A DNA stretch of 64,000 nt, taken from the NCBI RefSeq assembly GCF_001314605.1, contig NZ_LIHP01000004.1, forward strand, positions 372,001 through 436,000. The letters run 5' to 3'. The stretch comes from Marinobacter sp. HL-58. GTDB lineage: Bacteria; Pseudomonadota; Gammaproteobacteria; Pseudomonadales; Oleiphilaceae. Shown here piece after piece: positions 1 to 64,000 of this stretch; positions within the stretch are counted from its first letter, which is position 1, and each line of letters begins with the position of its first letter. The notes under the pieces are model-generated. The model worked only from the letters and a program-made list of their open reading frames with translations. It searched no databases and was not told where the DNA came from. The translations under genes were made by a program, and so were the position numbers.

Positions 1-1
1 A

Positions 2-691
2 GTCATCATGTGCTACGGCGTTATGCAGACCCGATTCGACTACTACTCCCAGTACATGTTCTTCGTTCACCGGGGCCAGCACCTGATTCTGCATCACCTG
101 GGGCCATTCCTGATCGCGCTGTCCAACCCGCTGCCGGTGATGCGTTACCTCTTCAGCCGCATCAAACCCGGCATCAGGAAGGCGTTGACGCCCCTGGGAT
201 GGATATACCGGTTCCTGCAACACCCGGCCATTGCCTCCTTCCTGTTTGTCGGCCTGATCTACTTCTGGCTGTGGCCGCCCATTCATTTTGACGCCATGCT
301 CAGCCGGGATCTCTACTGGATCATGAACTGGAGCATGCTGCTGGACGGGCTGCTGTTCTGGTGGCTGATCTTCGACCCACGCTCACCGGTAGCCAGTGAT
401 GCCCTGGGCTATGGCAAACGCATCCTGCTGCTGGCCCTGGTCGCCCTGCCCCAGATGGTGCTTGGTGCCACCATAGTGTTCTCCCGGGGCATGGTTTATG
501 ACGTATATGAAGTCTGTGGCCGGGCCTGGCCCATGCCTCCCGAGACAGACCAACTGCTGGGTGGCCTGCTGACCTGGATTCCGCCGGCCATGATGAGCAT
601 CCTTGGTATATTGATCATTCTTCGTCGCGCCATGCGCGAAGATGGTAAACCGGCCCCCTATTCCGAAGAACTGAAGGCAACTCATTCATGA
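2..691 (+). CDS. Cytochrome c oxidase assembly factor, CtaG (caa3) family, 5' partial
   Basis: Integral membrane protein predicted to help deliver copper to, or assemble, a haem-copper oxidase. The frame is open to the window edge; an ATG at 8 is available, but the reading begins inside a conserved part, so the true start lies upstream. Visible are several hydrophobic helices and the His-rich stretch QHLILHH near the start, which resembles the CtaG_caa3 family in which histidines sit near membrane helices. The stop overlaps the start of the next gene by four bases (ATGA), so the two are translationally coupled. The partner is an SCO1 protein, a copper chaperone for the same job, which supports the call. 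Family assignment is from remembered pattern, not a search. Confidence 0.75.
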   Translation, partial: VIMCYGVMQTRFDYYSQYMFFVHRGQHLILHHLGPFLIALSNPLPVMRYLFSRIKPGIRKALTPLGWIYRFLQHPAIASFLFVGLIYFWLWPPIHFDAMLSRDLYWIMNWSMLLDGLLFWWLIFDPRSPVASDALGYGKRILLLALVALPQMVLGATIVFSRGMVYDVYEVCGRAWPMPPETDQLLGGLLTWIPPAMMSILGILIILRRAMREDGKPAPYSEELKATHS

Positions 692-1305
692 CAACCCAGA
701 CCCTGTCACGACTGCTCAGAATGCTGCCAGTCACCGCCATGATTGCCGCAACAACCATGCTGGCAGGCTGCCTTGGCGACGAAGAGTCCTGGCGCGGAAA
801 GGACATTAGCGGCCTGATGCCGGAACTGGCGTTCGAGCTGACCGGCACATCCGGCGACACAGTGACTGCCGACGACACAAACGGTGAAATCCGGATGGTG
901 TTCTTCGGCTTCACCTCCTGCCCCGACGTTTGCCCCGCAACGCTCCAGAAGCTGTCACGTGCCGTGAAGGACATGCCGGATGAGTTGCAGGACGACACCC
1001 GGATCGTGTTCGTAAGCGTTGACCCGCAGAGGGACACCCCGGAACGGATCCGGAGTTACGTGGATTTCTTCAGTGAACGAGCCATCGGCGTCACCGGCGA
1101 AGAGAAGGCACTGCGGGAACTGAGCAAACGTTACCGCACCACCTTTGGCTACGACGATCCTGATGCCGAAGGCAACTACAACGTTTCCCACAGCGGCGCC
1201 GTGTATGTTTTCGACCGCAACGGCAACGCCCGCCTCCTGTTCAGGCCGGACATGAGCGTAGAGGATATCCGGACCGATCTGGTTACGCTGGCCGAAGAAA
1301 GCTGA
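688..1305 (+). CDS. SCO1/SenC family copper chaperone lipoprotein
   Basis: Periplasm-facing thioredoxin-fold lipoprotein that supplies copper to the CuA site of cytochrome c oxidase. The N-terminus is a lipoprotein signal with lipobox LAGC, making Cys28 the acylated residue. The copper site is clear: CPDVC (Cys78, Cys82) after FFGFTS, and the distal His in NVSHSG (His168). At 205 residues it is a normal length for the family. The ATG sits in an ATGA overlap with the upstream CtaG-type gene, with GAAGG about nine bases before it. The stop is only 16 bases from the convergent end of the PHA synthase gene. Confidence 0.92.
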   Translation: MTTQTLSRLLRMLPVTAMIAATTMLAGCLGDEESWRGKDISGLMPELAFELTGTSGDTVTADDTNGEIRMVFFGFTSCPDVCPATLQKLSRAVKDMPDELQDDTRIVFVSVDPQRDTPERIRSYVDFFSERAIGVTGEEKALRELSKRYRTTFGYDDPDAEGNYNVSHSGAVYVFDRNGNARLLFRPDMSVEDIRTDLVTLAEES

Positions 1306-1326
1306 CCTGTAGATTACAGGGTCAGC
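1301..1326. terminator. Imperfect hairpin between convergent SCO1 and phaC ends
   Basis: GCTGACC-TGTA and TACAG-GGTCAGC pair with one bulged base around a short loop, and the hairpin contains the stop codons of both convergent genes. There is no clear T-run on either side, so it may be a weak bidirectional terminator or only an mRNA end structure. Confidence 0.35.
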
Positions 1327-3238
1327 TCACCTTGGCGGTTTTCCTGGCCCTTCGGGGCTTTGCCGCACCGGTGGAGGCCGGTTTCCTGCGCCGGGTAGCG
1401 CCCACGGCACGGGTTTTCCTGCGCTGTGGTATTGCCGGGGCCGGCTTGTTGCGCAGGTAAGACCCGGGAGCAGGCTCGATGACTGGCAATTCACCCTCGC
1501 CCGGGGTCCTTGCCGGCACCTCACCACCGCCGAACTGCGCGGCCCATTCGACCCAGTCCGGCCACCAGGACCCCTCGAACTGTTCAGCCCCCTTGAGCCA
1601 CTCCTCCGGCGCCAGGTCAGTGTTCTCGTTGGTACGGTAGCCGTATTTGTGCTTCGCCGGCGGGTTGATGATCCCGGCAATGTGTCCGGACCCGCCCAGC
1701 ACGAATCTTACAGGCCCTCCAAGATAACGGGAGCCCCGGTAACAGGACACCCAGGGCGCGATATGGTCTTCAATCGCGGAAACAAAGTAGGCAGGGGTTT
1801 TGACCTTTCCGAGATCGATGGGGGTATCTTCAAGGGTGATGCCGCCAGGTTCGCGAAGACGGTTCTGAAGATACATGTTGCGCAGGTAAAAGCTGTGCAT
1901 GGCCGCCGGCAGGCGCGTCGAGTCCGAGTTCCAGTGCAGCAGGTCGAACGCGGGCGTTTCATTGCCCAGCAGGTAATTGTTGATAAAGAAGGACCATATC
2001 AGGCTGTTGGCGCGCAACATGTTAAAGGCAGTGGCCATGGCGGTGCCTTCCAGGTAGCCCTGCTTGTTCATGGCCTTTTCGATCTTTTTGATCATGTCTT
2101 CATCGATGAAGACTTCCAGGTCGCCCACCTCACTGAAATCCAGCAGGCTGGTGAGGAAAGTCGCGCTCTGGACGCGGTCGTCGCCGCGCGCCGCCAGCCA
2201 CGCCAGAGTGCAGCCAAGCAGCGTGCCCCCGATGCAGTAACCAATGGCGTTGATCTCGCGCTCGCCAGTGGCCTTTTCGATCGCATCCAGTGCCGCCACC
2301 GGCCCTTCAAGCATGTAGTCCTCAAAACCCTTGTGGGCATGCTCCTTCCCCGGGTTCACCCAGGAAATCACAAACACCGTGTGGCCTTTTTCAACCAGGT
2401 ACCGGATAAAGGATTTGTTGGCGCCCAGGTCAAGGATGTAATACTTGTTGATCCACGGTGGCACAATCATCAGTGGCCGGCGATGGACGGTATCGGTCGT
2501 GGGCCGGTACTGGATCAGTTGCATCAGGTCGTTCTGATAGATCACTTCACCGGGGGTATCGGCCAGATTCTTTCCGACTTCGAAGGCCGCCGGGTCCGAC
2601 ATCCGGAACGACAGTTGCCCATCGGCCTTATCCAGATCCCGTAAAAAATTGGCAAGCCCGCGTACCAGGTTCCGGCCCCGGGTATCCACCGTTGTGCGCA
2701 GAACCTGCGGATTGGTCAGCACGAAATTGCTGGGTGACAGGGCATCCGTCGCCTGGCTGACAAAAAAACGAACCTTGCGCCTGTCGTGCTCATCCAGGCC
2801 ACGTACATCCTCGATGGTGTCCTTGATCCAGCGATCGGACATCAGGTAGGCCTGCTTCAGGAAGTTGAAATAGGCAATCTTGTCCCAGGCCTCATCCCGG
2901 AACCTTCCATCCCCCTGCTCCGGCACGGCCACCCGCATGGACTCCCGACTGATCAGGCTCATCAAGGCGCCACTGCCCAGAATGGAGGCATTCTGCAAAA
3001 TGCGCATCTGCGCGGTAATCAGGGTATCCGGCTGGGTGGCCAGCTTGCCCGTAAACCGGACAAAAGGCCTGGCAAGGCTCTTGATGCTCAGAGGATTGGG
3101 CCGGCCGCCTTTCAGGCGCCGCACCAGAGACTTTTTGACCAGCCGACCGCCATGCAACCCGGCACTGACCAGGGAACTACTGACACTATCGGGTTGTACA
3201 TCGTTGCTGGAACCGGTTTTAACGGATTTGTCCGACAT
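1322..3238 (-). CDS. phaC: Class I poly(3-hydroxyalkanoate) synthase PhaC
   Basis: Polymerises (R)-3-hydroxyacyl-CoA into PHA at the granule surface. An alpha/beta-hydrolase core carries the synthase lipase-like box GYCIGG with nucleophile Cys335, followed by Asp491 (in SAIEDH) and His519 (in GSGHIAG), matching the family catalytic triad. I start at 3238 (protein MSDKSVK...) because AGGAGA lies eight bases upstream; the frame could extend to 3340 but without such a site. The protein is 638 residues, longer than the usual 560-600, and ends in a Lys/Arg/Ala/Pro-rich tail of about 40 residues reminiscent of DNA-binding histone-H1-like tails. It follows an SDR reductase gene in the same orientation, separated by about 100 bases. 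Confidence 0.95.
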   Translation of the reverse strand: MSDKSVKTGSSNDVQPDSVSSSLVSAGLHGGRLVKKSLVRRLKGGRPNPLSIKSLARPFVRFTGKLATQPDTLITAQMRILQNASILGSGALMSLISRESMRVAVPEQGDGRFRDEAWDKIAYFNFLKQAYLMSDRWIKDTIEDVRGLDEHDRRKVRFFVSQATDALSPSNFVLTNPQVLRTTVDTRGRNLVRGLANFLRDLDKADGQLSFRMSDPAAFEVGKNLADTPGEVIYQNDLMQLIQYRPTTDTVHRRPLMIVPPWINKYYILDLGANKSFIRYLVEKGHTVFVISWVNPGKEHAHKGFEDYMLEGPVAALDAIEKATGEREINAIGYCIGGTLLGCTLAWLAARGDDRVQSATFLTSLLDFSEVGDLEVFIDEDMIKKIEKAMNKQGYLEGTAMATAFNMLRANSLIWSFFINNYLLGNETPAFDLLHWNSDSTRLPAAMHSFYLRNMYLQNRLREPGGITLEDTPIDLGKVKTPAYFVSAIEDHIAPWVSCYRGSRYLGGPVRFVLGGSGHIAGIINPPAKHKYGYRTNENTDLAPEEWLKGAEQFEGSWWPDWVEWAAQFGGGEVPARTPGEGELPVIEPAPGSYLRNKPAPAIPQRRKTRAVGATRRRKPASTGAAKPRRARKTAKVS

Positions 3239-3340
3239 CGTTACTCTCTCCTGGCCATTCACGCCGGCAGAGCATGGCTCGCCGGCGGAAGTAGCGTTTC
3301 TTGCGGCAATCAAACGCAGCTGAGTAAGGGCCCGGACCAC

Positions 3341-4084
3341 CTACATGTATACGCCTCCGTTAACGTTGATCTGCTGTCCGGTGATGTAGTCGCCGTCCGC
3401 CGCAATAAAGACCACAGCCCTGGCAATTTCCTCGGGCTGACCAAAACGCCCCATGGGAACCCTGGCAACAATCTTCTCCCGGATATGATCAGGCACCTGC
3501 GCCAGCATTTCCGTTTCGGTAAAACCCGGAGCGATGGCATTGACGGTGATGTTGTATTTGGCCATTTCGATGGCAAGGGTCTTGGTGAATGCGATTATTC
3601 CGCCTTTACTGGCGGCGTAATTCGCCTGGCCATAATTGCCGGCCTGACCAACGAAGGATGTGATGTTGACGATACGGCCATAGCCCTGGTCCATCATGAT
3701 CTTGAGCACTTCCGAGCAGGTTGCATAAACACTGCCCAGATTGGTGTCCAGGACATCGGTCCAGTCCTCGTCTGTGAGGTTTTTCATGGCCTTGTCGCGG
3801 GTAATGCCTGCGTTGTTGATGAGGATATCAACACGGCCCCAGTCTTCATTTACTTTGCGGATCAGGTTGCGGGCTGCGCTCATATCCGACAGGTCCGCCT
3901 GAACCGCCATCGAGCGGATGCCCAGATCCTCCAGCTCTTTGACCACGTCGTCCGCATCCGCGCTTCGGGAGCGGTAATTGACGGCAACGTCGGCGCCCCG
4001 ACGGGCGAGCTGTAACGCAATCTCCCGGCCAATACCCCGAGAGCCACCGGTAACGATAGCTACTTTTCCTTTGAGGTCCTGCAT
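3341..4084 (-). CDS. SDR acetoacetyl-CoA/3-oxoacyl reductase (PhaB/FabG-like) upstream of phaC
   Basis: NADPH-dependent reductase expected to make (R)-3-hydroxyacyl-CoA for the adjacent synthase. It is a classical short-chain dehydrogenase: nucleotide-binding TGGSRGIG at the N-terminus, NNAG, active-site Ser in NITS, YAASK (Tyr-x3-Lys), and a C-terminal GGVYM. It is 247 residues, normal for the family. The sequence is closer in style to FabG than the second reductase at 9169, so its substrate may be broader than acetoacetyl-CoA. It is first in the phaB-phaC unit, read leftward. Confidence 0.85.
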   Translation of the reverse strand: MQDLKGKVAIVTGGSRGIGREIALQLARRGADVAVNYRSRSADADDVVKELEDLGIRSMAVQADLSDMSAARNLIRKVNEDWGRVDILINNAGITRDKAMKNLTDEDWTDVLDTNLGSVYATCSEVLKIMMDQGYGRIVNITSFVGQAGNYGQANYAASKGGIIAFTKTLAIEMAKYNITVNAIAPGFTETEMLAQVPDHIREKIVARVPMGRFGQPEEIARAVVFIAADGDYITGQQINVNGGVYM

Positions 4085-4154
4085 ATTCGTTCTCGCCCTG
4101 TTATTTTTATGTTTCCCGCCCCTCGTTCAACAGATACCGGGGCCGGGGATCCAG

Positions 4155-4185
4155 TCAGGCGCCCTGATGTTTCAGAGACGCCTGA
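4155..4185. terminator. Nested stem-loop downstream of the PHA depolymerase gene
   Basis: TCAGGCG pairs with CGCCTGA and an inner CTGA-TGTT-TCAG hairpin sits inside, giving an eleven-pair interrupted stem in the gap between the depolymerase stop and the reductase start. There is only a short TTT on the plus side. It may end depolymerase transcripts on the minus strand, but an operator or leader structure is equally possible. Confidence 0.3.
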
Positions 4186-4247
4186 TTTCAAGCTAGCAGA
4201 GAGAACAAAACCGGACAAGGAACTTCAGGAATACAACCAGTGGCCCG

Positions 4248-5465
4248 TCAGGACATGCGGATGAATTTCTGTAACCTTGGCGCAATCTCCTCGCGCCAGC
4301 GCCGGCCATTGAAGGTGCCATAGTGCCCTACGCCGGCTTGCAGATGGTGAACCTTGCGATCCGCAGGGATATTCCCGCAAAGATCATGGGCTGCACGGGT
4401 CTGTCCCGGGCTGGAGATATCGTCCTTGTCACCTTCAATGGTCATCAATGCGGTTTTACGGATGGCCTCCGGCTTAACCAGGCGCCCGCGGTGCATGAAG
4501 CAGCCTCTGGCCAGGTGGAATTCCTGGAACACACGCTCAATCGTATCCAGGTAATAGGCATCCGGCAGATCCATCACAGCCAGATACTCATCATAGAACT
4601 CCCGGTGGCGGGCCACTTCTTCGGTATCGTCGTCACGAATCGAACGGAAAAGCCCGCGGTAGGCGTCCACATGCCGGTCGAAATTCATGTTGATGAAGCC
4701 TGTCAGCTGCAGGAAACCAGGATAGACCCTGCGCATGGCGCCCGGATAGGGAGCCGGCACGGTATGGATCAGATTCCGTTTGAACCAGGACAGCTTGTGC
4801 TTGCTGGCCAGCTCACAGGGCTCGGTAGGAGCAATCCGCCCATCCACCGGGCCACTCATCAACGCCAGTGAGCGCGGTGCCGACGGGTGATTGTCCTCCG
4901 CCATAATGGCCGTGGCCGCCAGCACCGGTACAACCGGCTGGCACACCGCCAGCACATGGGTGTCGGGGCCGAGGTGATCAATAAAATCAATAACGTAATC
5001 TATGTAGTCATCAAGACCGAAATTCCCCTCGGAAACCGGCACCTTACAGGCATCGCGCCAGTCGGTAATGTACACATCGTGGGCCGGCAGCATGGCTTCC
5101 ACGGTACCCCGCAGCAACGATGCGAAATGGCCGGATAACGGCGCCACAATCAACAGCCTGGGATCATCCGGGCGATCCACGTTGCGCTGGAAGTGTTTGA
5201 GCTGGCAGAACGGTTTGCGTTTGACGATGGTTTCGCTGACCGACACTGTCTCACCGTCACAGACGGTGGAATCAAGATTGAATGCCGGCTTGGGATATCG
5301 CTTGGTCAGATCCTCGAACACACTGAGTGCGGACGCAACACTGCGGGTGCCAGGCACCCGGGACCAGGGATTAAGCTGATGTTTTAATAGCGAACTTTGA
5401 GCTCCGGCGAGTATGCGCATGGGAGTCAGGGCAACCCTGCTGAGTTCATGGCCGTAATACATCAT
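4248..5465 (-). CDS. phaZ: Intracellular poly(3-hydroxybutyrate) depolymerase PhaZ
   Basis: Mobilises stored PHA inside the cell. The protein begins MMYYGHELSR, resembling the start of the Ralstonia PhaZa1 family, and carries that family's unusual cysteine nucleophile in VCQPVVP (Cys175 from this start), an acidic residue in GDKDD and a C-terminal His in GVGHYGTF. I start at 5465 because AGGA lies about eight bases upstream; the frame extends to 5597 but the extra residues look unrelated. It is about 405 residues, the usual size. It lies in the same orientation as, and upstream of, the reductase-synthase pair, so storage and breakdown genes are together. Confidence 0.9.
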   Translation of the reverse strand: MMYYGHELSRVALTPMRILAGAQSSLLKHQLNPWSRVPGTRSVASALSVFEDLTKRYPKPAFNLDSTVCDGETVSVSETIVKRKPFCQLKHFQRNVDRPDDPRLLIVAPLSGHFASLLRGTVEAMLPAHDVYITDWRDACKVPVSEGNFGLDDYIDYVIDFIDHLGPDTHVLAVCQPVVPVLAATAIMAEDNHPSAPRSLALMSGPVDGRIAPTEPCELASKHKLSWFKRNLIHTVPAPYPGAMRRVYPGFLQLTGFINMNFDRHVDAYRGLFRSIRDDDTEEVARHREFYDEYLAVMDLPDAYYLDTIERVFQEFHLARGCFMHRGRLVKPEAIRKTALMTIEGDKDDISSPGQTRAAHDLCGNIPADRKVHHLQAGVGHYGTFNGRRWREEIAPRLQKFIRMS

Positions 5466-5819
5466 GGGCATTATCCTGTTGGGTGGGGCTTTGGGTCCTG
5501 CTGTTGGTAACTTCTCCTGTCCTTCGGAAGCATGTATCCGGGCCGGTTGGCCCCTCTGGACTATAACCAAGCATACGCCTGTTTGGCACCGGCGCAAATG
5601 GCTGGATTCTCGCCGCTGGCAGATGCTCCCATGATTTTACCTGCCACGGGCGTCTGTGATTGCCCCAAGGGCGCAGTACATACCCTGTTCGCGACCGCAA
5701 CAAAACCTTCACACAACTGAAACAGTCCTCCCTGACAGTTAAGTGCCGTATGAAATTTGCACAGAATCATCGAATGGCCCCAGTGCTATATAACGCAGGC
5801 AAGCCCCGGGAACTCAGGT
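5466..5819. promoter_or_regulatory. Divergent intergenic region between phaZ and the pyruvate-kinase-like gene
   Basis: About 350 bases separating two divergent starts, so promoters for both should lie here. I see no clear sigma-70 pair, repeat or small gene; open frames across it are short and compositionally unconvincing. Confidence 0.3.
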
Positions 5820-7703
5820 ATGGAAAATGCACAGACGCCAACGCTTGCTCCATCAGAAATTGAAGAAGTTGGTAGCTTGCTGGAAGACCTCACGAAACTG
5901 AGAGGGACTCTGCTCCGGGAAACTGCGGAGCACCGGGTTAATCTGAATGACATCAATCCTGCCTATCAGCCAAGCGCGGAAAACCTGCTCTGTTACTTGT
6001 CACTACGACGGAATGACATTCGGCCGCTTCAGCAACGCCTTGCATCACTGGGTTTGTCCTCACTGGGCCGTTCCGAGTCTTGCGTCGTCTCCACCCTGGA
6101 TGCCGTGATCCGAACGCTGGCAGCCCTTCTCGGCCAACACCTCCCCGATCCAGAGAACGAAACCATTCAGAGGGTTGGTATCCAGGAGGGCCCAAGATTA
6201 CTCACTGCGCATACGGATCAATTGCTCGGGTGCGCGACGAACGACCGAAACGTCCGCATCATGGTTACTATGCCGACCGAAGCGGCACATGATGAAAGCA
6301 TCATTCGCAACCTTCTGGCCAAGGGCATGAACTGCATGCGGATCAATTGTGCACATGACACTCCCGACATATGGATGGCGATGATCCGCAATCTTCGCAA
6401 AGCAGAACAAGCCATTGGCGTTGATTGCCGTATTTTTATGGATCTTGGAGGGCCCAAGATACGAACTGGCGAGATTCAACCGGGGCCAAAGGTTGTGCAT
6501 ATTCGGCCCAAGCGTAATGAATACGGCATTACAGTGATACCCGCCCGGATCTGGCTCTTTTCCGGGGAGTCTCCGTCAGAAGCTCCCGATGACTGTGCGG
6601 CCCGGTTCCGGGTTTCCGAAGGTTTCATCAAGAGCTTGCATCGTTGTGACGAAATCACTCTGTTTGATGCCAGGAAAAAGCACCGTAAATGGACCGTGGT
6701 GGAGACTACGGACATGGGCTGCATGGTCGAGAGTATCAAGGCTTGCTATGTGGTGCCCGGTACAAAGCTGCACCTCAGGAATGGAGAAAATCCGAAAGTG
6801 ATCGGTGAGATCGGTGATTTCCCGCCACGGCCCGGTGTAATCCTGCTGAACAGGGGCGACTCACTGGTCGTCTCCACACAACCTGCATCCGGGCAGCCCG
6901 AGTTACAAGGCAGCCTGGAATACAACTCGGTGCCTTCAGTCATAAGCTGCACAATGCCAGAGATTATTTCTCAGGTCCGGCCCGGGGAGACCATCTGGTT
7001 CGACGATGGAAAGATTGGTGGTGTCATCGAAAAGGTGGAACAGGATCGATTCCTGGTAAAAATCCAGCATGCGCGTCCAGGGGGCAGCAAACTCCGGGGT
7101 GGCAAGGGAATCAACCTGCCTGACAGTCAATTAAGCATCGACGCGCTCACACCAGCAGACATCGAAAACCTGGCTTTTGTTGCAGAACACGCCGATGCAG
7201 TCGAATTGTCTTTCGCGAACTCCGCACAGGATGTCCAGTTGCTTGAGAAGAGCCTGGAAACTCTGGGCACCAAAAAACCGGCTATCGTGCTAAAGATTGA
7301 AACCCTGAAAGGCTTTATAAACCTTCCCTCAATGCTCCTGGCTGGCATGCGTTGGCCCAGCTGCGGTGTCATGATTGCCAGAGGCGACCTGGCAGTGGAA
7401 TGCGGTTATGAGCGCCTGGCAGAAATCCAGGAAGAAATACTATGGGTTTGTGAGGCAGCGCATGTTCCGGTGATCTGGGCGACCCAGGTATTGGAGAATC
7501 TGGCTCAAAAGGGCATGCCCTCCAGAGCCGAAATCTCCGATGTCGTCATGGCGCATCGCGCAGAATGCGTAATGCTCAACAAAGGTCCACACATCATAGA
7601 GGCCCTGGAAGTCCTTAACAGTATTCTGAAGCGGATGCAGAACCACCAAACGAAGAAACGCGCCATGCTCAGGGAACTCAGATTGGCCCATATGACGCCC
7701 TGA
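5820..7703 (+). CDS. Pyruvate-kinase-family protein with long N-terminal extension
   Basis: Related to pyruvate kinase, which transfers phosphate from phosphoenolpyruvate to ADP. Recognisable core motifs are GMNCMRINCAHDT (kinase: GMNxxRxNFSHG), DLGGPKIRTG, KIET, ARGDLAVE and WATQVLE, so the Lys, Glu, Asp and Thr of the active site are present. Departures: about 145 residues precede the barrel, the middle (B-domain) region is enlarged, and the protein ends soon after the barrel, so the usual C-terminal allosteric domain is missing. The usual MLSxETA near the end reads MLNKGP. The start at 5820 was chosen over 5757, since the extra 21 residues look unrelated. It may be a regulatory or altered-substrate relative rather than the housekeeping enzyme. 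It leads an acetyl-CoA hydrolase and phaB. Confidence 0.8.
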   Translation: MENAQTPTLAPSEIEEVGSLLEDLTKLRGTLLRETAEHRVNLNDINPAYQPSAENLLCYLSLRRNDIRPLQQRLASLGLSSLGRSESCVVSTLDAVIRTLAALLGQHLPDPENETIQRVGIQEGPRLLTAHTDQLLGCATNDRNVRIMVTMPTEAAHDESIIRNLLAKGMNCMRINCAHDTPDIWMAMIRNLRKAEQAIGVDCRIFMDLGGPKIRTGEIQPGPKVVHIRPKRNEYGITVIPARIWLFSGESPSEAPDDCAARFRVSEGFIKSLHRCDEITLFDARKKHRKWTVVETTDMGCMVESIKACYVVPGTKLHLRNGENPKVIGEIGDFPPRPGVILLNRGDSLVVSTQPASGQPELQGSLEYNSVPSVISCTMPEIISQVRPGETIWFDDGKIGGVIEKVEQDRFLVKIQHARPGGSKLRGGKGINLPDSQLSIDALTPADIENLAFVAEHADAVELSFANSAQDVQLLEKSLETLGTKKPAIVLKIETLKGFINLPSMLLAGMRWPSCGVMIARGDLAVECGYERLAEIQEEILWVCEAAHVPVIWATQVLENLAQKGMPSRAEISDVVMAHRAECVMLNKGPHIIEALEVLNSILKRMQNHQTKKRAMLRELRLAHMTP

Positions 7704-7787
7704 GCAAAAGACAGTTGTTCATATAACGTTCACATAATTCCAGCAAAATTACCTGAACCCAAGGACAGAAAATCAGGTTGGTGATAA

Positions 7788-9116
7788 ATGGATGTGGCAG
7801 GCCCGGATCTTAAAGCACTTTACCTCGACCGACGGCTGCTACCACACGAAGCCGTACAGACCATCGCCGGTTGCAAGAACCTGATTCTGGGGATGAGTGC
7901 GGCACAACCCCCTGCACTGATGGCAGCAACAGCCGACGCGCTGAAGGATCGGCTGATTGGTCCTCTGGCGATATATTACCTGCACGGTACGGAAAGCCTC
8001 CGCAGAAGCATTTTGGATCCGGAGCTATCCGACCGGGTTACTCCTCGCCCGCTGTTCCTGAGCCATTCCGACAGAGCCGCGATTGAGCAATCCGGCTCCC
8101 AGAGCTGGATAGAGTTCGTACCCGCCATGCTGCACCAGGCCGGGCGCCTGTTAACCGAACACGTTGATCCCGAATGTTTCTTCGTGACGGTGTCACCCAT
8201 GGACCGTCACGGTTACTTCAGCCTTGGCACCAACGCCGACTACGGTGCATCGGTTATTCGCAAGGCCAAAAAGGTCATCGTCGAAGTCAACCGTTACATG
8301 CCCCGGACATTCGGCGAATGCTCCGTTCACATCTCCGAGATTGATTACCTTGTGGAACATGATCAGCCGCTGATCGAAGCCACCCCTAACCCGCCAACCC
8401 CGGTGGACATGACAATTGCCGGTCAGATCGTCCAGCGGATTAATGATGGCGACACAGTACAGATCGGTGTTGGCGGCGTTCCCAACGCGGTATTGGCTGG
8501 ACTGGCAAACCATAAAAACCTCGGTTTGCACAGCGAGCTGTTTTCTCCGGCCATGATGCCCCTGATTCAGTCTGGCGTGATGAATGGGCGGCGAAAAACC
8601 TGGATGCAGCACAAACATGTGTTCACCTTCGCACTCGGTGACCGGGCTCTATACGACTTTCTCGACGACAACCCCTCGATTGTCGGATATCCGGCATCCT
8701 GGGTGAACAACCCTGACATCATTCGACTCAACGACAACATGGTTTCGGTCAACTCTGCGCTGGAGATAGACCTGACCGGCCAGATCAACTCCGAGCAACT
8801 TGGTGATCATCCGTTCTCGGGAACCGGCGGCCAACTGGATTTTGTCCGGGGCGCCTACGCTGCCCGGAACGGCCGTTCATTCGTGGCACTCCGGTCAACA
8901 GCGAGATCTGGCACAGTCAGTCGAATCGTGTCCCGGCTTTCCGGAGGAACCGTGACAGATCCAAGAAACGACGTTCACTTCGTGGTTACGGAGCATGGCT
9001 GCGTGAATCTGAAAGGGCTCTCAATTCCTCAGCGTGCACGGGCATTAATCAGTATTGCAGCACCGGAATTCAGAGAGGGACTGGAACGCGAAGCAACGTC
9101 TATGGGGCTCGTGTAA
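7788..9116 (+). CDS. Acetyl-CoA hydrolase/CoA-transferase family protein
   Basis: Cytosolic enzyme of the acetyl-CoA hydrolase/4-hydroxybutyrate CoA-transferase family, moving CoA between acids or releasing acetate. Two CoA-transferase halves are visible. The second carries GVGGVPNAV (the family GxGGxPxA loop) and the catalytic glutamate region SALEIDLTGQ, followed by GTGGQLDFVRGA. Its 442 residues are normal. It sits between the pyruvate-kinase-like gene (84 bases away) and phaB (52 bases away), all rightward, which suggests tuning of the acetyl-CoA pool around PHA synthesis. The actual acyl substrate cannot be told from sequence. Confidence 0.85.
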   Translation: MDVAGPDLKALYLDRRLLPHEAVQTIAGCKNLILGMSAAQPPALMAATADALKDRLIGPLAIYYLHGTESLRRSILDPELSDRVTPRPLFLSHSDRAAIEQSGSQSWIEFVPAMLHQAGRLLTEHVDPECFFVTVSPMDRHGYFSLGTNADYGASVIRKAKKVIVEVNRYMPRTFGECSVHISEIDYLVEHDQPLIEATPNPPTPVDMTIAGQIVQRINDGDTVQIGVGGVPNAVLAGLANHKNLGLHSELFSPAMMPLIQSGVMNGRRKTWMQHKHVFTFALGDRALYDFLDDNPSIVGYPASWVNNPDIIRLNDNMVSVNSALEIDLTGQINSEQLGDHPFSGTGGQLDFVRGAYAARNGRSFVALRSTARSGTVSRIVSRLSGGTVTDPRNDVHFVVTEHGCVNLKGLSIPQRARALISIAAPEFREGLEREATSMGLV

Positions 9117-9168
9117 ACCGGGTAAAACAAGGATTTTCTCCTGTATTTGACAGTAAGGAAGGTAAGAA

Positions 9169-9927
9169 ATGACAGCTCAGAAACAATCAGGCATTGCTTT
9201 GGTTACAGGCGGCACCAGAGGGATCGGAGAAGCCATCTGCAAAGCGCTATCTGGCGAGGGCTATAAGGTGGTTACAACGTTCAGAAACAAAGAGCGTGAG
9301 CGGGAGGCGCGGGAGTGGCAAAGCCGCCGGGCAGACGACGGCCTGGAAATTGACCTGGTGGAAATGGATGTCTCCGATACGCGAAGCTGTGAGATAGCCG
9401 CTGACGAACTGATGCGCCGTTATGGGCGACTTGATGTGTTGGTGAACAACGCCGGTATTACCCGTGATTCGGTCATGAAAAAAATGTCGATCGAAGCCTG
9501 GCAAGAGGTCATTCACACCAATCTCGACGGCGTATTCAATGTCACACGCTGCTTTTTAGACACTCTGCTCGCACAGAACTATGGCCGCATCATCAATATT
9601 TCGTCCATCAATGCCCAGAAAGGCCAGTTTGGTCAGGTGAACTATTCAGCGGCAAAAGCGGGTATTCATGGCTTCACCAAAGCACTGGCCCAGGAAACTG
9701 CCCGCAAAGGCATCACCGTAAACACGGTCTCTCCGGGCTACGTGGAAACCGATATGATCATGGCCATTGATGAGAAGATCCGGGAACAGATCAAAGCCCA
9801 GATTCCTGTGGGTCGTTTCGGCCAGCCTGAAGAAATCGCCCGACTGGTGGCCTTTCTTGCCGACGAGAAATCTTCGTTCATTACCGGTGCCGATTTATCC
9901 ATTAACGGCGGCATGTTCATGCACTGA
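9169..9927 (+). CDS. phaB: Acetoacetyl-CoA reductase PhaB
   Basis: Reduces acetoacetyl-CoA with NADPH to (R)-3-hydroxybutyryl-CoA for PHA synthesis. SDR motifs are complete: TGGTRGIG, NNAGITRD, ISSINAQKGQFGQ and YSAAK. The SINAQKGQFGQ stretch is characteristic of PhaB rather than FabG, so this is the better phaB of the two in the window. Start is supported by GGAAGG a few bases upstream. It is 252 residues, and the last gene of a three-gene rightward set. Confidence 0.9.
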   Translation: MTAQKQSGIALVTGGTRGIGEAICKALSGEGYKVVTTFRNKEREREAREWQSRRADDGLEIDLVEMDVSDTRSCEIAADELMRRYGRLDVLVNNAGITRDSVMKKMSIEAWQEVIHTNLDGVFNVTRCFLDTLLAQNYGRIINISSINAQKGQFGQVNYSAAKAGIHGFTKALAQETARKGITVNTVSPGYVETDMIMAIDEKIREQIKAQIPVGRFGQPEEIARLVAFLADEKSSFITGADLSINGGMFMH

Positions 9928-9968
9928 TCGGATGGGACCGCCTCAAAGGACGAGAGAGTAGGAAAAAA

Positions 9969-9989
9969 ACCGGGAGGGGCCCTCCCGGT
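9969..9989 (-). terminator. Rho-independent terminator (minus strand)
   Basis: A perfect inverted repeat, ACCGGGAGGG and CCCTCCCGGT, forms a strong GC-rich stem. On the minus strand it is followed by a run of T (AAAAAAA on the plus strand at about 9963-9969), so it should end transcripts of the leftward gene at 10030-10335. It also lies just beyond phaB and may block convergent read-through. Confidence 0.8.
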
Positions 9990-10029
9990 AGTGACGTTCC
10001 ACTCATTTAAAACACGATGATGCTTTGCA

Positions 10030-10335
10030 CTACCCTTCTGACGATACCGGCAACTCATTACAAAAGTGTTTCAAGTCGTGATCGATAGGGTTGCTTTTAT
10101 CGAATGCGTTCCAGTTGAGGATATTACCCTGGGCGTCAAAATGAACGAAACCCGCGTAGTCATCGTCGTGGCGCCATGTTTTGATATAACCGACGACTTC
10201 ACCCTCCTCCGAAAGCATTTCAAATGACTCCCTGGTACTGTCTATTGCTTCTCCGCGCGCCTCTACGGGTTCCGATGGTCGAAGCGCAAAATTTGAATAG
10301 TCAAGCAGAACAAGTGAGAGAGGGTCAGTGTTCAC
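10030..10335 (-). CDS. Small uncharacterised protein (101 aa)
   Basis: I do not recognise this family. The start is GTG with AAGGAG eight bases upstream, and a strong terminator follows the stop, so the gene is probably real and can be monocistronic. The protein is soluble and acidic. Its middle reads EEGEVVGYIKTWRHDDDYAGF, as in a small beta-sheet domain; no signal peptide or membrane segment is visible. It lies between phaB and a chemoreceptor gene with no obvious functional link to either. Confidence 0.65.
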   Translation of the reverse strand: MNTDPLSLVLLDYSNFALRPSEPVEARGEAIDSTRESFEMLSEEGEVVGYIKTWRHDDDYAGFVHFDAQGNILNWNAFDKSNPIDHDLKHFCNELPVSSEG

Positions 10336-10426
10336 TGGACAAACTCCTTGCAGTCAGACATTTGAATAAAGAGATCAAAAGCTCAAACCAGTATATCCCA
10401 TGCCGTCTGTCATGGATTGACATCCC

Positions 10427-12040
10427 TCAACCAGTAGATGTCTGGAAACGACCAGTGAGATCACTCATCGAGTCCGCTTCCTGTTTGAGGGCCAAACTTA
10501 TCTCTCTGCTACCAGCAACGTTGTTGCTGACAGTCGCCGCATGGGCGTCAAGTGTAATAAACCGGTCGCCCACTCTGTCAATTTCATCCCGTTGCAGCGA
10601 AAGCGCTTCATCGATTGTGATGCTTTGCCGCTCCAATTCCGAGAACCGGTGATTCATCGAAACAAGGTGGCCTTTAAGCTCCTCAAGAGTCTGGCGGTTA
10701 TCATCACCGGCCCCGGTCATTTCGTCTATCAGGTGTTCAACGCCCTGCACGCCCCTGACCAGGTCTGCCACCCACTGGTTGATTTCACCGGTGGAATCGG
10801 CAGTGCGTTTGGAAAGCGTCCGAACCTCGTCGGCAACCACCGCAAACCCACGGCCATGTTCGCCTGCCCTTGCTGCCTCGATTGCGGCATTGAGGGCCAG
10901 AAGATTTGTCTGTTCAGCGATTTCAGCAATTACGCCAATCACCTTCTCGATTTTCGAGGCCGATTCCGCAAGTTCCTGTATCGAACCTGAGACCCGGCCA
11001 ATTACTTCAACAGTATGCTCTGCCGCTGTTTCACTTTTAAGAAGGCCGGACTGAATGTCCGAATTTGCTGCTACCGCCGCCTGAACGGTTTCGGTGGATT
11101 CACGGGTCGATGCCTCAATGGTGGAAGCCTGGTCCGCCATCGCCTTCATCGAATCGGTCACTTCCTGAATCTGATGCTGAGTCGTTTGCGAGGCAGACTC
11201 CAGTTCCCTCGCCTGTATATCAAGGCGGTCGGATCGTTCGTTGATACTTCTCGACGCATCGCGAATCTCTCTGACAAATTCCTCAAACCGGCCTACCAGC
11301 CGTATCAGGGCGGCTGCGACTCCCGCTACTTCGTCCGACCCGGCCAGGCCCGGTGGATTGGCCAGGTCTGAACGTTCGTCCATTCTCTGGATATCCCGCT
11401 CGATGCGCTGCAGCCTTACAATCACGGTCTGTCTCAGCCAGAACGTCATCATAACAACAACAATCAGGAAGGCCACTGAACCAATAATCAGTGACACCTG
11501 TTGGCGGTCCAGATAAGCCAGAAGCTCCTCGGATTCCTGATTAATACGACTGCGGCTCCCTTCCTTGCGGGCGTTAATGCTTTCAAGCAATGGCGACAGG
11601 GCGGGAAAAAGCGAAAAGTCCACCGTTTTACCGGCCTGATAATAACTCTTCTCCTCGACTCCTTCCGCGAGTTCTTCCAGGTATCCAACCACCGCTTCGC
11701 GGGCATCTTCATTGTCGTTTGCCCAGGTGCTCAGCTGTGCATTCTTCTGAATCGCACCCCACTTCGCAGGAATAGACTCCGCGAGCGATGCGAATTCTTC
11801 ATTGATCTCATCCCAAAGCAATAACTGCCCTTTGATTTTGAAAGAAAGATCCTGCACACGACGGAGGTCATGCTCCAGATCGTCCAGCAACCAGGATTCG
11901 GCCATACGATTCTGGATCAGATCTTCTGCAGCGTTTTCCGCCTTACCAATGATCGACCAGGACAATAGCGCGAGGGCTGAAAGCGCCAGAATCGAGAAAA
12001 ATGAGAAGAAGAGAATTCGACTGCGAACAGTTTTGAGCAT
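10427..12040 (-). CDS. Methyl-accepting chemotaxis protein
   Basis: Membrane chemoreceptor that signals to CheA/CheW. Transmembrane segments are at about residues 9-30 and 183-203, enclosing a mostly helical periplasmic sensor of roughly 150 residues. A HAMP region follows, then a long coiled-coil signalling domain. The hairpin tip is canonical ([19 protein letters not shown] region, then [12 protein letters not shown]). I start at 12040, where the protein begins [10 protein letters not shown] just before the first membrane helix; the frame extends five codons further. No C-terminal CheR-binding pentapeptide is seen. The ligand is unknown. It is divergent from the EAL gene. Confidence 0.92.
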
Positions 12041-12335
12041 GATGCCACCACACATGAAGAATGGCGGTAATGCTGCACACGGATTGTGACACTCCTGTTA
12101 CCGGAGGCTCAGAAGATATTGATTTAGCGCTATAAATTACAAAAGTTAACATCGTTTAGCCTGTGGCTTCTGCGCCCCTGAAATATGTCTGTCATGTATA
12201 GCGAAGATTATGTGGATGATTGGAAGATGCTTGGCACAACCGGATATGAGCCAACCTAATCAGTAGGCTCGGGGCATGCGACGGAGCGACGCAAACTGAT
12301 TTCCCCACGCCGCACTCACATCCAGGAGTGACCCA

Positions 12336-14096
12336 ATGCAGGACTGCCTCAGTCAGGAACTGAACCGCTTGTTGTTGAAGGAAGACATCACCACACTTTT
12401 GCAACCCATCGTGAATATCGATAAAAAAAGCGTATTTGGTTTTGAGGCACTGAGCCGCGGGCCGTCAGACAGCCCTTTGCACACGGCCCCTATGCTGTTT
12501 GAAACCGCCGAACGCTGTGGCCAGACGCTGGAACTGGAAACGCTCTGTCTTCGCACCGCCGCACGCCACTGGTCCGGCCATGGCACTCCGCTGAAACTGT
12601 TCGTCAATATCAGCCCGGCCAAGCTGATGCCTCCGGAGTTCAACCCCACACAGCTGCAGGAACTTCTGCTGGCAAATGGACTGAAGGCATCAGACATCGT
12701 TATCGAACTCTCCGAGCGATATCCCACCGCCGATCCATCAGAGCTGCTGAAGACACTGGTATGGCTGAAGGCAGAAGGCTTTCTCATCGCCATCGACGAC
12801 CTCGGCAGTGGCTATTCCGGATTAAAGCTCTGGTCCGAGCTGAAGCCGGACTTCGTAAAGATTGACCGACACTTTATTCGCGACATACAGGACGACCTCA
12901 TCAAGCGAGAATTTCTGAGATCCGTTGTAGACCTGGCGGACCGGTTGGGCTGTAAATTAATTGCAGAAGGGATCGAAACCGAAGCTGAATTCCGGGTTGT
13001 TTCAGATCTTGGCATTGCACTTGTCCAGGGTTTTCTGTTCGGTCGGCCAAAGGCGGTGGCCACAGCATGTCTGGACTCACTGAACGTTCAGACTTCACGT
13101 ACACCCAAATTACACCAGAGAGAAAAAGACACGGCAGGATTATTGTGCAGGTACATCGAACCCGTAACTTCGGAATCGACCTTGCAACATGCCTGGGAGC
13201 GGCTCCAGAGTGAGCCCGATGTGTTCGCTCTGCCCGTGGTGGATGACGGCAGGCCCCTTGGCCTGATTCACAAGTGGCGGGTTCTGGAAACCTTCAGCAC
13301 GCCCTACGGCCGGGCCCTTTACGAGCGGCTACCGGTTACCCAGATGCACAGCCCGGATGCACTGGTTGTGGACTACGAGGTACCACTGAACGAAGTGAGC
13401 GAAAGGCTGATTAATGACGATGCTCACTATCTCAAACAGCATTTCATTATCGTCAGGGACGGGAAGTACGCCGGGTTGGGCGCCACGCGCTCATTGCTCA
13501 AACATATCACCGAACGAAAGATTGAAAATGCACGCTATGCCAATCCCCTGACCCTTTTGCCGGGCAATGTTCCCATTCAACAGGCTCTCGTCGCCCGTAC
13601 TCAGGAGAAGCGTCCCTTTTCACTGGTATATTTTGATATCAATATGTTCAAGCCACTTAACGACGTCCTGGGTTACAGGGTTGGCGATCAGGTAATACTT
13701 CTGCTATCCGAACTTCTATCCACAACCTTCCATGCCCGGGATGAGTTTGTCGGCCACATTGGCGGAGACGATTTTGTTGTGATCAGCTCGTCGCCATCGG
13801 TTATTGCCAGCGCGGGTATGGTGCAAACACTTTTTGTCGAACAGAGCCGACGCTTTTACAACGATATCGCACTGAAAAGAGGGTACGTTGAATCGGAAGA
13901 CAGAAACGGGCAGGTCAACTCCTTCCCCCTGGTCTCCCTGGCAGCCGGTATCGTAGAGGTGGCAGCGGACGCAAACCTGACGGCAGACCAGCTTTCAGAC
14001 CTTGCCAGCTATGCCAAGAAAAGGGCCAAGGCCTCCCCGGACTTCTCATTTGTGAGCCTTGCAGGTTCCCGTTCCGTAAAACCACTGCTAGCGTGA
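12336..14096 (+). CDS. c-di-GMP signalling protein: EAL - CBS pair - GGDEF
   Basis: Cytoplasmic protein of 586 residues with three parts. An N-terminal EAL phosphodiesterase (about 15-245) keeps the expected catalytic residues: FEALSR, FVNISP, ELSER, IDDLGSGYSG, KIDRHF and AEGIE. A middle region (about 270-390) resembles a pair of CBS domains (LPVVDDGRPLGLI). The C-terminal GGDEF-like domain (about 410-585) has GGDDF at the active-site loop, a conservative variant. The EAL half is predicted to degrade c-di-GMP; whether the GGDEF half makes it or only binds GTP is uncertain. No membrane segment is visible. Confidence 0.88.
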   Translation: MQDCLSQELNRLLLKEDITTLLQPIVNIDKKSVFGFEALSRGPSDSPLHTAPMLFETAERCGQTLELETLCLRTAARHWSGHGTPLKLFVNISPAKLMPPEFNPTQLQELLLANGLKASDIVIELSERYPTADPSELLKTLVWLKAEGFLIAIDDLGSGYSGLKLWSELKPDFVKIDRHFIRDIQDDLIKREFLRSVVDLADRLGCKLIAEGIETEAEFRVVSDLGIALVQGFLFGRPKAVATACLDSLNVQTSRTPKLHQREKDTAGLLCRYIEPVTSESTLQHAWERLQSEPDVFALPVVDDGRPLGLIHKWRVLETFSTPYGRALYERLPVTQMHSPDALVVDYEVPLNEVSERLINDDAHYLKQHFIIVRDGKYAGLGATRSLLKHITERKIENARYANPLTLLPGNVPIQQALVARTQEKRPFSLVYFDINMFKPLNDVLGYRVGDQVILLLSELLSTTFHARDEFVGHIGGDDFVVISSSPSVIASAGMVQTLFVEQSRRFYNDIALKRGYVESEDRNGQVNSFPLVSLAAGIVEVAADANLTADQLSDLASYAKKRAKASPDFSFVSLAGSRSVKPLLA

Positions 14097-14177
14097 AATA
14101 ATCACAATCCAACCCGGAATCATCGGTATCTTTCGCTGATGATTTGTCCGGATTCGCCCGACTACGGATGGGAAACC

Positions 14178-14711
14178 ATGGAGAAGACCAGCGCTCATGA
14201 CAACGAGAACGCATCCGCGGCACTCGTCTCGTTTGGTTCTGATGCAAGTCAACTGACCTGGGAACCCCTCGGGGACCGAGTGATGGGCGGGCAATCTGAT
14301 AGCACACTGGTGTGCCTGGAGGATGGAATCGGCCACTTCCATGGCACGGTTCGGCTGGACAACGGCGGCGGCTTTGCTTCCGTCAAAGCGGACTTGCCAG
14401 AGCCACTCGATGCCTCACGCTACACCGGTATTGAGCTTCTCGCGATCGGCGACGGCAAGACCTATAAAATCGGCCTACGCAACAGCACCGACCGCCGCAG
14501 CATTGTATACCAGCATGCATTTACCCCGGATACGGAAGACTGGAGCCGCATCCGGCTTCCTTTCAGTAACTTCATTCCTACTTGGCGCGGCAAGACAGTG
14601 ACGGATGCGGAGCCATTGAAAACCGGTCTCCTCGCGTCAGTAAGCCTGTTTGTTTCCGGGCGGCAGGCCGGGGAGTTTGAGCTGAGGATGCAGGACTGGG
14701 TTCTTTACTGA
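14178..14711 (+). CDS. CIA30 family protein
   Basis: Beta-sandwich protein of the complex-I-intermediate-associated protein 30 family, 177 residues from the chosen ATG. The family signature region reads GDRVMGGQSDS, followed by FHGTVRLDNGGGFAS and a C-terminal LFVSGRQAGEFELRMQDW. Bacterial members are soluble and their roles are poorly defined; a link to NADH:ubiquinone oxidoreductase assembly is known only for eukaryotic members. The start at 14178 is preferred over 14139 because it has a purine-rich GGATGGGAA upstream. Its last seven bases overlap the end of the convergent RhuM gene. Confidence 0.75.
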   Translation: MEKTSAHDNENASAALVSFGSDASQLTWEPLGDRVMGGQSDSTLVCLEDGIGHFHGTVRLDNGGGFASVKADLPEPLDASRYTGIELLAIGDGKTYKIGLRNSTDRRSIVYQHAFTPDTEDWSRIRLPFSNFIPTWRGKTVTDAEPLKTGLLASVSLFVSGRQAGEFELRMQDWVLY

Positions 14712-15247
14712 ACGCTACGTGGCAAACTTTTCCTGCCCAGCCAGGCAGCCTTTACCTCAACACTGGGATAAGCCGGCTCGCCAAATACGGACTGATCCAG
14801 GGCAGCTTTGCGCACCAGCGTCAAAGCCGCTTCCAGCTCCTGGGCATTTTCTTCAAAGCGTTGGCGATTGATTGTCCAGCCCTGGGTGAGGTGTTCACGC
14901 AAAATACGGGTAGCCCACTGGCGGAAGCGCGTGGCCTTGCTGGAGTTTACTCTGTAGCCCACAGAGATAATGGCATCCAGATTATACTGCTTGATACTAC
15001 GGGTGACCTGGCGCCGCCCTTCCTGACGAACTACCGAGGATTCCTCGGTAGTTGCCGACTCGTTAAGCTCACCCTCTTTATAAATATTCTTGAGGTGCAA
15101 ACCGATATTATCTGTGGATGTGTCAAATGCTTCCGCCATTTGTCGCTGACTCAGCCAGACGGTTTCCTGATTGGCATCCAGCCGCACCTCGACCGCCTGG
15201 TCGGCGTTTTCATAGATAACAATAGGGTTGCGGTTTTCTTCATTCAT
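14705..15247 (-). CDS. RhuM-family protein, apparently C-terminally truncated
   Basis: Resembles the N-terminal part of RhuM-type proteins, first described in a Salmonella pathogenicity island and common in accessory DNA. Seen: a DNA-binding-like segment VWLSQRQMAEAFDTS, then EGRRQVTRSIKQYNLDAIISVGYRVNS and a helical end QRFEENAQELEAALTLVRKAA. As I recall the family, proteins continue for about 150 more residues; here unrelated residues and a stop follow, where it runs into the CIA30 gene end. It is probably a short or decayed form. Function is unknown; it could be a regulator or a remnant of a toxin-type locus. Confidence 0.7.
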   Translation of the reverse strand: MNEENRNPIVIYENADQAVEVRLDANQETVWLSQRQMAEAFDTSTDNIGLHLKNIYKEGELNESATTEESSVVRQEGRRQVTRSIKQYNLDAIISVGYRVNSSKATRFRQWATRILREHLTQGWTINRQRFEENAQELEAALTLVRKAALDQSVFGEPAYPSVEVKAAWLGRKSLPRSVQ

Positions 15248-15271
15248 TCAATTTTCTCCATCCCTGAAAAT

Positions 15272-16627
15272 TCACTGTCGACCTCCTCTACGTGGCTGGC
15301 GACGGGCCTTCTTCACCCGCCGGGCCTGGCTCAACTCATCCTTCACGTAGGCCCCCACAGCCTTGAGGATACCCAGGTCCGGATCGGCTTCTTTGCCATC
15401 CGCCAGCCGGAAAATCTGCTGGTAGTACCAGGCCTGGCCGCCCAGCACGTTGATTATCTTGAGTGGCATCAGCGGACTGGCCGGCGAGAAAAATCCCCGC
15501 TCGGCAAGCTTGACATGATCTTCGTGGCAAACCGCCTTATCAATGCGCCCTTCAAGCAGATCCCTGGGCGTATTGGGATCCGTACAGAGCGGTCGGCCAA
15601 GGCCAATCATGTCGGTTTCGCCACTGGCAATCGCCTCTTCCATAAACGTACGCGTCCGGAATCCACCGGTGACCATCAGCGGGCAGTCGCAAACCTCACG
15701 AATCGTCTGGGCGTAATCCAGGAAGTAAGCCTCCCGCTTGCGCGTGCTTTCCCGAACGGCCGGCCCGTCGCTCGCGGTTTCCGCATCACCGCTGTACCCG
15801 AGCAGCCGCGGCTGCTCGTAGGTGCCGCCGGACACCTCCAGCAAATCAATTCCCTCCTCATTGAGCCAGCGCACCACACTCACAGACTCATCCAGCGTAA
15901 ACCCGCCCTTGCGGAAATCGTCAGAATTCAGTTTCACCGCCACCGGAAACTCCGGACCCACCGCAGCGCGAGTCGCCCGCACCACCTCAAGCAGGAAACG
16001 GGCTCGATTTTCCAGCACTCCACCCCAGCGATCCGTGCGCTGGTTGGTGACCGGCGACAGAAAAGACGACAACAAGTAACCATGAGCCCCATGCACCTGA
16101 ACGCCGGTAAAACCCGCGGCTTTGGCGATCCGGGCCACGTTGGCAAAGCGCTGTATAAAATCGAGGATCTCCGGCTCCGTCAGTGCCCTTGGGCGGGCAT
16201 AGTTGCCCATCAGCGAAAGCTGTACCGCCGAAGGCCCCATTGGGCGCGAGGTCACGTAACGCGGCGACTGCCGACCAGCATGGGAAATCTGCATCCACAA
16301 ATGGTTGCCGTTGCGGGTGCCCGCTGCGGCCCAGGCACGCAACTGCACCATACCCTCCGGCTCGTCCTTCACTTTTGCCAAATCTGGCGCCGGATCGATC
16401 GCCACGTTACCCGGCCGCTCCAGCACCCGGTGATCAATCATCACGTTGCCGGTAATCAGCAACCCCGCTCCGCCATCGGACCATCGCCGATACAGGGTTT
16501 CATGGCGGTGGGTGGCGTGTAGCTGGTCGTCTGCCAGCCCTTCGGTCATCGCGGCCTTGGCAATTCGGTTGGGCAGGACTGCTCCGCAGGGAAGTGTCAG
16601 AGGTTCGGCGAGGGGCGATTCGGGCAT
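15272..16627 (-). CDS. NADH:flavin oxidoreductase, Old Yellow Enzyme family
   Basis: FMN-dependent TIM-barrel ene-reductase, 451 residues, cytosolic. Characteristic features are NRIAKAAMTE near the start, QISHAGRQ, VQVHGAHGYLLSSFLSP, RTDRWGG and IGLGRPLCTDP near the phosphate site. The C-terminus carries about 60 extra residues ending in an Arg/Lys-rich tail. It lies 24 bases upstream of the RhuM-like gene in the same direction. Substrate is not predictable; relatives reduce unsaturated carbonyls or nitro compounds. Confidence 0.9.
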   Translation of the reverse strand: MPESPLAEPLTLPCGAVLPNRIAKAAMTEGLADDQLHATHRHETLYRRWSDGGAGLLITGNVMIDHRVLERPGNVAIDPAPDLAKVKDEPEGMVQLRAWAAAGTRNGNHLWMQISHAGRQSPRYVTSRPMGPSAVQLSLMGNYARPRALTEPEILDFIQRFANVARIAKAAGFTGVQVHGAHGYLLSSFLSPVTNQRTDRWGGVLENRARFLLEVVRATRAAVGPEFPVAVKLNSDDFRKGGFTLDESVSVVRWLNEEGIDLLEVSGGTYEQPRLLGYSGDAETASDGPAVRESTRKREAYFLDYAQTIREVCDCPLMVTGGFRTRTFMEEAIASGETDMIGLGRPLCTDPNTPRDLLEGRIDKAVCHEDHVKLAERGFFSPASPLMPLKIINVLGGQAWYYQQIFRLADGKEADPDLGILKAVGAYVKDELSQARRVKKARRQPRRGGRQ

Positions 16628-16797
16628 AGCGTCATCCTGATTGTTTTGACTGTGGGAACTTCCGGGTTAAAAAAACACGCCAATCATGAGCGAAAATGCC
16701 TACGCCCGGCGGCTTGTCACTGGTCATCACCTTGCCGTATTGTTTGTCGCTGACAGCGAAAATTTAAACACACACCGCAATCAAAGGGATTGTCTTT

Positions 16798-17055
16798 ATG
16801 GCACTGGAAAAACACGATCTGATCCATGAATTCCCAGCCTCAAAAGAAGCTATTCATCACCTGAAAACCACCAACAATCATTTCGCGAAATTGTTTGAAG
16901 AGTACCATGAGGTAGATCATTCAGTTCACCATTTCGAGGGTGGTGCCGAGAACACCTCTGACGAACACTTGGAGGACCTCAAGAAACAGCGCCTGAATCT
17001 GAAAGACCAGCTTTCTGGCATGATTCGCGAGTACGAATCCGCGTCTGAAAAATAG
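16798..17055 (+). CDS. YdcH/DUF465 family small helical protein
   Basis: An 85-residue, highly charged, all-helical protein of the YdcH (DUF465) family, whose members are of unknown function and form short antiparallel coiled coils. The family pattern is visible in HDLIHEFP near the N-terminus and LKKQRLNLKDQL near the C-terminus. It stands alone between oppositely oriented genes; the 17 bases before the ATG contain AAAGGGA. Confidence 0.85.
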   Translation: MALEKHDLIHEFPASKEAIHHLKTTNNHFAKLFEEYHEVDHSVHHFEGGAENTSDEHLEDLKKQRLNLKDQLSGMIREYESASEK

Positions 17056-17136
17056 AAGTAACCCGGCAACGATTCCCCGGGCTCGGGCGTAAGCTCTCAG
17101 CTCGCGCCGGGGCTCTGCCCCTTTCCGCAAACATTC

Positions 17137-18231
17137 CTAAAAAGAATCTAAACCGCGATTTACCGCATCAATAGCGCCGGCCAGATGCCCCGTAAACTCA
17201 CGTGACCACTCACTGCCAATTCCGGTTACTCTGTTAGCCCATGCACCTGAGATCGGCGACAAGGCAGGCACAGGGTGCTCGCCAGACGATCTTTGATCCG
17301 CAACGGTCGCTGTGTGAACCTCTTTAGCCCAGTCCTTTATAAATTCCGCCTCGGGAGTTGCGGCCTGCGAACCAAAAAGCCGCACAAACTGTTCGCAGCA
17401 AGCATTCATAAGTTCTCTATCAGAAACGCGGGAGCGTATGTCAGCAGGCACACCCAGGAAACCAAACAATGCCGCCTTCCCGTCCGGAGTAGAAGCATCA
17501 TGGATCTCAACCATTGGCCCAACTGCACTTCGAGCCTCCCCGGATAATCCTTGATCTCGCCAGAAAGGCTGATCAAACACGGCAATATATTTTGCGTGAG
17601 GGGCCATCCAGGTATCTGTCTCTTTCCACTGTCTTGCAAGCTCGTTCGGCAAGGCGGGCGAAAACGTAAGCTGAGACTCAACCAATCGGGGTGGCAATGC
17701 CAGCAACACATGGTCAGCGCTGTAGCTCAGGGTTTGCCCTTCAGCATTTTCGGTCAGTAGCTCGATAGACGGACCTGAAATGCCAAGACTACGAACCGTT
17801 TGGCCTGTCACCACCCGTACCGGATCAAGCCGCTGATACAAAGCCTCAATGAGCGCAAACATGCCACCGGCGATTCGCATTGAAGGTGGAGAGTTGACGT
17901 ACCCGGCCGTTCGCTGAGGGGGCTGATTGGAAGAACGTTCCAGAAGCATATCGCCCGTTTCAAATTGCTCAAAGGTCTCTAACCCGAGCCCATCTACCAG
18001 CTGCGCCATATCGGTCTGGAATGCAGGCCAGAACCAGGCGGGGCCCAGATCGAAGCCCTCACCCGCCACATCAAATTTACCCCCAGAGTGGATCGTAGAC
18101 GCAATACGCCCACCAAGAACATCCCTCGCCTCCAGAACGACGTAGTCTTTGATGCCTTTTTTCTCGAGAACATAAGCGGCGTATAAACCCGCCAGGCCGG
18201 CGCCAACAATGGCGACGCGAGCGTTTTTCAT
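17137..18231 (-). CDS. FAD-dependent amine oxidase-like protein
   Basis: Flavoprotein with an N-terminal dinucleotide-binding motif VGAGLAGLYAAYVLEKKG, then LEARDVLGGR, the flavin amine oxidase signature. The C-terminal FAD motif reads GIGSEWSREFTGHLAGAI. At 364 residues it is shorter than classical monoamine oxidases but similar to bacterial NAD(P)-binding Rossmann amine-oxidase relatives. The substrate is unknown. It is downstream of a SOUL-family gene in the same orientation, with a 55-base gap. Confidence 0.82.
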   Translation of the reverse strand: MKNARVAIVGAGLAGLYAAYVLEKKGIKDYVVLEARDVLGGRIASTIHSGGKFDVAGEGFDLGPAWFWPAFQTDMAQLVDGLGLETFEQFETGDMLLERSSNQPPQRTAGYVNSPPSMRIAGGMFALIEALYQRLDPVRVVTGQTVRSLGISGPSIELLTENAEGQTLSYSADHVLLALPPRLVESQLTFSPALPNELARQWKETDTWMAPHAKYIAVFDQPFWRDQGLSGEARSAVGPMVEIHDASTPDGKAALFGFLGVPADIRSRVSDRELMNACCEQFVRLFGSQAATPEAEFIKDWAKEVHTATVADQRSSGEHPVPALSPISGAWANRVTGIGSEWSREFTGHLAGAIDAVNRGLDSF

Positions 18232-18286
18232 GAATAAACTTCCTGTGATGATCTTGATGCTTTGGTGAGTAGCCTGATACGCGCTA

Positions 18287-18913
18287 TCACTGCAAATTGT
18301 TTATTGGGATCAACACTTCATTTCGCCTCAAAAACCAGGGCATGAACGGTGCGTTATAACGCGCCCAGACTGGCTTGCCCTGAATAGTGAAGCCCTTTTT
18401 GTTGATCCATTCCTCCAACCTCGCCTTATTCTTTTGATAGCCTGATTTGCTCCAGAACCCGGAGTATTCGATGGCTGCCATAGTCCGCTCAGGCACCTGG
18501 CGTATGGTGATCCTCTCGTCCCGGGGTTTCGGAGTGGTCTGCATCGTAAATGATCCCGGCATCATAAAACTGACCACCCAATTCCCGTCGACCTGCGTCT
18601 GGCCTACCGGTGCCGTCATGTCGATTTCCTGACCCTCAGCCACCTGGCCAACAGGCGCGGTCATGGCGATTTCCTGCTGGGATTGGTTATTGCCGGAAAT
18701 GTATTTAAACAAGCGACCAAAAGCTTCACTACCTGCGTCTTCAAATTCTGTGTCAACGACCGTCTCTGCAACAATATGCGGCTCGTAAACACGTACCTCC
18801 AGATTTTCCTCCTTCAGGAGGACTGTGTATTCCGCTTCTTCTGTCGCCATGGTGGTTGCCGATAGGAACATTGAGCAAAGGGAGATTAAGAGCGCTGCCT
18901 GCCGGTTGTGCAT
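18287..18913 (-). CDS. SOUL-type haem-binding family protein, exported
   Basis: Small SOUL/HBP-family protein, 208 residues from the chosen start. An N-terminal hydrophobic segment ending ATTMATEEA is a likely signal peptide, so it should act outside the inner membrane. SOUL features are YTVLLKEENLEVRVYEPHIVAET, EIAMTAPVGQ (twice in related form) and RQVPERTMAAIEYSGFWS, with FLRRNEVLIPI at the end. The start at 18913 has AAGGAAA upstream; the frame extends seven codons further. Haem binding is a family property, not shown here. Confidence 0.83.
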   Translation of the reverse strand: MHNRQAALLISLCSMFLSATTMATEEAEYTVLLKEENLEVRVYEPHIVAETVVDTEFEDAGSEAFGRLFKYISGNNQSQQEIAMTAPVGQVAEGQEIDMTAPVGQTQVDGNWVVSFMMPGSFTMQTTPKPRDERITIRQVPERTMAAIEYSGFWSKSGYQKNKARLEEWINKKGFTIQGKPVWARYNAPFMPWFLRRNEVLIPINNLQ

Positions 18914-19035
18914 AGTGTTTCCTTTTATAGTCACCTCTAAGTTCGAGGGCCAGCCTTCCGGCTATGATACGCTTCAAATCTACAAGGCGCGTGGCAAACA
19001 CTCACAACCCAACAGAGAGGGTCACTACAGTCAGT

Positions 19036-19881
19036 ATGACAACCCGCTCCTTCCAACTTGATTTAGAAGAACCATTCAATCTGAGGATGACTGTGGAAAG
19101 CCACGGTTGGTGCCAGCTTGCGCCCTGGCATTGGGACGGCAAGCTCCTCGAACGAACTGTAAAGATCGAGGGCAACAAAGAATGGGTTCGCGTCCAACAA
19201 ATTGATCCGAATCAGCTCAGTATCGAAACATCGTCGCCAGATGACGACAAGGTCACCACACGGGTTTCTCGCTGGCTGCAACTGGACTGGGAACCGTCAG
19301 AATTTCTGGCACTTTGCGACGTCAATGATCCGGCCATTGGTCACTTTGTTCGCTCCGGAGGTGGGCGCTTTCTTCGGGGCGATAGTTTCTTCGAGGACCT
19401 GATTAAAACCGTCTGCACCATCAACACCACATGGCAACAGACCAAAGTCATGGTCGGCTCATTGGTATCTCTCGGAAACGGTTTGTTTCCCGCGCCCAAC
19501 GACATCCTGGAGATCGGTCCTGACCGGCTGGCAGGTGAATGCAAACTTGGCTTCAGGGCCAGAACGGTAACCAACGTAACGGTGCAGTTGCTACACGATG
19601 GTGTTATCAACCAGGACGGATCCGCTGCTGGCGACAGCTCAGTGAATTACGATTACCTGACGTACCTAAAAGGTATCGGCCCCTACTCAGCGGCACATGC
19701 CATGATGCTTTTAAGGGATTTTTCGACTCTGCCGGTGGATTCCGAAGTCAGCGCGTACCTCCGGGAAAGGGGCTTCGATTCCAAGGATGCACAGGAGGCG
19801 TTTCGACACTGGGGGCAATATCGGTTTCTTGGGTACAAGCTAAGGCGAATTATCGATAAGGAGAATTGGATTGGTGACTGA
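19036..19881 (+). CDS. HhH-GPD superfamily DNA glycosylase-like protein
   Basis: A 281-residue protein related to AlkA/OGG-type base excision glycosylases. The helix-hairpin-helix reads LKGIGPYSAAHAMMLL and is followed by a catalytic-type Asp in LPVDSEVSAYL, the expected spacing for the superfamily. The N-terminal half is likely the TBP-like domain found in AlkA/OGG enzymes. No iron-sulfur cysteines are present. The target lesion is unknown. The start at 19036 is chosen because the protein matches from there; its ribosome site is weak. Confidence 0.72.
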   Translation: MTTRSFQLDLEEPFNLRMTVESHGWCQLAPWHWDGKLLERTVKIEGNKEWVRVQQIDPNQLSIETSSPDDDKVTTRVSRWLQLDWEPSEFLALCDVNDPAIGHFVRSGGGRFLRGDSFFEDLIKTVCTINTTWQQTKVMVGSLVSLGNGLFPAPNDILEIGPDRLAGECKLGFRARTVTNVTVQLLHDGVINQDGSAAGDSSVNYDYLTYLKGIGPYSAAHAMMLLRDFSTLPVDSEVSAYLRERGFDSKDAQEAFRHWGQYRFLGYKLRRIIDKENWIGD

Positions 19882-19936
19882 TAATTGAATTAACTGACAA
19901 TCAACACTACTACCAAACCCCAGGGATCGTTCTTCC

Positions 19937-21244
19937 TTAAAACCGGGCCCGATAGTTCTGGGGCAACAGATGCACATGCTGTTCAATGGCCCCCGCCAAA
20001 ATAAAGAATCTCGGAGCTGTGGTAAATTCGTAAACGCGATACAAGCGGAACGCATCTGAGTAGTCATTGGAAAACGCCCGCTCGTTCTCGCTAATGAAAA
20101 ACGGCAGATACTTCCCCGAGTTCGTCGCCTTCACCTCCAGGAAGCGCTCTTGATCACCCGTCGAGTCAAAAGACCGAATGTCGAAACCCAGTCCATCACC
20201 ACGTTCTTTGCTGGACCATTCGACCTCGGCTGCCAGGTCTGGCCGACCCTGGGCGGTGAGCCTCTGCCTTTCCATACGAAGCACGAATTCCTCCGCACGC
20301 TCCCCCAGTTGGCGGTTGCGACGCTCACGCTCAGAGAAGTCGATATGCTTCGCCAGATAGCTGGGCTTGCTCTCGGCGACATGAGGGATACGCTCAGGCG
20401 GTTCCGGATCAAATACCGAATCCCAGCCACGATTATAATATTCCGGCTCATCGGCGACTTTATCAGCGACCTGGTTTACGTCGTCGACGACCTTCTGATG
20501 GCCGGCAAGATAGGACAGAACCACCTGTTTGAGCTGTTGCTGATAGTTAAACGCCGGTTTGTAGCCGGGAATGTATGGGAGTCCCAGTTCGAGCAACACG
20601 GCGCTCACATTCTGATGCTTGTATTCGATGGATCCATCGGTGCGATTATTCAATCGAGGCTGCAGCGCCCTGCGATGCGCAGCTTTGCTGTAGGAGGCGC
20701 CGACAAGATGCTTCTCCAGCATCGCCACATAATCATTGACCAGAAATTCACACTCCAACCAATCCCAGCCGCCACGTTGAGGCTGTAGCAGATCGCGAAT
20801 CGACTTCTCATCCAGACTGGTCATCAGCGCAGATTTTAGAAGCTCACGCGCAATCTGGTTGCCAAGCAACTCGAATAGCTCATCGTCCAGATATGCATAA
20901 TCAATGTGAGCGTCAATAACGCCCTGGGATGTCGCCGTTGTCAGTTGCTGATAGGGCTCCTGCTGACCGGGTCTGATTTTGTGGTGCCAAAAACCCTCAC
21001 TTCGAAGATGGAAAAATGGCAGGTGAGGATTGTTTCGATCCGAAGGCGACGCCAGTGCCTGAAAGCGTTCGGTGAATTGGCGCTTGAGTTTTTCGTCAAA
21101 ATCAAACCGATTGCTCGTAACCTCGCCGGACTCAACGAGATCCATCACCGCCTGCAACATGGCCACTTTGTGAGGGCTCTTGTTAGCACCACCGCTGTTC
21201 AGCCGAAGCGTTGAAAATCGCTTCTCATAATCAAGCAGGCTCAT
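19937..21244 (-). CDS. Putative type IV restriction protein: sulfur-binding-like domain + DUF3883 nuclease-like domain
   Basis: The N-terminal 100 residues (LRLNSGGANKSPHKVAMLQ, then LPFFHLRSEGFWHHK) look like the sulfur-binding domain (SBD) of ScoMcrA-type enzymes, which recognise phosphorothioate-modified DNA. The C-terminus is DUF3883-like: RNRQLGERAEEFVLRMERQ, then GDGLGFDIRSFD and FLEVKAT. The Asp followed by Glu-x-Lys fits a PD-(D/E)xK nuclease-like site. Together they suggest an enzyme that binds and cuts sulfur-modified or otherwise foreign DNA; that is inference. It is the second gene of a coupled pair: its ATG overlaps the stop of the HIT gene (ATGA). It lies at the left edge of a defence island. 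No dnd or ssp modification genes are visible. Confidence 0.65.
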   Translation of the reverse strand: MSLLDYEKRFSTLRLNSGGANKSPHKVAMLQAVMDLVESGEVTSNRFDFDEKLKRQFTERFQALASPSDRNNPHLPFFHLRSEGFWHHKIRPGQQEPYQQLTTATSQGVIDAHIDYAYLDDELFELLGNQIARELLKSALMTSLDEKSIRDLLQPQRGGWDWLECEFLVNDYVAMLEKHLVGASYSKAAHRRALQPRLNNRTDGSIEYKHQNVSAVLLELGLPYIPGYKPAFNYQQQLKQVVLSYLAGHQKVVDDVNQVADKVADEPEYYNRGWDSVFDPEPPERIPHVAESKPSYLAKHIDFSERERRNRQLGERAEEFVLRMERQRLTAQGRPDLAAEVEWSSKERGDGLGFDIRSFDSTGDQERFLEVKATNSGKYLPFFISENERAFSNDYSDAFRLYRVYEFTTAPRFFILAGAIEQHVHLLPQNYRARF

Positions 21245-21636
21245 CGGTCACTCCAGTAATCCGCTTTCTCGGGGATAACCCATCGCACACCACCACGCGG
21301 ATCTTGCTGGTCCCCCGCATACCTCGGAATCAAGTGGCAATGCATATGCATAACCGTCTGGCCAGCCGCCTTGCCGCAATTCATGCCAATATTATAGCCA
21401 TCCGGCTGGTAACGCTCTTCGAGCCACTGCTTGCCCTGCTCGACCAGCTCCATAATAGCTTGTTGTTCAACCGCAGTGAGATCGAACCAGTCGGCGGCAT
21501 GGCGGTTGGGGACGACCAACAAGTGGCCTTGAGAAACTGGAAAGCCATCCAGCCGGATATGAGCCAATGCATTGAACGGCATTGAGCCTTGTTCTGATGT
21601 TTCAGTGTCCGCGCAAAATGGACAGATATCTTTCAT
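21241..21636 (-). CDS. HIT-family nucleotide hydrolase/transferase
   Basis: Small HIT protein of about 131 residues. The defining motif HMHCHLIPR is present, as is an N-terminal CPFC pair that can bind zinc in some HIT proteins. HIT proteins hydrolyse or transfer nucleoside phosphates such as dinucleoside polyphosphates or AMP-lysine. The start at 21636 (MKDICPFC) has GGAAG upstream; the longer frame to 21765 has no support. Its stop overlaps the start of the SBD/DUF3883 gene, so the two are co-translated. That coupling suggests a role with the restriction protein, though none is established. Confidence 0.85.
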   Translation of the reverse strand: MKDICPFCADTETSEQGSMPFNALAHIRLDGFPVSQGHLLVVPNRHAADWFDLTAVEQQAIMELVEQGKQWLEERYQPDGYNIGMNCGKAAGQTVMHMHCHLIPRYAGDQQDPRGGVRWVIPEKADYWSDR

Positions 21637-22152
21637 TACAAACTTCCAGCTACAGATTCTGGTCATGCGAACGCTGTGAATTGAGTAACGGCTAGAACCA
21701 AAGTCACTAAAGACGATTACTAGGCCGCCTGACTGCACTGAATCCGTTAACAACAAATTTGACAATAACTGGTTTCTTCAGTGAAGCAAATCGTAAGCCT
21801 GCCCTAAATTTAGAATATTGCAAAAATCTTATAAGCAAACTACTCTAAGTTCTATGGTGAAAAATTGGTCTAGCTTGTTGTAATCAATGCAATAACTGCA
21901 TTCCTTTGGATAGAGCACTTGGCATGGAAAAGCAGTATTCGTTCTCAATACACCGCCCTCTCCTTCCACAAGCCAGCCGCCATGTCACCCCTCTTTGGCG
22001 CCGAGCGATGGGAAATGCAGTCGCGGACTATTCAGGATTTCTCGCAAAGACCAGTAGACCCTCTGACACGAAAGCCAAATTGTAATCGGCGCCACGCTCC
22101 AAGCATGTTTGAGCTACGCGAGATACCCAAACATGGATAGGTAACTACTTTT
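21637..22152. promoter_or_regulatory. Divergent AT-rich region at the left edge of the defence operon
   Basis: About 515 bases between the leftward HIT gene and the rightward NERD-helicase gene. It should contain both promoters. TTGACA occurs near 21759 but lacks a good -10 partner. I see one inverted repeat close to the rightward start (listed separately) and one 73-codon frame at 21919-22140 of unconvincing composition. Confidence 0.35.
22104..22135. promoter_or_regulatory. Inverted repeat upstream of the DISARM-like operon, possible operator
   Basis: CATGTTTG and CAAACATG form perfect 8-base arms separated by 16 bases, ending 17 bases before the first ATG of the operon. The placement over the leader suits a repressor site or an mRNA hairpin masking the ribosome site. 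No regulator gene is visible in the operon. Confidence 0.4.
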
Positions 22153-23757
22153 ATGAAGATCATTCCTTCTTATATTTGGGACGGGGAGAAGCCTGGGAAT
22201 CAGGCAGAGCATCGTTTCTTTGAGGTTCTGCAAAAATTACCCTTCCCAGAGAAGAGCATTGCATTGCATAGCCAGAATTTGAGGGGCGATAAGAAACAAA
22301 GCTGGTATGAGATAGACTTCCTTATCTTAACGCAAACCTGCATTTACGGAGTTGAGGTCAAAACCGGCTTTTTGTCGAGCCGAGAGGGTGATTGGCGAGT
22401 CCATAAATCCAACATGGATATTGCCTATACGAAAAAGAAGTCACCATATGTCCAAGCGAAAGACGCTACTCTTTACTGGCGCGACAATTGGCTTTTCAAA
22501 CATTTCCCCGAGCTGAGAGGACGCATTGACTGCGCCTATATGGTGGCGCTATTCCAAAACGATGAGTCGAGCCTACAAACGCTTAACTGCCCTGAGCTAC
22601 CTCGAGAAGTCGTTTTGGGAGACCAAGAATTCACAGTCGATGGGCTTCTGAAACGGCTCGAAGAGACGAAGGACTACCACCTCACGCCAACAAAACGACG
22701 AGTTCAAAACCCAGGACTTTCCAAGCAAGAAGTCGAGTTCATCGCTAACAAATTAAGACCAAGTCTGGAGCAATCTTATCCCGCCGGGGTAAGGAACTTC
22801 CTCTTAAAGTCTCAACATGAGCTGACTGAGGAGCAATACAGACTCCTCGATGCTTTGGAAAGCTTTGACCGCCTGCTAATCGATGGTGGCGCTGGCACAG
22901 GAAAAACTTTCGTCCTTACTCATCTAGTTAGAAAAGACGTACTTGCCGGGAAGGCAGTCCTGATTCTCACACGCCCGGAGAAGCTGCGTTCAAAGCTCCA
23001 ACTGCTTCTCAAAGATTTAGACGTTTGCGTACTGGGACCCGAGGACCTAGCCAACATAGAAGACAATCGATTCGACATTCTTTATGTGGACGAAGGCCAA
23101 GATTTATGTGATGAGCAAACCCTTCACGACCTCGACAAGAAACTACGTCGAGGGATGGACAACTCACGCTGGCGTTGGTTTGGCGATTTCCAAAACCAAC
23201 TCGGCGCCGAGCTACACATGTCTGAAGAAGTCTTCGAATTCATCAAGGGGCTGACCGGGAACAATTCAATCTTTCCACTGAAGCGGAATGTTAGGAATAC
23301 CCCGAATGTCGTTCGGTGGCTGGAAGCCATCTGCCACGCAAGAATGGGTGAAACCGTAATGGCAGGAGCCGGACCGGAGGTCCTCATCGAAAACGAGCAC
23401 AGGTTCTCCAGCCTGCTTGAGCAAGTAGCTTCGAACCCAGTTCTTGATGATTCGCCAACGGAGTCGACGGTAATCATCTACCCGGAGGGCTTTTCTGGCG
23501 AGTTTCACTCAAGCACTTTCGGTAACGAAGCCCTTAACAAAAACCTTTTGATAAGCGATTCGGAGAGTTTTAAAGGGCTTGAGTCAGAAGTTGTGTATGC
23601 CTGGGTACCTCCGAAAATAGAAGACTCTGATCTAAAAGACTATCTATATAAAAGTGTGTCACGAGCGAGAGCAATATGTTTCGTCATGACCAAAAACAAA
23701 GACTCATTAATGAAGCAAGCCATGCGGTTGCAGGAATCGAATCATGAACCGAGCTGA
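22153..23757 (+). CDS. NERD-domain nuclease fused to SF1-type helicase/ATPase
   Basis: A 534-residue two-part protein. The N-terminal NERD domain (about 10-130) has the nuclease-type residues EIDFLI (Asp55) and VEVKTG (Glu68-x-Lys70). The C-terminal helicase part has Walker A GGAGTGKT (243-250), Walker B LYVDEGQD, KRNVRNTPNVVRWLE and a late motif KGLESEVVYAWV resembling UvrD-like motif V. The combination points to ATP-driven DNA cleavage. It is the first gene of the defence operon and overlaps drmA by 14 bases. This is not one of the core DISARM genes I know, so it may be an accessory effector replacing a missing nuclease. Confidence 0.8.
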   Translation: MKIIPSYIWDGEKPGNQAEHRFFEVLQKLPFPEKSIALHSQNLRGDKKQSWYEIDFLILTQTCIYGVEVKTGFLSSREGDWRVHKSNMDIAYTKKKSPYVQAKDATLYWRDNWLFKHFPELRGRIDCAYMVALFQNDESSLQTLNCPELPREVVLGDQEFTVDGLLKRLEETKDYHLTPTKRRVQNPGLSKQEVEFIANKLRPSLEQSYPAGVRNFLLKSQHELTEEQYRLLDALESFDRLLIDGGAGTGKTFVLTHLVRKDVLAGKAVLILTRPEKLRSKLQLLLKDLDVCVLGPEDLANIEDNRFDILYVDEGQDLCDEQTLHDLDKKLRRGMDNSRWRWFGDFQNQLGAELHMSEEVFEFIKGLTGNNSIFPLKRNVRNTPNVVRWLEAICHARMGETVMAGAGPEVLIENEHRFSSLLEQVASNPVLDDSPTESTVIIYPEGFSGEFHSSTFGNEALNKNLLISDSESFKGLESEVVYAWVPPKIEDSDLKDYLYKSVSRARAICFVMTKNKDSLMKQAMRLQESNHEPS

Positions 23758-26700
23758 TATAAGAGATCGTGTCTCTGAAGAGATCAAGAGCCTGCTGATT
23801 GGACCTTATGATGGTCCCGATGAAAAGGTATCTGGACGTCTCTCCCTCCGTTATTTGGCTGGAATTCTTTATCCGGTCGGTTCGACACGCGGGCAACTAC
23901 AACAGGAAGAGACCCCGGAGTCTGCAGACACTGGAGGAAGCGATGAGTTCTCTGCAGATTCTGAGAACCCTCTCTCTCTGGCAAACGAGATGCTTCCGTC
24001 GTCAGTTGCTATCTCTTTTTGTGTTCGTAAAGGCTCCGATGTATTCGTTCAGGCTGGGGGCGGACACTATGAACTGGAAGAAAAGTCACCTCAAAAATGG
24101 CAGAGGCATCAACTACCCGATAGCCAATTGACGGTAAACACGGACGAAAGCCAGCGATTCGAAGTACTCGGGGGCGCCGGCAAAATTAGAGTTGCTCGAA
24201 GAGAATCAAACTTTAGTCCTAGCACCGAGATTATTACTGTTGCTCTGTTGAACGCTCATAAGACTACAGACAAAGAAAACGTTGAAGCAACAAAAAATAT
24301 CGAGAAGCGCATTTATCAAGTTACTCTTTCTTGTAGCGCAGAAGGCGGCATTCTGCCCTACGAAGACGTTAGCTCCAACATCGACGATTTAGAGGAGGAG
24401 GTACTGGCACTCCAGTATTCGCAGAACTCCGTTTTTGCTGTGGGTCACGGCGCATCCGTGTCTTGGCTGAGCGATGGAAGCTTGGCCGACACTGTGAGTA
24501 TTGACTACGCACCATCTGCACGCGTCTACAGACCGATATTCGATAGCCTTCAGCTGGACGATGGACGAGTATTCGATTCATCTGAAGTTCTTCGGCTTGG
24601 TTACCTCGCCTCGTCGGACACCTCAAAAAATGATGCAGTTTCAAAGCTCAAAGCGTTCATCAATTTCTATGGGGAATGGATTGAGCTCCAAAAGGCAATT
24701 TCGGTTCCACAGAGGTATGAAAGGTCTCGAGATCACCTTATTTCTGAGATGTCGAAGTGTTTCGACAGGATGCACCGTAGCGTTGATCTTCTTGAGCAGA
24801 GGGACGACTGTTGGCAAGCATTCCAACTTGCAAACGCAGCAATGCTAATACAGATGGATCAGAATGATAGGATCAACACGTTACGGACAGCCAGAAGCAG
24901 CGAAGGAAAAAGTTGGCCGATTCCTGCCGACGAGGCAGTCCACCCGGGCGACAACACGATTCCAGACCAGCTTCCCAACAGCTGGCGTCCATTCCAGTTG
25001 GCATTTTTTCTCCTCACAATGTTTGACCTCGAACACCCGGAGGAAGAGGACGCCAGCACTGTAGATTTGATTTGGTTCTCTACGGGTGGCGGTAAAACCG
25101 AAGCTTATCTGCTATTGGCAGCCTACGAGCTAATCCGGCGACGGCACCGATTCGCTGATCCAGACACTGGAAGCGGAACCGGGGTGATTACTAGATACAC
25201 TCTTCGTTTCCTGACGGCCGACCAATTCGCACGAACCGGCTCTTTGATTTGTGCATTGGAGAAGCTGCGCCAGGCTTGCGACTACAAGCTTGGCGATGCT
25301 CCTTTTTCTCTAGGGTTGTACGCTGGTGGCTCGGTTTCTTACAACAAAATCGCTGACGCCGAACAAGCAATCTCAAAACTCCAGAACAATCCCGCCGAGG
25401 ATCATCTTTTCCAACTAGACTACTGTCCCAACTGCGGCACATCTCTACTACCTAGCGAACCAAAGTTTGATGATAACGGAGAGCCAGACCTCTCCCAGCT
25501 AGGCTACTCGATCGTTGAAAACCACGTTCACGTCCATTGCACAAATGATGGCTGTTTGTTTTCGAATTCAACAGGACTACCCATCAAAACTGTCGATGAG
25601 GATATTTTTGAAACGCCGCCCAGTTTTCTTCTTGGCACGGTCGACAAATTCGCTAATTTCGCTTTTGGCAAACGGGAAGGAAGCATCTTTAAAGGAAGAG
25701 ATGGGAAAAAGGCTCCTCCAAGTCTGATAATTCAGGACGAACTGCATCTCATATCAGGTCCACTCGGCACCATAGCTGCAGTTTACGAGAGCGCCTTCGA
25801 CGCCATCATCAGGTTCCAGAATCAAGCACTCGGGTTTGGGGAGCGTGGACCAAAGTATATTGCATCGAGCGCAACCGTCCGCGATTCTGACACCCAGATA
25901 CAACGCCTCCTGGGCAGAAGTTCCGCAATATTTCCGCCTCGAGGAATCTCTTCCGCTGACTCCTTCTTTTCTAAGGAAGACCGAGACCTCCAAAGCTCAC
26001 GTCTATATATGGGAATCATGGCCCAAGGCTTGAACTCCACCTCTGCAGCCCACTGGACCGCTGCGGCGATGCTCCAAGCAGTTCGAGGAGTCTGTGAGTC
26101 AAATTCATTGAGTGCCAAAGAGATTGATTTCCTGTGGTCTCTGGTCTGTTACTGCAATAGTAAAAGAGAGCTCGGGCTAATCAATGCGTCTACGAACGAT
26201 GAAATTCTTTCAAGAATGCGCGTATATCGGGCAATTCAAAGGTTGGACGAAACCAATCTCAAAGAACTTCGCAAGGAGGAAGTGAGTAGTCAGGGCGTGA
26301 AAAGCATCTCTGAAACACGAGGAAATCTTCTAATACCGCTGTCAGATAATCGCGATACTCCCGTCAGAGACTTTATTCCGGCGACAAATATGATTTCTGT
26401 CGGTGTGGATATTGATCGGCTCGGCGCAATGATGATCAACGGACAACCTAAAACTACGGCAGAGTACATTCAAGCTTCTTCGAGGGTTGGCCGAGCTCCA
26501 TCAAAGAGGGGGCCAGGTTTGGTGTTAACCCTTTACTCACCCTCAAAACCGAGAGACAGAAGTCACTACGAACATTTCAGAGCCTACCATGAAACACTTT
26601 ACCGGCTTGTCGAACCGACCAGCGTAACGCCTGGCAGTGAACAGGCTCTCGAGCGCGCTTTGCACGCCGCAATTATTATTTCTTTGAGACACTCCATCAA

Positions 26701-27025
26701 GGATTTGAATAACCATCCTAGAGTGAGCTCGTTCGAAAAACCAGAAACGAAAAAAATACTCGACCTATTAAAAGACAGGTTACTTGCGTCATACCCCGAT
26801 CCTCTGCATCAATCTCATGAAAGAGAAACCATTCTACGTCTTTATGATCAGGTCATAGAACGTTGGCGACATCTCGCGGATGAGTTTACGGATCTGGTTT
26901 ATTACTCGAACAGCCGGGGAGATCATTCCCTGATGAGTGATTTTTCTGGGAGGCATTCATCTGGATTCCCCACTATGCGATCAATGAGATCGGTCGATGT
27001 ATCAATCCCCATGAAATTTAGGTAA
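23744..27025 (+). CDS. drmA: DISARM-type helicase DrmA
   Basis: Large SF2 helicase of 1093 residues. Motifs: Walker A STGGGKTEAY near residue 445, a DExH-type box IIQDELHLISG near 664, SSATVRD as motif III, and QASSRVGRAPSKRG as motif VI, with ISVGVDIDRLG before it. The N-terminus (RADIRDRVSEEI, then GPYDGPDE and RYLAGILYPVG) and the pairing with a DUF1998 protein match DrmA, which in DISARM works with DrmB to recognise and block unmodified phage DNA. A CPNCGTS...C segment near residue 565 may bind zinc. It overlaps the upstream NERD-helicase gene and is followed four bases later by drmB. The call rests on motifs and context, not a search. Confidence 0.82.
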   Translation: MNRADIRDRVSEEIKSLLIGPYDGPDEKVSGRLSLRYLAGILYPVGSTRGQLQQEETPESADTGGSDEFSADSENPLSLANEMLPSSVAISFCVRKGSDVFVQAGGGHYELEEKSPQKWQRHQLPDSQLTVNTDESQRFEVLGGAGKIRVARRESNFSPSTEIITVALLNAHKTTDKENVEATKNIEKRIYQVTLSCSAEGGILPYEDVSSNIDDLEEEVLALQYSQNSVFAVGHGASVSWLSDGSLADTVSIDYAPSARVYRPIFDSLQLDDGRVFDSSEVLRLGYLASSDTSKNDAVSKLKAFINFYGEWIELQKAISVPQRYERSRDHLISEMSKCFDRMHRSVDLLEQRDDCWQAFQLANAAMLIQMDQNDRINTLRTARSSEGKSWPIPADEAVHPGDNTIPDQLPNSWRPFQLAFFLLTMFDLEHPEEEDASTVDLIWFSTGGGKTEAYLLLAAYELIRRRHRFADPDTGSGTGVITRYTLRFLTADQFARTGSLICALEKLRQACDYKLGDAPFSLGLYAGGSVSYNKIADAEQAISKLQNNPAEDHLFQLDYCPNCGTSLLPSEPKFDDNGEPDLSQLGYSIVENHVHVHCTNDGCLFSNSTGLPIKTVDEDIFETPPSFLLGTVDKFANFAFGKREGSIFKGRDGKKAPPSLIIQDELHLISGPLGTIAAVYESAFDAIIRFQNQALGFGERGPKYIASSATVRDSDTQIQRLLGRSSAIFPPRGISSADSFFSKEDRDLQSSRLYMGIMAQGLNSTSAAHWTAAAMLQAVRGVCESNSLSAKEIDFLWSLVCYCNSKRELGLINASTNDEILSRMRVYRAIQRLDETNLKELRKEEVSSQGVKSISETRGNLLIPLSDNRDTPVRDFIPATNMISVGVDIDRLGAMMINGQPKTTAEYIQASSRVGRAPSKRGPGLVLTLYSPSKPRDRSHYEHFRAYHETLYRLVEPTSVTPGSEQALERALHAAIIISLRHSIKDLNNHPRVSSFEKPETKKILDLLKDRLLASYPDPLHQSHERETILRLYDQVIERWRHLADEFTDLVYYSNSRGDHSLMSDFSGRHSSGFPTMRSMRSVDVSIPMKFR

Positions 27026-27029
27026 CAAC

Positions 27030-28910
27030 ATGAAAGGCGAAATCAGAAGAGCCCAACTAATTCAAACCTTCGGAGTTGGCGCGATCGTTGATGCTAATGG
27101 TGAAACCTTTGTTGTCAAAGATACGACCTATTGGGATGCCAGAGAAAGAATCGAGTGCGCCCGTCTGTCTCGGCTTATTCAAGGAAAAAGCCTCCGAACT
27201 TTCTCGGGAAACGCAAATGAGGAAGAAGCTGTGCCAGTCGAACGCTTCCCTCGTTGGTATTATTGCCCGGCGTGCAATCGGATGAGGAAGATTTCGAAAA
27301 AAGAGGATTATGAAAACGAAGAGGGACTTTGCCCACGTTGCAAAAATGCCGAGTGCAAACACAAACCAGAAATGATACCCATGCGCTTTGTAGCTTACTG
27401 CAGCAATGGGCACCTTACCGAAATTAATTGGTGGGAATGGGTCCACCAAAAAGCTAGCGCGGCAGAAAATGGTCAATGCAAAGATAAAGACTCTCTCAAG
27501 TTTACTTCTGGAGGTCGTGCGGGCGGTGACTTCCTAGAAATGAAAGTCAAATGCGACAGATGTGGGCTAGAAAAGGATTTGTCCGATATCCAGCGTCAGG
27601 TCGCTAAGCCGAATGTCGTTGAAGGTTATGGCCAGTCTTGTTACGGCAGGCAGCCTTGGCAAAAATTCGAAGATCGGGAGGCTTGCAAAGCACAAATGAA
27701 GATCGAACCGCGCGGGAGCTCCTCTATCCACCGCTCTTTGGTTCTCTCCGCTTTAGATATTGAAGAAGGAGTTCACTCGCAATTCAAAAGTGATATCAGT
27801 TCTCAGGCAAGAACTGCGATAGAAAGAAAGTGTCAAAAACTTATAGAACGATCTCAGGGGACTCGGCAGATCCTTCAAACTAAAGTGATGCAGAAATCGG
27901 AAGATATTCGGGATCAATTGGCTAACATTGCAGAGATATTTACAGACGACGAGGATGAACTAGTCGAGTACGGTTTTCAGTTCCTATTAAATGAGCTTAC
28001 AACGGCAGCTCCCGAACTCGAGGAAGCAGAAGATGCTCAGTTAGAGCTTCTGGACGCAGAGTATGCTCTTCTCGCACAAGGAAAGGACATTGAACAACCA
28101 AATTTCAAAGTTTTCTTTAACGATTGCTCTGAGGACGCCGACCCAATTCTTAGCCGGGTATTCTCGAGAATTGGTCAGGTAAAGCGTCTCCGAGAAGTAA
28201 GGGCATTCAAAGGTTTTGTTCGAGGAGAAGGAAAAACCGAACTTTCGCCTGACCTTGGCGGGAATCAGAATTGGGTACCCGCAATTGAGGCTTTTGGGGA
28301 AGGTATATATTTTGAATTTAATCAAGACACCCTAACTACCTGGTTGGAGAAATCTGGCCAGCAAGTCAGTCACGCCCTCACAAAGCAACTCAATGCACTA
28401 GAGAAACTTCAGGAAAGAGTTAAGATCGGTGTTGTAGAGGACCCAATATTCATACTTGCTCATACTGTCGCCCACATTTTAATCCGAGACCTAACTTTCC
28501 GCTCGGGGTACTCATCTTCAGCCCTAAGGGAACGAATTTTCTGTGTCCCCGACGAAAAACGAGCAGGAATACTCATTTACACGACAGACACAGACACTGA
28601 GGGCACACTAGGCGGCCTCGTTGATCAGGCTCGTCCCGAAATTCAATCTCATCTTCTGAGAAATCTAAGCAACCTGACTAGCTGGTGTTCCGCAGACCCC
28701 GTGTGTCGCGAAACTAAGGAATCCGGGTTCCAAGGCGTCAATCAGGCAGCATGTCATTGTTGTGCCCTTGTCTCCGAGACCAGTTGCGGACACCAGAATG
28801 CAGGGCTCAATCGTTTACTTCTGTCAGGGATGGGCGAAAAGTTTGGTGAGCCTTTGGGCTTTCTAAGTTTTGTAGAGGAGACAGCACGTGAGGATGCCAA
28901 CGTTTGCTGA
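27030..28910 (+). CDS. drmB: DISARM-type DUF1998 protein DrmB
   Basis: Partner of DrmA, 626 residues. The N-terminus reads RRAQLIQTFGVGAIVD, typical of DrmB, followed by two zinc-ribbon-like CxxC pairs (YYCPACNRM and GLCPRCKNAEC), then AYCSNGHLTEINWWEWVH. The C-terminal DUF1998 part contains LAHTVAHILI, then TDTDTEGTLGGL and a Cys-rich segment ACHCCALVSETSCGH, likely another metal site. In DISARM, DrmA and DrmB form a complex that senses DNA ends. The start follows drmA by four bases and the stop overlaps the next gene by 23 bases. Confidence 0.85.
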   Translation: MKGEIRRAQLIQTFGVGAIVDANGETFVVKDTTYWDARERIECARLSRLIQGKSLRTFSGNANEEEAVPVERFPRWYYCPACNRMRKISKKEDYENEEGLCPRCKNAECKHKPEMIPMRFVAYCSNGHLTEINWWEWVHQKASAAENGQCKDKDSLKFTSGGRAGGDFLEMKVKCDRCGLEKDLSDIQRQVAKPNVVEGYGQSCYGRQPWQKFEDREACKAQMKIEPRGSSSIHRSLVLSALDIEEGVHSQFKSDISSQARTAIERKCQKLIERSQGTRQILQTKVMQKSEDIRDQLANIAEIFTDDEDELVEYGFQFLLNELTTAAPELEEAEDAQLELLDAEYALLAQGKDIEQPNFKVFFNDCSEDADPILSRVFSRIGQVKRLREVRAFKGFVRGEGKTELSPDLGGNQNWVPAIEAFGEGIYFEFNQDTLTTWLEKSGQQVSHALTKQLNALEKLQERVKIGVVEDPIFILAHTVAHILIRDLTFRSGYSSSALRERIFCVPDEKRAGILIYTTDTDTEGTLGGLVDQARPEIQSHLLRNLSNLTSWCSADPVCRETKESGFQGVNQAACHCCALVSETSCGHQNAGLNRLLLSGMGEKFGEPLGFLSFVEETAREDANVC

Positions 28911-30378
28911 ATTAGATTCAGATCAGCGCGGAATTTACACTGAATCACCTGCCAATAGGGCAGTATTAGTTACTGGACCTCCTGGGACAGGAAAAACCGT
29001 GGTGGCTTTCCATCGGGCTCTTAGGCTATCAAAAGGGGGAAAGCCGGTTACCTTGTTAATGTTCAACAACGTGCTTTCCAAGTATGCAGATAGCGTCGAC
29101 ATTGAGCATGACATAACCATTTGTAACTTGCACAAATGGGTGGACCATTGGTTCCGACATGCCTTCAAGAAGCGTGCACCGCATAAGACTCGGTTCGACA
29201 TAAACTGGCAAGCGATTGGCAAGACTATTCGAGAAACAACTGATATTTCGATTTTGCATAGACTTTGCTGGGGACACCTTATAATCGATGAGGGGCAGGA
29301 TTTCCCGGTATCTATGTATGAAGCTTTTATGGACCTGATAGACCATCCATTGTTGGAAGAAGCTTCTCGCCCTACGCTTACTGTTTTTGCCGACGAAAAC
29401 CAAACAATTACCGAGAATAATTCTACCTTGCAAGAAATTCGGCAAACATTAGATGTTGGCGTTCGAAACAAAAGATATTGGCGGCTTTTTAAAAACTACC
29501 GGAACACTCGAGAGATATCTGAATTTTCAACTTTTTACCAATTAACTGGTAGGTCAGCGGCTAAAGCCCCAGATCGTGGCGGAATGAAGCCTCAAGTAAT
29601 AATGCTTCCGGACCACGCTGCAGTTGCCGAGCATATAACAAATTTTGTCATAAACAATGGTCAGGTTGAGGTTGGCGTTCTGTCATTTGGGAAAAAAGGT
29701 GATGTGAAAAACATATATTCCGAGCTTAATAAGGCCAAAGAAGAAAAAAAATCAAAGCATACAGTGCAAATGTACGTGAACGGACCTGCTAAAGAAAGCA
29801 TTCACCATGACGCCAAATACCTAAAATTCGGAACGCCACCCTCTATTACTGTACTTCACAACAAGAGTTCAAAAGGGCTAGAGTTTGATGCTGTCTTTAT
29901 AGTGAATATGCATAGGGATAGCCGAGCATTCGATGCAAGTGCACAAGAATTAATAAAAGATATGTACGTTGTTTCATCGCGAGCCAGAAATACATTATTT
30001 TTTGATATTGTGTGCTTTGGCGACTCACTACCACAAATAACTCGATTACTTCCCTCACCCGAATCCAGGCTCTGTGGATATACTGCCAACACTGAATGGA
30101 AGTCGGAGTTGCGTGAGAAGCTCAAGCATGTTCCGTGGTCAGAAACAGAGGAAATGGCTGATCAAATTAGAGCAGACACATTGGCAGATGAAATTCTATC
30201 TCTCGGGGATGATGCTCCACTCCTCTTATCCAGCTTAATTGAAAGCTCGAAAAAACATATGATTTTGAAGCATGGAATCAAAGAATACACAAGTGGTCTC
30301 GATAAGCAAAACATCGTTCGTTTGATAAAAGAGATCGGGTGCCATAGAGTTGAAAAAGACTTAATGACTACAGCCTAA
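28888..30378 (+). CDS. SF1 helicase/ATPase (UvrD/DUF2075-like) in the defence operon
   Basis: A 496-residue ATPase. Walker A is TGPPGTGKT (about 31-39), Walker B is LIIDEGQDF, then LFKNYRNTREI (motif IV-like), HNKSSKGLEFDAVF (motif V) and VVSSRARNTLFF (motif VI). It starts with a GTG at 28888 with GAGGAG seven bases upstream, inside the end of drmB; an ATG lies two codons later. It resembles the helicase half of the first operon gene but lacks a NERD domain. The C-terminal 100 residues are helical and unrecognised. Its stop abuts the next gene. Confidence 0.78.
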   Translation: MRMPTFAELDSDQRGIYTESPANRAVLVTGPPGTGKTVVAFHRALRLSKGGKPVTLLMFNNVLSKYADSVDIEHDITICNLHKWVDHWFRHAFKKRAPHKTRFDINWQAIGKTIRETTDISILHRLCWGHLIIDEGQDFPVSMYEAFMDLIDHPLLEEASRPTLTVFADENQTITENNSTLQEIRQTLDVGVRNKRYWRLFKNYRNTREISEFSTFYQLTGRSAAKAPDRGGMKPQVIMLPDHAAVAEHITNFVINNGQVEVGVLSFGKKGDVKNIYSELNKAKEEKKSKHTVQMYVNGPAKESIHHDAKYLKFGTPPSITVLHNKSSKGLEFDAVFIVNMHRDSRAFDASAQELIKDMYVVSSRARNTLFFDIVCFGDSLPQITRLLPSPESRLCGYTANTEWKSELREKLKHVPWSETEEMADQIRADTLADEILSLGDDAPLLLSSLIESSKKHMILKHGIKEYTSGLDKQNIVRLIKEIGCHRVEKDLMTTA

Positions 30379-30390
30379 GTGGAAAATATT

Positions 30391-31992
30391 ATGAACAATT
30401 TCTACATCCCCATTACAGAAATTGGGCTAGTGGAATTTTTGAGCTCAGGATTCATCGGCGTCTCCACAAGCAAAGTCCAATATAATGATATCCACACCAG
30501 GCTTTGGCCGAACACTGTTGTGGTTAAGAATATAGAGGACTCTCCACTTCCTATTTGCTGTGAGGTGGAGCTTAAAGGTCGGGCCTATTCTCTCCCATGC
30601 AAATTGGGCAGAAAAAAAGTTCAACTATATAGAGTCAAATCCGCGCTATCCATAAATGAAATTAAAAGAATTCACTTTTCATCCGAAGAGGCACTAAACG
30701 AATTCATATCAAAATACCATTACATGAGCGATTTGGACATAGAAAACCTTCCCGTATCTGTTAGCGAATCGCTTATGGAATGTAAAGAATTTGCCTCGAA
30801 TGATATTGGAGGTGATGTAGAACTGATTGAGAATAAAAAGATAGATATAGATGACACTTGCTCGAAAGAAAGGCTAATTAACGATGGGAAATCAATCATA
30901 GCTTTCACCTACGCACTCCATAATCATTTAAAAGGAAATTCACGAAAGGAAATCCCTATTCTATCGACACGAAATGACGTAGATGTGGCTATATCTGAGC
31001 TAGTATCGCACCTTGGCGTTACGCTACCGCCAAAAGGGCTCAATCTCCTGTTACGTGAGTATTGGGAGCTTTGCAGGTCCGATAGCATTGATGCTCGCTC
31101 CGACCAAATGGAGATCGTTGACCTGCTTCAAGAAAAATTGCATTCCATTCCAGAGGATAGTAGCGAAGTAAAGAAGTCAATTTCTTTTCTTGAGAAAATT
31201 TCAAGCGTTTTCATGGGAATGGAACCTCATCCACAACTAGATGAAAAAAGCCCAGAAAAGGCATTTCAGTTCGGGTTCTACGTTTCATTAATGGCCAAGA
31301 CAGCAAGCGAATTTTCTGAACTAAGAAATAGGTTCCGGTTTTCAGATCAGGTAGAAGCAATTGCCAAGTATTTTTTCTCATTACGCAGCCGCTTTAGCCA
31401 ACTCACTAGCGACTTCTTTAGCTCCTTCGGCACCCAAAAAAGCTCCTGGGCGTCAGCAATTCTGGATTGCTGCTTTGCATCAAAAGCCGTAATCGAACTT
31501 AGCACCAGAAAAGGAAATGAAGACCTTCGCGTAACATATGACTTAGCAGTCAACGGAAAAGAAATTGGAGCAACAACCAGAGATATTAGCCCTGAGGAAC
31601 AGCTAGTAGTATCGACGCTACGAACATTCTCAATTGAGCCGTTCAGAGACGAGCACTCTGGCGACATAGCTGTGAGAAAGTATGTTCAGTCCAAGCCGAT
31701 TGTAGTCACGCTAAAAATATTCAACTCTATGAGTAATCACCAGCTAAACGAGGTGCACGTCCAATACGAAACGTCACTGAAACACGGTGTCTTGAGCAAG
31801 GCAAACACTCGCCTTCAGGTACTAAAATTAGTGACGGAACAAGGGGTCGCTCTCGGCGTTAATGAAGAAGGCAAGCTTCTCCTTACACGGTTGCAAATGG
31901 TCGACACTATGGATCGCGACGAACTATGGCACCATGTAGAGCAGGTAGCCGACGGAGGTGCGTTAATCGAGGAGTTAGTCTCTACGATCTAA
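30391..31992 (+). CDS. Uncharacterised protein of the DISARM-like operon
   Basis: I do not recognise this 533-residue protein. It has no signal peptide, membrane segment or nucleotide-binding loop. The N-terminal 110 residues look like a beta-rich domain (GVSTSKVQYNDIHTRLWPN); the middle is helical with LRNRFRFSDQVEAIAKYFFSLRSRF; the C-terminus is alpha/beta (VTYDLAVNGKEIGATTRDISPEEQ). I chose the ATG at 30391, which has GGAA upstream, over a GTG at 30379 that abuts the previous stop. Codon use is AT-rich like its neighbours. Position within the operon suggests a needed part of the system; it could be a lineage-specific replacement for DrmC or DrmE. Confidence 0.75.
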   Translation: MNNFYIPITEIGLVEFLSSGFIGVSTSKVQYNDIHTRLWPNTVVVKNIEDSPLPICCEVELKGRAYSLPCKLGRKKVQLYRVKSALSINEIKRIHFSSEEALNEFISKYHYMSDLDIENLPVSVSESLMECKEFASNDIGGDVELIENKKIDIDDTCSKERLINDGKSIIAFTYALHNHLKGNSRKEIPILSTRNDVDVAISELVSHLGVTLPPKGLNLLLREYWELCRSDSIDARSDQMEIVDLLQEKLHSIPEDSSEVKKSISFLEKISSVFMGMEPHPQLDEKSPEKAFQFGFYVSLMAKTASEFSELRNRFRFSDQVEAIAKYFFSLRSRFSQLTSDFFSSFGTQKSSWASAILDCCFASKAVIELSTRKGNEDLRVTYDLAVNGKEIGATTRDISPEEQLVVSTLRTFSIEPFRDEHSGDIAVRKYVQSKPIVVTLKIFNSMSNHQLNEVHVQYETSLKHGVLSKANTRLQVLKLVTEQGVALGVNEEGKLLLTRLQMVDTMDRDELWHHVEQVADGGALIEELVSTI

Positions 31993-32033
31993 GCCTCTTC
32001 CGTAAGGGCGCTGGCGGCGCGGGGGGTAACGCC

Positions 32034-32741
32034 ATGGGAACAAAGAAGTGCAGTCCACGGCGCAAACAAGCCGAAAATCGAGCCCTTGCTATACCTAGTA
32101 ATACTATCTCCTGGTTCGTTTTTCAGATCATGGAGTGGTTCTCCGAAAATGGCCGAAAGTTCAGTTGGCGCAAAAATGACTACCCGCTGTATCGGGTAGT
32201 CGTAACCGAACTTCTCTTGCAGAGAACGCGAGCTGAGACCGTGGATCGATTTATCGGGAACTTTTTTGAGCTCTACCCGGATTGGCTGACCATTGCCCGC
32301 AGTGAATCAGCCAACCTTCAAAAAGCCCTTGAGCCTTTCGGACTATGGCAGCGGCGAGCTGCAACACTGCGAAAACTTGCGACAGAAATTAAAAACAGAG
32401 GTGGCACATTGCCCGAGAGCCCCGAGGAACTTGTAATGCTCCCCGGGTTCGGACCTTACATCGTTAATGCGGTTCTCCTTTATCGAGAGAAAAGCCCAGT
32501 ACCACTGCTTGACGGCAGCATGGCTCGGCTATTAGAGCGTTACTTCGGCTCTCGTGGACTTGTTGATATTCGTGACGACCCTTTCCTTAATATAATCGCC
32601 AGGCGAGTATTGCGAGAATCGGAGGTCTCACCTCTTTCACTCAACTGGGGGATGCTAGACCTCGCGGCACAAATCTGTGCTCCTGCGAGCCCAAAATGTG
32701 AGCACTGCCCCCTTACCAAGAGATGTCCCTCATCTACTTGA
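32034..32741 (+). CDS. MutY/EndoIII-family DNA glycosylase with 4Fe-4S cluster, Mig-like
   Basis: A 235-residue base-excision glycosylase. The helix-hairpin-helix is LPGFGPYIVNAVLL, the catalytic Asp is in PLLDGSMARLL, and the cluster ligands follow the EndoIII spacing C-x6-C-x2-C-x5-C in CAPASPKCEHCPLTKRC. The residue at the position of EndoIII catalytic Lys and MutY Ser is Tyr, as in the Methanothermobacter Mig T:G mismatch glycosylase. A T:G enzyme would repair deaminated 5-methylcytosine, which fits the convergent cytosine-5 methyltransferase next door. The start at 32034 has a G-rich site upstream; frames to 31926 overlap the previous gene. It is 41 bases past the unknown protein, so probably co-transcribed. 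Confidence 0.82.
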   Translation: MGTKKCSPRRKQAENRALAIPSNTISWFVFQIMEWFSENGRKFSWRKNDYPLYRVVVTELLLQRTRAETVDRFIGNFFELYPDWLTIARSESANLQKALEPFGLWQRRAATLRKLATEIKNRGGTLPESPEELVMLPGFGPYIVNAVLLYREKSPVPLLDGSMARLLERYFGSRGLVDIRDDPFLNIIARRVLRESEVSPLSLNWGMLDLAAQICAPASPKCEHCPLTKRCPSST

Positions 32742-32755
32742 AATAGATAGTGTGC

Positions 32756-34165
32756 CTATGCCGCAGTTGAGGCAGCTTTCGTATCTCGAACAAACGAATC
32801 TACGATATTCTTTAACTCATCACGCAAGAAACAACCCAAACCTTCCGCCATTAGCGGTGGGACGGCGTTTCCCACCTGCGTGTACTTTGGACACGTAGAT
32901 TTCCTGAGGCTTCCGCCAGTCGTGTAAGGTCCTTCGAATCTGAACCAATCTGGAAATGACTGCAAGCGAGCCAATTCTCGAACCGTTAGGATTCGTGGTT
33001 CGTCATAGTGAAGGATGTCATCGGGTAGCGTCGTAACAGTGACTGACGGCTTATCAGGATGCAGTACCGTCAATGTGTGTTTCTTGCTGTTCAGCCTCTC
33101 CTCTCGATACTTGATTGGGAGCGTCTTCCTCCTAGAGAGGAGATACTGATTCTGGAAAGCTGGATTATCTACGTCGTCTAAAATTCGACTGAACCTGTCA
33201 GCCACAGGTTCGCTATGCTTCGGAAGGCGAAGCCCACCGTTTGGTAAATCCTTGTTCCAGTCAGCGGACATCAATCTTTGGTAGTTTCTATCGATGCCAG
33301 TCATAGGGGCGGATTTCGCAATCTGCTGAAAGCCGCTCACAGAGGAGTCCGTCGCGGATTTCTTGTCTCTTGCGCCGGATGCATCCATTGTTTTCAGATC
33401 GCCAATTGCCTCTTTTACACTGACCAAAGAGCCTTGCTTTAAGCCGAGCGATGCACGAAATCTGGTAGCGAAACACTCCAAGCCATGTTCAAGTCGGGGC
33501 CTAAGTGCTTTGCCTGCCGCAATCAGCTCATCAACTGCTTGGTCACTCCCTTCTCCCGAAAAAAGCGTGCCAAACAAGTCTTTCCTAATGCCAATCAGAA
33601 CAAACCTTTGACGGGTCTGCGGCACCCCCCACTGACTGCTGTCTTCGATGAAATGAGCAGTCAAATACCCCGTATTAGCAAGCTCCTTCTCAATTTTTTC
33701 CGATACAGCTTCACCGCCGCCACTTTTACCGAACGCGTGTGCGATACCTCGAACGTTCTCCATCACAATGTATCTGGGCTTAACCAAGCTCACGAAGTCC
33801 AAATAGGCAAATACCAAACTATTTCTGGGGTCATCCGGCTCACGTTTGCCCGCCGTGGAAAATCCCTGGCATGGCGGTCCGCCAGCAACTAAATCAACCT
33901 GCCCAGAATCACCTAACTCTCTCAGGTATTCAGTAAGTCTAGGATCGCTCAACAGCTTGGTGATGTCGTGAGCACTTTTACTCAGGCTCGGATGCTCCAA
34001 CCATTCGTAATGCCCATCAAACTTGTCACTTTGACCAAGCAAATTGAACTTTAGCGTCTCGAACGCTTGCTCATTTTTTTCGACGGCTAGTAATCCCTGA
34101 TGACCCGCCTTAAGCAAGCCTAAGGATAGCCCTCCGCACCCAGTAAACAAATCGATAAACTTCAT
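32756..34165 (-). CDS. DNA (cytosine-5) methyltransferase, DISARM DrmMII-like
   Basis: A 469-residue C5-cytosine methyltransferase. Motif I is DLFTGCGGLSLG, motif IV GGPPCQGFS (catalytic Cys), motif VI VMENVRG, motif VIII QTRQRFVLIG, motif IX RELARLQSFPDWF and motif X VGNAVPPLMA. The target-recognition region lies between VIII and IX and does not reveal the site. In class 2 DISARM an enzyme of this type marks self DNA. It is convergent with the glycosylase (14 bases between stops) rather than in the helicase operon. The ATG at 34165 is used because the frame's 34174 start would be TTG. Confidence 0.9.
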   Translation of the reverse strand: MKFIDLFTGCGGLSLGLLKAGHQGLLAVEKNEQAFETLKFNLLGQSDKFDGHYEWLEHPSLSKSAHDITKLLSDPRLTEYLRELGDSGQVDLVAGGPPCQGFSTAGKREPDDPRNSLVFAYLDFVSLVKPRYIVMENVRGIAHAFGKSGGGEAVSEKIEKELANTGYLTAHFIEDSSQWGVPQTRQRFVLIGIRKDLFGTLFSGEGSDQAVDELIAAGKALRPRLEHGLECFATRFRASLGLKQGSLVSVKEAIGDLKTMDASGARDKKSATDSSVSGFQQIAKSAPMTGIDRNYQRLMSADWNKDLPNGGLRLPKHSEPVADRFSRILDDVDNPAFQNQYLLSRRKTLPIKYREERLNSKKHTLTVLHPDKPSVTVTTLPDDILHYDEPRILTVRELARLQSFPDWFRFEGPYTTGGSLRKSTCPKYTQVGNAVPPLMAEGLGCFLRDELKNIVDSFVRDTKAASTAA

Positions 34166-34335
34166 ATGATTCAATTGTTCGCGCCCGACGTCCTTGATGG
34201 TTGCATCATAGCACCCTTAGAGAAACCCTGCTCATCAAGTCGGCTTGCGAACTCGATTTTGGTGATCGGTTTCGGTTACCGGGGTACCATTCGGAGCATG
34301 GTCAAGTAGCGGCCGGCGATGTTGAACATTGGCTC

Positions 34336-34650
34336 CTACTCATAGGTCTTGAGGGACGGAGTGCCCTGTTCCTCCGATGCTTGAATATCCACAGGCGGCA
34401 CTCCTAGATCCTGTCACTTTTTCGAATGGCAGGTAAACAGCAGTATCTGATGCCGGCTGGCCGCATTAAACACGATGCGCTTCATATCTTCGAGGCGCTC
34501 AATGTCCCTATGTACCAGTGTTTCGTCCAGTATCACCAGGGTCGACCTTTCGGCTTCCCGCAGCAGATCGGTATGAGCCAGGCGGTTGATCAGCCCCATC
34601 TGTTCCCGCGCCCCAAAACTCAGCTCGGAAATCCGCCCCAGCTGAATGTG
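34336..34650 (-). pseudogene. 3' remnant of an SMC/RecF-like ATPase gene
   Basis: The last ~100 codons of a large SMC-like ATPase can be read on the minus strand: a signature loop ELSFGAREQMGLINRLA, then STLVILDETLVHRD (Walker B and D-loop) and HQILLFTCHSKK. A TGA at 34414 interrupts it where homologues have Trp, after which reading continues in frame through about 25 sensible residues to a TAG at 34336. Upstream of about 34650 the frame is broken and the rest of the gene is absent. It is a decayed gene end between the formate dehydrogenase operon and the defence island, marking a past deletion or insertion junction. Confidence 0.7.
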
Positions 34651-34825
34651 GCATGCCGTAGCTGTTCATCGACCATTTACCAGTCTGCGGTATACAAAAA
34701 CTTTGGCATTTTATGGCCCTGAGAAATCTGGGAAATTTCGCGTCATTCTAGACCGCCCGCCAATATTTTACGGACGCGATTCGACAATCAACGTCGTTCT
34801 GGAGGAGACCGTTTTGTTGCGGACG

Positions 34826-37705
34826 CTAAGTCGGACTCAACCGACAAGCCGCATACTTAAACTCCGGAATCTTCCCATACGGATCCAGCGCCGGATTGGT
34901 CAGTAGGTTCGCGGCTGCCTCCGCAAAGGCAAAGGGTATGAACACCATGCCCTCGGGCATGGACTGATCCACCCGTGCCGTCAGGGTGATGCTGCCACGC
35001 CGGGTGGCCACGTCGATGGCCTCGCCGGATGCCACGCCTAGGCGAGCCAGCTCTGCGGGTGCCAGATAGACCGCTGCTTCGGGCTCCCGCTCATCCAGTA
35101 CCCGGCTGCGGCGGGTCATGGCGCCGGTGTGCCAGTGCTCGAGCAGTCGCCCGGTGGTCAACACCATGGGATAGGCCTCATCCACGGGTTCGTCTGGCGG
35201 CAGCGGCCGGGTTGGCGAGAGTTTGGCCCGGCCTCCGGCGCGGGGGAATACGTCGGAGAAGACCACGTCCTGGCCGGGTTCGTCGTCGGCCGGACATGGG
35301 TAGGTCACCGAACCTTCCCGTTCCAGTCGGGACCAGGAGATATGGTCGAGGGAGTGCATGCCCTGTTTCATCTCTGCGAACACCTGCTCGGGGCCGGCGT
35401 AATCCCACCCCAGCCCTAAACGCCGGGCCATTTCCTGAATAATCCACCAGTCGGGCTTGGCCTGCCCCGGAGGCGCCAGCGCGGCGCGGCCCATTTGCAC
35501 CTGCCGGTTGGTGTTGGTTACGGTGCCGTTCTTTTCAGACCAAGCCGTGGCCGGCAGGATCACATCCGCAAACTGGGCGGTCTCAGTGACGAACAGGTCC
35601 TGCACCACCAGGTGCTCAAGGGTGCCAAGTGCAGCGCGGGCGTGGGTCAGGTCCGGGTCGGACATGGCGGGGTTTTCGCCGAGGATGTACATGCCCTTGA
35701 TGGTCCCGGCCGTGATGGCGTCCATAATCTCCACAACCGTAAGCCCTGGCTCGGGGTCCAGTTTGGTATCCCAGAGTTCTTCGAAGGCGGCGCGCAGCTG
35801 GGCGTCCTCTACCGGCTGGTAGTCGGGCAATACCATGGGGATCAGGCCGGCGTCCGAGGCGCCCTGGACGTTATTCTGACCACGCAGGGGATGCAGGCCA
35901 GTGCCGGGCCGGCCGGTATGGCCGCAGGTCAGGGCCATGGAGATCAGGCAGCGGGCATTATCGGTTCCATGTACGTGCTGTGAAATGCCCATGCCCCAGA
36001 AGATCATCGCTTTATCGGCACCGGCGTAGGCCCGGGCCACCTCGCGAATGGTGTCTGGTTCAACACCGCAGGCGGGGCTCATGGCCTCCGGGGTCATATC
36101 CGCGACACTCGTTGCCAGCGCCTCGAAGCCTTCGGTATGGGCATCAATGTAGGCCTGGTCGTAGAGCCCTTCGCTGATGATCACATTGAGCATGGCGTTG
36201 AAGAGCGACACGTCGCCCCCTGGCGAAAAACGCAGGCTGCGCCAGGCATAAGAATCCAGCGCCTGGCCCCGGGGGTCGATGATGATCAGCTTGGTGCCGT
36301 TCCGTGCCGCCTGTTTGAAATATGTGGCGGCCACCGGATGGTTCACGGCGGGGTTGCAGCCGGTAAGGATCACCACATCCGCCTGAAGCGCCTGCATGAA
36401 CGAGGCGGTCACTGCGCCCGAGCCCAGGCATTCCATCAGCGCCGCCACGGAACTGGCGTGGCAGAGCCGCGTACAGTGGTCAACGTGATTGGAACCGAAA
36501 CCGGTACGCACCAGTTTCTGGAATAGCCAGGCTTCTTCGTTGGAGCACTTGGCACTGCCGAAGCCGGCCAGTGCACTGGGGCCGTGTTGGCCCTTAAGTT
36601 CTGTTAATCCTGTGGCCGCCAGATCCAGTGCCTCTTCCCAGCTTGCCTCTCGAAAGTGAGTTAACGGATTGGCCGGATCAAAGTCGGGGTCGAGGCCCTT
36701 GGGCACGCCCTCCCAGCGGATCAATGGCCGGGTCAGCCGTGCCGGGTGCGCGGGGTAATCGAAACCGAAGCGGCCCTTCACGCAGAGCCGGCCCTGGTTG
36801 GAGGGCCCGTTCCTGCCTTCCACAAAGAGGATTCGCCCCTGTTGTCCGTGTTCCTCGGAAGGCTCGTCTTTCACGTGATAGGTCAACTGGCAGCCCACCC
36901 CGCAATAGGGGCAGACGGAATCCACGGTGCGATCGGCCACGGCGGAGTCTCCACGGCCTTCGGCATCGATCAGGGTGGCGGGCATCAGCGCCCCGGTCGG
37001 GCAGGCCTGCACGCATTCTCCACAGGCAACGCAGGTGCTGTCTCCCATGGGGTCATCAAAGTCGAACACCACCTTGGACGCCGCGCCACGGTGTGCCAGC
37101 CCGATCACGTCGTTGCCCTGCACTTCGCGGCAGGCGCGCTCACACAGGCCGCAGGTGATGCAGGCATCCAGGTTAACGTTCATGGCGGAATGGGTGGCGT
37201 CATGGCCCCGGGCATGGGGAAGCGCATCGGATCTTGGTTCCACATGGTGAACGGTTGGCCCTTCCCGATCCGATCGGGCCGGGATTTTCTGTCGCACGGC
37301 GCTGGCATCAATGGCCAACTGATCCGCCGTATCCCACAGGTGGCTGGACCGGTCCGGGTTGTTCTCACGTTCCGGCTGGTCGGCCAGCAACAATTCCAGC
37401 ACCGCTTTACGGGCCGCCTGGGCACGGCCGGAACCGGCACTGCGAACAACCATGCCCGGCGCCGCCTCGCGAATGCAGCTTGCGGCAAGCACCCGCTCAC
37501 CTTCCACTTCCACCATGCAGGCGCGGCAATTGCCATCCGCCCGGTAACCCGGTGTGTCTTTAAAACAGAGGTGCGGAATGGTCTCACCGGCGCGCTTGGC
37601 CACCTGCCACAGGGTTTCGCCGGGGTGGGCCTGAACTTCAATGCCGTCCAGTGTCAGGGTGAAGCTAGTGTTGGTGTTGCTCATGGCTATTTTTGAATGG
37701 CTCAT
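34826..37705 (-). CDS. fdsA: NAD-dependent formate dehydrogenase, alpha (molybdopterin) subunit
   Basis: Large catalytic subunit, 959 residues, oxidising formate to CO2 with Mo/W-bis-MGD. An N-terminal 2Fe-2S ferredoxin domain has GNCRACMVEVEG. A NuoG-like His/Cys segment and two 4Fe-4S motifs follow (CITCGLCERAC and CVACGECVQACPTGA). The molybdopterin domain begins with CPYCGVGC, and the probable metal-ligand Cys is in HCTRLCHASS, cysteine rather than selenocysteine. The C-terminus is the molybdopterin-binding barrel. Start at 37705 has GGGAG six bases upstream. It follows the beta subunit gene after 10 bases. The small fdsD/fdsC genes normally found near are not next to it. Confidence 0.92.
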   Translation of the reverse strand: MSHSKIAMSNTNTSFTLTLDGIEVQAHPGETLWQVAKRAGETIPHLCFKDTPGYRADGNCRACMVEVEGERVLAASCIREAAPGMVVRSAGSGRAQAARKAVLELLLADQPERENNPDRSSHLWDTADQLAIDASAVRQKIPARSDREGPTVHHVEPRSDALPHARGHDATHSAMNVNLDACITCGLCERACREVQGNDVIGLAHRGAASKVVFDFDDPMGDSTCVACGECVQACPTGALMPATLIDAEGRGDSAVADRTVDSVCPYCGVGCQLTYHVKDEPSEEHGQQGRILFVEGRNGPSNQGRLCVKGRFGFDYPAHPARLTRPLIRWEGVPKGLDPDFDPANPLTHFREASWEEALDLAATGLTELKGQHGPSALAGFGSAKCSNEEAWLFQKLVRTGFGSNHVDHCTRLCHASSVAALMECLGSGAVTASFMQALQADVVILTGCNPAVNHPVAATYFKQAARNGTKLIIIDPRGQALDSYAWRSLRFSPGGDVSLFNAMLNVIISEGLYDQAYIDAHTEGFEALATSVADMTPEAMSPACGVEPDTIREVARAYAGADKAMIFWGMGISQHVHGTDNARCLISMALTCGHTGRPGTGLHPLRGQNNVQGASDAGLIPMVLPDYQPVEDAQLRAAFEELWDTKLDPEPGLTVVEIMDAITAGTIKGMYILGENPAMSDPDLTHARAALGTLEHLVVQDLFVTETAQFADVILPATAWSEKNGTVTNTNRQVQMGRAALAPPGQAKPDWWIIQEMARRLGLGWDYAGPEQVFAEMKQGMHSLDHISWSRLEREGSVTYPCPADDEPGQDVVFSDVFPRAGGRAKLSPTRPLPPDEPVDEAYPMVLTTGRLLEHWHTGAMTRRSRVLDEREPEAAVYLAPAELARLGVASGEAIDVATRRGSITLTARVDQSMPEGMVFIPFAFAEAAANLLTNPALDPYGKIPEFKYAACRLSPT

Positions 37706-37715
37706 GGCTGACTCC

Positions 37716-39431
37716 CTACCCTTTGGCTATCAGATTCTGGCTGGCGAGTTCGCTGCGAAAATCCCGCAGCAGGCTCAGCACCGGATTGGGCGCGGCCTGG
37801 CCAAGGCCGCAGATGGAAGCATCCGCCATCACCGTGGCCAGTTGCTGCAGCGTTTCCTCATCCCAGGTTTTGCGCTCCAGCAGGGTGAGCATTTTCTCGG
37901 TGCCCACGCGGCAGGGAGTGCATTGCCCGCAGGATTCATCCGCGAAGAAGCCTAGAAGGTTGGCGGCGGCGGCCTGCAGATTGTCCTGATCCGATAGCAC
38001 GATCACTGCGGCAGAGCCGATAAAGCAGCCGTGTTCCTGCAGGGTGTCGAAGTCCAGGGGGATGTCGGCCTTGCTGGCCGGCAATATGCCACCGGAGGCA
38101 CCTCCTGGCAGATAGGCCAGCAGCCGGTGCCCTTCGGCCATGCCGCCGCAGTATTCCTCTATCAATTCATTGAGAGTGATCCCCGCAGGCGCCACATGCA
38201 CCCCGGGCCGGGCGACGCGGCCGGACACCGAAAAGCTTCGAAGCCCTTTGCGACCATGCCGCCCCTGGCTGGCGAACCATTCGGCGCCCTCGGCATGGAT
38301 GCGCGGGATCCAGTAAACCGTCTCGACATTATTGACCAGTGTGGGCCGATCAAACAGGCCTTTCTGGGCAACGAGAGGCGGGCGATGGCGTGGCTTGCCG
38401 GGCTTGCCCTCCAGGGACTCGATCAGGGCGGATTCCTCGCCGCAGATATAAGCGCCTGCGCCACGGCGCAGAATGATAAAGCCTGGCTCGACGATTTCGG
38501 CTGCTTCCAGCTCGGTAATGGCGCCGGTCAGCACTCGATGCAGGCCCTGATATTCATCCCGCAGATAAATGTAGAGGGCCTGCGCCTCAACTGCCCAGGC
38601 ACTGACCAGCGCGCCCTCCAGGAAAACATGGGGTTCGCACTCCAGGTAATAACGGTCCTTGAAGGTGCCCGGCTCGCCCTCGTCGGCGTTGATCACTGCA
38701 TAACGTGGCCCGGGTTCGGCCCGCACTGCCTGCCATTTGCGGAAAGTTGGGAATCCCGCGCCGCCCAGTCCGCGCAGGCCGGCATGCTCAAGTTCCTTTG
38801 CCAGCGAATCGACGCTCACCCGGCCTTCACGGCAGTCTGCCAGCAGTCCATAACCGCCGCTGGAACGGTAGTCAGCAAGACGTTGCCAGTGGATCTTCTC
38901 CGGGTGAATCTGCCCCTGTTCGACAGCAGCACCCACATTTTCGGCATTGGCATGGCAAACATGATGATGGCCAACCTCCACCACCGGCGCCGTCTCGCAG
39001 CGCCCCATGCAGGGCGCGCGCTTTACCCTCACCTGTGATGGATCAGCCCCGGCAACCAGCGCCTCATACAGCGCCTCTGCCCCGGCCAGTTGGCAGGAGA
39101 GCGAATCACAAACCCGCAGGGTCAGCGCAGGCGGTGGCGCCTGTTCATCATGGATAACGTCGAAATGGGCGTAGAAGGTGGCGGTTTCATAAACAGCCGC
39201 CATGGGCAGATTCATGAACGATGCCAGGGCCCGTAGCCGGGGCATGGAGAGGTAACCGTAGGTGTCCTGCAGTGCATGCAGGTGTTCAATCAGACGATCT
39301 CTTCTGCGCAATGACGAATCGCTACGTTCGTCACCGATCAGGTCCCGAAGCTCCGACAACAGGGCCGGTTCGAGTTGCCGGCCCCGAAGCGCGGTGCGCC
39401 GGCGTTTGACCTTCTTATCGTCTGTGCTCAT
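37716..39431 (-). CDS. fdsB: Formate dehydrogenase gamma-beta fusion subunit (NuoE-NuoF type)
   Basis: NADH-side electron-transfer subunit, about 571 residues, fusing a thioredoxin-like NuoE/FdsG part with a NuoF/FdsB part. The first carries 2Fe-2S cysteines in CDSLSCQ and APCMGRCETAP. The second has the NADH/FMN sites GLRGLGGAGFPTF and ICGEESALIESLEG and the 4Fe-4S cysteines SCGQCTPCRVG...CGLG. Electrons pass from FdsA to NAD+ here. I begin at MSTDDKK (39431), as the 21 residues before look random; the ribosome site is weak. It is the first gene of the fds pair and is divergent from an SDR gene. Confidence 0.9.
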   Translation of the reverse strand: MSTDDKKVKRRRTALRGRQLEPALLSELRDLIGDERSDSSLRRRDRLIEHLHALQDTYGYLSMPRLRALASFMNLPMAAVYETATFYAHFDVIHDEQAPPPALTLRVCDSLSCQLAGAEALYEALVAGADPSQVRVKRAPCMGRCETAPVVEVGHHHVCHANAENVGAAVEQGQIHPEKIHWQRLADYRSSGGYGLLADCREGRVSVDSLAKELEHAGLRGLGGAGFPTFRKWQAVRAEPGPRYAVINADEGEPGTFKDRYYLECEPHVFLEGALVSAWAVEAQALYIYLRDEYQGLHRVLTGAITELEAAEIVEPGFIILRRGAGAYICGEESALIESLEGKPGKPRHRPPLVAQKGLFDRPTLVNNVETVYWIPRIHAEGAEWFASQGRHGRKGLRSFSVSGRVARPGVHVAPAGITLNELIEEYCGGMAEGHRLLAYLPGGASGGILPASKADIPLDFDTLQEHGCFIGSAAVIVLSDQDNLQAAAANLLGFFADESCGQCTPCRVGTEKMLTLLERKTWDEETLQQLATVMADASICGLGQAAPNPVLSLLRDFRSELASQNLIAKG

Positions 39432-39666
39432 TGTTTTTGTCCAGGCCTGAAGGTACCGAAGGCAGCCTGGCTGGCTGGCCTGACTACTTGGCATTCATTG
39501 AAGCATATCCGGACGGATTGTCGCCAGCAGCCTGTCGGACTTGCGCCGGAGAACGTCGTTTTTGGATTGATGTAACCCATGGTTCAAGAGAAGATAACGC
39601 TCTCGGACTTCGTGGGCGAAACCGGCGCCCCCTCTGAAAACCAACAACCACAAGTAGGGACATGCC

Positions 39667-40449
39667 ATGAAACTCAAAGATTCCGTCGCCATTATCACCG
39701 GCTCCTCCTCCGGTATCGGTGCCGCCATCGCCCGCCTGTTTGCCGAACACGGCTGCCACGTGGTGATCAACTACAGTAACAATGAGGACGGTGCCCGGGC
39801 GGTAGCCGCCGACTGCGAGAAGCTCGGTGTAAAAACCCTGGTCATGCGCGCCGATGTGGCGGAAGACGCCGACTGCCGCGCCCTGGTGGACGCCACTCTG
39901 GACCAGCTGGGCCGGGTTGATATCCTGGTTAACAACGCCGGCACCACGAAATTCTGTGATCAGTCCAACCTCGACGGCCTCGACAAGCAGGACTTCCTCG
40001 ACCTTTACGCCGTCAATACCGTGGGCGCATTTCAGATGACCCGTGCCGCGGAGAAAGCCCTGCGAGCCAATGGTTCCGGGCACATCATCAACATGGCTTC
40101 CATTGCCGGCCTCGCCGGTATCGGCAGTTCCATTGCCTATGCCGCCTCAAAGGGCGCCCTGGTTACCATGACCCGTTCCCTGGCCCGGGTCATGGGGCCG
40201 GAAGTTCGTGTCAACGCCGTCTGTCCCGGTTTCGTTCAGGGTGAGTGGCTGAAAAAGGGTCTGGGCGAAGAGAAGTACGAAGCATTACTGGAGAAAACCA
40301 AGGCAGGCTCGCCCTTGCATGATACAGCGTCACCGGAAACCGTAGCCGACGTCTGCCTGGGCCTGATCATCGGCGGCGATTTGACCACCGGGGAAACCAT
40401 CCTCATCGACGGCGGTGCTCACCTGGGTATGGCGCCGGTTCGTCGTTAA
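39667..40449 (+). CDS. Short-chain dehydrogenase/reductase
   Basis: A 260-residue classical SDR with TGSSSGIG cofactor motif, NNAG, Ser in NMAS and YAASK catalytic Tyr/Lys. AGGG lies about ten bases before the ATG. The acidic/neutral pattern after beta-2 (NYSNNEDG) suits NADP(H). Substrate is unknown. It is divergent from the formate dehydrogenase operon with no clear functional link. Confidence 0.88.
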   Translation: MKLKDSVAIITGSSSGIGAAIARLFAEHGCHVVINYSNNEDGARAVAADCEKLGVKTLVMRADVAEDADCRALVDATLDQLGRVDILVNNAGTTKFCDQSNLDGLDKQDFLDLYAVNTVGAFQMTRAAEKALRANGSGHIINMASIAGLAGIGSSIAYAASKGALVTMTRSLARVMGPEVRVNAVCPGFVQGEWLKKGLGEEKYEALLEKTKAGSPLHDTASPETVADVCLGLIIGGDLTTGETILIDGGAHLGMAPVRR

Positions 40450-40526
40450 CCGCCCTGAGCAGAGGGAAACCGTAAATATACTTCGGCGCTGAATTGCCAG
40501 CCGGCACCACGCCGGAGTACACTAAA

Positions 40527-40536
40527 TGTGTACACA
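40527..40536. promoter_or_regulatory. Palindromic operator of the toxin-antitoxin operon
   Basis: TGTGTACACA is a perfect palindrome 16 bases before the antitoxin ATG; a further GTACAC at 40517-40522 forms a second half-site. Phd/YefM-type antitoxins bind such GTACAC-containing palindromes to repress their own operon, so this is the probable autoregulatory site. Confidence 0.65.
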
Positions 40537-40551
40537 CGTGGAGTATTAGCC

Positions 40552-40788
40552 ATGCAGACGATCAATGTCCGGGAAACTCGAGAAAAGCTTTCAAATCTAT
40601 TGGACGCTGTAGCAGCGGGAGAAGAGATTGTTATTCTTCGCCACGGTAAACCCGCTGCACGCCTGACAGCAGCCTACCCGGAAAAAATTCAGTTTCTGGA
40701 TCGATCGGAACTAAGGGCATCACTGCCGCCCTCTAACGAAAGTTCCGCGCAGGCTGTCCGTGAACTGCGGGACGATGAGCGCTACTGA
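40552..40788 (+). CDS. Phd/YefM-family antitoxin
   Basis: A 78-residue antitoxin with the Phd/YefM N-terminal DNA-binding fold: INVRETREKLSNLLDAVAAGEEIVILRHGKPAARL. The charged, probably disordered C-terminus (ELRDDERY) would wrap the toxin. The start at 40552 has GGAG eight bases upstream and a palindromic operator before it. Its stop overlaps the toxin start by one base. Confidence 0.9.
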   Translation: MQTINVRETREKLSNLLDAVAAGEEIVILRHGKPAARLTAAYPEKIQFLDRSELRASLPPSNESSAQAVRELRDDERY

Positions 40789-41222
40789 TGCTGTATTTCG
40801 ATACCAGCGCCGTTCTACCCTACTACCGTCAAGAACACGCTAGCGAGTGGGTTCAGGCTTTGCTTGAATCGCAGGCAAGGCCGGTTCTGATAAGCCATTT
40901 GACAGAAGTTGAGGTGGCAAGCGCCTTGGCCCGTTGGGTTCGTATGGGAGAGCTCAGCGAACCCCAGGCAAACCGAATCGAAAGTGCCTTCCATGATGAT
41001 GTCAGCCATGGACGCTTCAGTCTTTGCCCTATCGAAACGACCCACTATCAACGGGCCAGCCACTGGATTGGCACAAGGAAAACAAGCTTGAGGACATTGG
41101 ATGCACTTCACCTGGCCTGCGCAGAGCATCACCAGGCTCGTTTGATCAGTGAGGATGAGGCACTTGTTTCCGCAGCCATTTTCTTTGGTATTGATGCCAG
41201 CCTTGCCTCAAAGAGCGACTGA
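40788..41222 (+). CDS. VapC-type PIN-domain toxin
   Basis: A 144-residue PIN ribonuclease. The acidic site residues are in YFDTSA (Asp5), TEVEVASALA, LRTLDALHLA and ISEDEAL, the VapC pattern. Such toxins cleave tRNA or rRNA when freed from the antitoxin. The start overlaps the antitoxin stop (TGATG). The stop is only five bases from the first gene of the Wadjet operon, so the module probably reads into it. Confidence 0.9.
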   Translation: MLYFDTSAVLPYYRQEHASEWVQALLESQARPVLISHLTEVEVASALARWVRMGELSEPQANRIESAFHDDVSHGRFSLCPIETTHYQRASHWIGTRKTSLRTLDALHLACAEHHQARLISEDEALVSAAIFFGIDASLASKSD

Positions 41223-41227
41223 GCGCC

Positions 41228-42502
41228 ATGGCAAACCCAAAACACCTCACTCGAACACTTTTTGAGCACTGGGAAACCGCCGAGGCATTGGTCCGGGCCA
41301 CCCGGGAAATGCCGGCTTTCTCCGAGGAGCAGGTTCTTGCTGCCATTCGCCAGGCTCAACCGGCCCTTGACGACTTTCAAGTTGGAGATGCCCTACGCAA
41401 GCTTGTTACAAGTGGCGTACTGGAGGCTCAGAGTCGTTCTGAAAGCTTCGTGGTCAATGCCCATGTACTTGAGTTTGTGCGTGGCCTGACGCATGAACAC
41501 GAACTGGGACTGTCTTCAGTCATTCAGGCGCGCATCGAAGCGATTCGTGGCGCGACAGAGACTCTCACCGCCGGCATCGAAGCCGGAGATACCGGCCAGC
41601 AGACTCAGGCAATTAACCGACTATCTACTTTGTTCAGAGATATTGCCCGCCAGCTCGAGCAGGACCGCCATGCGATTGCCGAGCTAGCCGAGCAGGCAAA
41701 ATCAGCAGACACCCGGGCCCCAATAGCAAAACGCTACAAGTCCGTCCTCGACGCCTACGATCAGTATGTTGAACCAATGAACGAGATGATGGACTCCGGG
41801 CCTTCAGGCATTTTCTACCACCACCTCGCTTCAGCGGAAGACGCCCTCGACCTAGGCTACAACCGCCTGGTCACCAAAGGCGCACTCTACAGCCATCTCA
41901 ACCGCCTCCGGCACGTTGGTTATCAGGCCAAGGAACTGCGACGGCTGGGGCGAATCACGGCTCAGCAATGCGCTGATATTCTGTTGCCCCTCCGAGAAGA
42001 AGCACGCCAGCACAACAATCTTTCCTCAGCCATCAGCCGATTGCTGGGACAGATTCGCAAAAAAGGGCTCAACCGCACCTTTCGCAAACGCCAGGATCAG
42101 TCCTGGCTGCCGGTGTGGCGCGTGAATCAGAGCCGCAGTGTGTCTGTAGGCGACGAGGTCAAAACAATCATGGCGGAAGCGAGGAACTTTGAGCCTTCTG
42201 AACGAGAGTTCCCGGGCGAAGTCGATGCCACGCCGGTTGCGATTACAGAGTGGATTGACGAAGACCAGCTCCGGCGACAGTTGTTAAAGGACCTCCCGGT
42301 CAGCAACCTGCTGGAGTGGCTGCAGCACCACTATCCCTCCCTGCCTGACCAGGTTCTTCTGCGGCTGTACCATGACCTGGCACGTGAAGATCAGTGGGAG
42401 ATGGAGCTGGAAGCGCAGCCCACAACATCTACCCTTTCCCGGGTTTCAGTGCATTACTGGCCCTACCGTCTGACACAACCGGTGAGCAAAATCCGTGAGT
42501 AA
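41228..42502 (+). CDS. jetA: Wadjet anti-plasmid system subunit JetA (MukF/kleisin-like)
   Basis: A 424-residue helical protein in the kleisin position of an MksBEF/Wadjet operon. The N-terminal 100 residues look like a winged-helix pair (EEQVLAAIRQAQPALDDFQVGDALRKLV), followed by a long helical section (QARIEAIRGATETL) and a C-terminal winged-helix-like end. In Wadjet, JetA bridges the SMC heads; the complex extrudes and cleaves small circular DNA. Identification depends largely on the next three genes. It starts five bases after vapC and its stop overlaps the jetB GTG by eight bases. Confidence 0.85.
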   Translation: MANPKHLTRTLFEHWETAEALVRATREMPAFSEEQVLAAIRQAQPALDDFQVGDALRKLVTSGVLEAQSRSESFVVNAHVLEFVRGLTHEHELGLSSVIQARIEAIRGATETLTAGIEAGDTGQQTQAINRLSTLFRDIARQLEQDRHAIAELAEQAKSADTRAPIAKRYKSVLDAYDQYVEPMNEMMDSGPSGIFYHHLASAEDALDLGYNRLVTKGALYSHLNRLRHVGYQAKELRRLGRITAQQCADILLPLREEARQHNNLSSAISRLLGQIRKKGLNRTFRKRQDQSWLPVWRVNQSRSVSVGDEVKTIMAEARNFEPSEREFPGEVDATPVAITEWIDEDQLRRQLLKDLPVSNLLEWLQHHYPSLPDQVLLRLYHDLAREDQWEMELEAQPTTSTLSRVSVHYWPYRLTQPVSKIRE

Positions 42503-43088
42503 TACCAGCCAATTCCAGCAAATCGCCAACAACCTGCCGAATCTGGCCCTACTTTTTCGTTGGTTCAACCGGGGCCGGCATCTCAACCGGATCGCGGAGC
42601 CGGTTTTATGGGAAGAGCTTGAGCGCAACCTTGACGACTATACCGCCATTTTTACCGCATTGGGTTCTGAACTTCGCCTTGATGGCCGGGGCTTCGCGTG
42701 GTTCCATCAGGACGACGGAAGCAGCAATACCAACAAAGCCACACGACAACTGGCCCTGTTGTTCATGGTCATCTTTGATACTCAAGCGGATGCCGGCATT
42801 CCGCTGATGAAATTCGAGCATTGGCGAATCGATCAAACCTTGCTGACAACGGTTTTCGAGCAACACCAGGACTTGCTGGAGGCCGAAGAGCTGGATCTGT
42901 CCGGCCTGGTGAGCCTGATGAGAACCGCAGAAAACTTCGGCTTTGCCCGTTACGATGGCGGAGCCTGGCAGCTGTTGCCTGCTGTGTGTCGTTACCTGGA
43001 TCATTACGAAGAACTGGCCAGCCAAGTGGATCAGGATGAAGATGTGTCCTGGGCTGGCGATCAGGACGACGAGGATAATTCCCTATGA
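42495..43088 (+). CDS. jetB: Wadjet subunit JetB (MukE-like)
   Basis: A 197-residue kite-type protein, start GTG at 42495 inside the end of jetA. It is an all-alpha/winged-helix protein (LLFRWFNRGRHLNRIAE; LWEELERNLDDYTAIFTALG) ending in a strongly acidic tail. MukE/MksE/JetB proteins bind the kleisin. The stop overlaps the jetC ATG by four bases (ATGA). Position and size support the call more than any single motif. Confidence 0.83.
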   Translation: MSNTSQFQQIANNLPNLALLFRWFNRGRHLNRIAEPVLWEELERNLDDYTAIFTALGSELRLDGRGFAWFHQDDGSSNTNKATRQLALLFMVIFDTQADAGIPLMKFEHWRIDQTLLTTVFEQHQDLLEAEELDLSGLVSLMRTAENFGFARYDGGAWQLLPAVCRYLDHYEELASQVDQDEDVSWAGDQDDEDNSL

Positions 43089-45856
43089 GTTCCGATTACG
43101 GATTCCAGCAGCTGGTACTTCTCAACAGCGCCGGCTATGAGCGCGCAGAGCTCCCTCTGGATGAGTCAGTTTCTCTCATTGCCCCCAACAATACTGGCAA
43201 GACCAGCCTGATTAATGCCCTGCAATACCTGCTGATTATCGACAAGCGGCACCTGGATTTTGGTGCCCACGACAAAGACAAAGCGAGACGCTTCTACTTC
43301 CCATCCAATAGCAGCTATATCCTGCTGGAAGTCACTTTGCCAGAATCCGGCTCAGTGGTGCTCGGGTGTGTGGGCAAGGGGTTTAGCTACGATTATAATT
43401 ATTTTGCCTATCAGGGTCCTCTGCAAATCGAGGAGTACAGGCTCGACAATGGCAAGCTGGTGACGCAACCACAGCTGTTGGAGCAGCTGGCTCACCACGG
43501 GCGAACGGCCAATTTCTACTCATCGACTGAGTTTGCCGAGATGGTCTACGGCGGTGCCCGCAAGCGGGGCCAGACCAGCTCCGAGTTTACCGTGTTCCGG
43601 CTGGAGAACCGCAAGGATGCAAATGCCTACCGTCAGGTTCTTACCCGGACCCTACGTCTCGACAAACTCAGTTCCGGAGAAGTAAAACGTCACCTGCTGC
43701 AGATCTTCAGCCGCCAGCTACCGGACTCTGTCGTAGATTTCAAACAGGAATGGGACAAGGCCTTCGCCGAGGTAAACCAGGATCGGGAACAATACCGAGC
43801 CGCCAAAAATCAGCAAACACTGATCGACGAACTGGATCGCCATCAGGAAGAGCGCCTCGCCATCCGAGGCAGGATCATTGCGCGACGCCCTCTCATCGAC
43901 GATGGGCTGGAGCGTTGGCAGAACCACTACCAGACAGAAAGCAAAAACCTCCAACATCAACATGAGAAATTGCGGAAGCAGGAAGCAGACCTGCTTGAGA
44001 GGGACAGGGAACAAACCCGTCGCCAGAGTGAGCTCAACCAGCAACTGGAGGCACTGAACAAGGACGAGCAGCGCCATGATGAACTTGGGAACCGGTTCGC
44101 GCTGATCCATGACCGCAGCGAGCTTGAACAGCAACTTTCCAGCGCCACAGAAGAACGCAACCGTCAGATCGCCCTACTATCCAATGCCCACGGTCAGTCA
44201 GCTGCCGCCATCGATGATCTGATCCGGCGCGAGGAGGAAGAGCTGTCCGCATTGGGCAAAGAACAGGAGACGCTTTCCGATAACCTTTATCTCACACTTA
44301 AACAACACATCTCCAAAGACCGGCTAAGTGTTCTCAATCGCGGGCTTGCCCGACAACTCCTTACCCTGCCCCCCGGCGACTATCAGCTCGATCCCAACCA
44401 GCTCCATCGCTGGCTGGAGGGCATGGCGGCAGACCGATTTGAACTACCGGGTCTGAACCTGTCTGTTGCAGACCAACCACTGCAATATCAACAACGGTCA
44501 AACGAAGAGATAATACGCCTGATTGATGACTGCCAGAGCCGGCTCCGGCAACTGCAGGAACAGAAGACAGCCACCCAGGAATTGGACACCCAGAAGAAAC
44601 GCAGGGCAAAACTTGAGCAGGAAGTAAAAAGCCTGGAAAAAGATCTGGAACAGTTTGACGAGCTGACTCAACTGCAGAACTCTCGCCCGGATCGCTTAAA
44701 AGAAATTGCGACAGCCAGGCAGGAGCTGGCAAAGATTGAACACGCCCAGGAACAGGCTGGTGCTCAGCAACAAGCCCTCAGGGAGCAGATCCAGGAAGTC
44801 GCCAATCAACGGCAAGCCCTGGACGCCGCCCACCAGGAAATCGATCGTATCCGCCAGAACCGGGGCGACACCGACGAGCAGTTCAATTGGCTGGCTGACC
44901 TGCCCCATACCCCCTGGGTTGGCGACCCGGAGCTACCGCTCGGCCAGCTGGCACAAACGCTGCGTGACTATCAGCGGGACTGCTATCGGTTAAAGGAACT
45001 GGACCGGGACCTGGACCACCGGCGCATCAACCTGCACAGCGGTGGCCTGACCAAGTTCCAGTATGCTCCCAACCCGGAAGAGGAAATCCGGTTGATGGTG
45101 GAATTTCGCCATCACCTGGCCCGTGAAGCAGAAGCACTGGAAAAGAAAGCCCGCAGTGCCGTGGTCACTGTGACGGCCAGCCTCCGGGATCTTCGCGGCA
45201 ACCTGCAGTCATTCGAAAATGCCATGCATGAATTCAACCGACTGATCAGCCGCAGGAAACTGTCTGACCTCAAGGTATTTCGAATTCAGCCGGTTCACGA
45301 GAGTCACCTTGTCGAAGCCATCGACCTGCTGATCCAGACGGCAGAAAAAGTGGAGTCTGGCGAATCCTTCGAGCTGTTCAACCAGTCCAGCGTCCTGGAC
45401 GACCGACAGCTGGACCAAGCCCGCCAGCTACTGATCGACGAAGGTAGCGCTCGCCATGGTCTAAAGGTTGCCGATCTGTTTCGCCTCACTTTCGAGCTAG
45501 GCAAGGAAAATCAGGATGTAGAAAGCTTTGATGACATCGACAGTGCCGCTTCCAACGGCACCGTGCTCATGGCTAAGCTGGTCACCGGCCTGGCCATGCT
45601 CCACCTGATGCAGGACAAAACTCGCAATGTCCAGGCGCTGTGTTACCTGGACGAAGCCCTGGCCCTGGATGCGGCCAACCAGAGGAGTCTGATCAAAACA
45701 GCTTCCGAATTCGGTTTCGCGTTAATGTTCGCTTCGCCTTCACCGTTGATTACAGCCCACTACTGCGTACCTATCCAACAGATGAGCAACGGCAAGAACC
45801 ATATCAGCCGCAAGCACTGGCAGATTCTGCAGCCGCTTGAAGCTGTCGAGGCATGA
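43085..45856 (+). CDS. jetC: Wadjet SMC ATPase JetC (MukB-like)
   Basis: A 923-residue SMC-family ATPase. Walker A is APNNTGKTSLINALQYLL in the N-terminal head. Long coiled coils occupy about residues 230-680 (many Gln/Glu/Leu heptads). The C-terminal head has ALCYLDEALALDAANQ as Walker B/D-loop, then FGFALMFASPS. It is shorter than typical MukB. With JetA and JetB it should form the loop-extruding motor that detects plasmid-sized circles. GAGG lies ten bases before the ATG. Confidence 0.9.
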   Translation: MSSDYGFQQLVLLNSAGYERAELPLDESVSLIAPNNTGKTSLINALQYLLIIDKRHLDFGAHDKDKARRFYFPSNSSYILLEVTLPESGSVVLGCVGKGFSYDYNYFAYQGPLQIEEYRLDNGKLVTQPQLLEQLAHHGRTANFYSSTEFAEMVYGGARKRGQTSSEFTVFRLENRKDANAYRQVLTRTLRLDKLSSGEVKRHLLQIFSRQLPDSVVDFKQEWDKAFAEVNQDREQYRAAKNQQTLIDELDRHQEERLAIRGRIIARRPLIDDGLERWQNHYQTESKNLQHQHEKLRKQEADLLERDREQTRRQSELNQQLEALNKDEQRHDELGNRFALIHDRSELEQQLSSATEERNRQIALLSNAHGQSAAAIDDLIRREEEELSALGKEQETLSDNLYLTLKQHISKDRLSVLNRGLARQLLTLPPGDYQLDPNQLHRWLEGMAADRFELPGLNLSVADQPLQYQQRSNEEIIRLIDDCQSRLRQLQEQKTATQELDTQKKRRAKLEQEVKSLEKDLEQFDELTQLQNSRPDRLKEIATARQELAKIEHAQEQAGAQQQALREQIQEVANQRQALDAAHQEIDRIRQNRGDTDEQFNWLADLPHTPWVGDPELPLGQLAQTLRDYQRDCYRLKELDRDLDHRRINLHSGGLTKFQYAPNPEEEIRLMVEFRHHLAREAEALEKKARSAVVTVTASLRDLRGNLQSFENAMHEFNRLISRRKLSDLKVFRIQPVHESHLVEAIDLLIQTAEKVESGESFELFNQSSVLDDRQLDQARQLLIDEGSARHGLKVADLFRLTFELGKENQDVESFDDIDSAASNGTVLMAKLVTGLAMLHLMQDKTRNVQALCYLDEALALDAANQRSLIKTASEFGFALMFASPSPLITAHYCVPIQQMSNGKNHISRKHWQILQPLEAVEA

Positions 45857-45866
45857 GCTCTCATCA

Positions 45867-46748
45867 ATGAACAAGTCGCTCAGAGAAGCATTGATAAAAC
45901 TTAAGGATTCCGGCGGAGAGTGCCTTGGATCACAGTTCACTCCCTCACAGAAGCGGGTGCTTGATGAGTTCCTCCGCAGAACCGCATGTGTCATCAAGCT
46001 GCGTCAGGGCAATGGCTTCGTTTATCGCATCAGCAACTCACCGGTGTTTGAGCAGCACCTTCGGGAATTACGGCCCAGTTCAGATTCAGCCAACCAAGCG
46101 CATCCAGTTCGGGCACAAAACCTTGAGCTTACCCGGTCCACCAAAGGTCGAAAGGGTTCACACGCCGCTTCTTACCGCCTGCTGAAGGCAACAATACAGG
46201 GCGTAACCTGGAACTGTGAAGGAGCGTTGCTCGACCTATGGCAGCTGACATCCATCGCCGGCGCCCTTGCCATCGATATCAGCCAGAATGAAACGTCTCT
46301 GGCCACCGACAGCCCGTTGTGGCTGGTGGAAAATCAGGGCTTGCTGGATGACACCAGCTGGGTGCCTGAAGGCTTGCACGGGTCTGTACTCTATTACCAG
46401 GGCCAGCTCAGTGAACGGCTGATACAGTGGCTATGCGGGAAAAAACGAAGTCCACGAATTCTTATTTTTCCAGACTATGATGGCGTCGGACTCGAGAACT
46501 ATGCCCGCCTGCGCAAAGCGATGGGTGACAGCGTTGAACTATGGCTAATGCCGGACTGGAAACGCAAATTGGATCGCTATGGCAATTCTGAGGTATGGCA
46601 AAATAATCGTAAATATGTTGCCAATGCCGAGGAAAGTTTAAATTTGGATCAGGAACCGGATGAGGTGTTGGAGCTTATTGAGGCCCTTAAGCTGAGCGGT
46701 AAGGCGTTAGAGCAAGAGGCTGTTTTTCTGGTCACAACAGACAGCTAA
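45867..46748 (+). CDS. jetD: Wadjet nuclease subunit JetD (Toprim/topoisomerase VI-like)
   Basis: About 293 residues; the nuclease that cuts DNA trapped by the Wadjet motor. The Toprim-like fold carries the glutamate in LVENQG and the Asp pair in FPDYDGVGLENY, matching the JetD (DUF2220/DUF3322) pattern related to topoisomerase VI A. The N-terminal winged-helix part precedes it. I use the ATG ten bases after the jetC stop; the frame also allows a TTG at 45837 overlapping jetC. It completes the four-gene operon. Confidence 0.87.
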   Translation: MNKSLREALIKLKDSGGECLGSQFTPSQKRVLDEFLRRTACVIKLRQGNGFVYRISNSPVFEQHLRELRPSSDSANQAHPVRAQNLELTRSTKGRKGSHAASYRLLKATIQGVTWNCEGALLDLWQLTSIAGALAIDISQNETSLATDSPLWLVENQGLLDDTSWVPEGLHGSVLYYQGQLSERLIQWLCGKKRSPRILIFPDYDGVGLENYARLRKAMGDSVELWLMPDWKRKLDRYGNSEVWQNNRKYVANAEESLNLDQEPDEVLELIEALKLSGKALEQEAVFLVTTDS

Positions 46749-46818
46749 CCAAGCTTGTTCAAGATGCTGTGCGCATTCGATGATTCGCTCTTCTGCCATG
46801 CATTGAAGCGGATAATAT

Positions 46819-46847
46819 TTTGGGTTTAATTTGGGTATTCTTTGGGT
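46819..46847 (+). repeat. Three TTTGGGT direct repeats phased at 11 bp
   Basis: TTTGGGT occurs at 46819, 46830 and 46841, exactly 11 bases apart, so the copies lie on the same face of the helix. They are 55 bases from the tRNA-Cys fragment. Short phased repeats beside a tRNA att core are typical of arm-type binding sites for tyrosine integrases or their directionality factors; that role is inference. Confidence 0.6.
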
Positions 46848-46901
46848 GATAAACTCAACTAAACTGAGCCGATTTAGCTAATTGATTTTAAAGGATAAAA
46901 A

Positions 46902-46947
46902 TGGAGGCGCGGGTCGGAATCGAACCGGCGTACACGGAGTTGCAGTC
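46902..46947 (-). other. 3' fragment of a tRNA-Cys gene (attachment-site scar)
   Basis: Read on the minus strand, 46 bases match the 3' part of a tRNA-Cys: anticodon loop CTGCAAC (anticodon GCA), T-arm GGTTCGATTCC and acceptor end GCGCCTCCA including CCA. The sequence on the 5' side does not pair to make an anticodon stem and no D-arm or 5' acceptor strand is present, so it is not a working tRNA. Elements that integrate at tRNA 3' ends leave exactly such displaced fragments. No integrase gene is visible in the window. Confidence 0.8.
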
Positions 46948-47239
46948 TGGCACCTGTGAAAGCCACTAACCCTTACCTTTCAAGATTTTGGGATCGTTTT
47001 CTAAGAAAACACATTAGACCAAAACGGCATTTTTACCGTCAGTAATATCAATAAGTTGCGTTACGTTTGTCGCCACGTAATTGCATAAATTTATACAAGC
47101 CAGCTCGACAAAGAACCATCCATGCCCAAAAGGGAATCGAACAATCAGCGCCCTTTGGAACATAATGGTTTGCACTCATCGTTGTCAGGCGGAGCAATAG
47201 TCGAGAAGTGACTGAGCCCCACCCACCTAATAGTTTTTC

Positions 47240-47539
47240 TTAGTCCTCTCCCATCATCTCTTCCAACCAGTCTTTTATGAACGGGTTTTGTTTAAGTACT
47301 TCTACGAGCATGCAACCTGTAGATGCAGCCAGAAAAGTGAGATTTATCTTACTTTTCAGTAGAGGCATTACAACGGCAAATACCGTATCAAAGCTATCCC
47401 AAGCACTCGCTACTTCTGGACTATAAATTGACGGTATTATCACGAACAGAAAGGCGATTACTGATGCGGCGGCAGTTGCTTTCAGTGACTGCACGACGAT
47501 TTCCGAGTCGATTATATTTTTAATCATGTTAGCTTGCAT
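47240..47539 (-). CDS. Small two-helix membrane protein, cassette copy 1
   Basis: A 99-residue protein with hydrophobic segments at about residues 23-40 and 50-85. I do not recognise its family. AAGGAG lies eight bases before the ATG. It aligns without gaps over its last ~52 residues with the protein at 57118-57411, sharing F-x3-F, LK-x-K-x3-T-x-L-x-A and an acidic D/E-rich end. Both genes face leftward and are each followed, in divergent orientation, by a related 47-52 residue membrane protein. It is therefore half of a duplicated cassette. Confidence 0.7.
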   Translation of the reverse strand: MQANMIKNIIDSEIVVQSLKATAAASVIAFLFVIIPSIYSPEVASAWDSFDTVFAVVMPLLKSKINLTFLAASTGCMLVEVLKQNPFIKDWLEEMMGED

Positions 47540-47593
47540 AGTTTGAGCTCCTTTTGTTGTCGGAAACTCAATAATTGCATAGATTAGGAATCC

Positions 47594-47626
47594 TCCAAAT
47601 TTGGACTAAATGCCGAATTTTGGAGA
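47594..47626. promoter_or_regulatory. Inverted repeats between the divergent small genes, copy 1
   Basis: CTCCAAA at 47594 and TTTGGAG at 47620 form an inverted pair, and CCAAATTTGG at 47596-47605 is a perfect palindrome. They lie midway between the two divergent starts, where a shared operator or overlapping promoters would be expected. Confidence 0.35.
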
Positions 47627-47678
47627 TTTCTCAAAACGGGTAACCTGCGTTATGGGGTAATTTATTGAGGAAGCATTA

Positions 47679-47837
47679 ATGAATCTCATGGCAGGATTTT
47701 TGGGTTATTCGATGTTCACGATTACTTGTGTGACCATTGCCGTGATCGGTTATTGGCACGCTGATAGGCTCGAGGAATGGGCTAAGACGCGCGTCGCTAA
47801 AAAAAGGAATAGGGACTTGGGCGGCACTGGAAAATAG
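47679..47837 (+). CDS. 52-residue single-helix membrane protein, cassette copy 1
   Basis: Too short for routine gene calls. It starts with ATG, has GAGGAAG five to six bases upstream, and encodes a hydrophobic helix followed by IGYWHADRLEEWAKT and a basic end with LGG. About half its residues are identical to the 47-residue protein at 57788-57931 (shared MN start, GY, IGYW-x-AD-x-LE-x-W-x-K and a C-terminal R-x-LGG), which shows that the frame is under protein-level selection. The Trp/Asp/Glu amphipathic segment after the helix suggests a membrane-surface role. Function unknown. Confidence 0.72.
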   Translation: MNLMAGFLGYSMFTITCVTIAVIGYWHADRLEEWAKTRVAKKRNRDLGGTGK

Positions 47838-47916
47838 CCTGACTAAATAATTGGTTGAAGCTTTGCATAAGACCGTTCTCTTTAACCCGCGCCTAAGAGC
47901 GTCGGAGGCGGAATCA

Positions 47917-48653
47917 TTGAACCACTACAGCTTCCTAAGTAACTGAAACTTTCTGCATCAGGGCAGTTCACCACCTACTATGCCCCTTTTGAACATATCA
48001 ACGAGAACGCGAAGGTGGTTCTATGCGGAATCACTCCCGGCATTCAGCAAGCTGTCATTGCTATCAGGGCAGCTCAGGCGGCAATAGAGAAAGGCCTCTC
48101 CCAAGATGAGGTGTTGGCCATTGCCAAACAAACCGCCAGCTTTGCTGGCAGCATGCGTAAAAATCTTGTTGCCATGCTGGACCATGTCGGTCTACATCGC
48201 TACCTCGGCATACAGTCTACCTCTGCGCTCTTCGGGGAACGTGCGGATCTAGTACATTACACCTCAGCTCTGCGGAATCCGGTCTTGTCCAACGGGAAGA
48301 ATTATTCGGGTGGCGCAAATATGGCGCGTATCGACTATCTCTGGCAGAGTGCCTCATCAGGATTGAAGACAGAAATTGACGTACTGCCTAACGATGCCGT
48401 TTTCGTCCCTCTTGGTCCTAGTGTTGATTCAGTGTTCGAACGGATGGTGGCAGAGCGTGTTCTGGAACGCAGCAGGGTCCTCATTGGGCTGCCCCACCCA
48501 TCGGGCGCTAATGCAGAACGAATCGCCTATTTCTGCGAGAGGAAAGATCGCGCCGCACTATCGAACAAAACTAATCCCGATAGCCTGGACCAGCGACGGG
48601 CACTTATCATCAAGTGTATAAGACAACTTGACAGGTCATCGGCCCGAGCCTGA
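47917..48653 (+). pseudogene. Uracil-DNA-glycosylase-like protein, probably frameshifted near its start
   Basis: The main frame, open from 47943 with first GTG at 48015, encodes about 235 residues including VVLCGITPG, ASFAGSMRKNL and a C-terminal LIGLPHPSGANAER, resembling an uncharacterised family related to uracil-DNA glycosylases (GxxPG and HPS-type motifs). Protein-like sequence (FTTYYAPFEH) continues upstream of the first GTG to a TAA at 47940 with no start. A TTG at 47917 with perfect GGAGG eight bases upstream opens another frame (LNHYSFLSN) that would join by a -1 shift. So the gene is probably broken by a frameshift, or uses recoding. Family call is tentative. Confidence 0.55.
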
Positions 48654-49149
48654 TTTTTCCTTCGGATGCTGGAATGTACGTCAAATTCGCTCCTGCGATT
48701 CAGGTGGTATACCGATAGAGTGTTCCAATTCCGGTGTCCTGAGGTCTACCTGACGCGGGGAATATCTCATTCACACTCGAATACCACCACATGCACTCGT
48801 GGCGCAGGTTTGAACCTGATCGTTGGGAAGCACTTTATCCGAGGCTCTTCTAAACAGGCTAAACAAATTCCGGCTTTCAACAGTTTGTCGACGACAAGTT
48901 CGTTCAGGCTCTCTAATCTAGCGACGGCGCCAGAGAACTGATGCCTTGCCATGGTTTCCAGTTGATGGCGTATCATCGGAGAAAACGACTTCGATCTGTC
49001 GACGGGGGTGGCGTGGAGATCATTTTTTCAGGTACCCTCTCCCAAAACATGTTTGGTTCTTTCCATTGAGGGAAAACTAAACAACTCAACACGTTAGGCA
49101 GCTTGCTTCTTCACCGCCTATGCGAAACCCGTTTTAAGGTTTTAACACA
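48654..49149. other. Intergenic region upstream of the glyco/methyl operon
   Basis: About 495 bases. It must contain the promoter of the rightward operon starting at 49150. A leftward frame at 48767-48976 (69 codons, ending VHVVVFECE) has protein-like composition and may be a gene remnant, but it has no ribosome site and I recognise nothing in it. No repeat or terminator is clear. Confidence 0.3.
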
Positions 49150-49701
49150 ATGGCTGAAATCGGGATTTCTGTAGTGGGCTTTGCCGGGAGCATTAACGAA
49201 GCGAGTCAGCTAGCAGCTAAAGAAGTCGGCGATATTATTGCAAGGCGGGGTTTAAACCTAGTTTGTGGTGGCATGGGCGGTGTGATGGCCGCTTCTTGTG
49301 AGGGGTTCAAACAGGTTGAGGGAGCGCCCGGGAAAACTATCGGGTATTTACCGTTTTATGACTTCGCCGACGCTAACCCTTGGGTAGATATAGTTCTACC
49401 AACCGGCTTGGATATTGGGCGTAACCAGCTGGTTGTTGCTGCAGGCAGAGCTTTAGTCGCTATAGGTGGTGGCGCAGGCACTCTTAGCGAAATAGCGTTA
49501 GCTGGGCAGCTAGGTAAACCGATTGGTCTTGTGACCTGGTGTGGTGGGTGGTCTGCTCAGTTGGAGGAGGGTTTTATCGATCATCGCAAAAAAAGCTATC
49601 TAAAGCTTTTAAACAGTACTAAAGAAGTTGAAGTCTTTATTAATGATTGCCTGAGTTATCAGCCGAAGGTTGAAAGCATTAATGCCTGGCATGACCGCTG
49701 A
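49150..49701 (+). CDS. LOG/SLOG-family protein (TIGR00725-like)
   Basis: A 183-residue Rossmann-like protein of the LOG/SLOG superfamily. The nucleotide-binding loops are CGGMGGVMAASCEG and IGGGAGTLSEIALA, with a preceding GLDIGRNQLVV whose Arg and the later Glu match catalytic positions of LOG phosphoribohydrolases. LOG enzymes split nucleoside 5'-monophosphates into base and ribose phosphate; SLOG relatives bind nucleotide-derived ligands. It is the first gene of an eight-gene operon with glycosyl- and methyltransferases, so it may make or remodel a nucleoside precursor; that is inference. The next gene starts inside its end. Confidence 0.8.
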   Translation: MAEIGISVVGFAGSINEASQLAAKEVGDIIARRGLNLVCGGMGGVMAASCEGFKQVEGAPGKTIGYLPFYDFADANPWVDIVLPTGLDIGRNQLVVAAGRALVAIGGGAGTLSEIALAGQLGKPIGLVTWCGGWSAQLEEGFIDHRKKSYLKLLNSTKEVEVFINDCLSYQPKVESINAWHDR

Positions 49702-50436
49702 ACTCTTCCTGCCCGATGCTCCGGTACTAATGTTACATCGCGTTCTCCAGAAGTACGAGCCGGACAATTACTATTTTCGGCGGGGCACTGCCATCAGCTG
49801 GACACGTTTCGAATCGTTGGTTGTTTGGGCTGAAGCACAGAGAGCGAAGGGATTTCCGACCCCAGTCTTCACTTTTGATGATGGTTATTCCGATAATCAA
49901 GCAGCTTTTCAGGTTTTGTTAAATAAGCAGCTTCCTGTCATTCTTTTCCCCGTGCGCGACTATATACAGACAGGTTTTTCAGTCATCGACGATATGGCTG
50001 CAAGGCTGAATGGCCCCGATTGTTCCCTAAGTCCCAGGATTACCCGTTCACTTCTTTCCGGCAAATTGAAGCGCTGTCTATCAGCACTTTCTCCTGCCGA
50101 ATATCGTTATTATCGCGCGCGTTGGTTTGGCATTATGGATGATGCTGACGCGGCGCCTTTTCTGGCCGAGGCTTGCAACTTGGCGTGCATGGATTGAGTC
50201 ATCGTGTTTGGACCGATCTGTCATCCCGAGAGTTACAGCAGGAAGTTTCAGGCAGTATCCACTGGCTTTCTTGTCTCGGTCATTTCAAACCTAGCGCCAT
50301 TTGTATGCCTCATGGAAAAATTAATAGCCGCGTTTATCAGGCGTTGGAGACTTATGGTTTGCCATTAGTAGGGGTAGACCATAAATACAAACAGCCCGTG
50401 ATTCGACGCAGTTGGGTCAAAGAAAAGCAGGAATAG
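49682..50436 (+). pseudogene. Polysaccharide deacetylase (NodB-like), frameshifted
   Basis: Two frames together encode one NodB-type carbohydrate deacetylase. The first (to 50197) has LMLHRVL and the metal-site motif FTFDDGYSDN; the second (from about 50173) begins with the partner motif GVHGLSHRVW and continues to the C-terminus. They join by a -1 shift near 50170-50180, where the first frame runs into ACMD and stop. No slippery heptamer is obvious, so this is a mutation or sequence error rather than clear recoding. The 5' end overlaps the LOG gene and the 3' end is three bases before the next gene, so an intact copy would have been coupled. Confidence 0.7.
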
Positions 50437-50439
50437 GAA

Positions 50440-51900
50440 ATGGCGAAAACGATTGCGTTGAATTCACCTTACACGGCGGCTTCTCACGATCAAGTAGGAA
50501 GCATTCCCCACATCATGGGCCCTTGGCAACTTGATCTCTTGCAAAAATTAGGGCTGAAAAAAAATTCACGTGTGGCTGATATTGGCTGTGGGACCCTAAG
50601 GGGCGGGCTTCATATTATTGGTTATTTGGATCCTGGTCACTACTTTGGGGTCGATCCTTTAGTTTCATTGGTTAAAGTGGGTCGCGGACTAGTTGAAGAA
50701 GCTGGTTTGAGCTACAAAAATCCTTTGTTAGGTAGCATGGATGATCTTCAAGGAGTTGAACGTCGTTCGGTTGATTTTGTGCTCACCCAAAGCGTGTTGA
50801 ATCATCTTGATGCCAAACAGATCGAGACTGTCGTCGCTCAGGTCAATTCAGTGCTTGCAACAGGTGGCCAGTGGATACTGACAGCGCGAATCAGTGATTT
50901 GGTCGATCAGGTAGATGAAGGTGTACCGCACCCAACACGGCCAAATGAACGACTGGATAGCGTAATGGGCAGAGCTTGGTTTCAGCGCGTTCTATATGAT
51001 TATGGGATGGTCATGGAGCCTGTTGTGGGACATATTCATCCTCGGGGGCTGGATGTGGCCTGTGTACGACGTCTTGACTCTCAGATAGCTCCAAGCATTG
51101 AACAAACGCTGGATAGATTGGTGCAATGGGACACCTCCCCCCACGGCGAGGATCACCAGCAGACAGTTGCGTGGCTAGAAGCATTTGTCACTGCACTAGA
51201 CTTTGAAGTACTTCGCTATGGCGATTCCCCTACTCCCCTCTTGATTGCGCGAAGAGCGCCCAAAGGCGGCTCCAAACGGCGACTCGTTATGTACAACCAT
51301 TATGATGTCGAAGAAGTCCAGAACGGCTGGAAATCGCCGCCCTTTGAGCTAACAACAAGCAGAGGTCGCTGGTTTGGGCTCGGCGTCGCTGACAATAAAG
51401 GGGCTTTAGCTGTGCGACTAGAAGCGATGCGTAATTTGGATTCTTCTCCCGAACTCTGGTGGTTCATACAAGGAGAAGAGGAGTCGGGCTCTAAAATTTT
51501 TCGTGAGTATGTTCAGGAAAATGGCTTGCCGGAGGCTGACTGGTTTCTTGATGAGAATGGCAAGACCGGCTTGGATGGAAATGAGCGCCTGTTGAGTTTT
51601 TGTCAGTTGCCCGAAGGAAAGCGCCAGGCTCTGACGCCGGAACGTCAGGCGGTAGTCGAGCGCTCTACACAACTAGCGGGAGAGCAGAGAATGGTTGATG
51701 TGAGGCCTCTGGATAAACGGTTTGTTCGTGGCGGTTGTGTTTTTCAACAAGGACTGCCTCCTGGTGCTTGTTACCTAGGCCTGGGAACCAATGATGGTGA
51801 GACACATATTCACGCACCGAATGAGTCGATACCGATCGAGGGCGCAGTCAAGCACTGGATCCAAGTCCGTTCCTTGTTGAAAGCCGCTGGTACCTGCTAA
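50440..51900 (+). CDS. Fusion of SAM-dependent methyltransferase and M20-type metallopeptidase
   Basis: A 486-residue two-domain protein. The N-terminal ~210 residues are a class I methyltransferase: VADIGCGTLRGGLHI (motif I), HYFGVDP and a helical cap. The C-terminal ~270 residues resemble M20 zinc peptidases: MYNHYDVEEV (His-x-Asp), LGVADNKGALA, FIQGEEESGS and HIHAPNESIPI, which supply the expected two-metal ligands. The dimerisation/lid domain of M20 enzymes is missing or very short, so the peptidase part may be minimal. I know of no such fusion. Its start is three bases after the deacetylase. It could methylate and deacylate the same product. Confidence 0.75.
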   Translation: MAKTIALNSPYTAASHDQVGSIPHIMGPWQLDLLQKLGLKKNSRVADIGCGTLRGGLHIIGYLDPGHYFGVDPLVSLVKVGRGLVEEAGLSYKNPLLGSMDDLQGVERRSVDFVLTQSVLNHLDAKQIETVVAQVNSVLATGGQWILTARISDLVDQVDEGVPHPTRPNERLDSVMGRAWFQRVLYDYGMVMEPVVGHIHPRGLDVACVRRLDSQIAPSIEQTLDRLVQWDTSPHGEDHQQTVAWLEAFVTALDFEVLRYGDSPTPLLIARRAPKGGSKRRLVMYNHYDVEEVQNGWKSPPFELTTSRGRWFGLGVADNKGALAVRLEAMRNLDSSPELWWFIQGEEESGSKIFREYVQENGLPEADWFLDENGKTGLDGNERLLSFCQLPEGKRQALTPERQAVVERSTQLAGEQRMVDVRPLDKRFVRGGCVFQQGLPPGACYLGLGTNDGETHIHAPNESIPIEGAVKHWIQVRSLLKAAGTC

Positions 51901-51902
51901 CC

Positions 51903-53303
51903 ATGAGTTTCGCAGTAGGAACAAAACAGGACATTGTCATCGGCGTCATTGTGACTGATCGGGTGGCTGGGCTAAGTAGACTCCTGGCATCCCTTGAGCC
52001 AGTTGCTCATGATCCCAACGTGCACGTTATTGTTCTCGATAATGGCAGTAAACCTTCAGAAATATCCCGTTTGGTTATTGCGGCGAATTCAGGTGCCAGA
52101 GGCCAACGCTCGTGCGTGCCCGGTCGCCGCGAGGGCGCCCCTCTTCATGAAAATCGGGTTCAGCTTTCAGTTTGCATTGCAGATTGGGCCAAAGATCGGG
52201 GGCTTGCCAAACCAATCGTTTGGATGATCGATGACGACCTTACGTTTGAACGCTTAAAAATGTTCAGCGGGTATCTAGTTTGCCAGAATGTGGCGGGCAG
52301 CCGAATGGCTCAGGTGCGAGAGCTAGCTAAAAACGACAGGTGTGACCTTCTTGTTTCGGGCTTTACAGGGGATGCTCCTGTGCGTCCAAATGCTGTCATT
52401 TCGTGCCAACTGGGTGACCTGCGCGCAGAACTCGAACGACTGGTTGCTGCTGACCCCGCGTCTTATTACATCGGCAAGGATGTGGATCCGGCCCTTTACA
52501 TTGGTGACTACTACTACTCACACACCGAGGAGCGATCCCTGAAGTCGGCACAGCCCTACCCCTGGCTGGTGCGCCCTGAAGCGGGTTCTAGCGTCACAGA
52601 TCAGTTGGTGACAATGCTTGGGGCGGCTCAGGGTATTGAACTGGGTCGCGGAGTATTTCGTCCACTGCTGGAAGAACGCGATTCAGATACCCTTTGCATT
52701 AATGACTCTCTGGCTCCCAATCGAGGTGGAAACGCCGTTTTCTTCGGGCTGGAGCCATTGCTTGCCCATCACTATCCTGCCTTTTCTGTCGGTGAAGGTT
52801 ACTCCAGACGAAGCGATATGGTCGGATCGACGCTTCTGGCAAAAAAGAGCGGCTATCGTGTCGCTGAGGGCAATCTTTCTTTGCTCCATGACCGTCGTGA
52901 CCAGGAGGCGATAACTGCCCATCCGGGAGAATGGCTTAGGGAATTTGCCGGAGTGATGCTGAGCCGGCTTGTCATGCAGGGGGTACCATCCGATCGTTCG
53001 TCAGTTGACTACTTGAAGTCTGTCGCCGAGGATCGGGCTCATAGAATCCAGATAGATGCACGAAGAATCGTAACTGAGGTTGAACAAACATTGAGCACGC
53101 TTGACCAGACAGCAGCTATTTGGTGGAAATGCCACAGGTGCCGCCCGCTGGTACGCCCGTTAAGGTCGTCCCTGACCCGAATTCAACATACCTTTGGGGA
53201 TGCATGCCGCCAACAAATATTCGAAAAGCTGTCTGCCGATGACGTCCTTCAAAGCGTAAGCCAGGCCTATGCCCATCTTGATAAACGGCGGTTTGTCTGG
53301 TGA
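51903..53303 (+). CDS. Glycosyltransferase-like protein (GT-A type), 466 aa
   Basis: Start two bases after the upstream stop. The N-terminus looks like a GT2/GT-A nucleotide-sugar fold: IVIGVIVTDRVAGLSRLLASL, then VIVLDNGSKP and a DxD-type site WMIDDDLTFE. The middle contains YIGDYYYSHTEE and GNAVFFGLEPLL; the last 120 residues are helical and Arg-rich. The length and middle differ from standard GT2 enzymes, so donor and acceptor are unknown. No membrane segment is seen. Confidence 0.6.
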   Translation: MSFAVGTKQDIVIGVIVTDRVAGLSRLLASLEPVAHDPNVHVIVLDNGSKPSEISRLVIAANSGARGQRSCVPGRREGAPLHENRVQLSVCIADWAKDRGLAKPIVWMIDDDLTFERLKMFSGYLVCQNVAGSRMAQVRELAKNDRCDLLVSGFTGDAPVRPNAVISCQLGDLRAELERLVAADPASYYIGKDVDPALYIGDYYYSHTEERSLKSAQPYPWLVRPEAGSSVTDQLVTMLGAAQGIELGRGVFRPLLEERDSDTLCINDSLAPNRGGNAVFFGLEPLLAHHYPAFSVGEGYSRRSDMVGSTLLAKKSGYRVAEGNLSLLHDRRDQEAITAHPGEWLREFAGVMLSRLVMQGVPSDRSSVDYLKSVAEDRAHRIQIDARRIVTEVEQTLSTLDQTAAIWWKCHRCRPLVRPLRSSLTRIQHTFGDACRQQIFEKLSADDVLQSVSQAYAHLDKRRFVW

Positions 53304-54262
53304 AGCAGTGGCTCATTACAATGGGGGATTTCCAGTCCCCGGATGGCATGCTTGCGGGTATTGGATGGACGGGCAAGCGACTCAAGATTCTTTGGGCCCA
53401 TCGTTACGTATTGCCCCTGGAGCGCCAGTTGTATGGCAAGGGCTTTACCGGCGCTGAGTTACTCCCTGATGGGGATATACTCACCTGCGGTTTCAACGCG
53501 CTTTACCTCATCAATCCCATTAGAAAGACGTGTAGGCCCTGGTTGGTTCGAGATGATTTGAACGACTTGCATGATGTGGCTGTTCAGGGAAAAGGCGGAG
53601 AGCGTCGCCTGATTATCGCAAATACCGGCTTAGATCGAATTGATGTTTTTCGTGGTGACGGGGCAAAACTTCTAAACCGCATTCCTCTTACACCGCTTAA
53701 TTCCGAATCACCACAGATTGACAATGACCCCTATTTTGATGAGTTGGCGAATGCAGATAGACCGATCTATTTACGTAAACTGCGAGATCAGGTTCACCCC
53801 AATACCGTTCTGTCATTGAAGGATCGAATTTGGGTATCACGACTCAATGATCGGGCACTGACTCTGGTAAATGGAGAAAAAGTTACTTATTTGCCAGGGC
53901 TTCCTCATGATCTGGTTCCTTGGAAAGGGCGAATCTGGATGACTACAACCGATGGACGAATCTGGTCTTCCAATCCAGACCTTCGCCAGGGCAACCCCAG
54001 ATGTGAATTCGATTCATATATCTGTACCGGCCGCTCCGGTTGGATTCGAGGACTATCAATAAGCGAGAGACTTCTCATTGTGGGGTGCACCCGAATCTCA
54101 CGTATGCCACGTGAACGCTGGACAGATCGAAGTTTTGCTCATACAGAGACCGGGTTACTGTTAATGAATCGGTCAGATGGCTCTTCACTCGACTGGCTTT
54201 CTCTCGAAGAGCTTGGGGAGCACCCCAAGGTCTTTGGCATCTATTCGTGGAGTCGTCAGTGA
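53300..54262 (+). CDS. Propeller-like protein of unknown function
   Basis: A 320-residue protein starting with GTG in a four-base overlap with the previous stop. Repeating beta-strand patterns (LLPDGDILTCGFNALYLIN, RRLIIANTGLDRIDVF, KDRIWVSRLNDRALTLVNG, KGRIWMTTTDGRIWSS) suggest a beta-propeller with five or six blades. No signal peptide is seen, so it should be cytosolic. It may be a lyase-like, carbohydrate-binding or scaffolding component of the operon. I cannot assign a reaction. Confidence 0.6.
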   Translation: MKQWLITMGDFQSPDGMLAGIGWTGKRLKILWAHRYVLPLERQLYGKGFTGAELLPDGDILTCGFNALYLINPIRKTCRPWLVRDDLNDLHDVAVQGKGGERRLIIANTGLDRIDVFRGDGAKLLNRIPLTPLNSESPQIDNDPYFDELANADRPIYLRKLRDQVHPNTVLSLKDRIWVSRLNDRALTLVNGEKVTYLPGLPHDLVPWKGRIWMTTTDGRIWSSNPDLRQGNPRCEFDSYICTGRSGWIRGLSISERLLIVGCTRISRMPRERWTDRSFAHTETGLLLMNRSDGSSLDWLSLEELGEHPKVFGIYSWSRQ

Positions 54263-55386
54263 AACCGCCAGTTTTACGTTTGCTTTGTGATAGCAATCCG
54301 ATGTGTTTTGGGTCGACTTCAGCGATGCTTTCGGTACTTGATTTTGTCCCTGCTGAATCTACGGCGTTGGTCAATGGTGTCACCGCTGAGTTACTCGCCC
54401 GTGATTCGGTTGTCGATCGGACGATTTCTGTCAATAACAAGTCGCCCGAGAGTATGCAACGAGCGGTGGATTTCGAAGACTTTGACGCCGTATTAGTCGT
54501 CAGCAACCAAAGCAATATTGCGCTGTATGCGGATGTTGGATTACCAATTTTTTTTGTCGATGTGCTTTACTGGTATGGACCGCATAAGCAGCAGCCAGTC
54601 TGGAGCTTGGCCGAACGAACCTTTATTCAGAATTTTCCGGGAGTTTTTGATCGCCTCGAGTCTCAGGTCTATCAAGAACCTCCAGTGATAGTCGGACCTT
54701 TAATTCGCCAGGCTGCGGTAAGTAGCCCGGGGCGTAAAGGTACGCTGATACAAATAGGTGGCGCGAGAAGTCGTTGGATTCGCCCGGGAGACAATTCTTT
54801 ATTTTCAGAGCAGGTCCTCAGCTGGATTTGTCACCAAGAACTTAATTTGCCCCAACCACTAACTCTCGCTTGTGGAAAAGACGCCGGCAAAGCCGCACAA
54901 CACAGTCATTTGGCCGACTCAATTCATATTGACTCCTTTGCTTATGACGACTTTATCAGCAAGCTCCAACAAACTGCTGTTTATATAACCACACCCGGAC
55001 AGGGTGCGGTTTTCGAAGGGCTTGCGGCAGGTGTAGATCTGTTGTTTTTACCACCACAGAATGCGACCCAAGTTTTACAGCTGGCGATCTATGAACGGGC
55101 CGGGCTGGTCGCCGAGGGCCTGAATCTGACTGCCCTAGATCCGCTGTTCGATCATTCGGCACTTGAGGCTTCGGAAGAGCAACTCACGATGGAAGTTTTG
55201 CGCTCGCTCAATAGAATAAACACCCCGGAGGTGGCCGAGCAGGTCGCCCGGCATTTAAGATTTCAGTACGAAACGCTCAATCAAGTGCATGCAGTGCGTC
55301 GCGCCTTTATTGAGTTTATAGGCTCACCGGGTGGCTCATTGGTTGCTGAAGCAATACATCGCTGGTGGTGTGAGCAATGGATGTAA
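54259..55386 (+). CDS. GT-B-type glycosyltransferase-like protein
   Basis: About 375 residues. The GTG at 54259 overlaps the previous stop and has GGAG six bases upstream; an earlier GTG at 54247 is possible. The C-terminal half carries a typical GT-B donor-site stretch: AVYITTPGQGAVFEGLAAGVDLL, followed by PPQNATQVLQLAIYERAGL, as in GT28/GT1 families. The N-terminus resembles their first Rossmann domain (FGSTSAMLSVLDFVPA). Sugar and acceptor are unknown. Its end overlaps the following GT2 gene by ten bases. Confidence 0.68.
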   Translation: MKPPVLRLLCDSNPMCFGSTSAMLSVLDFVPAESTALVNGVTAELLARDSVVDRTISVNNKSPESMQRAVDFEDFDAVLVVSNQSNIALYADVGLPIFFVDVLYWYGPHKQQPVWSLAERTFIQNFPGVFDRLESQVYQEPPVIVGPLIRQAAVSSPGRKGTLIQIGGARSRWIRPGDNSLFSEQVLSWICHQELNLPQPLTLACGKDAGKAAQHSHLADSIHIDSFAYDDFISKLQQTAVYITTPGQGAVFEGLAAGVDLLFLPPQNATQVLQLAIYERAGLVAEGLNLTALDPLFDHSALEASEEQLTMEVLRSLNRINTPEVAEQVARHLRFQYETLNQVHAVRRAFIEFIGSPGGSLVAEAIHRWWCEQWM

Positions 55387-56117
55387 CGGCGATTATACCG
55401 ACTCGTGGTGACCGCTTATCGATGTTGCATGAGGCCCTCAAATCCGTTTCACGACAGAGTATTAGAGCACAACACACGCTTGTGGTGGTTGATGGTACAG
55501 AAGCAATACAGCGGAGCGTAAGTGAGCATATCAGTCACTTTCCCAATGTGAGCGTGGTCACCACCGCTGAATGTCAAGGAGTCTCAGTTGCACGTAACCT
55601 TGGTGCCGCTCTTGCGAAAACTCGATATATAGCATTTCTGGATGATGATGATCTGTGGCTGCCAGATCATCTGGCACCTTTTGCCAACGATGACTTCGAT
55701 CTGGGGCTATCTGCTTTCTGGAAGCAGGGACAAGACAAGTGTGTGCATGAAAAAACACCACCCGCTGTATTGCATCCGAGGCGTTTTTTTGTGACCAACG
55801 GTGGATGCAGGGGCAGTAACCTGGTGGTTAGAACAGACCTATTCTTGGCACAAGGCGGGTTTGACCCTCATTTAAAAGCTTTCAATGACGTAGACTTTGC
55901 CATTCGTATGTCGCGGAATACTGCTATTCGTTATCGACGAAACAGAAAAAGGACTGTCGTGTTTAGAAACCATTCAGGAGCGCGATTGTCTCGCGCGAGT
56001 ATGGGGCTTTATGAAGAGGCTGCGAACCGATTTTTCGAGCGTTATTCAATCTCAATGAGTTCTATAGAACGCGACCGTTTTAGAGAATGGGTTGCCAGAG
56101 TAAAGCAAATTTCTTGA
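55377..56117 (+). CDS. GT2-family glycosyltransferase
   Basis: A 246-residue GT-A enzyme: DVTAIIPTRGDRLSMLHEALKSV at the start, VSVARNLGAALAKTRYIAFLDDDDLW for the donor/metal site, and FVTNGGCRGSNLVVR with FNDVDFAIRMSR further on, the expected acceptor-side ED-like region. No membrane helices, so it probably works on a soluble or nucleotide-linked acceptor. It overlaps the GT-B gene, showing translational coupling. Confidence 0.82.
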   Translation: MDVTAIIPTRGDRLSMLHEALKSVSRQSIRAQHTLVVVDGTEAIQRSVSEHISHFPNVSVVTTAECQGVSVARNLGAALAKTRYIAFLDDDDLWLPDHLAPFANDDFDLGLSAFWKQGQDKCVHEKTPPAVLHPRRFFVTNGGCRGSNLVVRTDLFLAQGGFDPHLKAFNDVDFAIRMSRNTAIRYRRNRKRTVVFRNHSGARLSRASMGLYEEAANRFFERYSISMSSIERDRFREWVARVKQIS

Positions 56118-56135
56118 TTTTTATAAGAAGGTAAC

Positions 56136-56831
56136 GTGGGACGGATTACATTTGTAGGCGGAATGGTCGGTGATACCCTGGATGGCGTGACCCATCGTGG
56201 AATGAGTGCTCTACAACAGGCAGAAAGCATCATTTTTCCTGGTAACTGGGTGGGGGAGCACTTGCTATCCTTCTTTGGCAACAGGCTCATCCACGGCCGT
56301 GATCTGACTCCAGATCAAGTTTTGGAGGCCTTTTCTAGGGTTGAGTCTGGCGTTGTCCTTTATGCAGGGGATCCGCGTGTCTTTACGGGGCGTCCAAACC
56401 ATTTTCCCAGTGCAGCAGAACTGGCAAAGCTTCTTGAAGCCAATCAACACCATGTTGACTGGTTGCCTGGTTTGTCATTTGTTCAGTTGGCAATGAATGC
56501 TGCGGGCATTTCTTTGGAAGTTAATGGAGAAGACGCTCTTATCGTGCCACCTGCCCTACTTGATTGTGAGCGCAGTCGTAATGAATTTCAGCAGCATGCT
56601 ATCGCAAACGCGATACTGGTGATGCTATGGGCAGAGGATGCCGGAGCAGAAGCCTGGGCAATCCTCAAGGACGCGCGCTCTTCGGAAACCCCAGTATTTA
56701 TTGTATCGCGGCTTGGAATGTCCGGTGAGCAAGTGCTGGAAGGAAAGCTAAGGGATCTGGAATCGAGTTTTGCAAAAATTGCTATGCCCGCAACAATCAT
56801 TGTTCAACCATGTGTGAAAAGGCACAGATGA
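56136..56831 (+). CDS. Tetrapyrrole-methylase-family (CobM-like) methyltransferase
   Basis: A 231-residue class III SAM methyltransferase related to precorrin methylases. GTG start at 56136 with AGAAGG upstream. Family pattern: ITFVGGMVGDTLDGVTHRGMSALQQAESIIFPG at the N-terminus (cobalamin enzymes have VGAGPGDPELLT there, so the loop is altered), SGVVLYAGDPRVFTG and the LPGLSFVQLAMNAAG ligand loop. No cobalamin genes surround it; it closes an operon of sugar-transfer genes. Family members also methylate non-tetrapyrroles, so the substrate is probably the operon's product. Confidence 0.78.
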   Translation: MGRITFVGGMVGDTLDGVTHRGMSALQQAESIIFPGNWVGEHLLSFFGNRLIHGRDLTPDQVLEAFSRVESGVVLYAGDPRVFTGRPNHFPSAAELAKLLEANQHHVDWLPGLSFVQLAMNAAGISLEVNGEDALIVPPALLDCERSRNEFQQHAIANAILVMLWAEDAGAEAWAILKDARSSETPVFIVSRLGMSGEQVLEGKLRDLESSFAKIAMPATIIVQPCVKRHR

Positions 56832-57117
56832 ACAGGCCTCAGATCTGAGTTACTATAACCGAAACCTATAATTTCTATGTGTTTACAAATAGCGCCTAAA
56901 AAACACTCAACTCCCCTGAAGTTTGATCGACTTCAGCGCTGATTCTCGACTCATCCTTGAAAGTTTCACTATTGAACTACTGACAAGCTCCCTATGCCGG
57001 AAGTATAGCCTTTATATAGTTGCAAGAAAGGTACAATACGTCGTGGTCGTCCATGCCCAATATCACTAGCGTGGGTAACTTGATCCTTATACATTTCAGC
57101 TATGGTATGACCTAATA

Positions 57118-57411
57118 TCAGTCATCTTGAACCTTTTCTTGTGCATCCCAAAAGGTCGATGGGTCCCAAAGAAAATCTGCGCCAAATGAGAATAATCCAG
57201 CTAACAACAATGTATATCGCATTTTATATTTAAGAATATCATGCATAATAAAAAACGATCCTTGGAATCGGGAAAAATTCTCGAAATACTGATCTCCACC
57301 CCAGTCAGATAGCCACAGGCAAATTAGCAAAACGGCACCTACCATACATAGAAATTTGGTTACGTTTTTCATCAATGGTCTAATTTTTTTATATGGCTTC
57401 AACTTAACCAT
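57118..57411 (-). CDS. Small two-helix membrane protein, cassette copy 2
   Basis: A 97-residue membrane protein (ATG at 57411 with GGAG seven bases upstream). A basic N-terminus precedes a helix at about 18-35, and a second at about 62-80; the end is acidic. It aligns, without gaps over the last ~52 residues, with the protein at 47240-47539 (F-x3-F, ILKYKMRYTLLLAG versus LLKSKINLTFLAA, acidic end). The similarity is weak but the gene order and the divergent small partner are the same. Confidence 0.65.
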   Translation of the reverse strand: MVKLKPYKKIRPLMKNVTKFLCMVGAVLLICLWLSDWGGDQYFENFSRFQGSFFIMHDILKYKMRYTLLLAGLFSFGADFLWDPSTFWDAQEKVQDD

Positions 57412-57787
57412 TTTTATTCTCCGATCAAGAAACAATACTTATGATACCGTAACCAGATAAACGTCCAAATCTGCCATAAATCAAACATTACTCGGCCATA
57501 TGAAACCTTTATTTATAGATGAAAAAGGACTCCTTTTTAGAGTCTGTCATATTAGAACAAAGTTTTTAGAACGATTTTTATTACCCAAAAGCCCCCTATC
57601 TTAGAGCGGTTGTCCCGTTGCCGGGGTCGCCTGAATTTCACTTATCCGATTTCATGGGAAATACTGTATCTGCCACTCTGGATAGCTAGACCAAACATCG
57701 CTAGCCTATGCTTTAAAGAGCTCGCAGTAAGATTGTTGTGACAGGTATGATTGAGTCTGAATGTAAGGCCAACAGGGAGCCGGATCT
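57412..57787. other. AT-rich region between divergent small genes, copy 2
   Basis: About 375 bases separating the two divergent cassette genes. It contains a palindrome AAAAAGGA-C-TCCTTTTT at 57522-57538, which could be an operator or a terminator-like hairpin. No gene is visible. It is more than twice as long as the matching spacer of copy 1, and I see no extended sequence similarity between them. Confidence 0.35.
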
Positions 57788-57931
57788 ATGAACATGCTTG
57801 CAGCTCTCGCCGGTTACGGCGGATTCGTTATCGCACTTTTGACAATCGGATTAATTGGCTACTGGAGGGCGGATCAACTGGAGGCTTGGTGCAAGAGGAA
57901 GCTAGTAAACCGGAGGCTTGGTGGCGAGTAG
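57788..57931 (+). CDS. 47-residue single-helix membrane protein, cassette copy 2
   Basis: Starts with ATG; GGGAG lies eight bases upstream. The protein is a hydrophobic helix ending IGYWRADQLEAWCK and a short basic tail with NRRLGG. It is about half identical to the 52-residue protein at 47679-47837, including GY at positions 9-10 and the IGYW-x-AD-x-LE-x-W-x-K block. The match, with good ribosome sites in both, argues that both are real genes. A longer overlapping frame (57751-58017) in another phase is not conserved. Function unknown; a membrane-active or regulatory peptide is possible. Confidence 0.72.
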   Translation: MNMLAALAGYGGFVIALLTIGLIGYWRADQLEAWCKRKLVNRRLGGE

Positions 57932-58069
57932 CCGTCAGTGCCAACAGGACTAGGGTTTATGGTGGGTATGCCAAGCTATTTGACAGAAGTTTTTCAATGA
58001 CTATATATCCATATTAACCTTGGCAGTGTTACTCAACTAAAACGGACCAGTCTCCAATAAGGTAAAACG

Positions 58070-58540
58070 ATGATTCTTGAAGCAGAAACTCCTGACGGAG
58101 AGCCTTTGGTTTCTGATAATCCAGCTTTCACGGCAGAGGATGCCCAGGACATCAATCGCACTACCAACAGTGAATCAAAAATCAGATCGACCATAGATAA
58201 TCTGAACATATCTGCTGATGCGAAATCCGCGCTCTACTCTATAACCAATGCCACGGTAAGGGCAGGAAGGTTTATCATCAAAATCGGTCGAAAAATTCTG
58301 GACATTGTCATTGAGACTCTCAACAGTTTCCCTAATGCCTCATTCGGGTTGGTTCTGGGTGGAATTTTGGGCGTTCTTGTGGCTTCCGTACCGTTCATTG
58401 GCGCAATACTGGCGCCGTTTTTAACACCTTTGGCAATGATTTATGGCTTCGTAGTTGGGATGAAACAGGATGTAAATGATAAGAATCTTTCCAACGCGAT
58501 TGCAGCGGCAAACGCCCAGTTCGAGCATTTCAAGGAATAG
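58070..58540 (+). CDS. Uncharacterised membrane protein, 156 aa
   Basis: AAGG lies shortly before the ATG. The first 65 residues are hydrophilic; then come an amphipathic basic helix (RFIIKIGRKILDIVIE) and two Gly/Ala-rich hydrophobic helices (SFGLVLGGILGVLVASVPFIGAILA and AMIYGFVVGMK). The C-terminus is helical and charged. Not recognised. It is followed six bases later by a gene cut by the insertion sequence, so the pair formed an operon, possibly with the 47-residue gene 140 bases upstream. Confidence 0.65.
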   Translation: MILEAETPDGEPLVSDNPAFTAEDAQDINRTTNSESKIRSTIDNLNISADAKSALYSITNATVRAGRFIIKIGRKILDIVIETLNSFPNASFGLVLGGILGVLVASVPFIGAILAPFLTPLAMIYGFVVGMKQDVNDKNLSNAIAAANAQFEHFKE

Positions 58541-58545
58541 AGCGC

Positions 58546-58737
58546 ATGGCACAGTCTGAGTCCGCCGGTGGGATGCAAGATGTCCAGACCGTCGTTCGGG
58601 ACCCTTTACGTTTCAAGTTGAAGCTGGACATTGGTGACCAAGCCTACTCCTCCTTGCGCCTGAAGACCTATCTCTTGGATAGCGTTGATGCAGCAAACGG
58701 CGCTGCCACTGGATTCGTTTTCGCGAAGTCCTCCTTG
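58546..58737 (+). pseudogene. Unknown gene truncated at its 3' end by the IS21-family element
   Basis: The reading frame starts at 58546 with AAGGA upstream and runs 64 codons (RDPLRFKLKLDIGDQAYSS, then LDSVDAANGAATGFVFAKSS) before entering the insertion sequence, which adds six foreign codons and a stop at 58758. The remaining part of the gene is not found on the other side of the element, where mcrB sequence appears instead. Function not recognised. Confidence 0.6.
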
Positions 58738-58830
58738 TGCGTATTCCGGCGAACGTGACCGGTCATTCCGGGGATCGTGACCGATTTGCACACGGCCATC
58801 ACGCTGGAGAGAGTTTTGTACTCTGAGCGA

Positions 58831-59586
58831 TCACGATGGGTCAACCGATTCCGTTTTTTGTGCTTTCGCTTTTCGCAGTGATTCCCCCTTCAGATTGAGC
58901 CGGTGAGCGCCGTGCAGGAGCCGGTCCAGGATGGCGTCGGCGAGCGTGGCGGAGCCGATGTAGTCATGCCAGTGTTCGGTTGGTAACTGGCTGGCGATGA
59001 GCGTTGAGCCTCGCTCGTGCCGGTCTTCGATCACTTCCATCAGGTCTTGGCGTTGTTGCGCGGTGACCTTCTGCATGCCCCAGTCGTCCAGGATCAGAAG
59101 GTCGGTTTTTAGCAACTGGTTCATCAGCCGGGCATAGCTGCCATCGCCATGGGCGATGCGCAGTTGTTCGAACAGGCGAGGCACTCGCAGGTAGCGAACC
59201 GAGAGCCCTTGCCGGCAGGCCTGGTTGCCCAGAGCGCACGCCAGCCAGGTCTTACCGCAACCGGTCGGGCCGGTAATGCAGAGGTTCAGGGATTGGCGGA
59301 TCCAGTCACAGCCGGCCAACCCGGCCATGCGGGAGCGCTCCAGCCCTCTCGGGTGATGGTAGTCGATGTCTTCAATGCAGGCCGGCACCCGCAACCGGGC
59401 AGCCTTGAGCAGACGGTCCAACCGGCGGTTTTCCCGATGCAGCACCTCCCGGTCGATCAGTAAGGCCAAGCGTTCCTCGAACGCCAGGTCGTGGGTGTCG
59501 GGCTGTGCCCGTTGTTGTTCCAGGGCATCGCACATGCCCGTCAGTTTGAGCTGTCGCAGGGTATCGAGGGTGTTGTGAGTCAACAT
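58831..59586 (-). CDS. istB: IS21 helper ATPase IstB
   Basis: A 251-residue AAA+ protein with Walker A ITGPTGCGKTWLA (about 106-113), Walker B LLILDDWGM and the IstB start TLDTLRQLKLTGMCDALE. It assists transposition by the IstA transposase. Full length and apparently intact. It follows istA by 14 bases. Confidence 0.95.
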   Translation of the reverse strand: MLTHNTLDTLRQLKLTGMCDALEQQRAQPDTHDLAFEERLALLIDREVLHRENRRLDRLLKAARLRVPACIEDIDYHHPRGLERSRMAGLAGCDWIRQSLNLCITGPTGCGKTWLACALGNQACRQGLSVRYLRVPRLFEQLRIAHGDGSYARLMNQLLKTDLLILDDWGMQKVTAQQRQDLMEVIEDRHERGSTLIASQLPTEHWHDYIGSATLADAILDRLLHGAHRLNLKGESLRKAKAQKTESVDPS

Positions 59587-59600
59587 CAGTGTCTCCAGGA

Positions 59601-61145
59601 TCAGTGGTAGTAGCGGGGGCCGCGAACGTTGGTGTGTAATGGCAGATCGGCCAGCTCCGGTTCTTCCTCGGTCAGGGGAAGAGGCAGTTGATCCAGCCCC
59701 TGCTTCAGGATTGAGCTGATGCTCTGGTAGCTGGCCGAGTTGATGGCTAGTGCTCGGCTACAAGCCTGCTCCAGGCGGTCACGGCTGTAGCGGCGACTGA
59801 GGTTCAGCAGACCCAGGCAGGCTCGGTAACCATGCTCCGGATGAGGGCGATCCTTAAGCTGTCGCTGTACCACGTCGAGCGTGCCGGGACCGATGTCCGT
59901 GGCCCAGTTCAGGAACCGCCCGGGAGACCAGTTCTGATGGGCCTGGTGGGACTTGGGCATGTGCTCGGTCAGGGTGACGAAGCGGCTCCTGCCGTGGCGG
60001 GGATGTAGCGCCACGCGCTGACCTTTATGCATGACCTCAACGGACGTATCGGTAACCCGAACATCCAGCTTCACCCCCACCAGGGCGTGAGGCACGCTGT
60101 ACAGCCGTTTGTCGATCTCGATGTGGTAGTCGATGCCTGGCCGTGCCTTGCGCCACTCGGCATAGACGTAGGGCGTTGCCGGCAGTGGCTTCAACGCGGG
60201 TCGATCCAGTGCTTCGAACAGGCTCTGGCGGCTCTCGGAGCGTCCCTGGAACGAGCGCTGGTTCAGTGCCGGTAGCAGGTCTGCAATCGCCGAGTTCAGT
60301 TCGGCCAGTGAGAAGAACGTTCGGTGCCGCAACCGCGCCAGGATCCAGCGTTCAACCAGCAGCACAGCTGCTTCAGCCTTTGCCTTGTCCTTGGGCTTGT
60401 AGGGCCGTGCCGGCAACACCGCCGTCTGGTAATGGGCCGCCAGTTCCGCGTAGGTCTCGTTGATCTGGGGCGTGTATCGGTCCGCCTTGGTGACCGCTGC
60501 CTTGAGATTGTCCGGAACCAGCAGTTCCGGCACACCACCGTAGAACGCCAGCATCCGCTGGTGGGAGGCGATCCAGTCCGGCAGGCTCTGGCTCCAGGTG
60601 GCCTCGGCGAAGGTATAACTGGACGCGCCCAGCACAGCCACAAAAACCTGGGCCTTGCGCATCTCGCCGGTGCTGCGGTCCACCACCGGCACGGTGGGAC
60701 CGCAGTAGTCGATAAAGATCTTCTCGCCGGCCCGGTGGACCTGACGCATGCTGCGCCGCTGCCGGCCGCGCCAGAGCCGGTAGTGATGGCAGAACTGGCT
60801 GTACCGGCGAGCCTTGTCGCCGTGGCGCTCTACGTACTCAGCCCAGAGCAGTTGCAGGGTCACGCCCTTGGTCTTCAGTTCCTGATGGATCTGGAAGTAG
60901 TCGGGCTCGGCAAAGCGTTCGGGCGGCGTCTTGGCCGGGAACAGCTGGGCCTCTAACCGTGCTTCATCCGTGCCTTCCGGCAACGGCCAGGTGATGCCCT
61001 GCGCGGTGGCCAGGCTGACATACTTGCCGACCACGCCCTTGGAGAGTCCGCAGGCACGGGCAATACGCTCATGGCTCAGGCCCGCTTCGTACTTGAGGCG
61101 CAAGACCTCGATGATTTGTCGCATGGAAATCCTCGCTGCCGGCAT
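59601..61145 (-). CDS. istA: IS21 transposase IstA
   Basis: A 514-residue transposase. An N-terminal helix-turn-helix (LSHERIARACGLSKGVVGKY) is followed by an rve integrase core with DDE residues in FIDYCGPT, LLVPDNLK and KDKAKAEAAV, and a C-terminal Mu-type DNA-binding region. It appears intact, so the element may still move. Confidence 0.95.
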   Translation of the reverse strand: MPAARISMRQIIEVLRLKYEAGLSHERIARACGLSKGVVGKYVSLATAQGITWPLPEGTDEARLEAQLFPAKTPPERFAEPDYFQIHQELKTKGVTLQLLWAEYVERHGDKARRYSQFCHHYRLWRGRQRRSMRQVHRAGEKIFIDYCGPTVPVVDRSTGEMRKAQVFVAVLGASSYTFAEATWSQSLPDWIASHQRMLAFYGGVPELLVPDNLKAAVTKADRYTPQINETYAELAAHYQTAVLPARPYKPKDKAKAEAAVLLVERWILARLRHRTFFSLAELNSAIADLLPALNQRSFQGRSESRQSLFEALDRPALKPLPATPYVYAEWRKARPGIDYHIEIDKRLYSVPHALVGVKLDVRVTDTSVEVMHKGQRVALHPRHGRSRFVTLTEHMPKSHQAHQNWSPGRFLNWATDIGPGTLDVVQRQLKDRPHPEHGYRACLGLLNLSRRYSRDRLEQACSRALAINSASYQSISSILKQGLDQLPLPLTEEEPELADLPLHTNVRGPRYYH

Positions 61146-61356
61146 CCGCCCTTCCTCGTGATGAAAAAGGAAGGGGTATGCCGGATAAAGTTGAAGAATT
61201 CCAGCGTGTTGGCCGGGATTCCGGAGGAACGTGACCGACGATTCCGGAAAAACACCCGAAATCGGTCACGATAAAACGGAATGAACGGTCACGATCACCC
61301 GGAACAGGCGGTCACGTTCAAACGGAATGGGCGGTCACGATGGGCCGGAATATGCA

Positions 61357-61651
61357 TCTATACAGCGTGAAGGATTTCAAATCCCTTCGGGACGTTTTGC
61401 TCAACCAATTTATCCCTCTTCTGCAGGAATACTTCTATAACGACTGGCACCGCATTCAACTAGTGTTTGCGGATGTTGAACAGGACAACCGGCCAGTGGA
61501 GCCACAGATCATTGAACATGAAATTCTAAAAACCTCAGATGTTCTGGGCTTTGAACACGATGATTTTGAAGATTTGGCAGATTACCGGGTAGCAGCACCA
61601 GAAAACATAACTCCGGATGCGATTCGTAAAATCTATGAATCACAGGAATAA
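61357..61651 (+). pseudogene. mcrB: C-terminal remnant of McrB (5' deleted)
   Basis: The ~97 codons after the insertion sequence encode the typical end of McrB: SVKDFKSLRDVLLNQFIPLLQEYFYNDW then HRIQLVFADVEQ. The GTPase domain and DNA-binding N-terminus are absent. The ATG at 61340 lies within the IS end and is fortuitous. mcrC follows three bases later, as in intact McrBC operons. The restriction system is therefore presumably inactive. Confidence 0.82.
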
Positions 61652-61654
61652 GCC

Positions 61655-62884
61655 GTGAGTGAGATTCTGACTTGCCTGGAACATCAGTCCGTTCCGATAA
61701 GGCCTACCCGAAATTCGGGTGATTTTGCGGTCACCACGGCACAGGCTGCACAGCTCAGTAAATCGAAGAGCATTCCTCAAGACGCGTTTCGATGGGGCCA
61801 CCAGTCACTGCAATGGCGCCAGTTCTGTGGTGTGGTTCAGCTGGAAGGGCTTACCCTAGAAATTCTTCCCAAAATTTACGGAAAAGAATCACAGCCAGGC
61901 TCCTGCAGACTAACCCTCATCAGAATGCTGCGCAAAGCCGGCATGATGAAGGTCCACCGCGGTGCAGGAGCATCCATACACGCGCAGAATCATTCCCTAC
62001 TAGATATTTTCATTCAGGAATTTTGCCTACTACTGCGCGAACAAACCCTAATTGGCAAGCCCCGCGACTATCAACAGCAGGAAGCTAATCTCGGGGTGGT
62101 CAAAGGCAAGCTTTTGGTGAACCAGCAACTCAGGCAGAACTTGGCACACAGTGAAAGGTTGTACTGTCAATTTGATGAATTGACTGACAACATCACCATT
62201 AACCAGATCATTAAGTTTACCCTGCGAGTTCTGTTCCCACAATGCAGATCCAACCAGTCACGCAAGGCTGTGACCGAGCTGCTGATGCAACACGATGGTA
62301 TTTCAGAGGAACGTTTTTCTTCGTCTAATATCGACCGGATTCAACTCAATCGGACCAACAGCCGCTATGGCCCCATATTAGATTGGTGCCGTCTTTTCCT
62401 AGATACTCGAAATCCAGATGTGACGGCCGGCAAGCATAACTTGCTGTCAATTCTGTTCGATATGAACGTCTTATTTGAACGGTGGTTGGCCGCGGAGCTG
62501 AGGCCTATTGCTCACCACGCTGGCTTAACTCTCAAAGAACAATCTCCTCGCAGGCATTTAGCTTACAGGCCCGATATTGACCAAAACGTTTTCCAGACAC
62601 GCCCTGACATTAGCCTAATTAATGCAGATAAAAAGGTAGTCCTGATTCTAGATGCCAAGTGGAAGATTCTCGACAGCAATGAGGCCAAGCTCGGTATCTC
62701 TCAGCAAGATCTCTATCAGCTCACAGCCTATGGAAATCTCTACAATCTTCAATCACTAGCGCTGATTTATCCCCGGCAGCAAAACCTTGAAGCACACTAC
62801 CCTATTCAGCTTTACGGAAGGCAAAGGATGGGTCTAGATGTTTTCTGTACCCATCCTTTGCCTTCCGTAAAGCTGAATAGGTGA
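61655..62884 (+). CDS. mcrC: McrC, nuclease subunit of the McrBC restriction system
   Basis: A 409-residue PD-(D/E)xK nuclease that with McrB cuts DNA with modified cytosines. GTG start three bases after the mcrB end. Seen are the N-terminal substrate-like domain (WRQFCGVVQLEGLTLEILPKI) and the nuclease core RPDISLI...ILDAKWK near residue 320-335. The final ~25 codons lie within a perfect 33-bp inverted repeat, so the C-terminus is probably altered. Without McrB it should be non-functional in restriction. Confidence 0.9.
   Translation: MSEILTCLEHQSVPIRPTRNSGDFAVTTAQAAQLSKSKSIPQDAFRWGHQSLQWRQFCGVVQLEGLTLEILPKIYGKESQPGSCRLTLIRMLRKAGMMKVHRGAGASIHAQNHSLLDIFIQEFCLLLREQTLIGKPRDYQQQEANLGVVKGKLLVNQQLRQNLAHSERLYCQFDELTDNITINQIIKFTLRVLFPQCRSNQSRKAVTELLMQHDGISEERFSSSNIDRIQLNRTNSRYGPILDWCRLFLDTRNPDVTAGKHNLLSILFDMNVLFERWLAAELRPIAHHAGLTLKEQSPRRHLAYRPDIDQNVFQTRPDISLINADKKVVLILDAKWKILDSNEAKLGISQQDLYQLTAYGNLYNLQSLALIYPRQQNLEAHYPIQLYGRQRMGLDVFCTHPLPSVKLNR
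62801..62881. repeat. Perfect 33-bp inverted repeat at the 3' end of mcrC
   Basis: Bases 62801-62833 are the exact reverse complement of 62849-62881, with a 15-base loop between. The second arm encodes the last codons of mcrC and ends beside the stop. Such a long perfect repeat in coding DNA implies recent inverted duplication. It could also act as a very strong transcript-end hairpin, although no T-run follows. Confidence 0.9.
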
Positions 62885-63126
62885 ATTGGTCCGGGCTGCA
62901 TTGTTGAAATCGCAACTCACAATGAGTTGAGGCAAAATTCTCGGCAGCCCGTCAGGCAGAAACTTGAGATTTCAAAACCTTAAAAGTTCTCCTAAAGCCG
63001 AACATCGTTACGCAGTGGCTAAGGTTTATTAATCTCACTGAAGCCAACTGTAGTGGTTCAATGATTACGGACAGGAACGAGGCGTTGGCCAGGCAGATCT
63101 TACATCGATACCGTTTCCTTAGGCTT

Positions 63127-63774
63127 TTATCGCTGGGCTTCACGAGCCGCCAGAGAGATAACACTCAACTCTCCGGTTGCTATTCCCTGGTTGGGCACAG
63201 GCCCTTCGTACTTGCCAATCACCTCGCCATTCCGGGCCAATAGATAGGCTGCGTTCTTTTTATAATAAAACCAATACTGCTTGATATGCCCCCAGATTCC
63301 AAGTTCTCCACCGGTTTCACAGATATGTTCTCGTACACGACACTGCACGCCGCCCAGTTGCCGGTCGATAGAGAGCCGCCAGAAGCCTTTCGGAAAGTCC
63401 ATGTAGCGCTGATATTCACAGATAGCCAGGGCAAAGATTGGCTGACTACTACGCTCGAAGCCGGTGTCCACCCAGATATAAGGCTTAAAGGCCTCTCGCT
63501 CTTCCTCCAGGTGTTTCTTTGTTCGGCAGATGCGTTGGTCTGCAAGGGCCATATCCATTCCGGTGACTTCACAAAGCGCACGGAGAAAGCCTTCACTGGT
63601 GTATTTGAAATCAAAACCACTATTGTTCAGGCCGAAATCCGGATCATCCAGAACAGACTGCAGGCGTTCCAGGTTGGCGGAGGTTGGTCTCTGGTAGCCC
63701 ATTGCCTTCAGAATTTCCTCCCGAGGCATGGCCGCTACTCGCAACACCAGATCTGTTTTGAAGTTGTCGATCAT
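63127..63774 (-). CDS. Uncharacterised protein, 215 aa
   Basis: An AGGAGGAGGAG ribosome site lies directly before the ATG. The protein is soluble. Its N-terminus (AAMPREEILKAMGYQ, then RLQSVLDDPDFGLNNSGFDFKYTSEGFLRALC) looks helical, while the middle has IWVDTGF and FALAICEYQRYMDFPKGFWRL. I cannot name the family. The low match to flanking mobile genes and normal GC suggest it may belong to the region right of the recombination junction. Confidence 0.65.
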   Translation of the reverse strand: MIDNFKTDLVLRVAAMPREEILKAMGYQRPTSANLERLQSVLDDPDFGLNNSGFDFKYTSEGFLRALCEVTGMDMALADQRICRTKKHLEEEREAFKPYIWVDTGFERSSQPIFALAICEYQRYMDFPKGFWRLSIDRQLGGVQCRVREHICETGGELGIWGHIKQYWFYYKKNAAYLLARNGEVIGKYEGPVPNQGIATGELSVISLAAREAQR

Positions 63775-63942
63775 TGCTCCTCCTCCTCACCTGATAACTC
63801 GGAAGGTTTCTCCGGCCCTTTGTCCGGATAACATGCCAACCCTCCTGTCCATTTGTCATCATTGTCATCGACTGATGCGACAAGTTACGTCGCCTTTCTG
63901 CCGTATGCTTTTTTCAAGCTCAATAAATAGGGAACAACGGTT

Positions 63943-64000
63943 ATGAACAAAGCAAAAAAGGAAGCAGCCAGGAAATTGCGGGAAGCCTATGAGAACCTGT
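63943..64000 (+). CDS. Start of a gene running off the window
   Basis: An ATG with GGGAA about ten bases upstream opens a frame of 19 codons to the window end: a Lys/Ala/Glu-rich helix (KAKKEAARKLREAYENL). It is divergent from the 215-residue gene. Product not identifiable from so short a piece. Confidence 0.5.
   Translation, partial: MNKAKKEAARKLREAYENL

What the first reader, a model, noticed from the sequence alone, without database searches (positions are those of the whole stretch)
22153..34165. Variant DISARM-like locus with NERD-helicase, extra SF1 helicase, unknown protein and no visible drmC
DrmA- and DrmB-like genes and a cytosine-5 methyltransferase are core DISARM parts. Here they are joined by a NERD-SF1 helicase, a second SF1 ATPase, an unknown 533-residue protein and a MutY-like glycosylase. 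I see no phospholipase-D-type drmC. Five genes overlap or nearly abut, so they likely act together. The NERD nuclease may replace DrmC as the cutting activity.
Basis: partly seen in the sequence, partly recalled or inferred. Interest (0 to 1): 0.82.

Follow-up and report, generated by a model that had tools for sequence, protein, structure and literature searches.

The report
DrmC-less DISARM-like phage-defence gene cassette
A seven-gene cassette in a Marinobacter-type genome looks like a relative of the DISARM anti-phage system that lacks the usual DISARM nuclease and carries other helicases, a different nuclease and an unusual unknown protein instead; the same set recurs in a distant bacterium, which helps with the open question of what cuts the DNA in such systems.

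Summary
Window 22153-34165 encodes NERD-SF1 helicase (g1), DrmA (g2), DrmB (g3), SF1 helicase (g4), unknown protein (g5), HhH glycosylase (g6) and, convergent, a cytosine-5 methyltransferase (g7). No PLD/DrmC domain was found in the seven; no DrmE-family match in the genome. The cassette is 92% identical as DNA in Marinobacter aromaticivorans, in another context. All seven parts recur in another family of the class (L075; 29-46% identity, g5 by position). Among 44 DrmA loci, the 12 whose DrmB is directly followed by a g4-like SF1 helicase fall on one side of a DrmA-tree branch (SH-aLRT 92); none shows DrmC; 7 of 12 have the NERD-helicase. So NERD recurs but is not universal; SF1 helicase plus a g5-position protein (11 of 12) is the steadier signature. 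Two AlphaFold models of g5-type proteins (pLDDT 66-69) resemble DarT-type ADP-ribosyltransferase plus ADP-ribosylglycohydrolase folds, with a YbjN/secretion-chaperone-like C-terminus in g5. That is fold-level only; sequence comparison with one DarT protein gave nothing. g6 resembles MutY and the MIG G:T-mismatch glycosylase and plausibly guards g7-methylated sites. Verdict: a new drmC-less DISARM-like variant; function untested.

The parts
22153..23757 (+). g1: NERD (PD-(D/E)xK-type) nuclease domain fused to SF1 helicase, 534 aa
   Evidence: PF08378 and PF09848; NERD triad E, D, ExK present in 17 of 17 g1-type proteins with letters there (18 aligned, 1 cut short), Walker A in 18 of 18
23744..27025 (+). 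g2: DrmA-type (YprA-family) SF2 helicase, 1093 aa
   Evidence: PADLOC DrmA E 4e-183; solved Serratia DrmA 7s9v E 8e-106; below NCBIfam DrmA cut-offs
27030..28910 (+). g3: DrmB-type DUF1998/MZB protein, 626 aa
   Evidence: NF038324 398.6 bits, above cut-off 240
28894..30378 (+). g4: stand-alone SF1 helicase with Walker A, Walker B (DEGQD) and motif V/VI-like segments, no nuclease domain seen; ORF opens at GTG 28888
   Evidence: alignment A2
30391..31992 (+). g5: unknown 533-aa protein; model suggests ART(DarT)-like N-terminus, ARH-like middle, YbjN/type III secretion chaperone-like C-terminus
   Evidence: no family hit; AlphaFold model and fold searches
32034..32741 (+). g6: HhH-GPD glycosylase with C-terminal Cys cluster, MIG/MutY-like, ending at the cluster
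   Evidence: PF00730; NCBIfam mutY 126 bits, cut-off 286.5; PADLOC type II nicking endonuclease model 90 bits; PDB matches to MutY and MIG 1KEA; L075 homologue best matches 1KEA
32756..34165 (-). g7: cytosine-5 DNA methyltransferase (ORF opens at TTG 34174)
   Evidence: PF00145 E 4e-49; PADLOC MTase_II 271 bits, DrmMII 158 bits
21795..34213 (.). stretch shared with M. aromaticivorans L004 at 91.75% DNA identity: the cassette plus about 360 bp upstream
   Evidence: blastn
14700..34796 (.). about 20 kb variable stretch next to a formate-dehydrogenase-like gene that contains the cassette; its edges lie 16 bp apart in Marinobacter-type genome G434

Best explanation
A probably horizontally acquired, drmC-less DISARM-like anti-invader system of a DrmA lineage distinct from class 1 DISARM. 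Inferred working: g7 methylates host DNA at an unknown motif; g6 repairs the T:G mismatches left when 5-methylcytosine deaminates; DrmA-DrmB (g2-g3) loads on unmodified DNA with single-stranded 5' ends and translocates, as reported for Serratia DrmAB; the SF1 motor g4 and the NERD nuclease-helicase g1 then unwind and cut that DNA in place of DrmC; g5 is a DrmAB-associated adaptor or effector built from ADP-ribosyltransferase-like and ADP-ribosylhydrolase-like folds. Shown here: gene content, recurrence, DrmA lineage, intact NERD and helicase motifs. Inferred: every functional step.
For: Profiles. Near-abutting co-directional g1-g6. Same seven parts in L075 of another family (identities g1 29, g2 38, g3 36, g4 34, g6 46, g7 38%; g5 by position, with only a 58-residue 26% local match). 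Five-gene order NERD-DrmA-DrmB-SF1-unknown on Deinococcus gobiensis plasmid P4. 5 of 6 g5 relatives have a longest contig of the same length as that of a g1 relative (that these are the same contigs is inference). DrmA tree: the 12 SF1-bearing loci on one side of a branch, SH-aLRT 92; grouping them with DrmC-bearing class 1 rejected, p-AU 2e-6. NERD triad kept in 17 of 17. NERD-helicase in 7 of 12 A and 0 of 14 class 1 loci (5 of 5 B and 7 of 7 C by definition); DrmC in 0 of 24 A+B+C and 8 of 14 class 1. DrmAB methylation sensing and dispensable DrmC from PMC9142583 (passages).
Against: No activity is shown. NERD was not found in 5 of 12 lineage loci and g6 not in 9 of 12. g2 is below both NCBIfam DrmA cut-offs. 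Group A was defined by the SF1 gene and loci were drawn by similarity to g2, so counts are not an unbiased census. Branch support is 92, under the tool's 95 mark. g7 lies on the opposite strand and could be an independent orphan methyltransferase; a g7-like gene of 20 bits or more is in only 5 of 12 group A stretches. The g5 fold assignment rests on medium-confidence models.
Confidence: 0.7

Rival explanations
1. A degenerate or extended class 2 DISARM: C5 methyltransferase + DrmAB, with DrmC lost and the other genes hitch-hiking in a defence island.
For: g7 is a C5 methyltransferase with DrmMII similarity; group C, next to group A in the midpoint-rooted tree, contains DrmE-family loci.
Against: No DrmE-family match in the whole genome; hhalign of g5-position profiles against seven proteins encoded just upstream of the NERD or DrmA gene in group C and L063, three of which match DrmE, gives at most 2.8% in 28 pairs; g4-like and g5-position genes recur in distant families, which hitch-hiking does not predict.
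Confidence: 0.15
2. Two neighbouring units: a DrmAB-helicase system (g1-g5) and an unrelated methyltransferase (g7), with g6 serving general repair.
For: g7 is convergent; 9 of 12 group A loci lack a g6 match and 7 of 12 a g7 match of 20 bits or more (L052 has one of 15 bits, and an annotated dcm begins at the edge of L029).
Against: In L075 the methyltransferase (38%) stands on the same strand directly before g1 and a g6 homologue (46%) closes the run; g6 is found only in loci that also hold g7 (3 of 3); the genome has its own full MutY.
Confidence: 0.12
3. A general recombination/repair cassette, not a defence system.
For: All parts but g5 belong to DNA-processing enzyme families.
Against: g5 is found in 2 of 163 family genomes; the cassette sits in a variable stretch with a DISARM-type core; several relatives are on plasmids.
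Confidence: 0.03

Closest known systems
DISARM class 1 (DrmD, DrmMI, DrmA, DrmB, DrmC; Serratia DrmAB solved, 7s9v/7s9w)
   Same: DrmA-DrmB pair as separate adjacent genes, a DNA methyltransferase nearby
   Different: No DrmD, DrmMI or DrmC found; NERD-SF1, SF1, g5 and glycosylase instead; DrmA branches apart, p-AU 2e-6 against joining
DISARM class 2 (DrmE, DrmMII; class description partly recalled)
   Same: C5 methyltransferase; some class-2-like loci here also have a NERD-helicase before DrmA (L042, L043)
   Different: No DrmE match in the genome, no DrmC in the seven; SF1 + g5-position protein after DrmB
TALON / ARMADA (PMC12458937)
   Same: YprA-family helicase; TALON has a NERD-type nuclease
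   Different: No BrxHII, PglX, TPR-CSD or TBP seen among the seven; helicase and DUF1998 parts split as in DISARM
MIG G:T mismatch glycosylase (1KEA)
   Same: HhH-GPD domain and Cys cluster, ends at the cluster; beside a C5 methyltransferase gene (MIG/M.MthTI pairing recalled)
   Different: Window g6 scores slightly higher against MutY (103.9) than MIG (94.5 bits), its L075 relative the reverse (101.8 v 132.6)
DarT ADP-ribosyltransferases and ARH hydrolases
   Same: Predicted folds of g5-type proteins
   Different: No sequence-level match to the one DarT-family protein compared; catalytic residues not established; both in one protein beside DrmAB

Membership tests
DISARM (any class) | DrmA helicase | tested here: met
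   PADLOC DrmA E 4e-183; phmmer to solved DrmA E 8e-106; but below NCBIfam DrmA cut-offs
DISARM (any class) | DrmB (DUF1998) as a separate neighbour | tested here: met
   NF038324 398.6 bits > 240
DISARM (any class) | DrmC PLD protein | tested here: not met
   No PLD/DrmC match in the seven proteins or the window's ORFs of 100 aa or more; PLDc_2 matches lie on other contigs only. The literature calls DrmC dispensable and often missing
DISARM class 1 | DrmD SNF2-like helicase and DrmMI adenine methyltransferase | tested here: not met
   None among the seven by PADLOC/NCBIfam nor by phmmer over the window's ORFs with one DrmD and one DrmMI query
DISARM class 2 | DrmE | tested here: not met
   NF038316 (DrmE_fam): 0 matches at E 1e-3 in the whole genome
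DISARM class 2 | DrmMII cytosine-5 methyltransferase | tested here: inconclusive
   g7 is a C5 methyltransferase; DrmMII 158 bits, generic MTase_II 271 bits
[quoted passage not shown]
   None of the seven matches; definition from PMC12458937
TALON | TPR-CSD and TBP proteins with NERD nuclease | tested here: not met
   NERD present, the other two not among the seven
MIG-type mismatch glycosylase | HhH-GPD + Cys cluster, G:T mismatch activity | tested here: inconclusive
   Domain met; activity not tested; Tyr after the hairpin, recalled as a MIG mark, is also in the MutY chains aligned
DarT-like ADP-ribosyltransferase (g5 N-terminus) | ART fold | tested here: inconclusive
DarT-like ADP-ribosyltransferase (g5 N-terminus) | catalytic residues and DNA ADP-ribosylation | not testable with these tools

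The most novel reading that the evidence does not exclude
The lineage is a third DISARM-like class in which an ART/ARH-like (ADP-ribosylation-type) protein, in g5 with a chaperone-like tail, works with DrmAB and an SF1 helicase, so that ADP-ribose chemistry, or recognition of ADP-ribosylated DNA or protein by a degenerate writer-eraser pair, is part of a DISARM-type response, and the NERD-helicase is the cutting arm in those members that have it.
Probability: 0.3. Interest if true: 0.82.

Novelty: new variant of a known kind. Interest (0 to 1): 0.62.

Why it matters
Which nuclease finishes the job in DISARM is open: the structural study says DrmC is dispensable and often missing (PMC9142583, passages). 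A DrmAB lineage that shows no DrmC in the loci looked at, but carries its own helicases and often a NERD nuclease, makes that directly testable. One subtype of the g5-position family is common (424 relatives at E 1e-5, 120 of them listed), yet Pfam scans of 46 g5-type proteins gave no match better than E 7.5e-4. An ART-like/ARH-like protein would link DISARM with ADP-ribosylation. The nearest, PMC12458937, holds the word NERD twice; the one passage I saw is on TALON; its supplements were not seen.

Tried and rejected
Viral copies: g5 and the g4 alignment gave no relatives in viral contigs; g5 and g2 no match in the phage collection; g5 none in plasmids. g1 had no PDB sequence match at E 0.1. 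The g5 profile against PDB hit only designed TIM barrels over about 22 residues, taken as spurious; profiles A5 and A4 found no meaningful PDB chain. Pfam PF22546 2CompART matched one g5-position protein, L080, at E 7.5e-4 but below cut-off; PF13151 matched g5 in its helical middle, below cut-off: both kept as hints only. Housekeeping MutY for g6 rejected. The SF1 hit in a Klebsiella record (L040) has no DrmAB annotated beside it and was left out of counts; L051, with only a 188-aa DrmA fragment, was dropped from the tree.

Unresolved: whether P0005 (g5 relative) lies beside g1, as no equal contig length was listed; the opposite-strand place of g7; the target of g7; the place of confirmed class 2 DrmA proteins in the tree (one DrmE-family match in 299 phylum genomes, in G797, already in the tree as L042).
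Full report
WHAT IS THERE. The seven ORFs reported are real. Six (g1-g6) are co-directional and overlap or lie within 41 nt of each other once starts are corrected from the close relative L004; g7 is convergent. Profiles give NERD + SF1 helicase for g1, DrmA for g2, DrmB for g3, SF1 ATPase for g4, nothing for g5, HhH-GPD for g6 and C5 methylase for g7. g2 is clearly of the DrmA family but below both NCBIfam DrmA cut-offs (766 of 950 and 524 of 999 bits). No PLD domain was found in the seven. PLD stretches exist elsewhere in the genome (eight over the cut-off, none on the window's contig); no DrmE-family match does.

RECURRENCE. g5 is rare: 6 relatives at E 1e-3 among 7995 scored candidates of the protein database, 2 of 163 family genomes (own and G401, whose contig length equals that of M. 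aromaticivorans L004), 1 of 369 class genomes (own), none in plasmids or phages. In M. aromaticivorans the whole cassette is kept at 91.75% DNA identity over 12.4 kb. Of 41 genus genomes 14 have the gene to the right of the cassette; I fetched its left side in 7 of the 13 others than own plus one more, 8 in all. In G434 the window's positions 14699 and 34797 lie 16 bp apart; in G480 and G489 the same left segment lies about 0.1 and 1.5 kb from the right gene; in G419 a neighbouring left segment lies about 6 kb away; in the other 4 no such left segment was found. The left segment is only about 450-490 bp long at 75-82% identity, so the island edge is approximate.

A WIDER LINEAGE. With g2 as bait DrmA matches at E 1e-30 came from 12 of 398 phylum, 6 of 163 family and 9 of 369 class genomes (overlapping sets, own counted) and, at E 1e-5, from 85 plasmid records. 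I looked at 44 loci with a usable DrmA: 23 from genomes (window and L004 among them) and 21 of the 85 plasmid records. Groups by neighbours: A, DrmB directly followed by a g4-like SF1 helicase (12 loci); B, UvrD - DrmA - DrmB - NERD-helicase (5); C, NERD-helicase - DrmA - DrmB (7); class 1, with a DrmMI-like gene (14); other (6). By one phmmer test NERD-helicases occur in 7/12, 5/5, 7/7, 0/14, 0/6; DrmC in 0/12, 0/5, 0/7, 8/14, 0/6; a C5 methyltransferase of 20 bits or more against g7 in 5/12, 3/5, 5/7, 1/14, 1/6; g6 in 3/12 and 0 elsewhere. SF1 in A, NERD in B and C, and DrmMI in class 1 are true by definition. Several stretches end at contig or record edges, so absences there are soft. On the DrmA tree (quick method, midpoint root) group A is one side of a branch (92), B one side (100), class 1 with DrmC one side (96), class 1 without DrmC one side (92), and C needs three changes. 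Holding A and DrmC-bearing class 1 together is rejected (p-AU 2e-6). Members of A come from the window's class, Deinococcus and Streptomyces. DrmE-family matches appear in and near C: L042 89 and L043 117 bits over the cut-off of 80, L063 65 and L039 43 below it; none in the proteins scanned from L037, L054, L077, L079, L060 and L059 (10 proteins).

ALL SEVEN TOGETHER. L075 (G140, another family of the class) reads C5 methyltransferase - NERD-helicase - DrmA - DrmB - SF1 - 546-aa unknown - HhH-GPD glycosylase, on one strand, at 38, 29, 38, 36, 34, (26 over 58 residues) and 46% identity. This is the best evidence that g6 and g7 belong. Deinococcus gobiensis plasmid P4 has NERD-helicase - DrmA - DrmB - SF1 - unknown; G390, G343 and G047 have DrmA - DrmB - SF1 - unknown - NERD-helicase; two Photobacterium plasmids and G725 have DrmA - DrmB - SF1 - unknown; G374 has the same followed by a UvrD helicase. 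The Streptomyces locus has no such unknown after SF1, so a g5-position protein is seen in 11 of 12.

THE OTHER PARTS. The NERD triad (E, D, ExK) is kept in 17 of 17 g1-type proteins that have letters there. g6 ends at its Cys cluster, without the further domain of full-length MutY; the genome has a separate MutY of 380 bits, against 130 for g6, whose match there runs past its stop codon. g6 best hits in PDB are MutY 103.9 and MIG 94.5 bits; its L075 relative reverses this, MIG 132.6 and MutY 101.8. In three other loci an annotated Vsr endonuclease stands near a C5 methyltransferase (D. gobiensis, R. opacus, R. rhizogenes), which suits a common need to repair deaminated 5-methylcytosine.

WHAT IS KNOWN. 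PMC9142583 (passages read): DrmAB responds to unmethylated 5'-overhang DNA; DrmC did not co-purify, is dispensable and often missing. PMC12458937 (abstract, sections 7 and 8 and passages read) defines ARMADA, BRIGADE and TALON and describes the typical DISARM nuclease as PLD. PMC10270631 (passages) describes ShdA homologues in DISARM-like operons. PMC8557920 (passages) was read on repair of deaminated 5-methylcytosine; the MIG/M.MthTI pairing itself is recalled. Other papers were seen in listings only.

VERDICT. A real, recurring, drmC-less DISARM-like variant; works like DISARM by inference; not a member of class 1, and not class 2 as tested by DrmE. The NERD-replaces-DrmC idea is plausible for the members with NERD but is not lineage-wide.

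Noticed in passing
window 19937-21765 (-): NOV_C-domain protein (PADLOC PDC-S36, E 9e-98) with a HIT-family protein (ThsC-like, E 6e-13) directly upstream of the cassette: a likely second candidate defence pair.
   Followed up: partly
window 43085-46748 (+): Protein with weak AriA/LmuB/Jet/GajA similarity followed by one with weak JetD similarity: possible further ATPase-effector defence pair.
   Followed up: no
window 50440-51900 (+): First gene of a co-directional run to 56831; weak match to mad2 of the MADS defence system, E 1e-9.
   Followed up: no
L033 15069-15671: A separate DarT-family protein (annotated; matches E. coli DarT1 8baq, E 3.5e-13) after UvrD-DrmA-DrmB-NERD on an Azospirillum plasmid: a second link of ADP-ribosyltransferases to DrmAB loci.
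   Followed up: partly
L031 6132-9953: In Streptomyces a 1273-aa gene annotated sigma-70 family stands directly before DrmA-DrmB-SF1, where g1 stands in the window; a protein with weak sigma-70 similarity also follows DrmB in L060.
   Followed up: no
L032 201-5640 and L038 2401-7702: The same four genes, C5 methyltransferase - hypothetical - DUF2357 - Vsr, lie beside DrmAB loci on Deinococcus and Rhizobium plasmids: perhaps a separate methylation-linked system.
   Followed up: no
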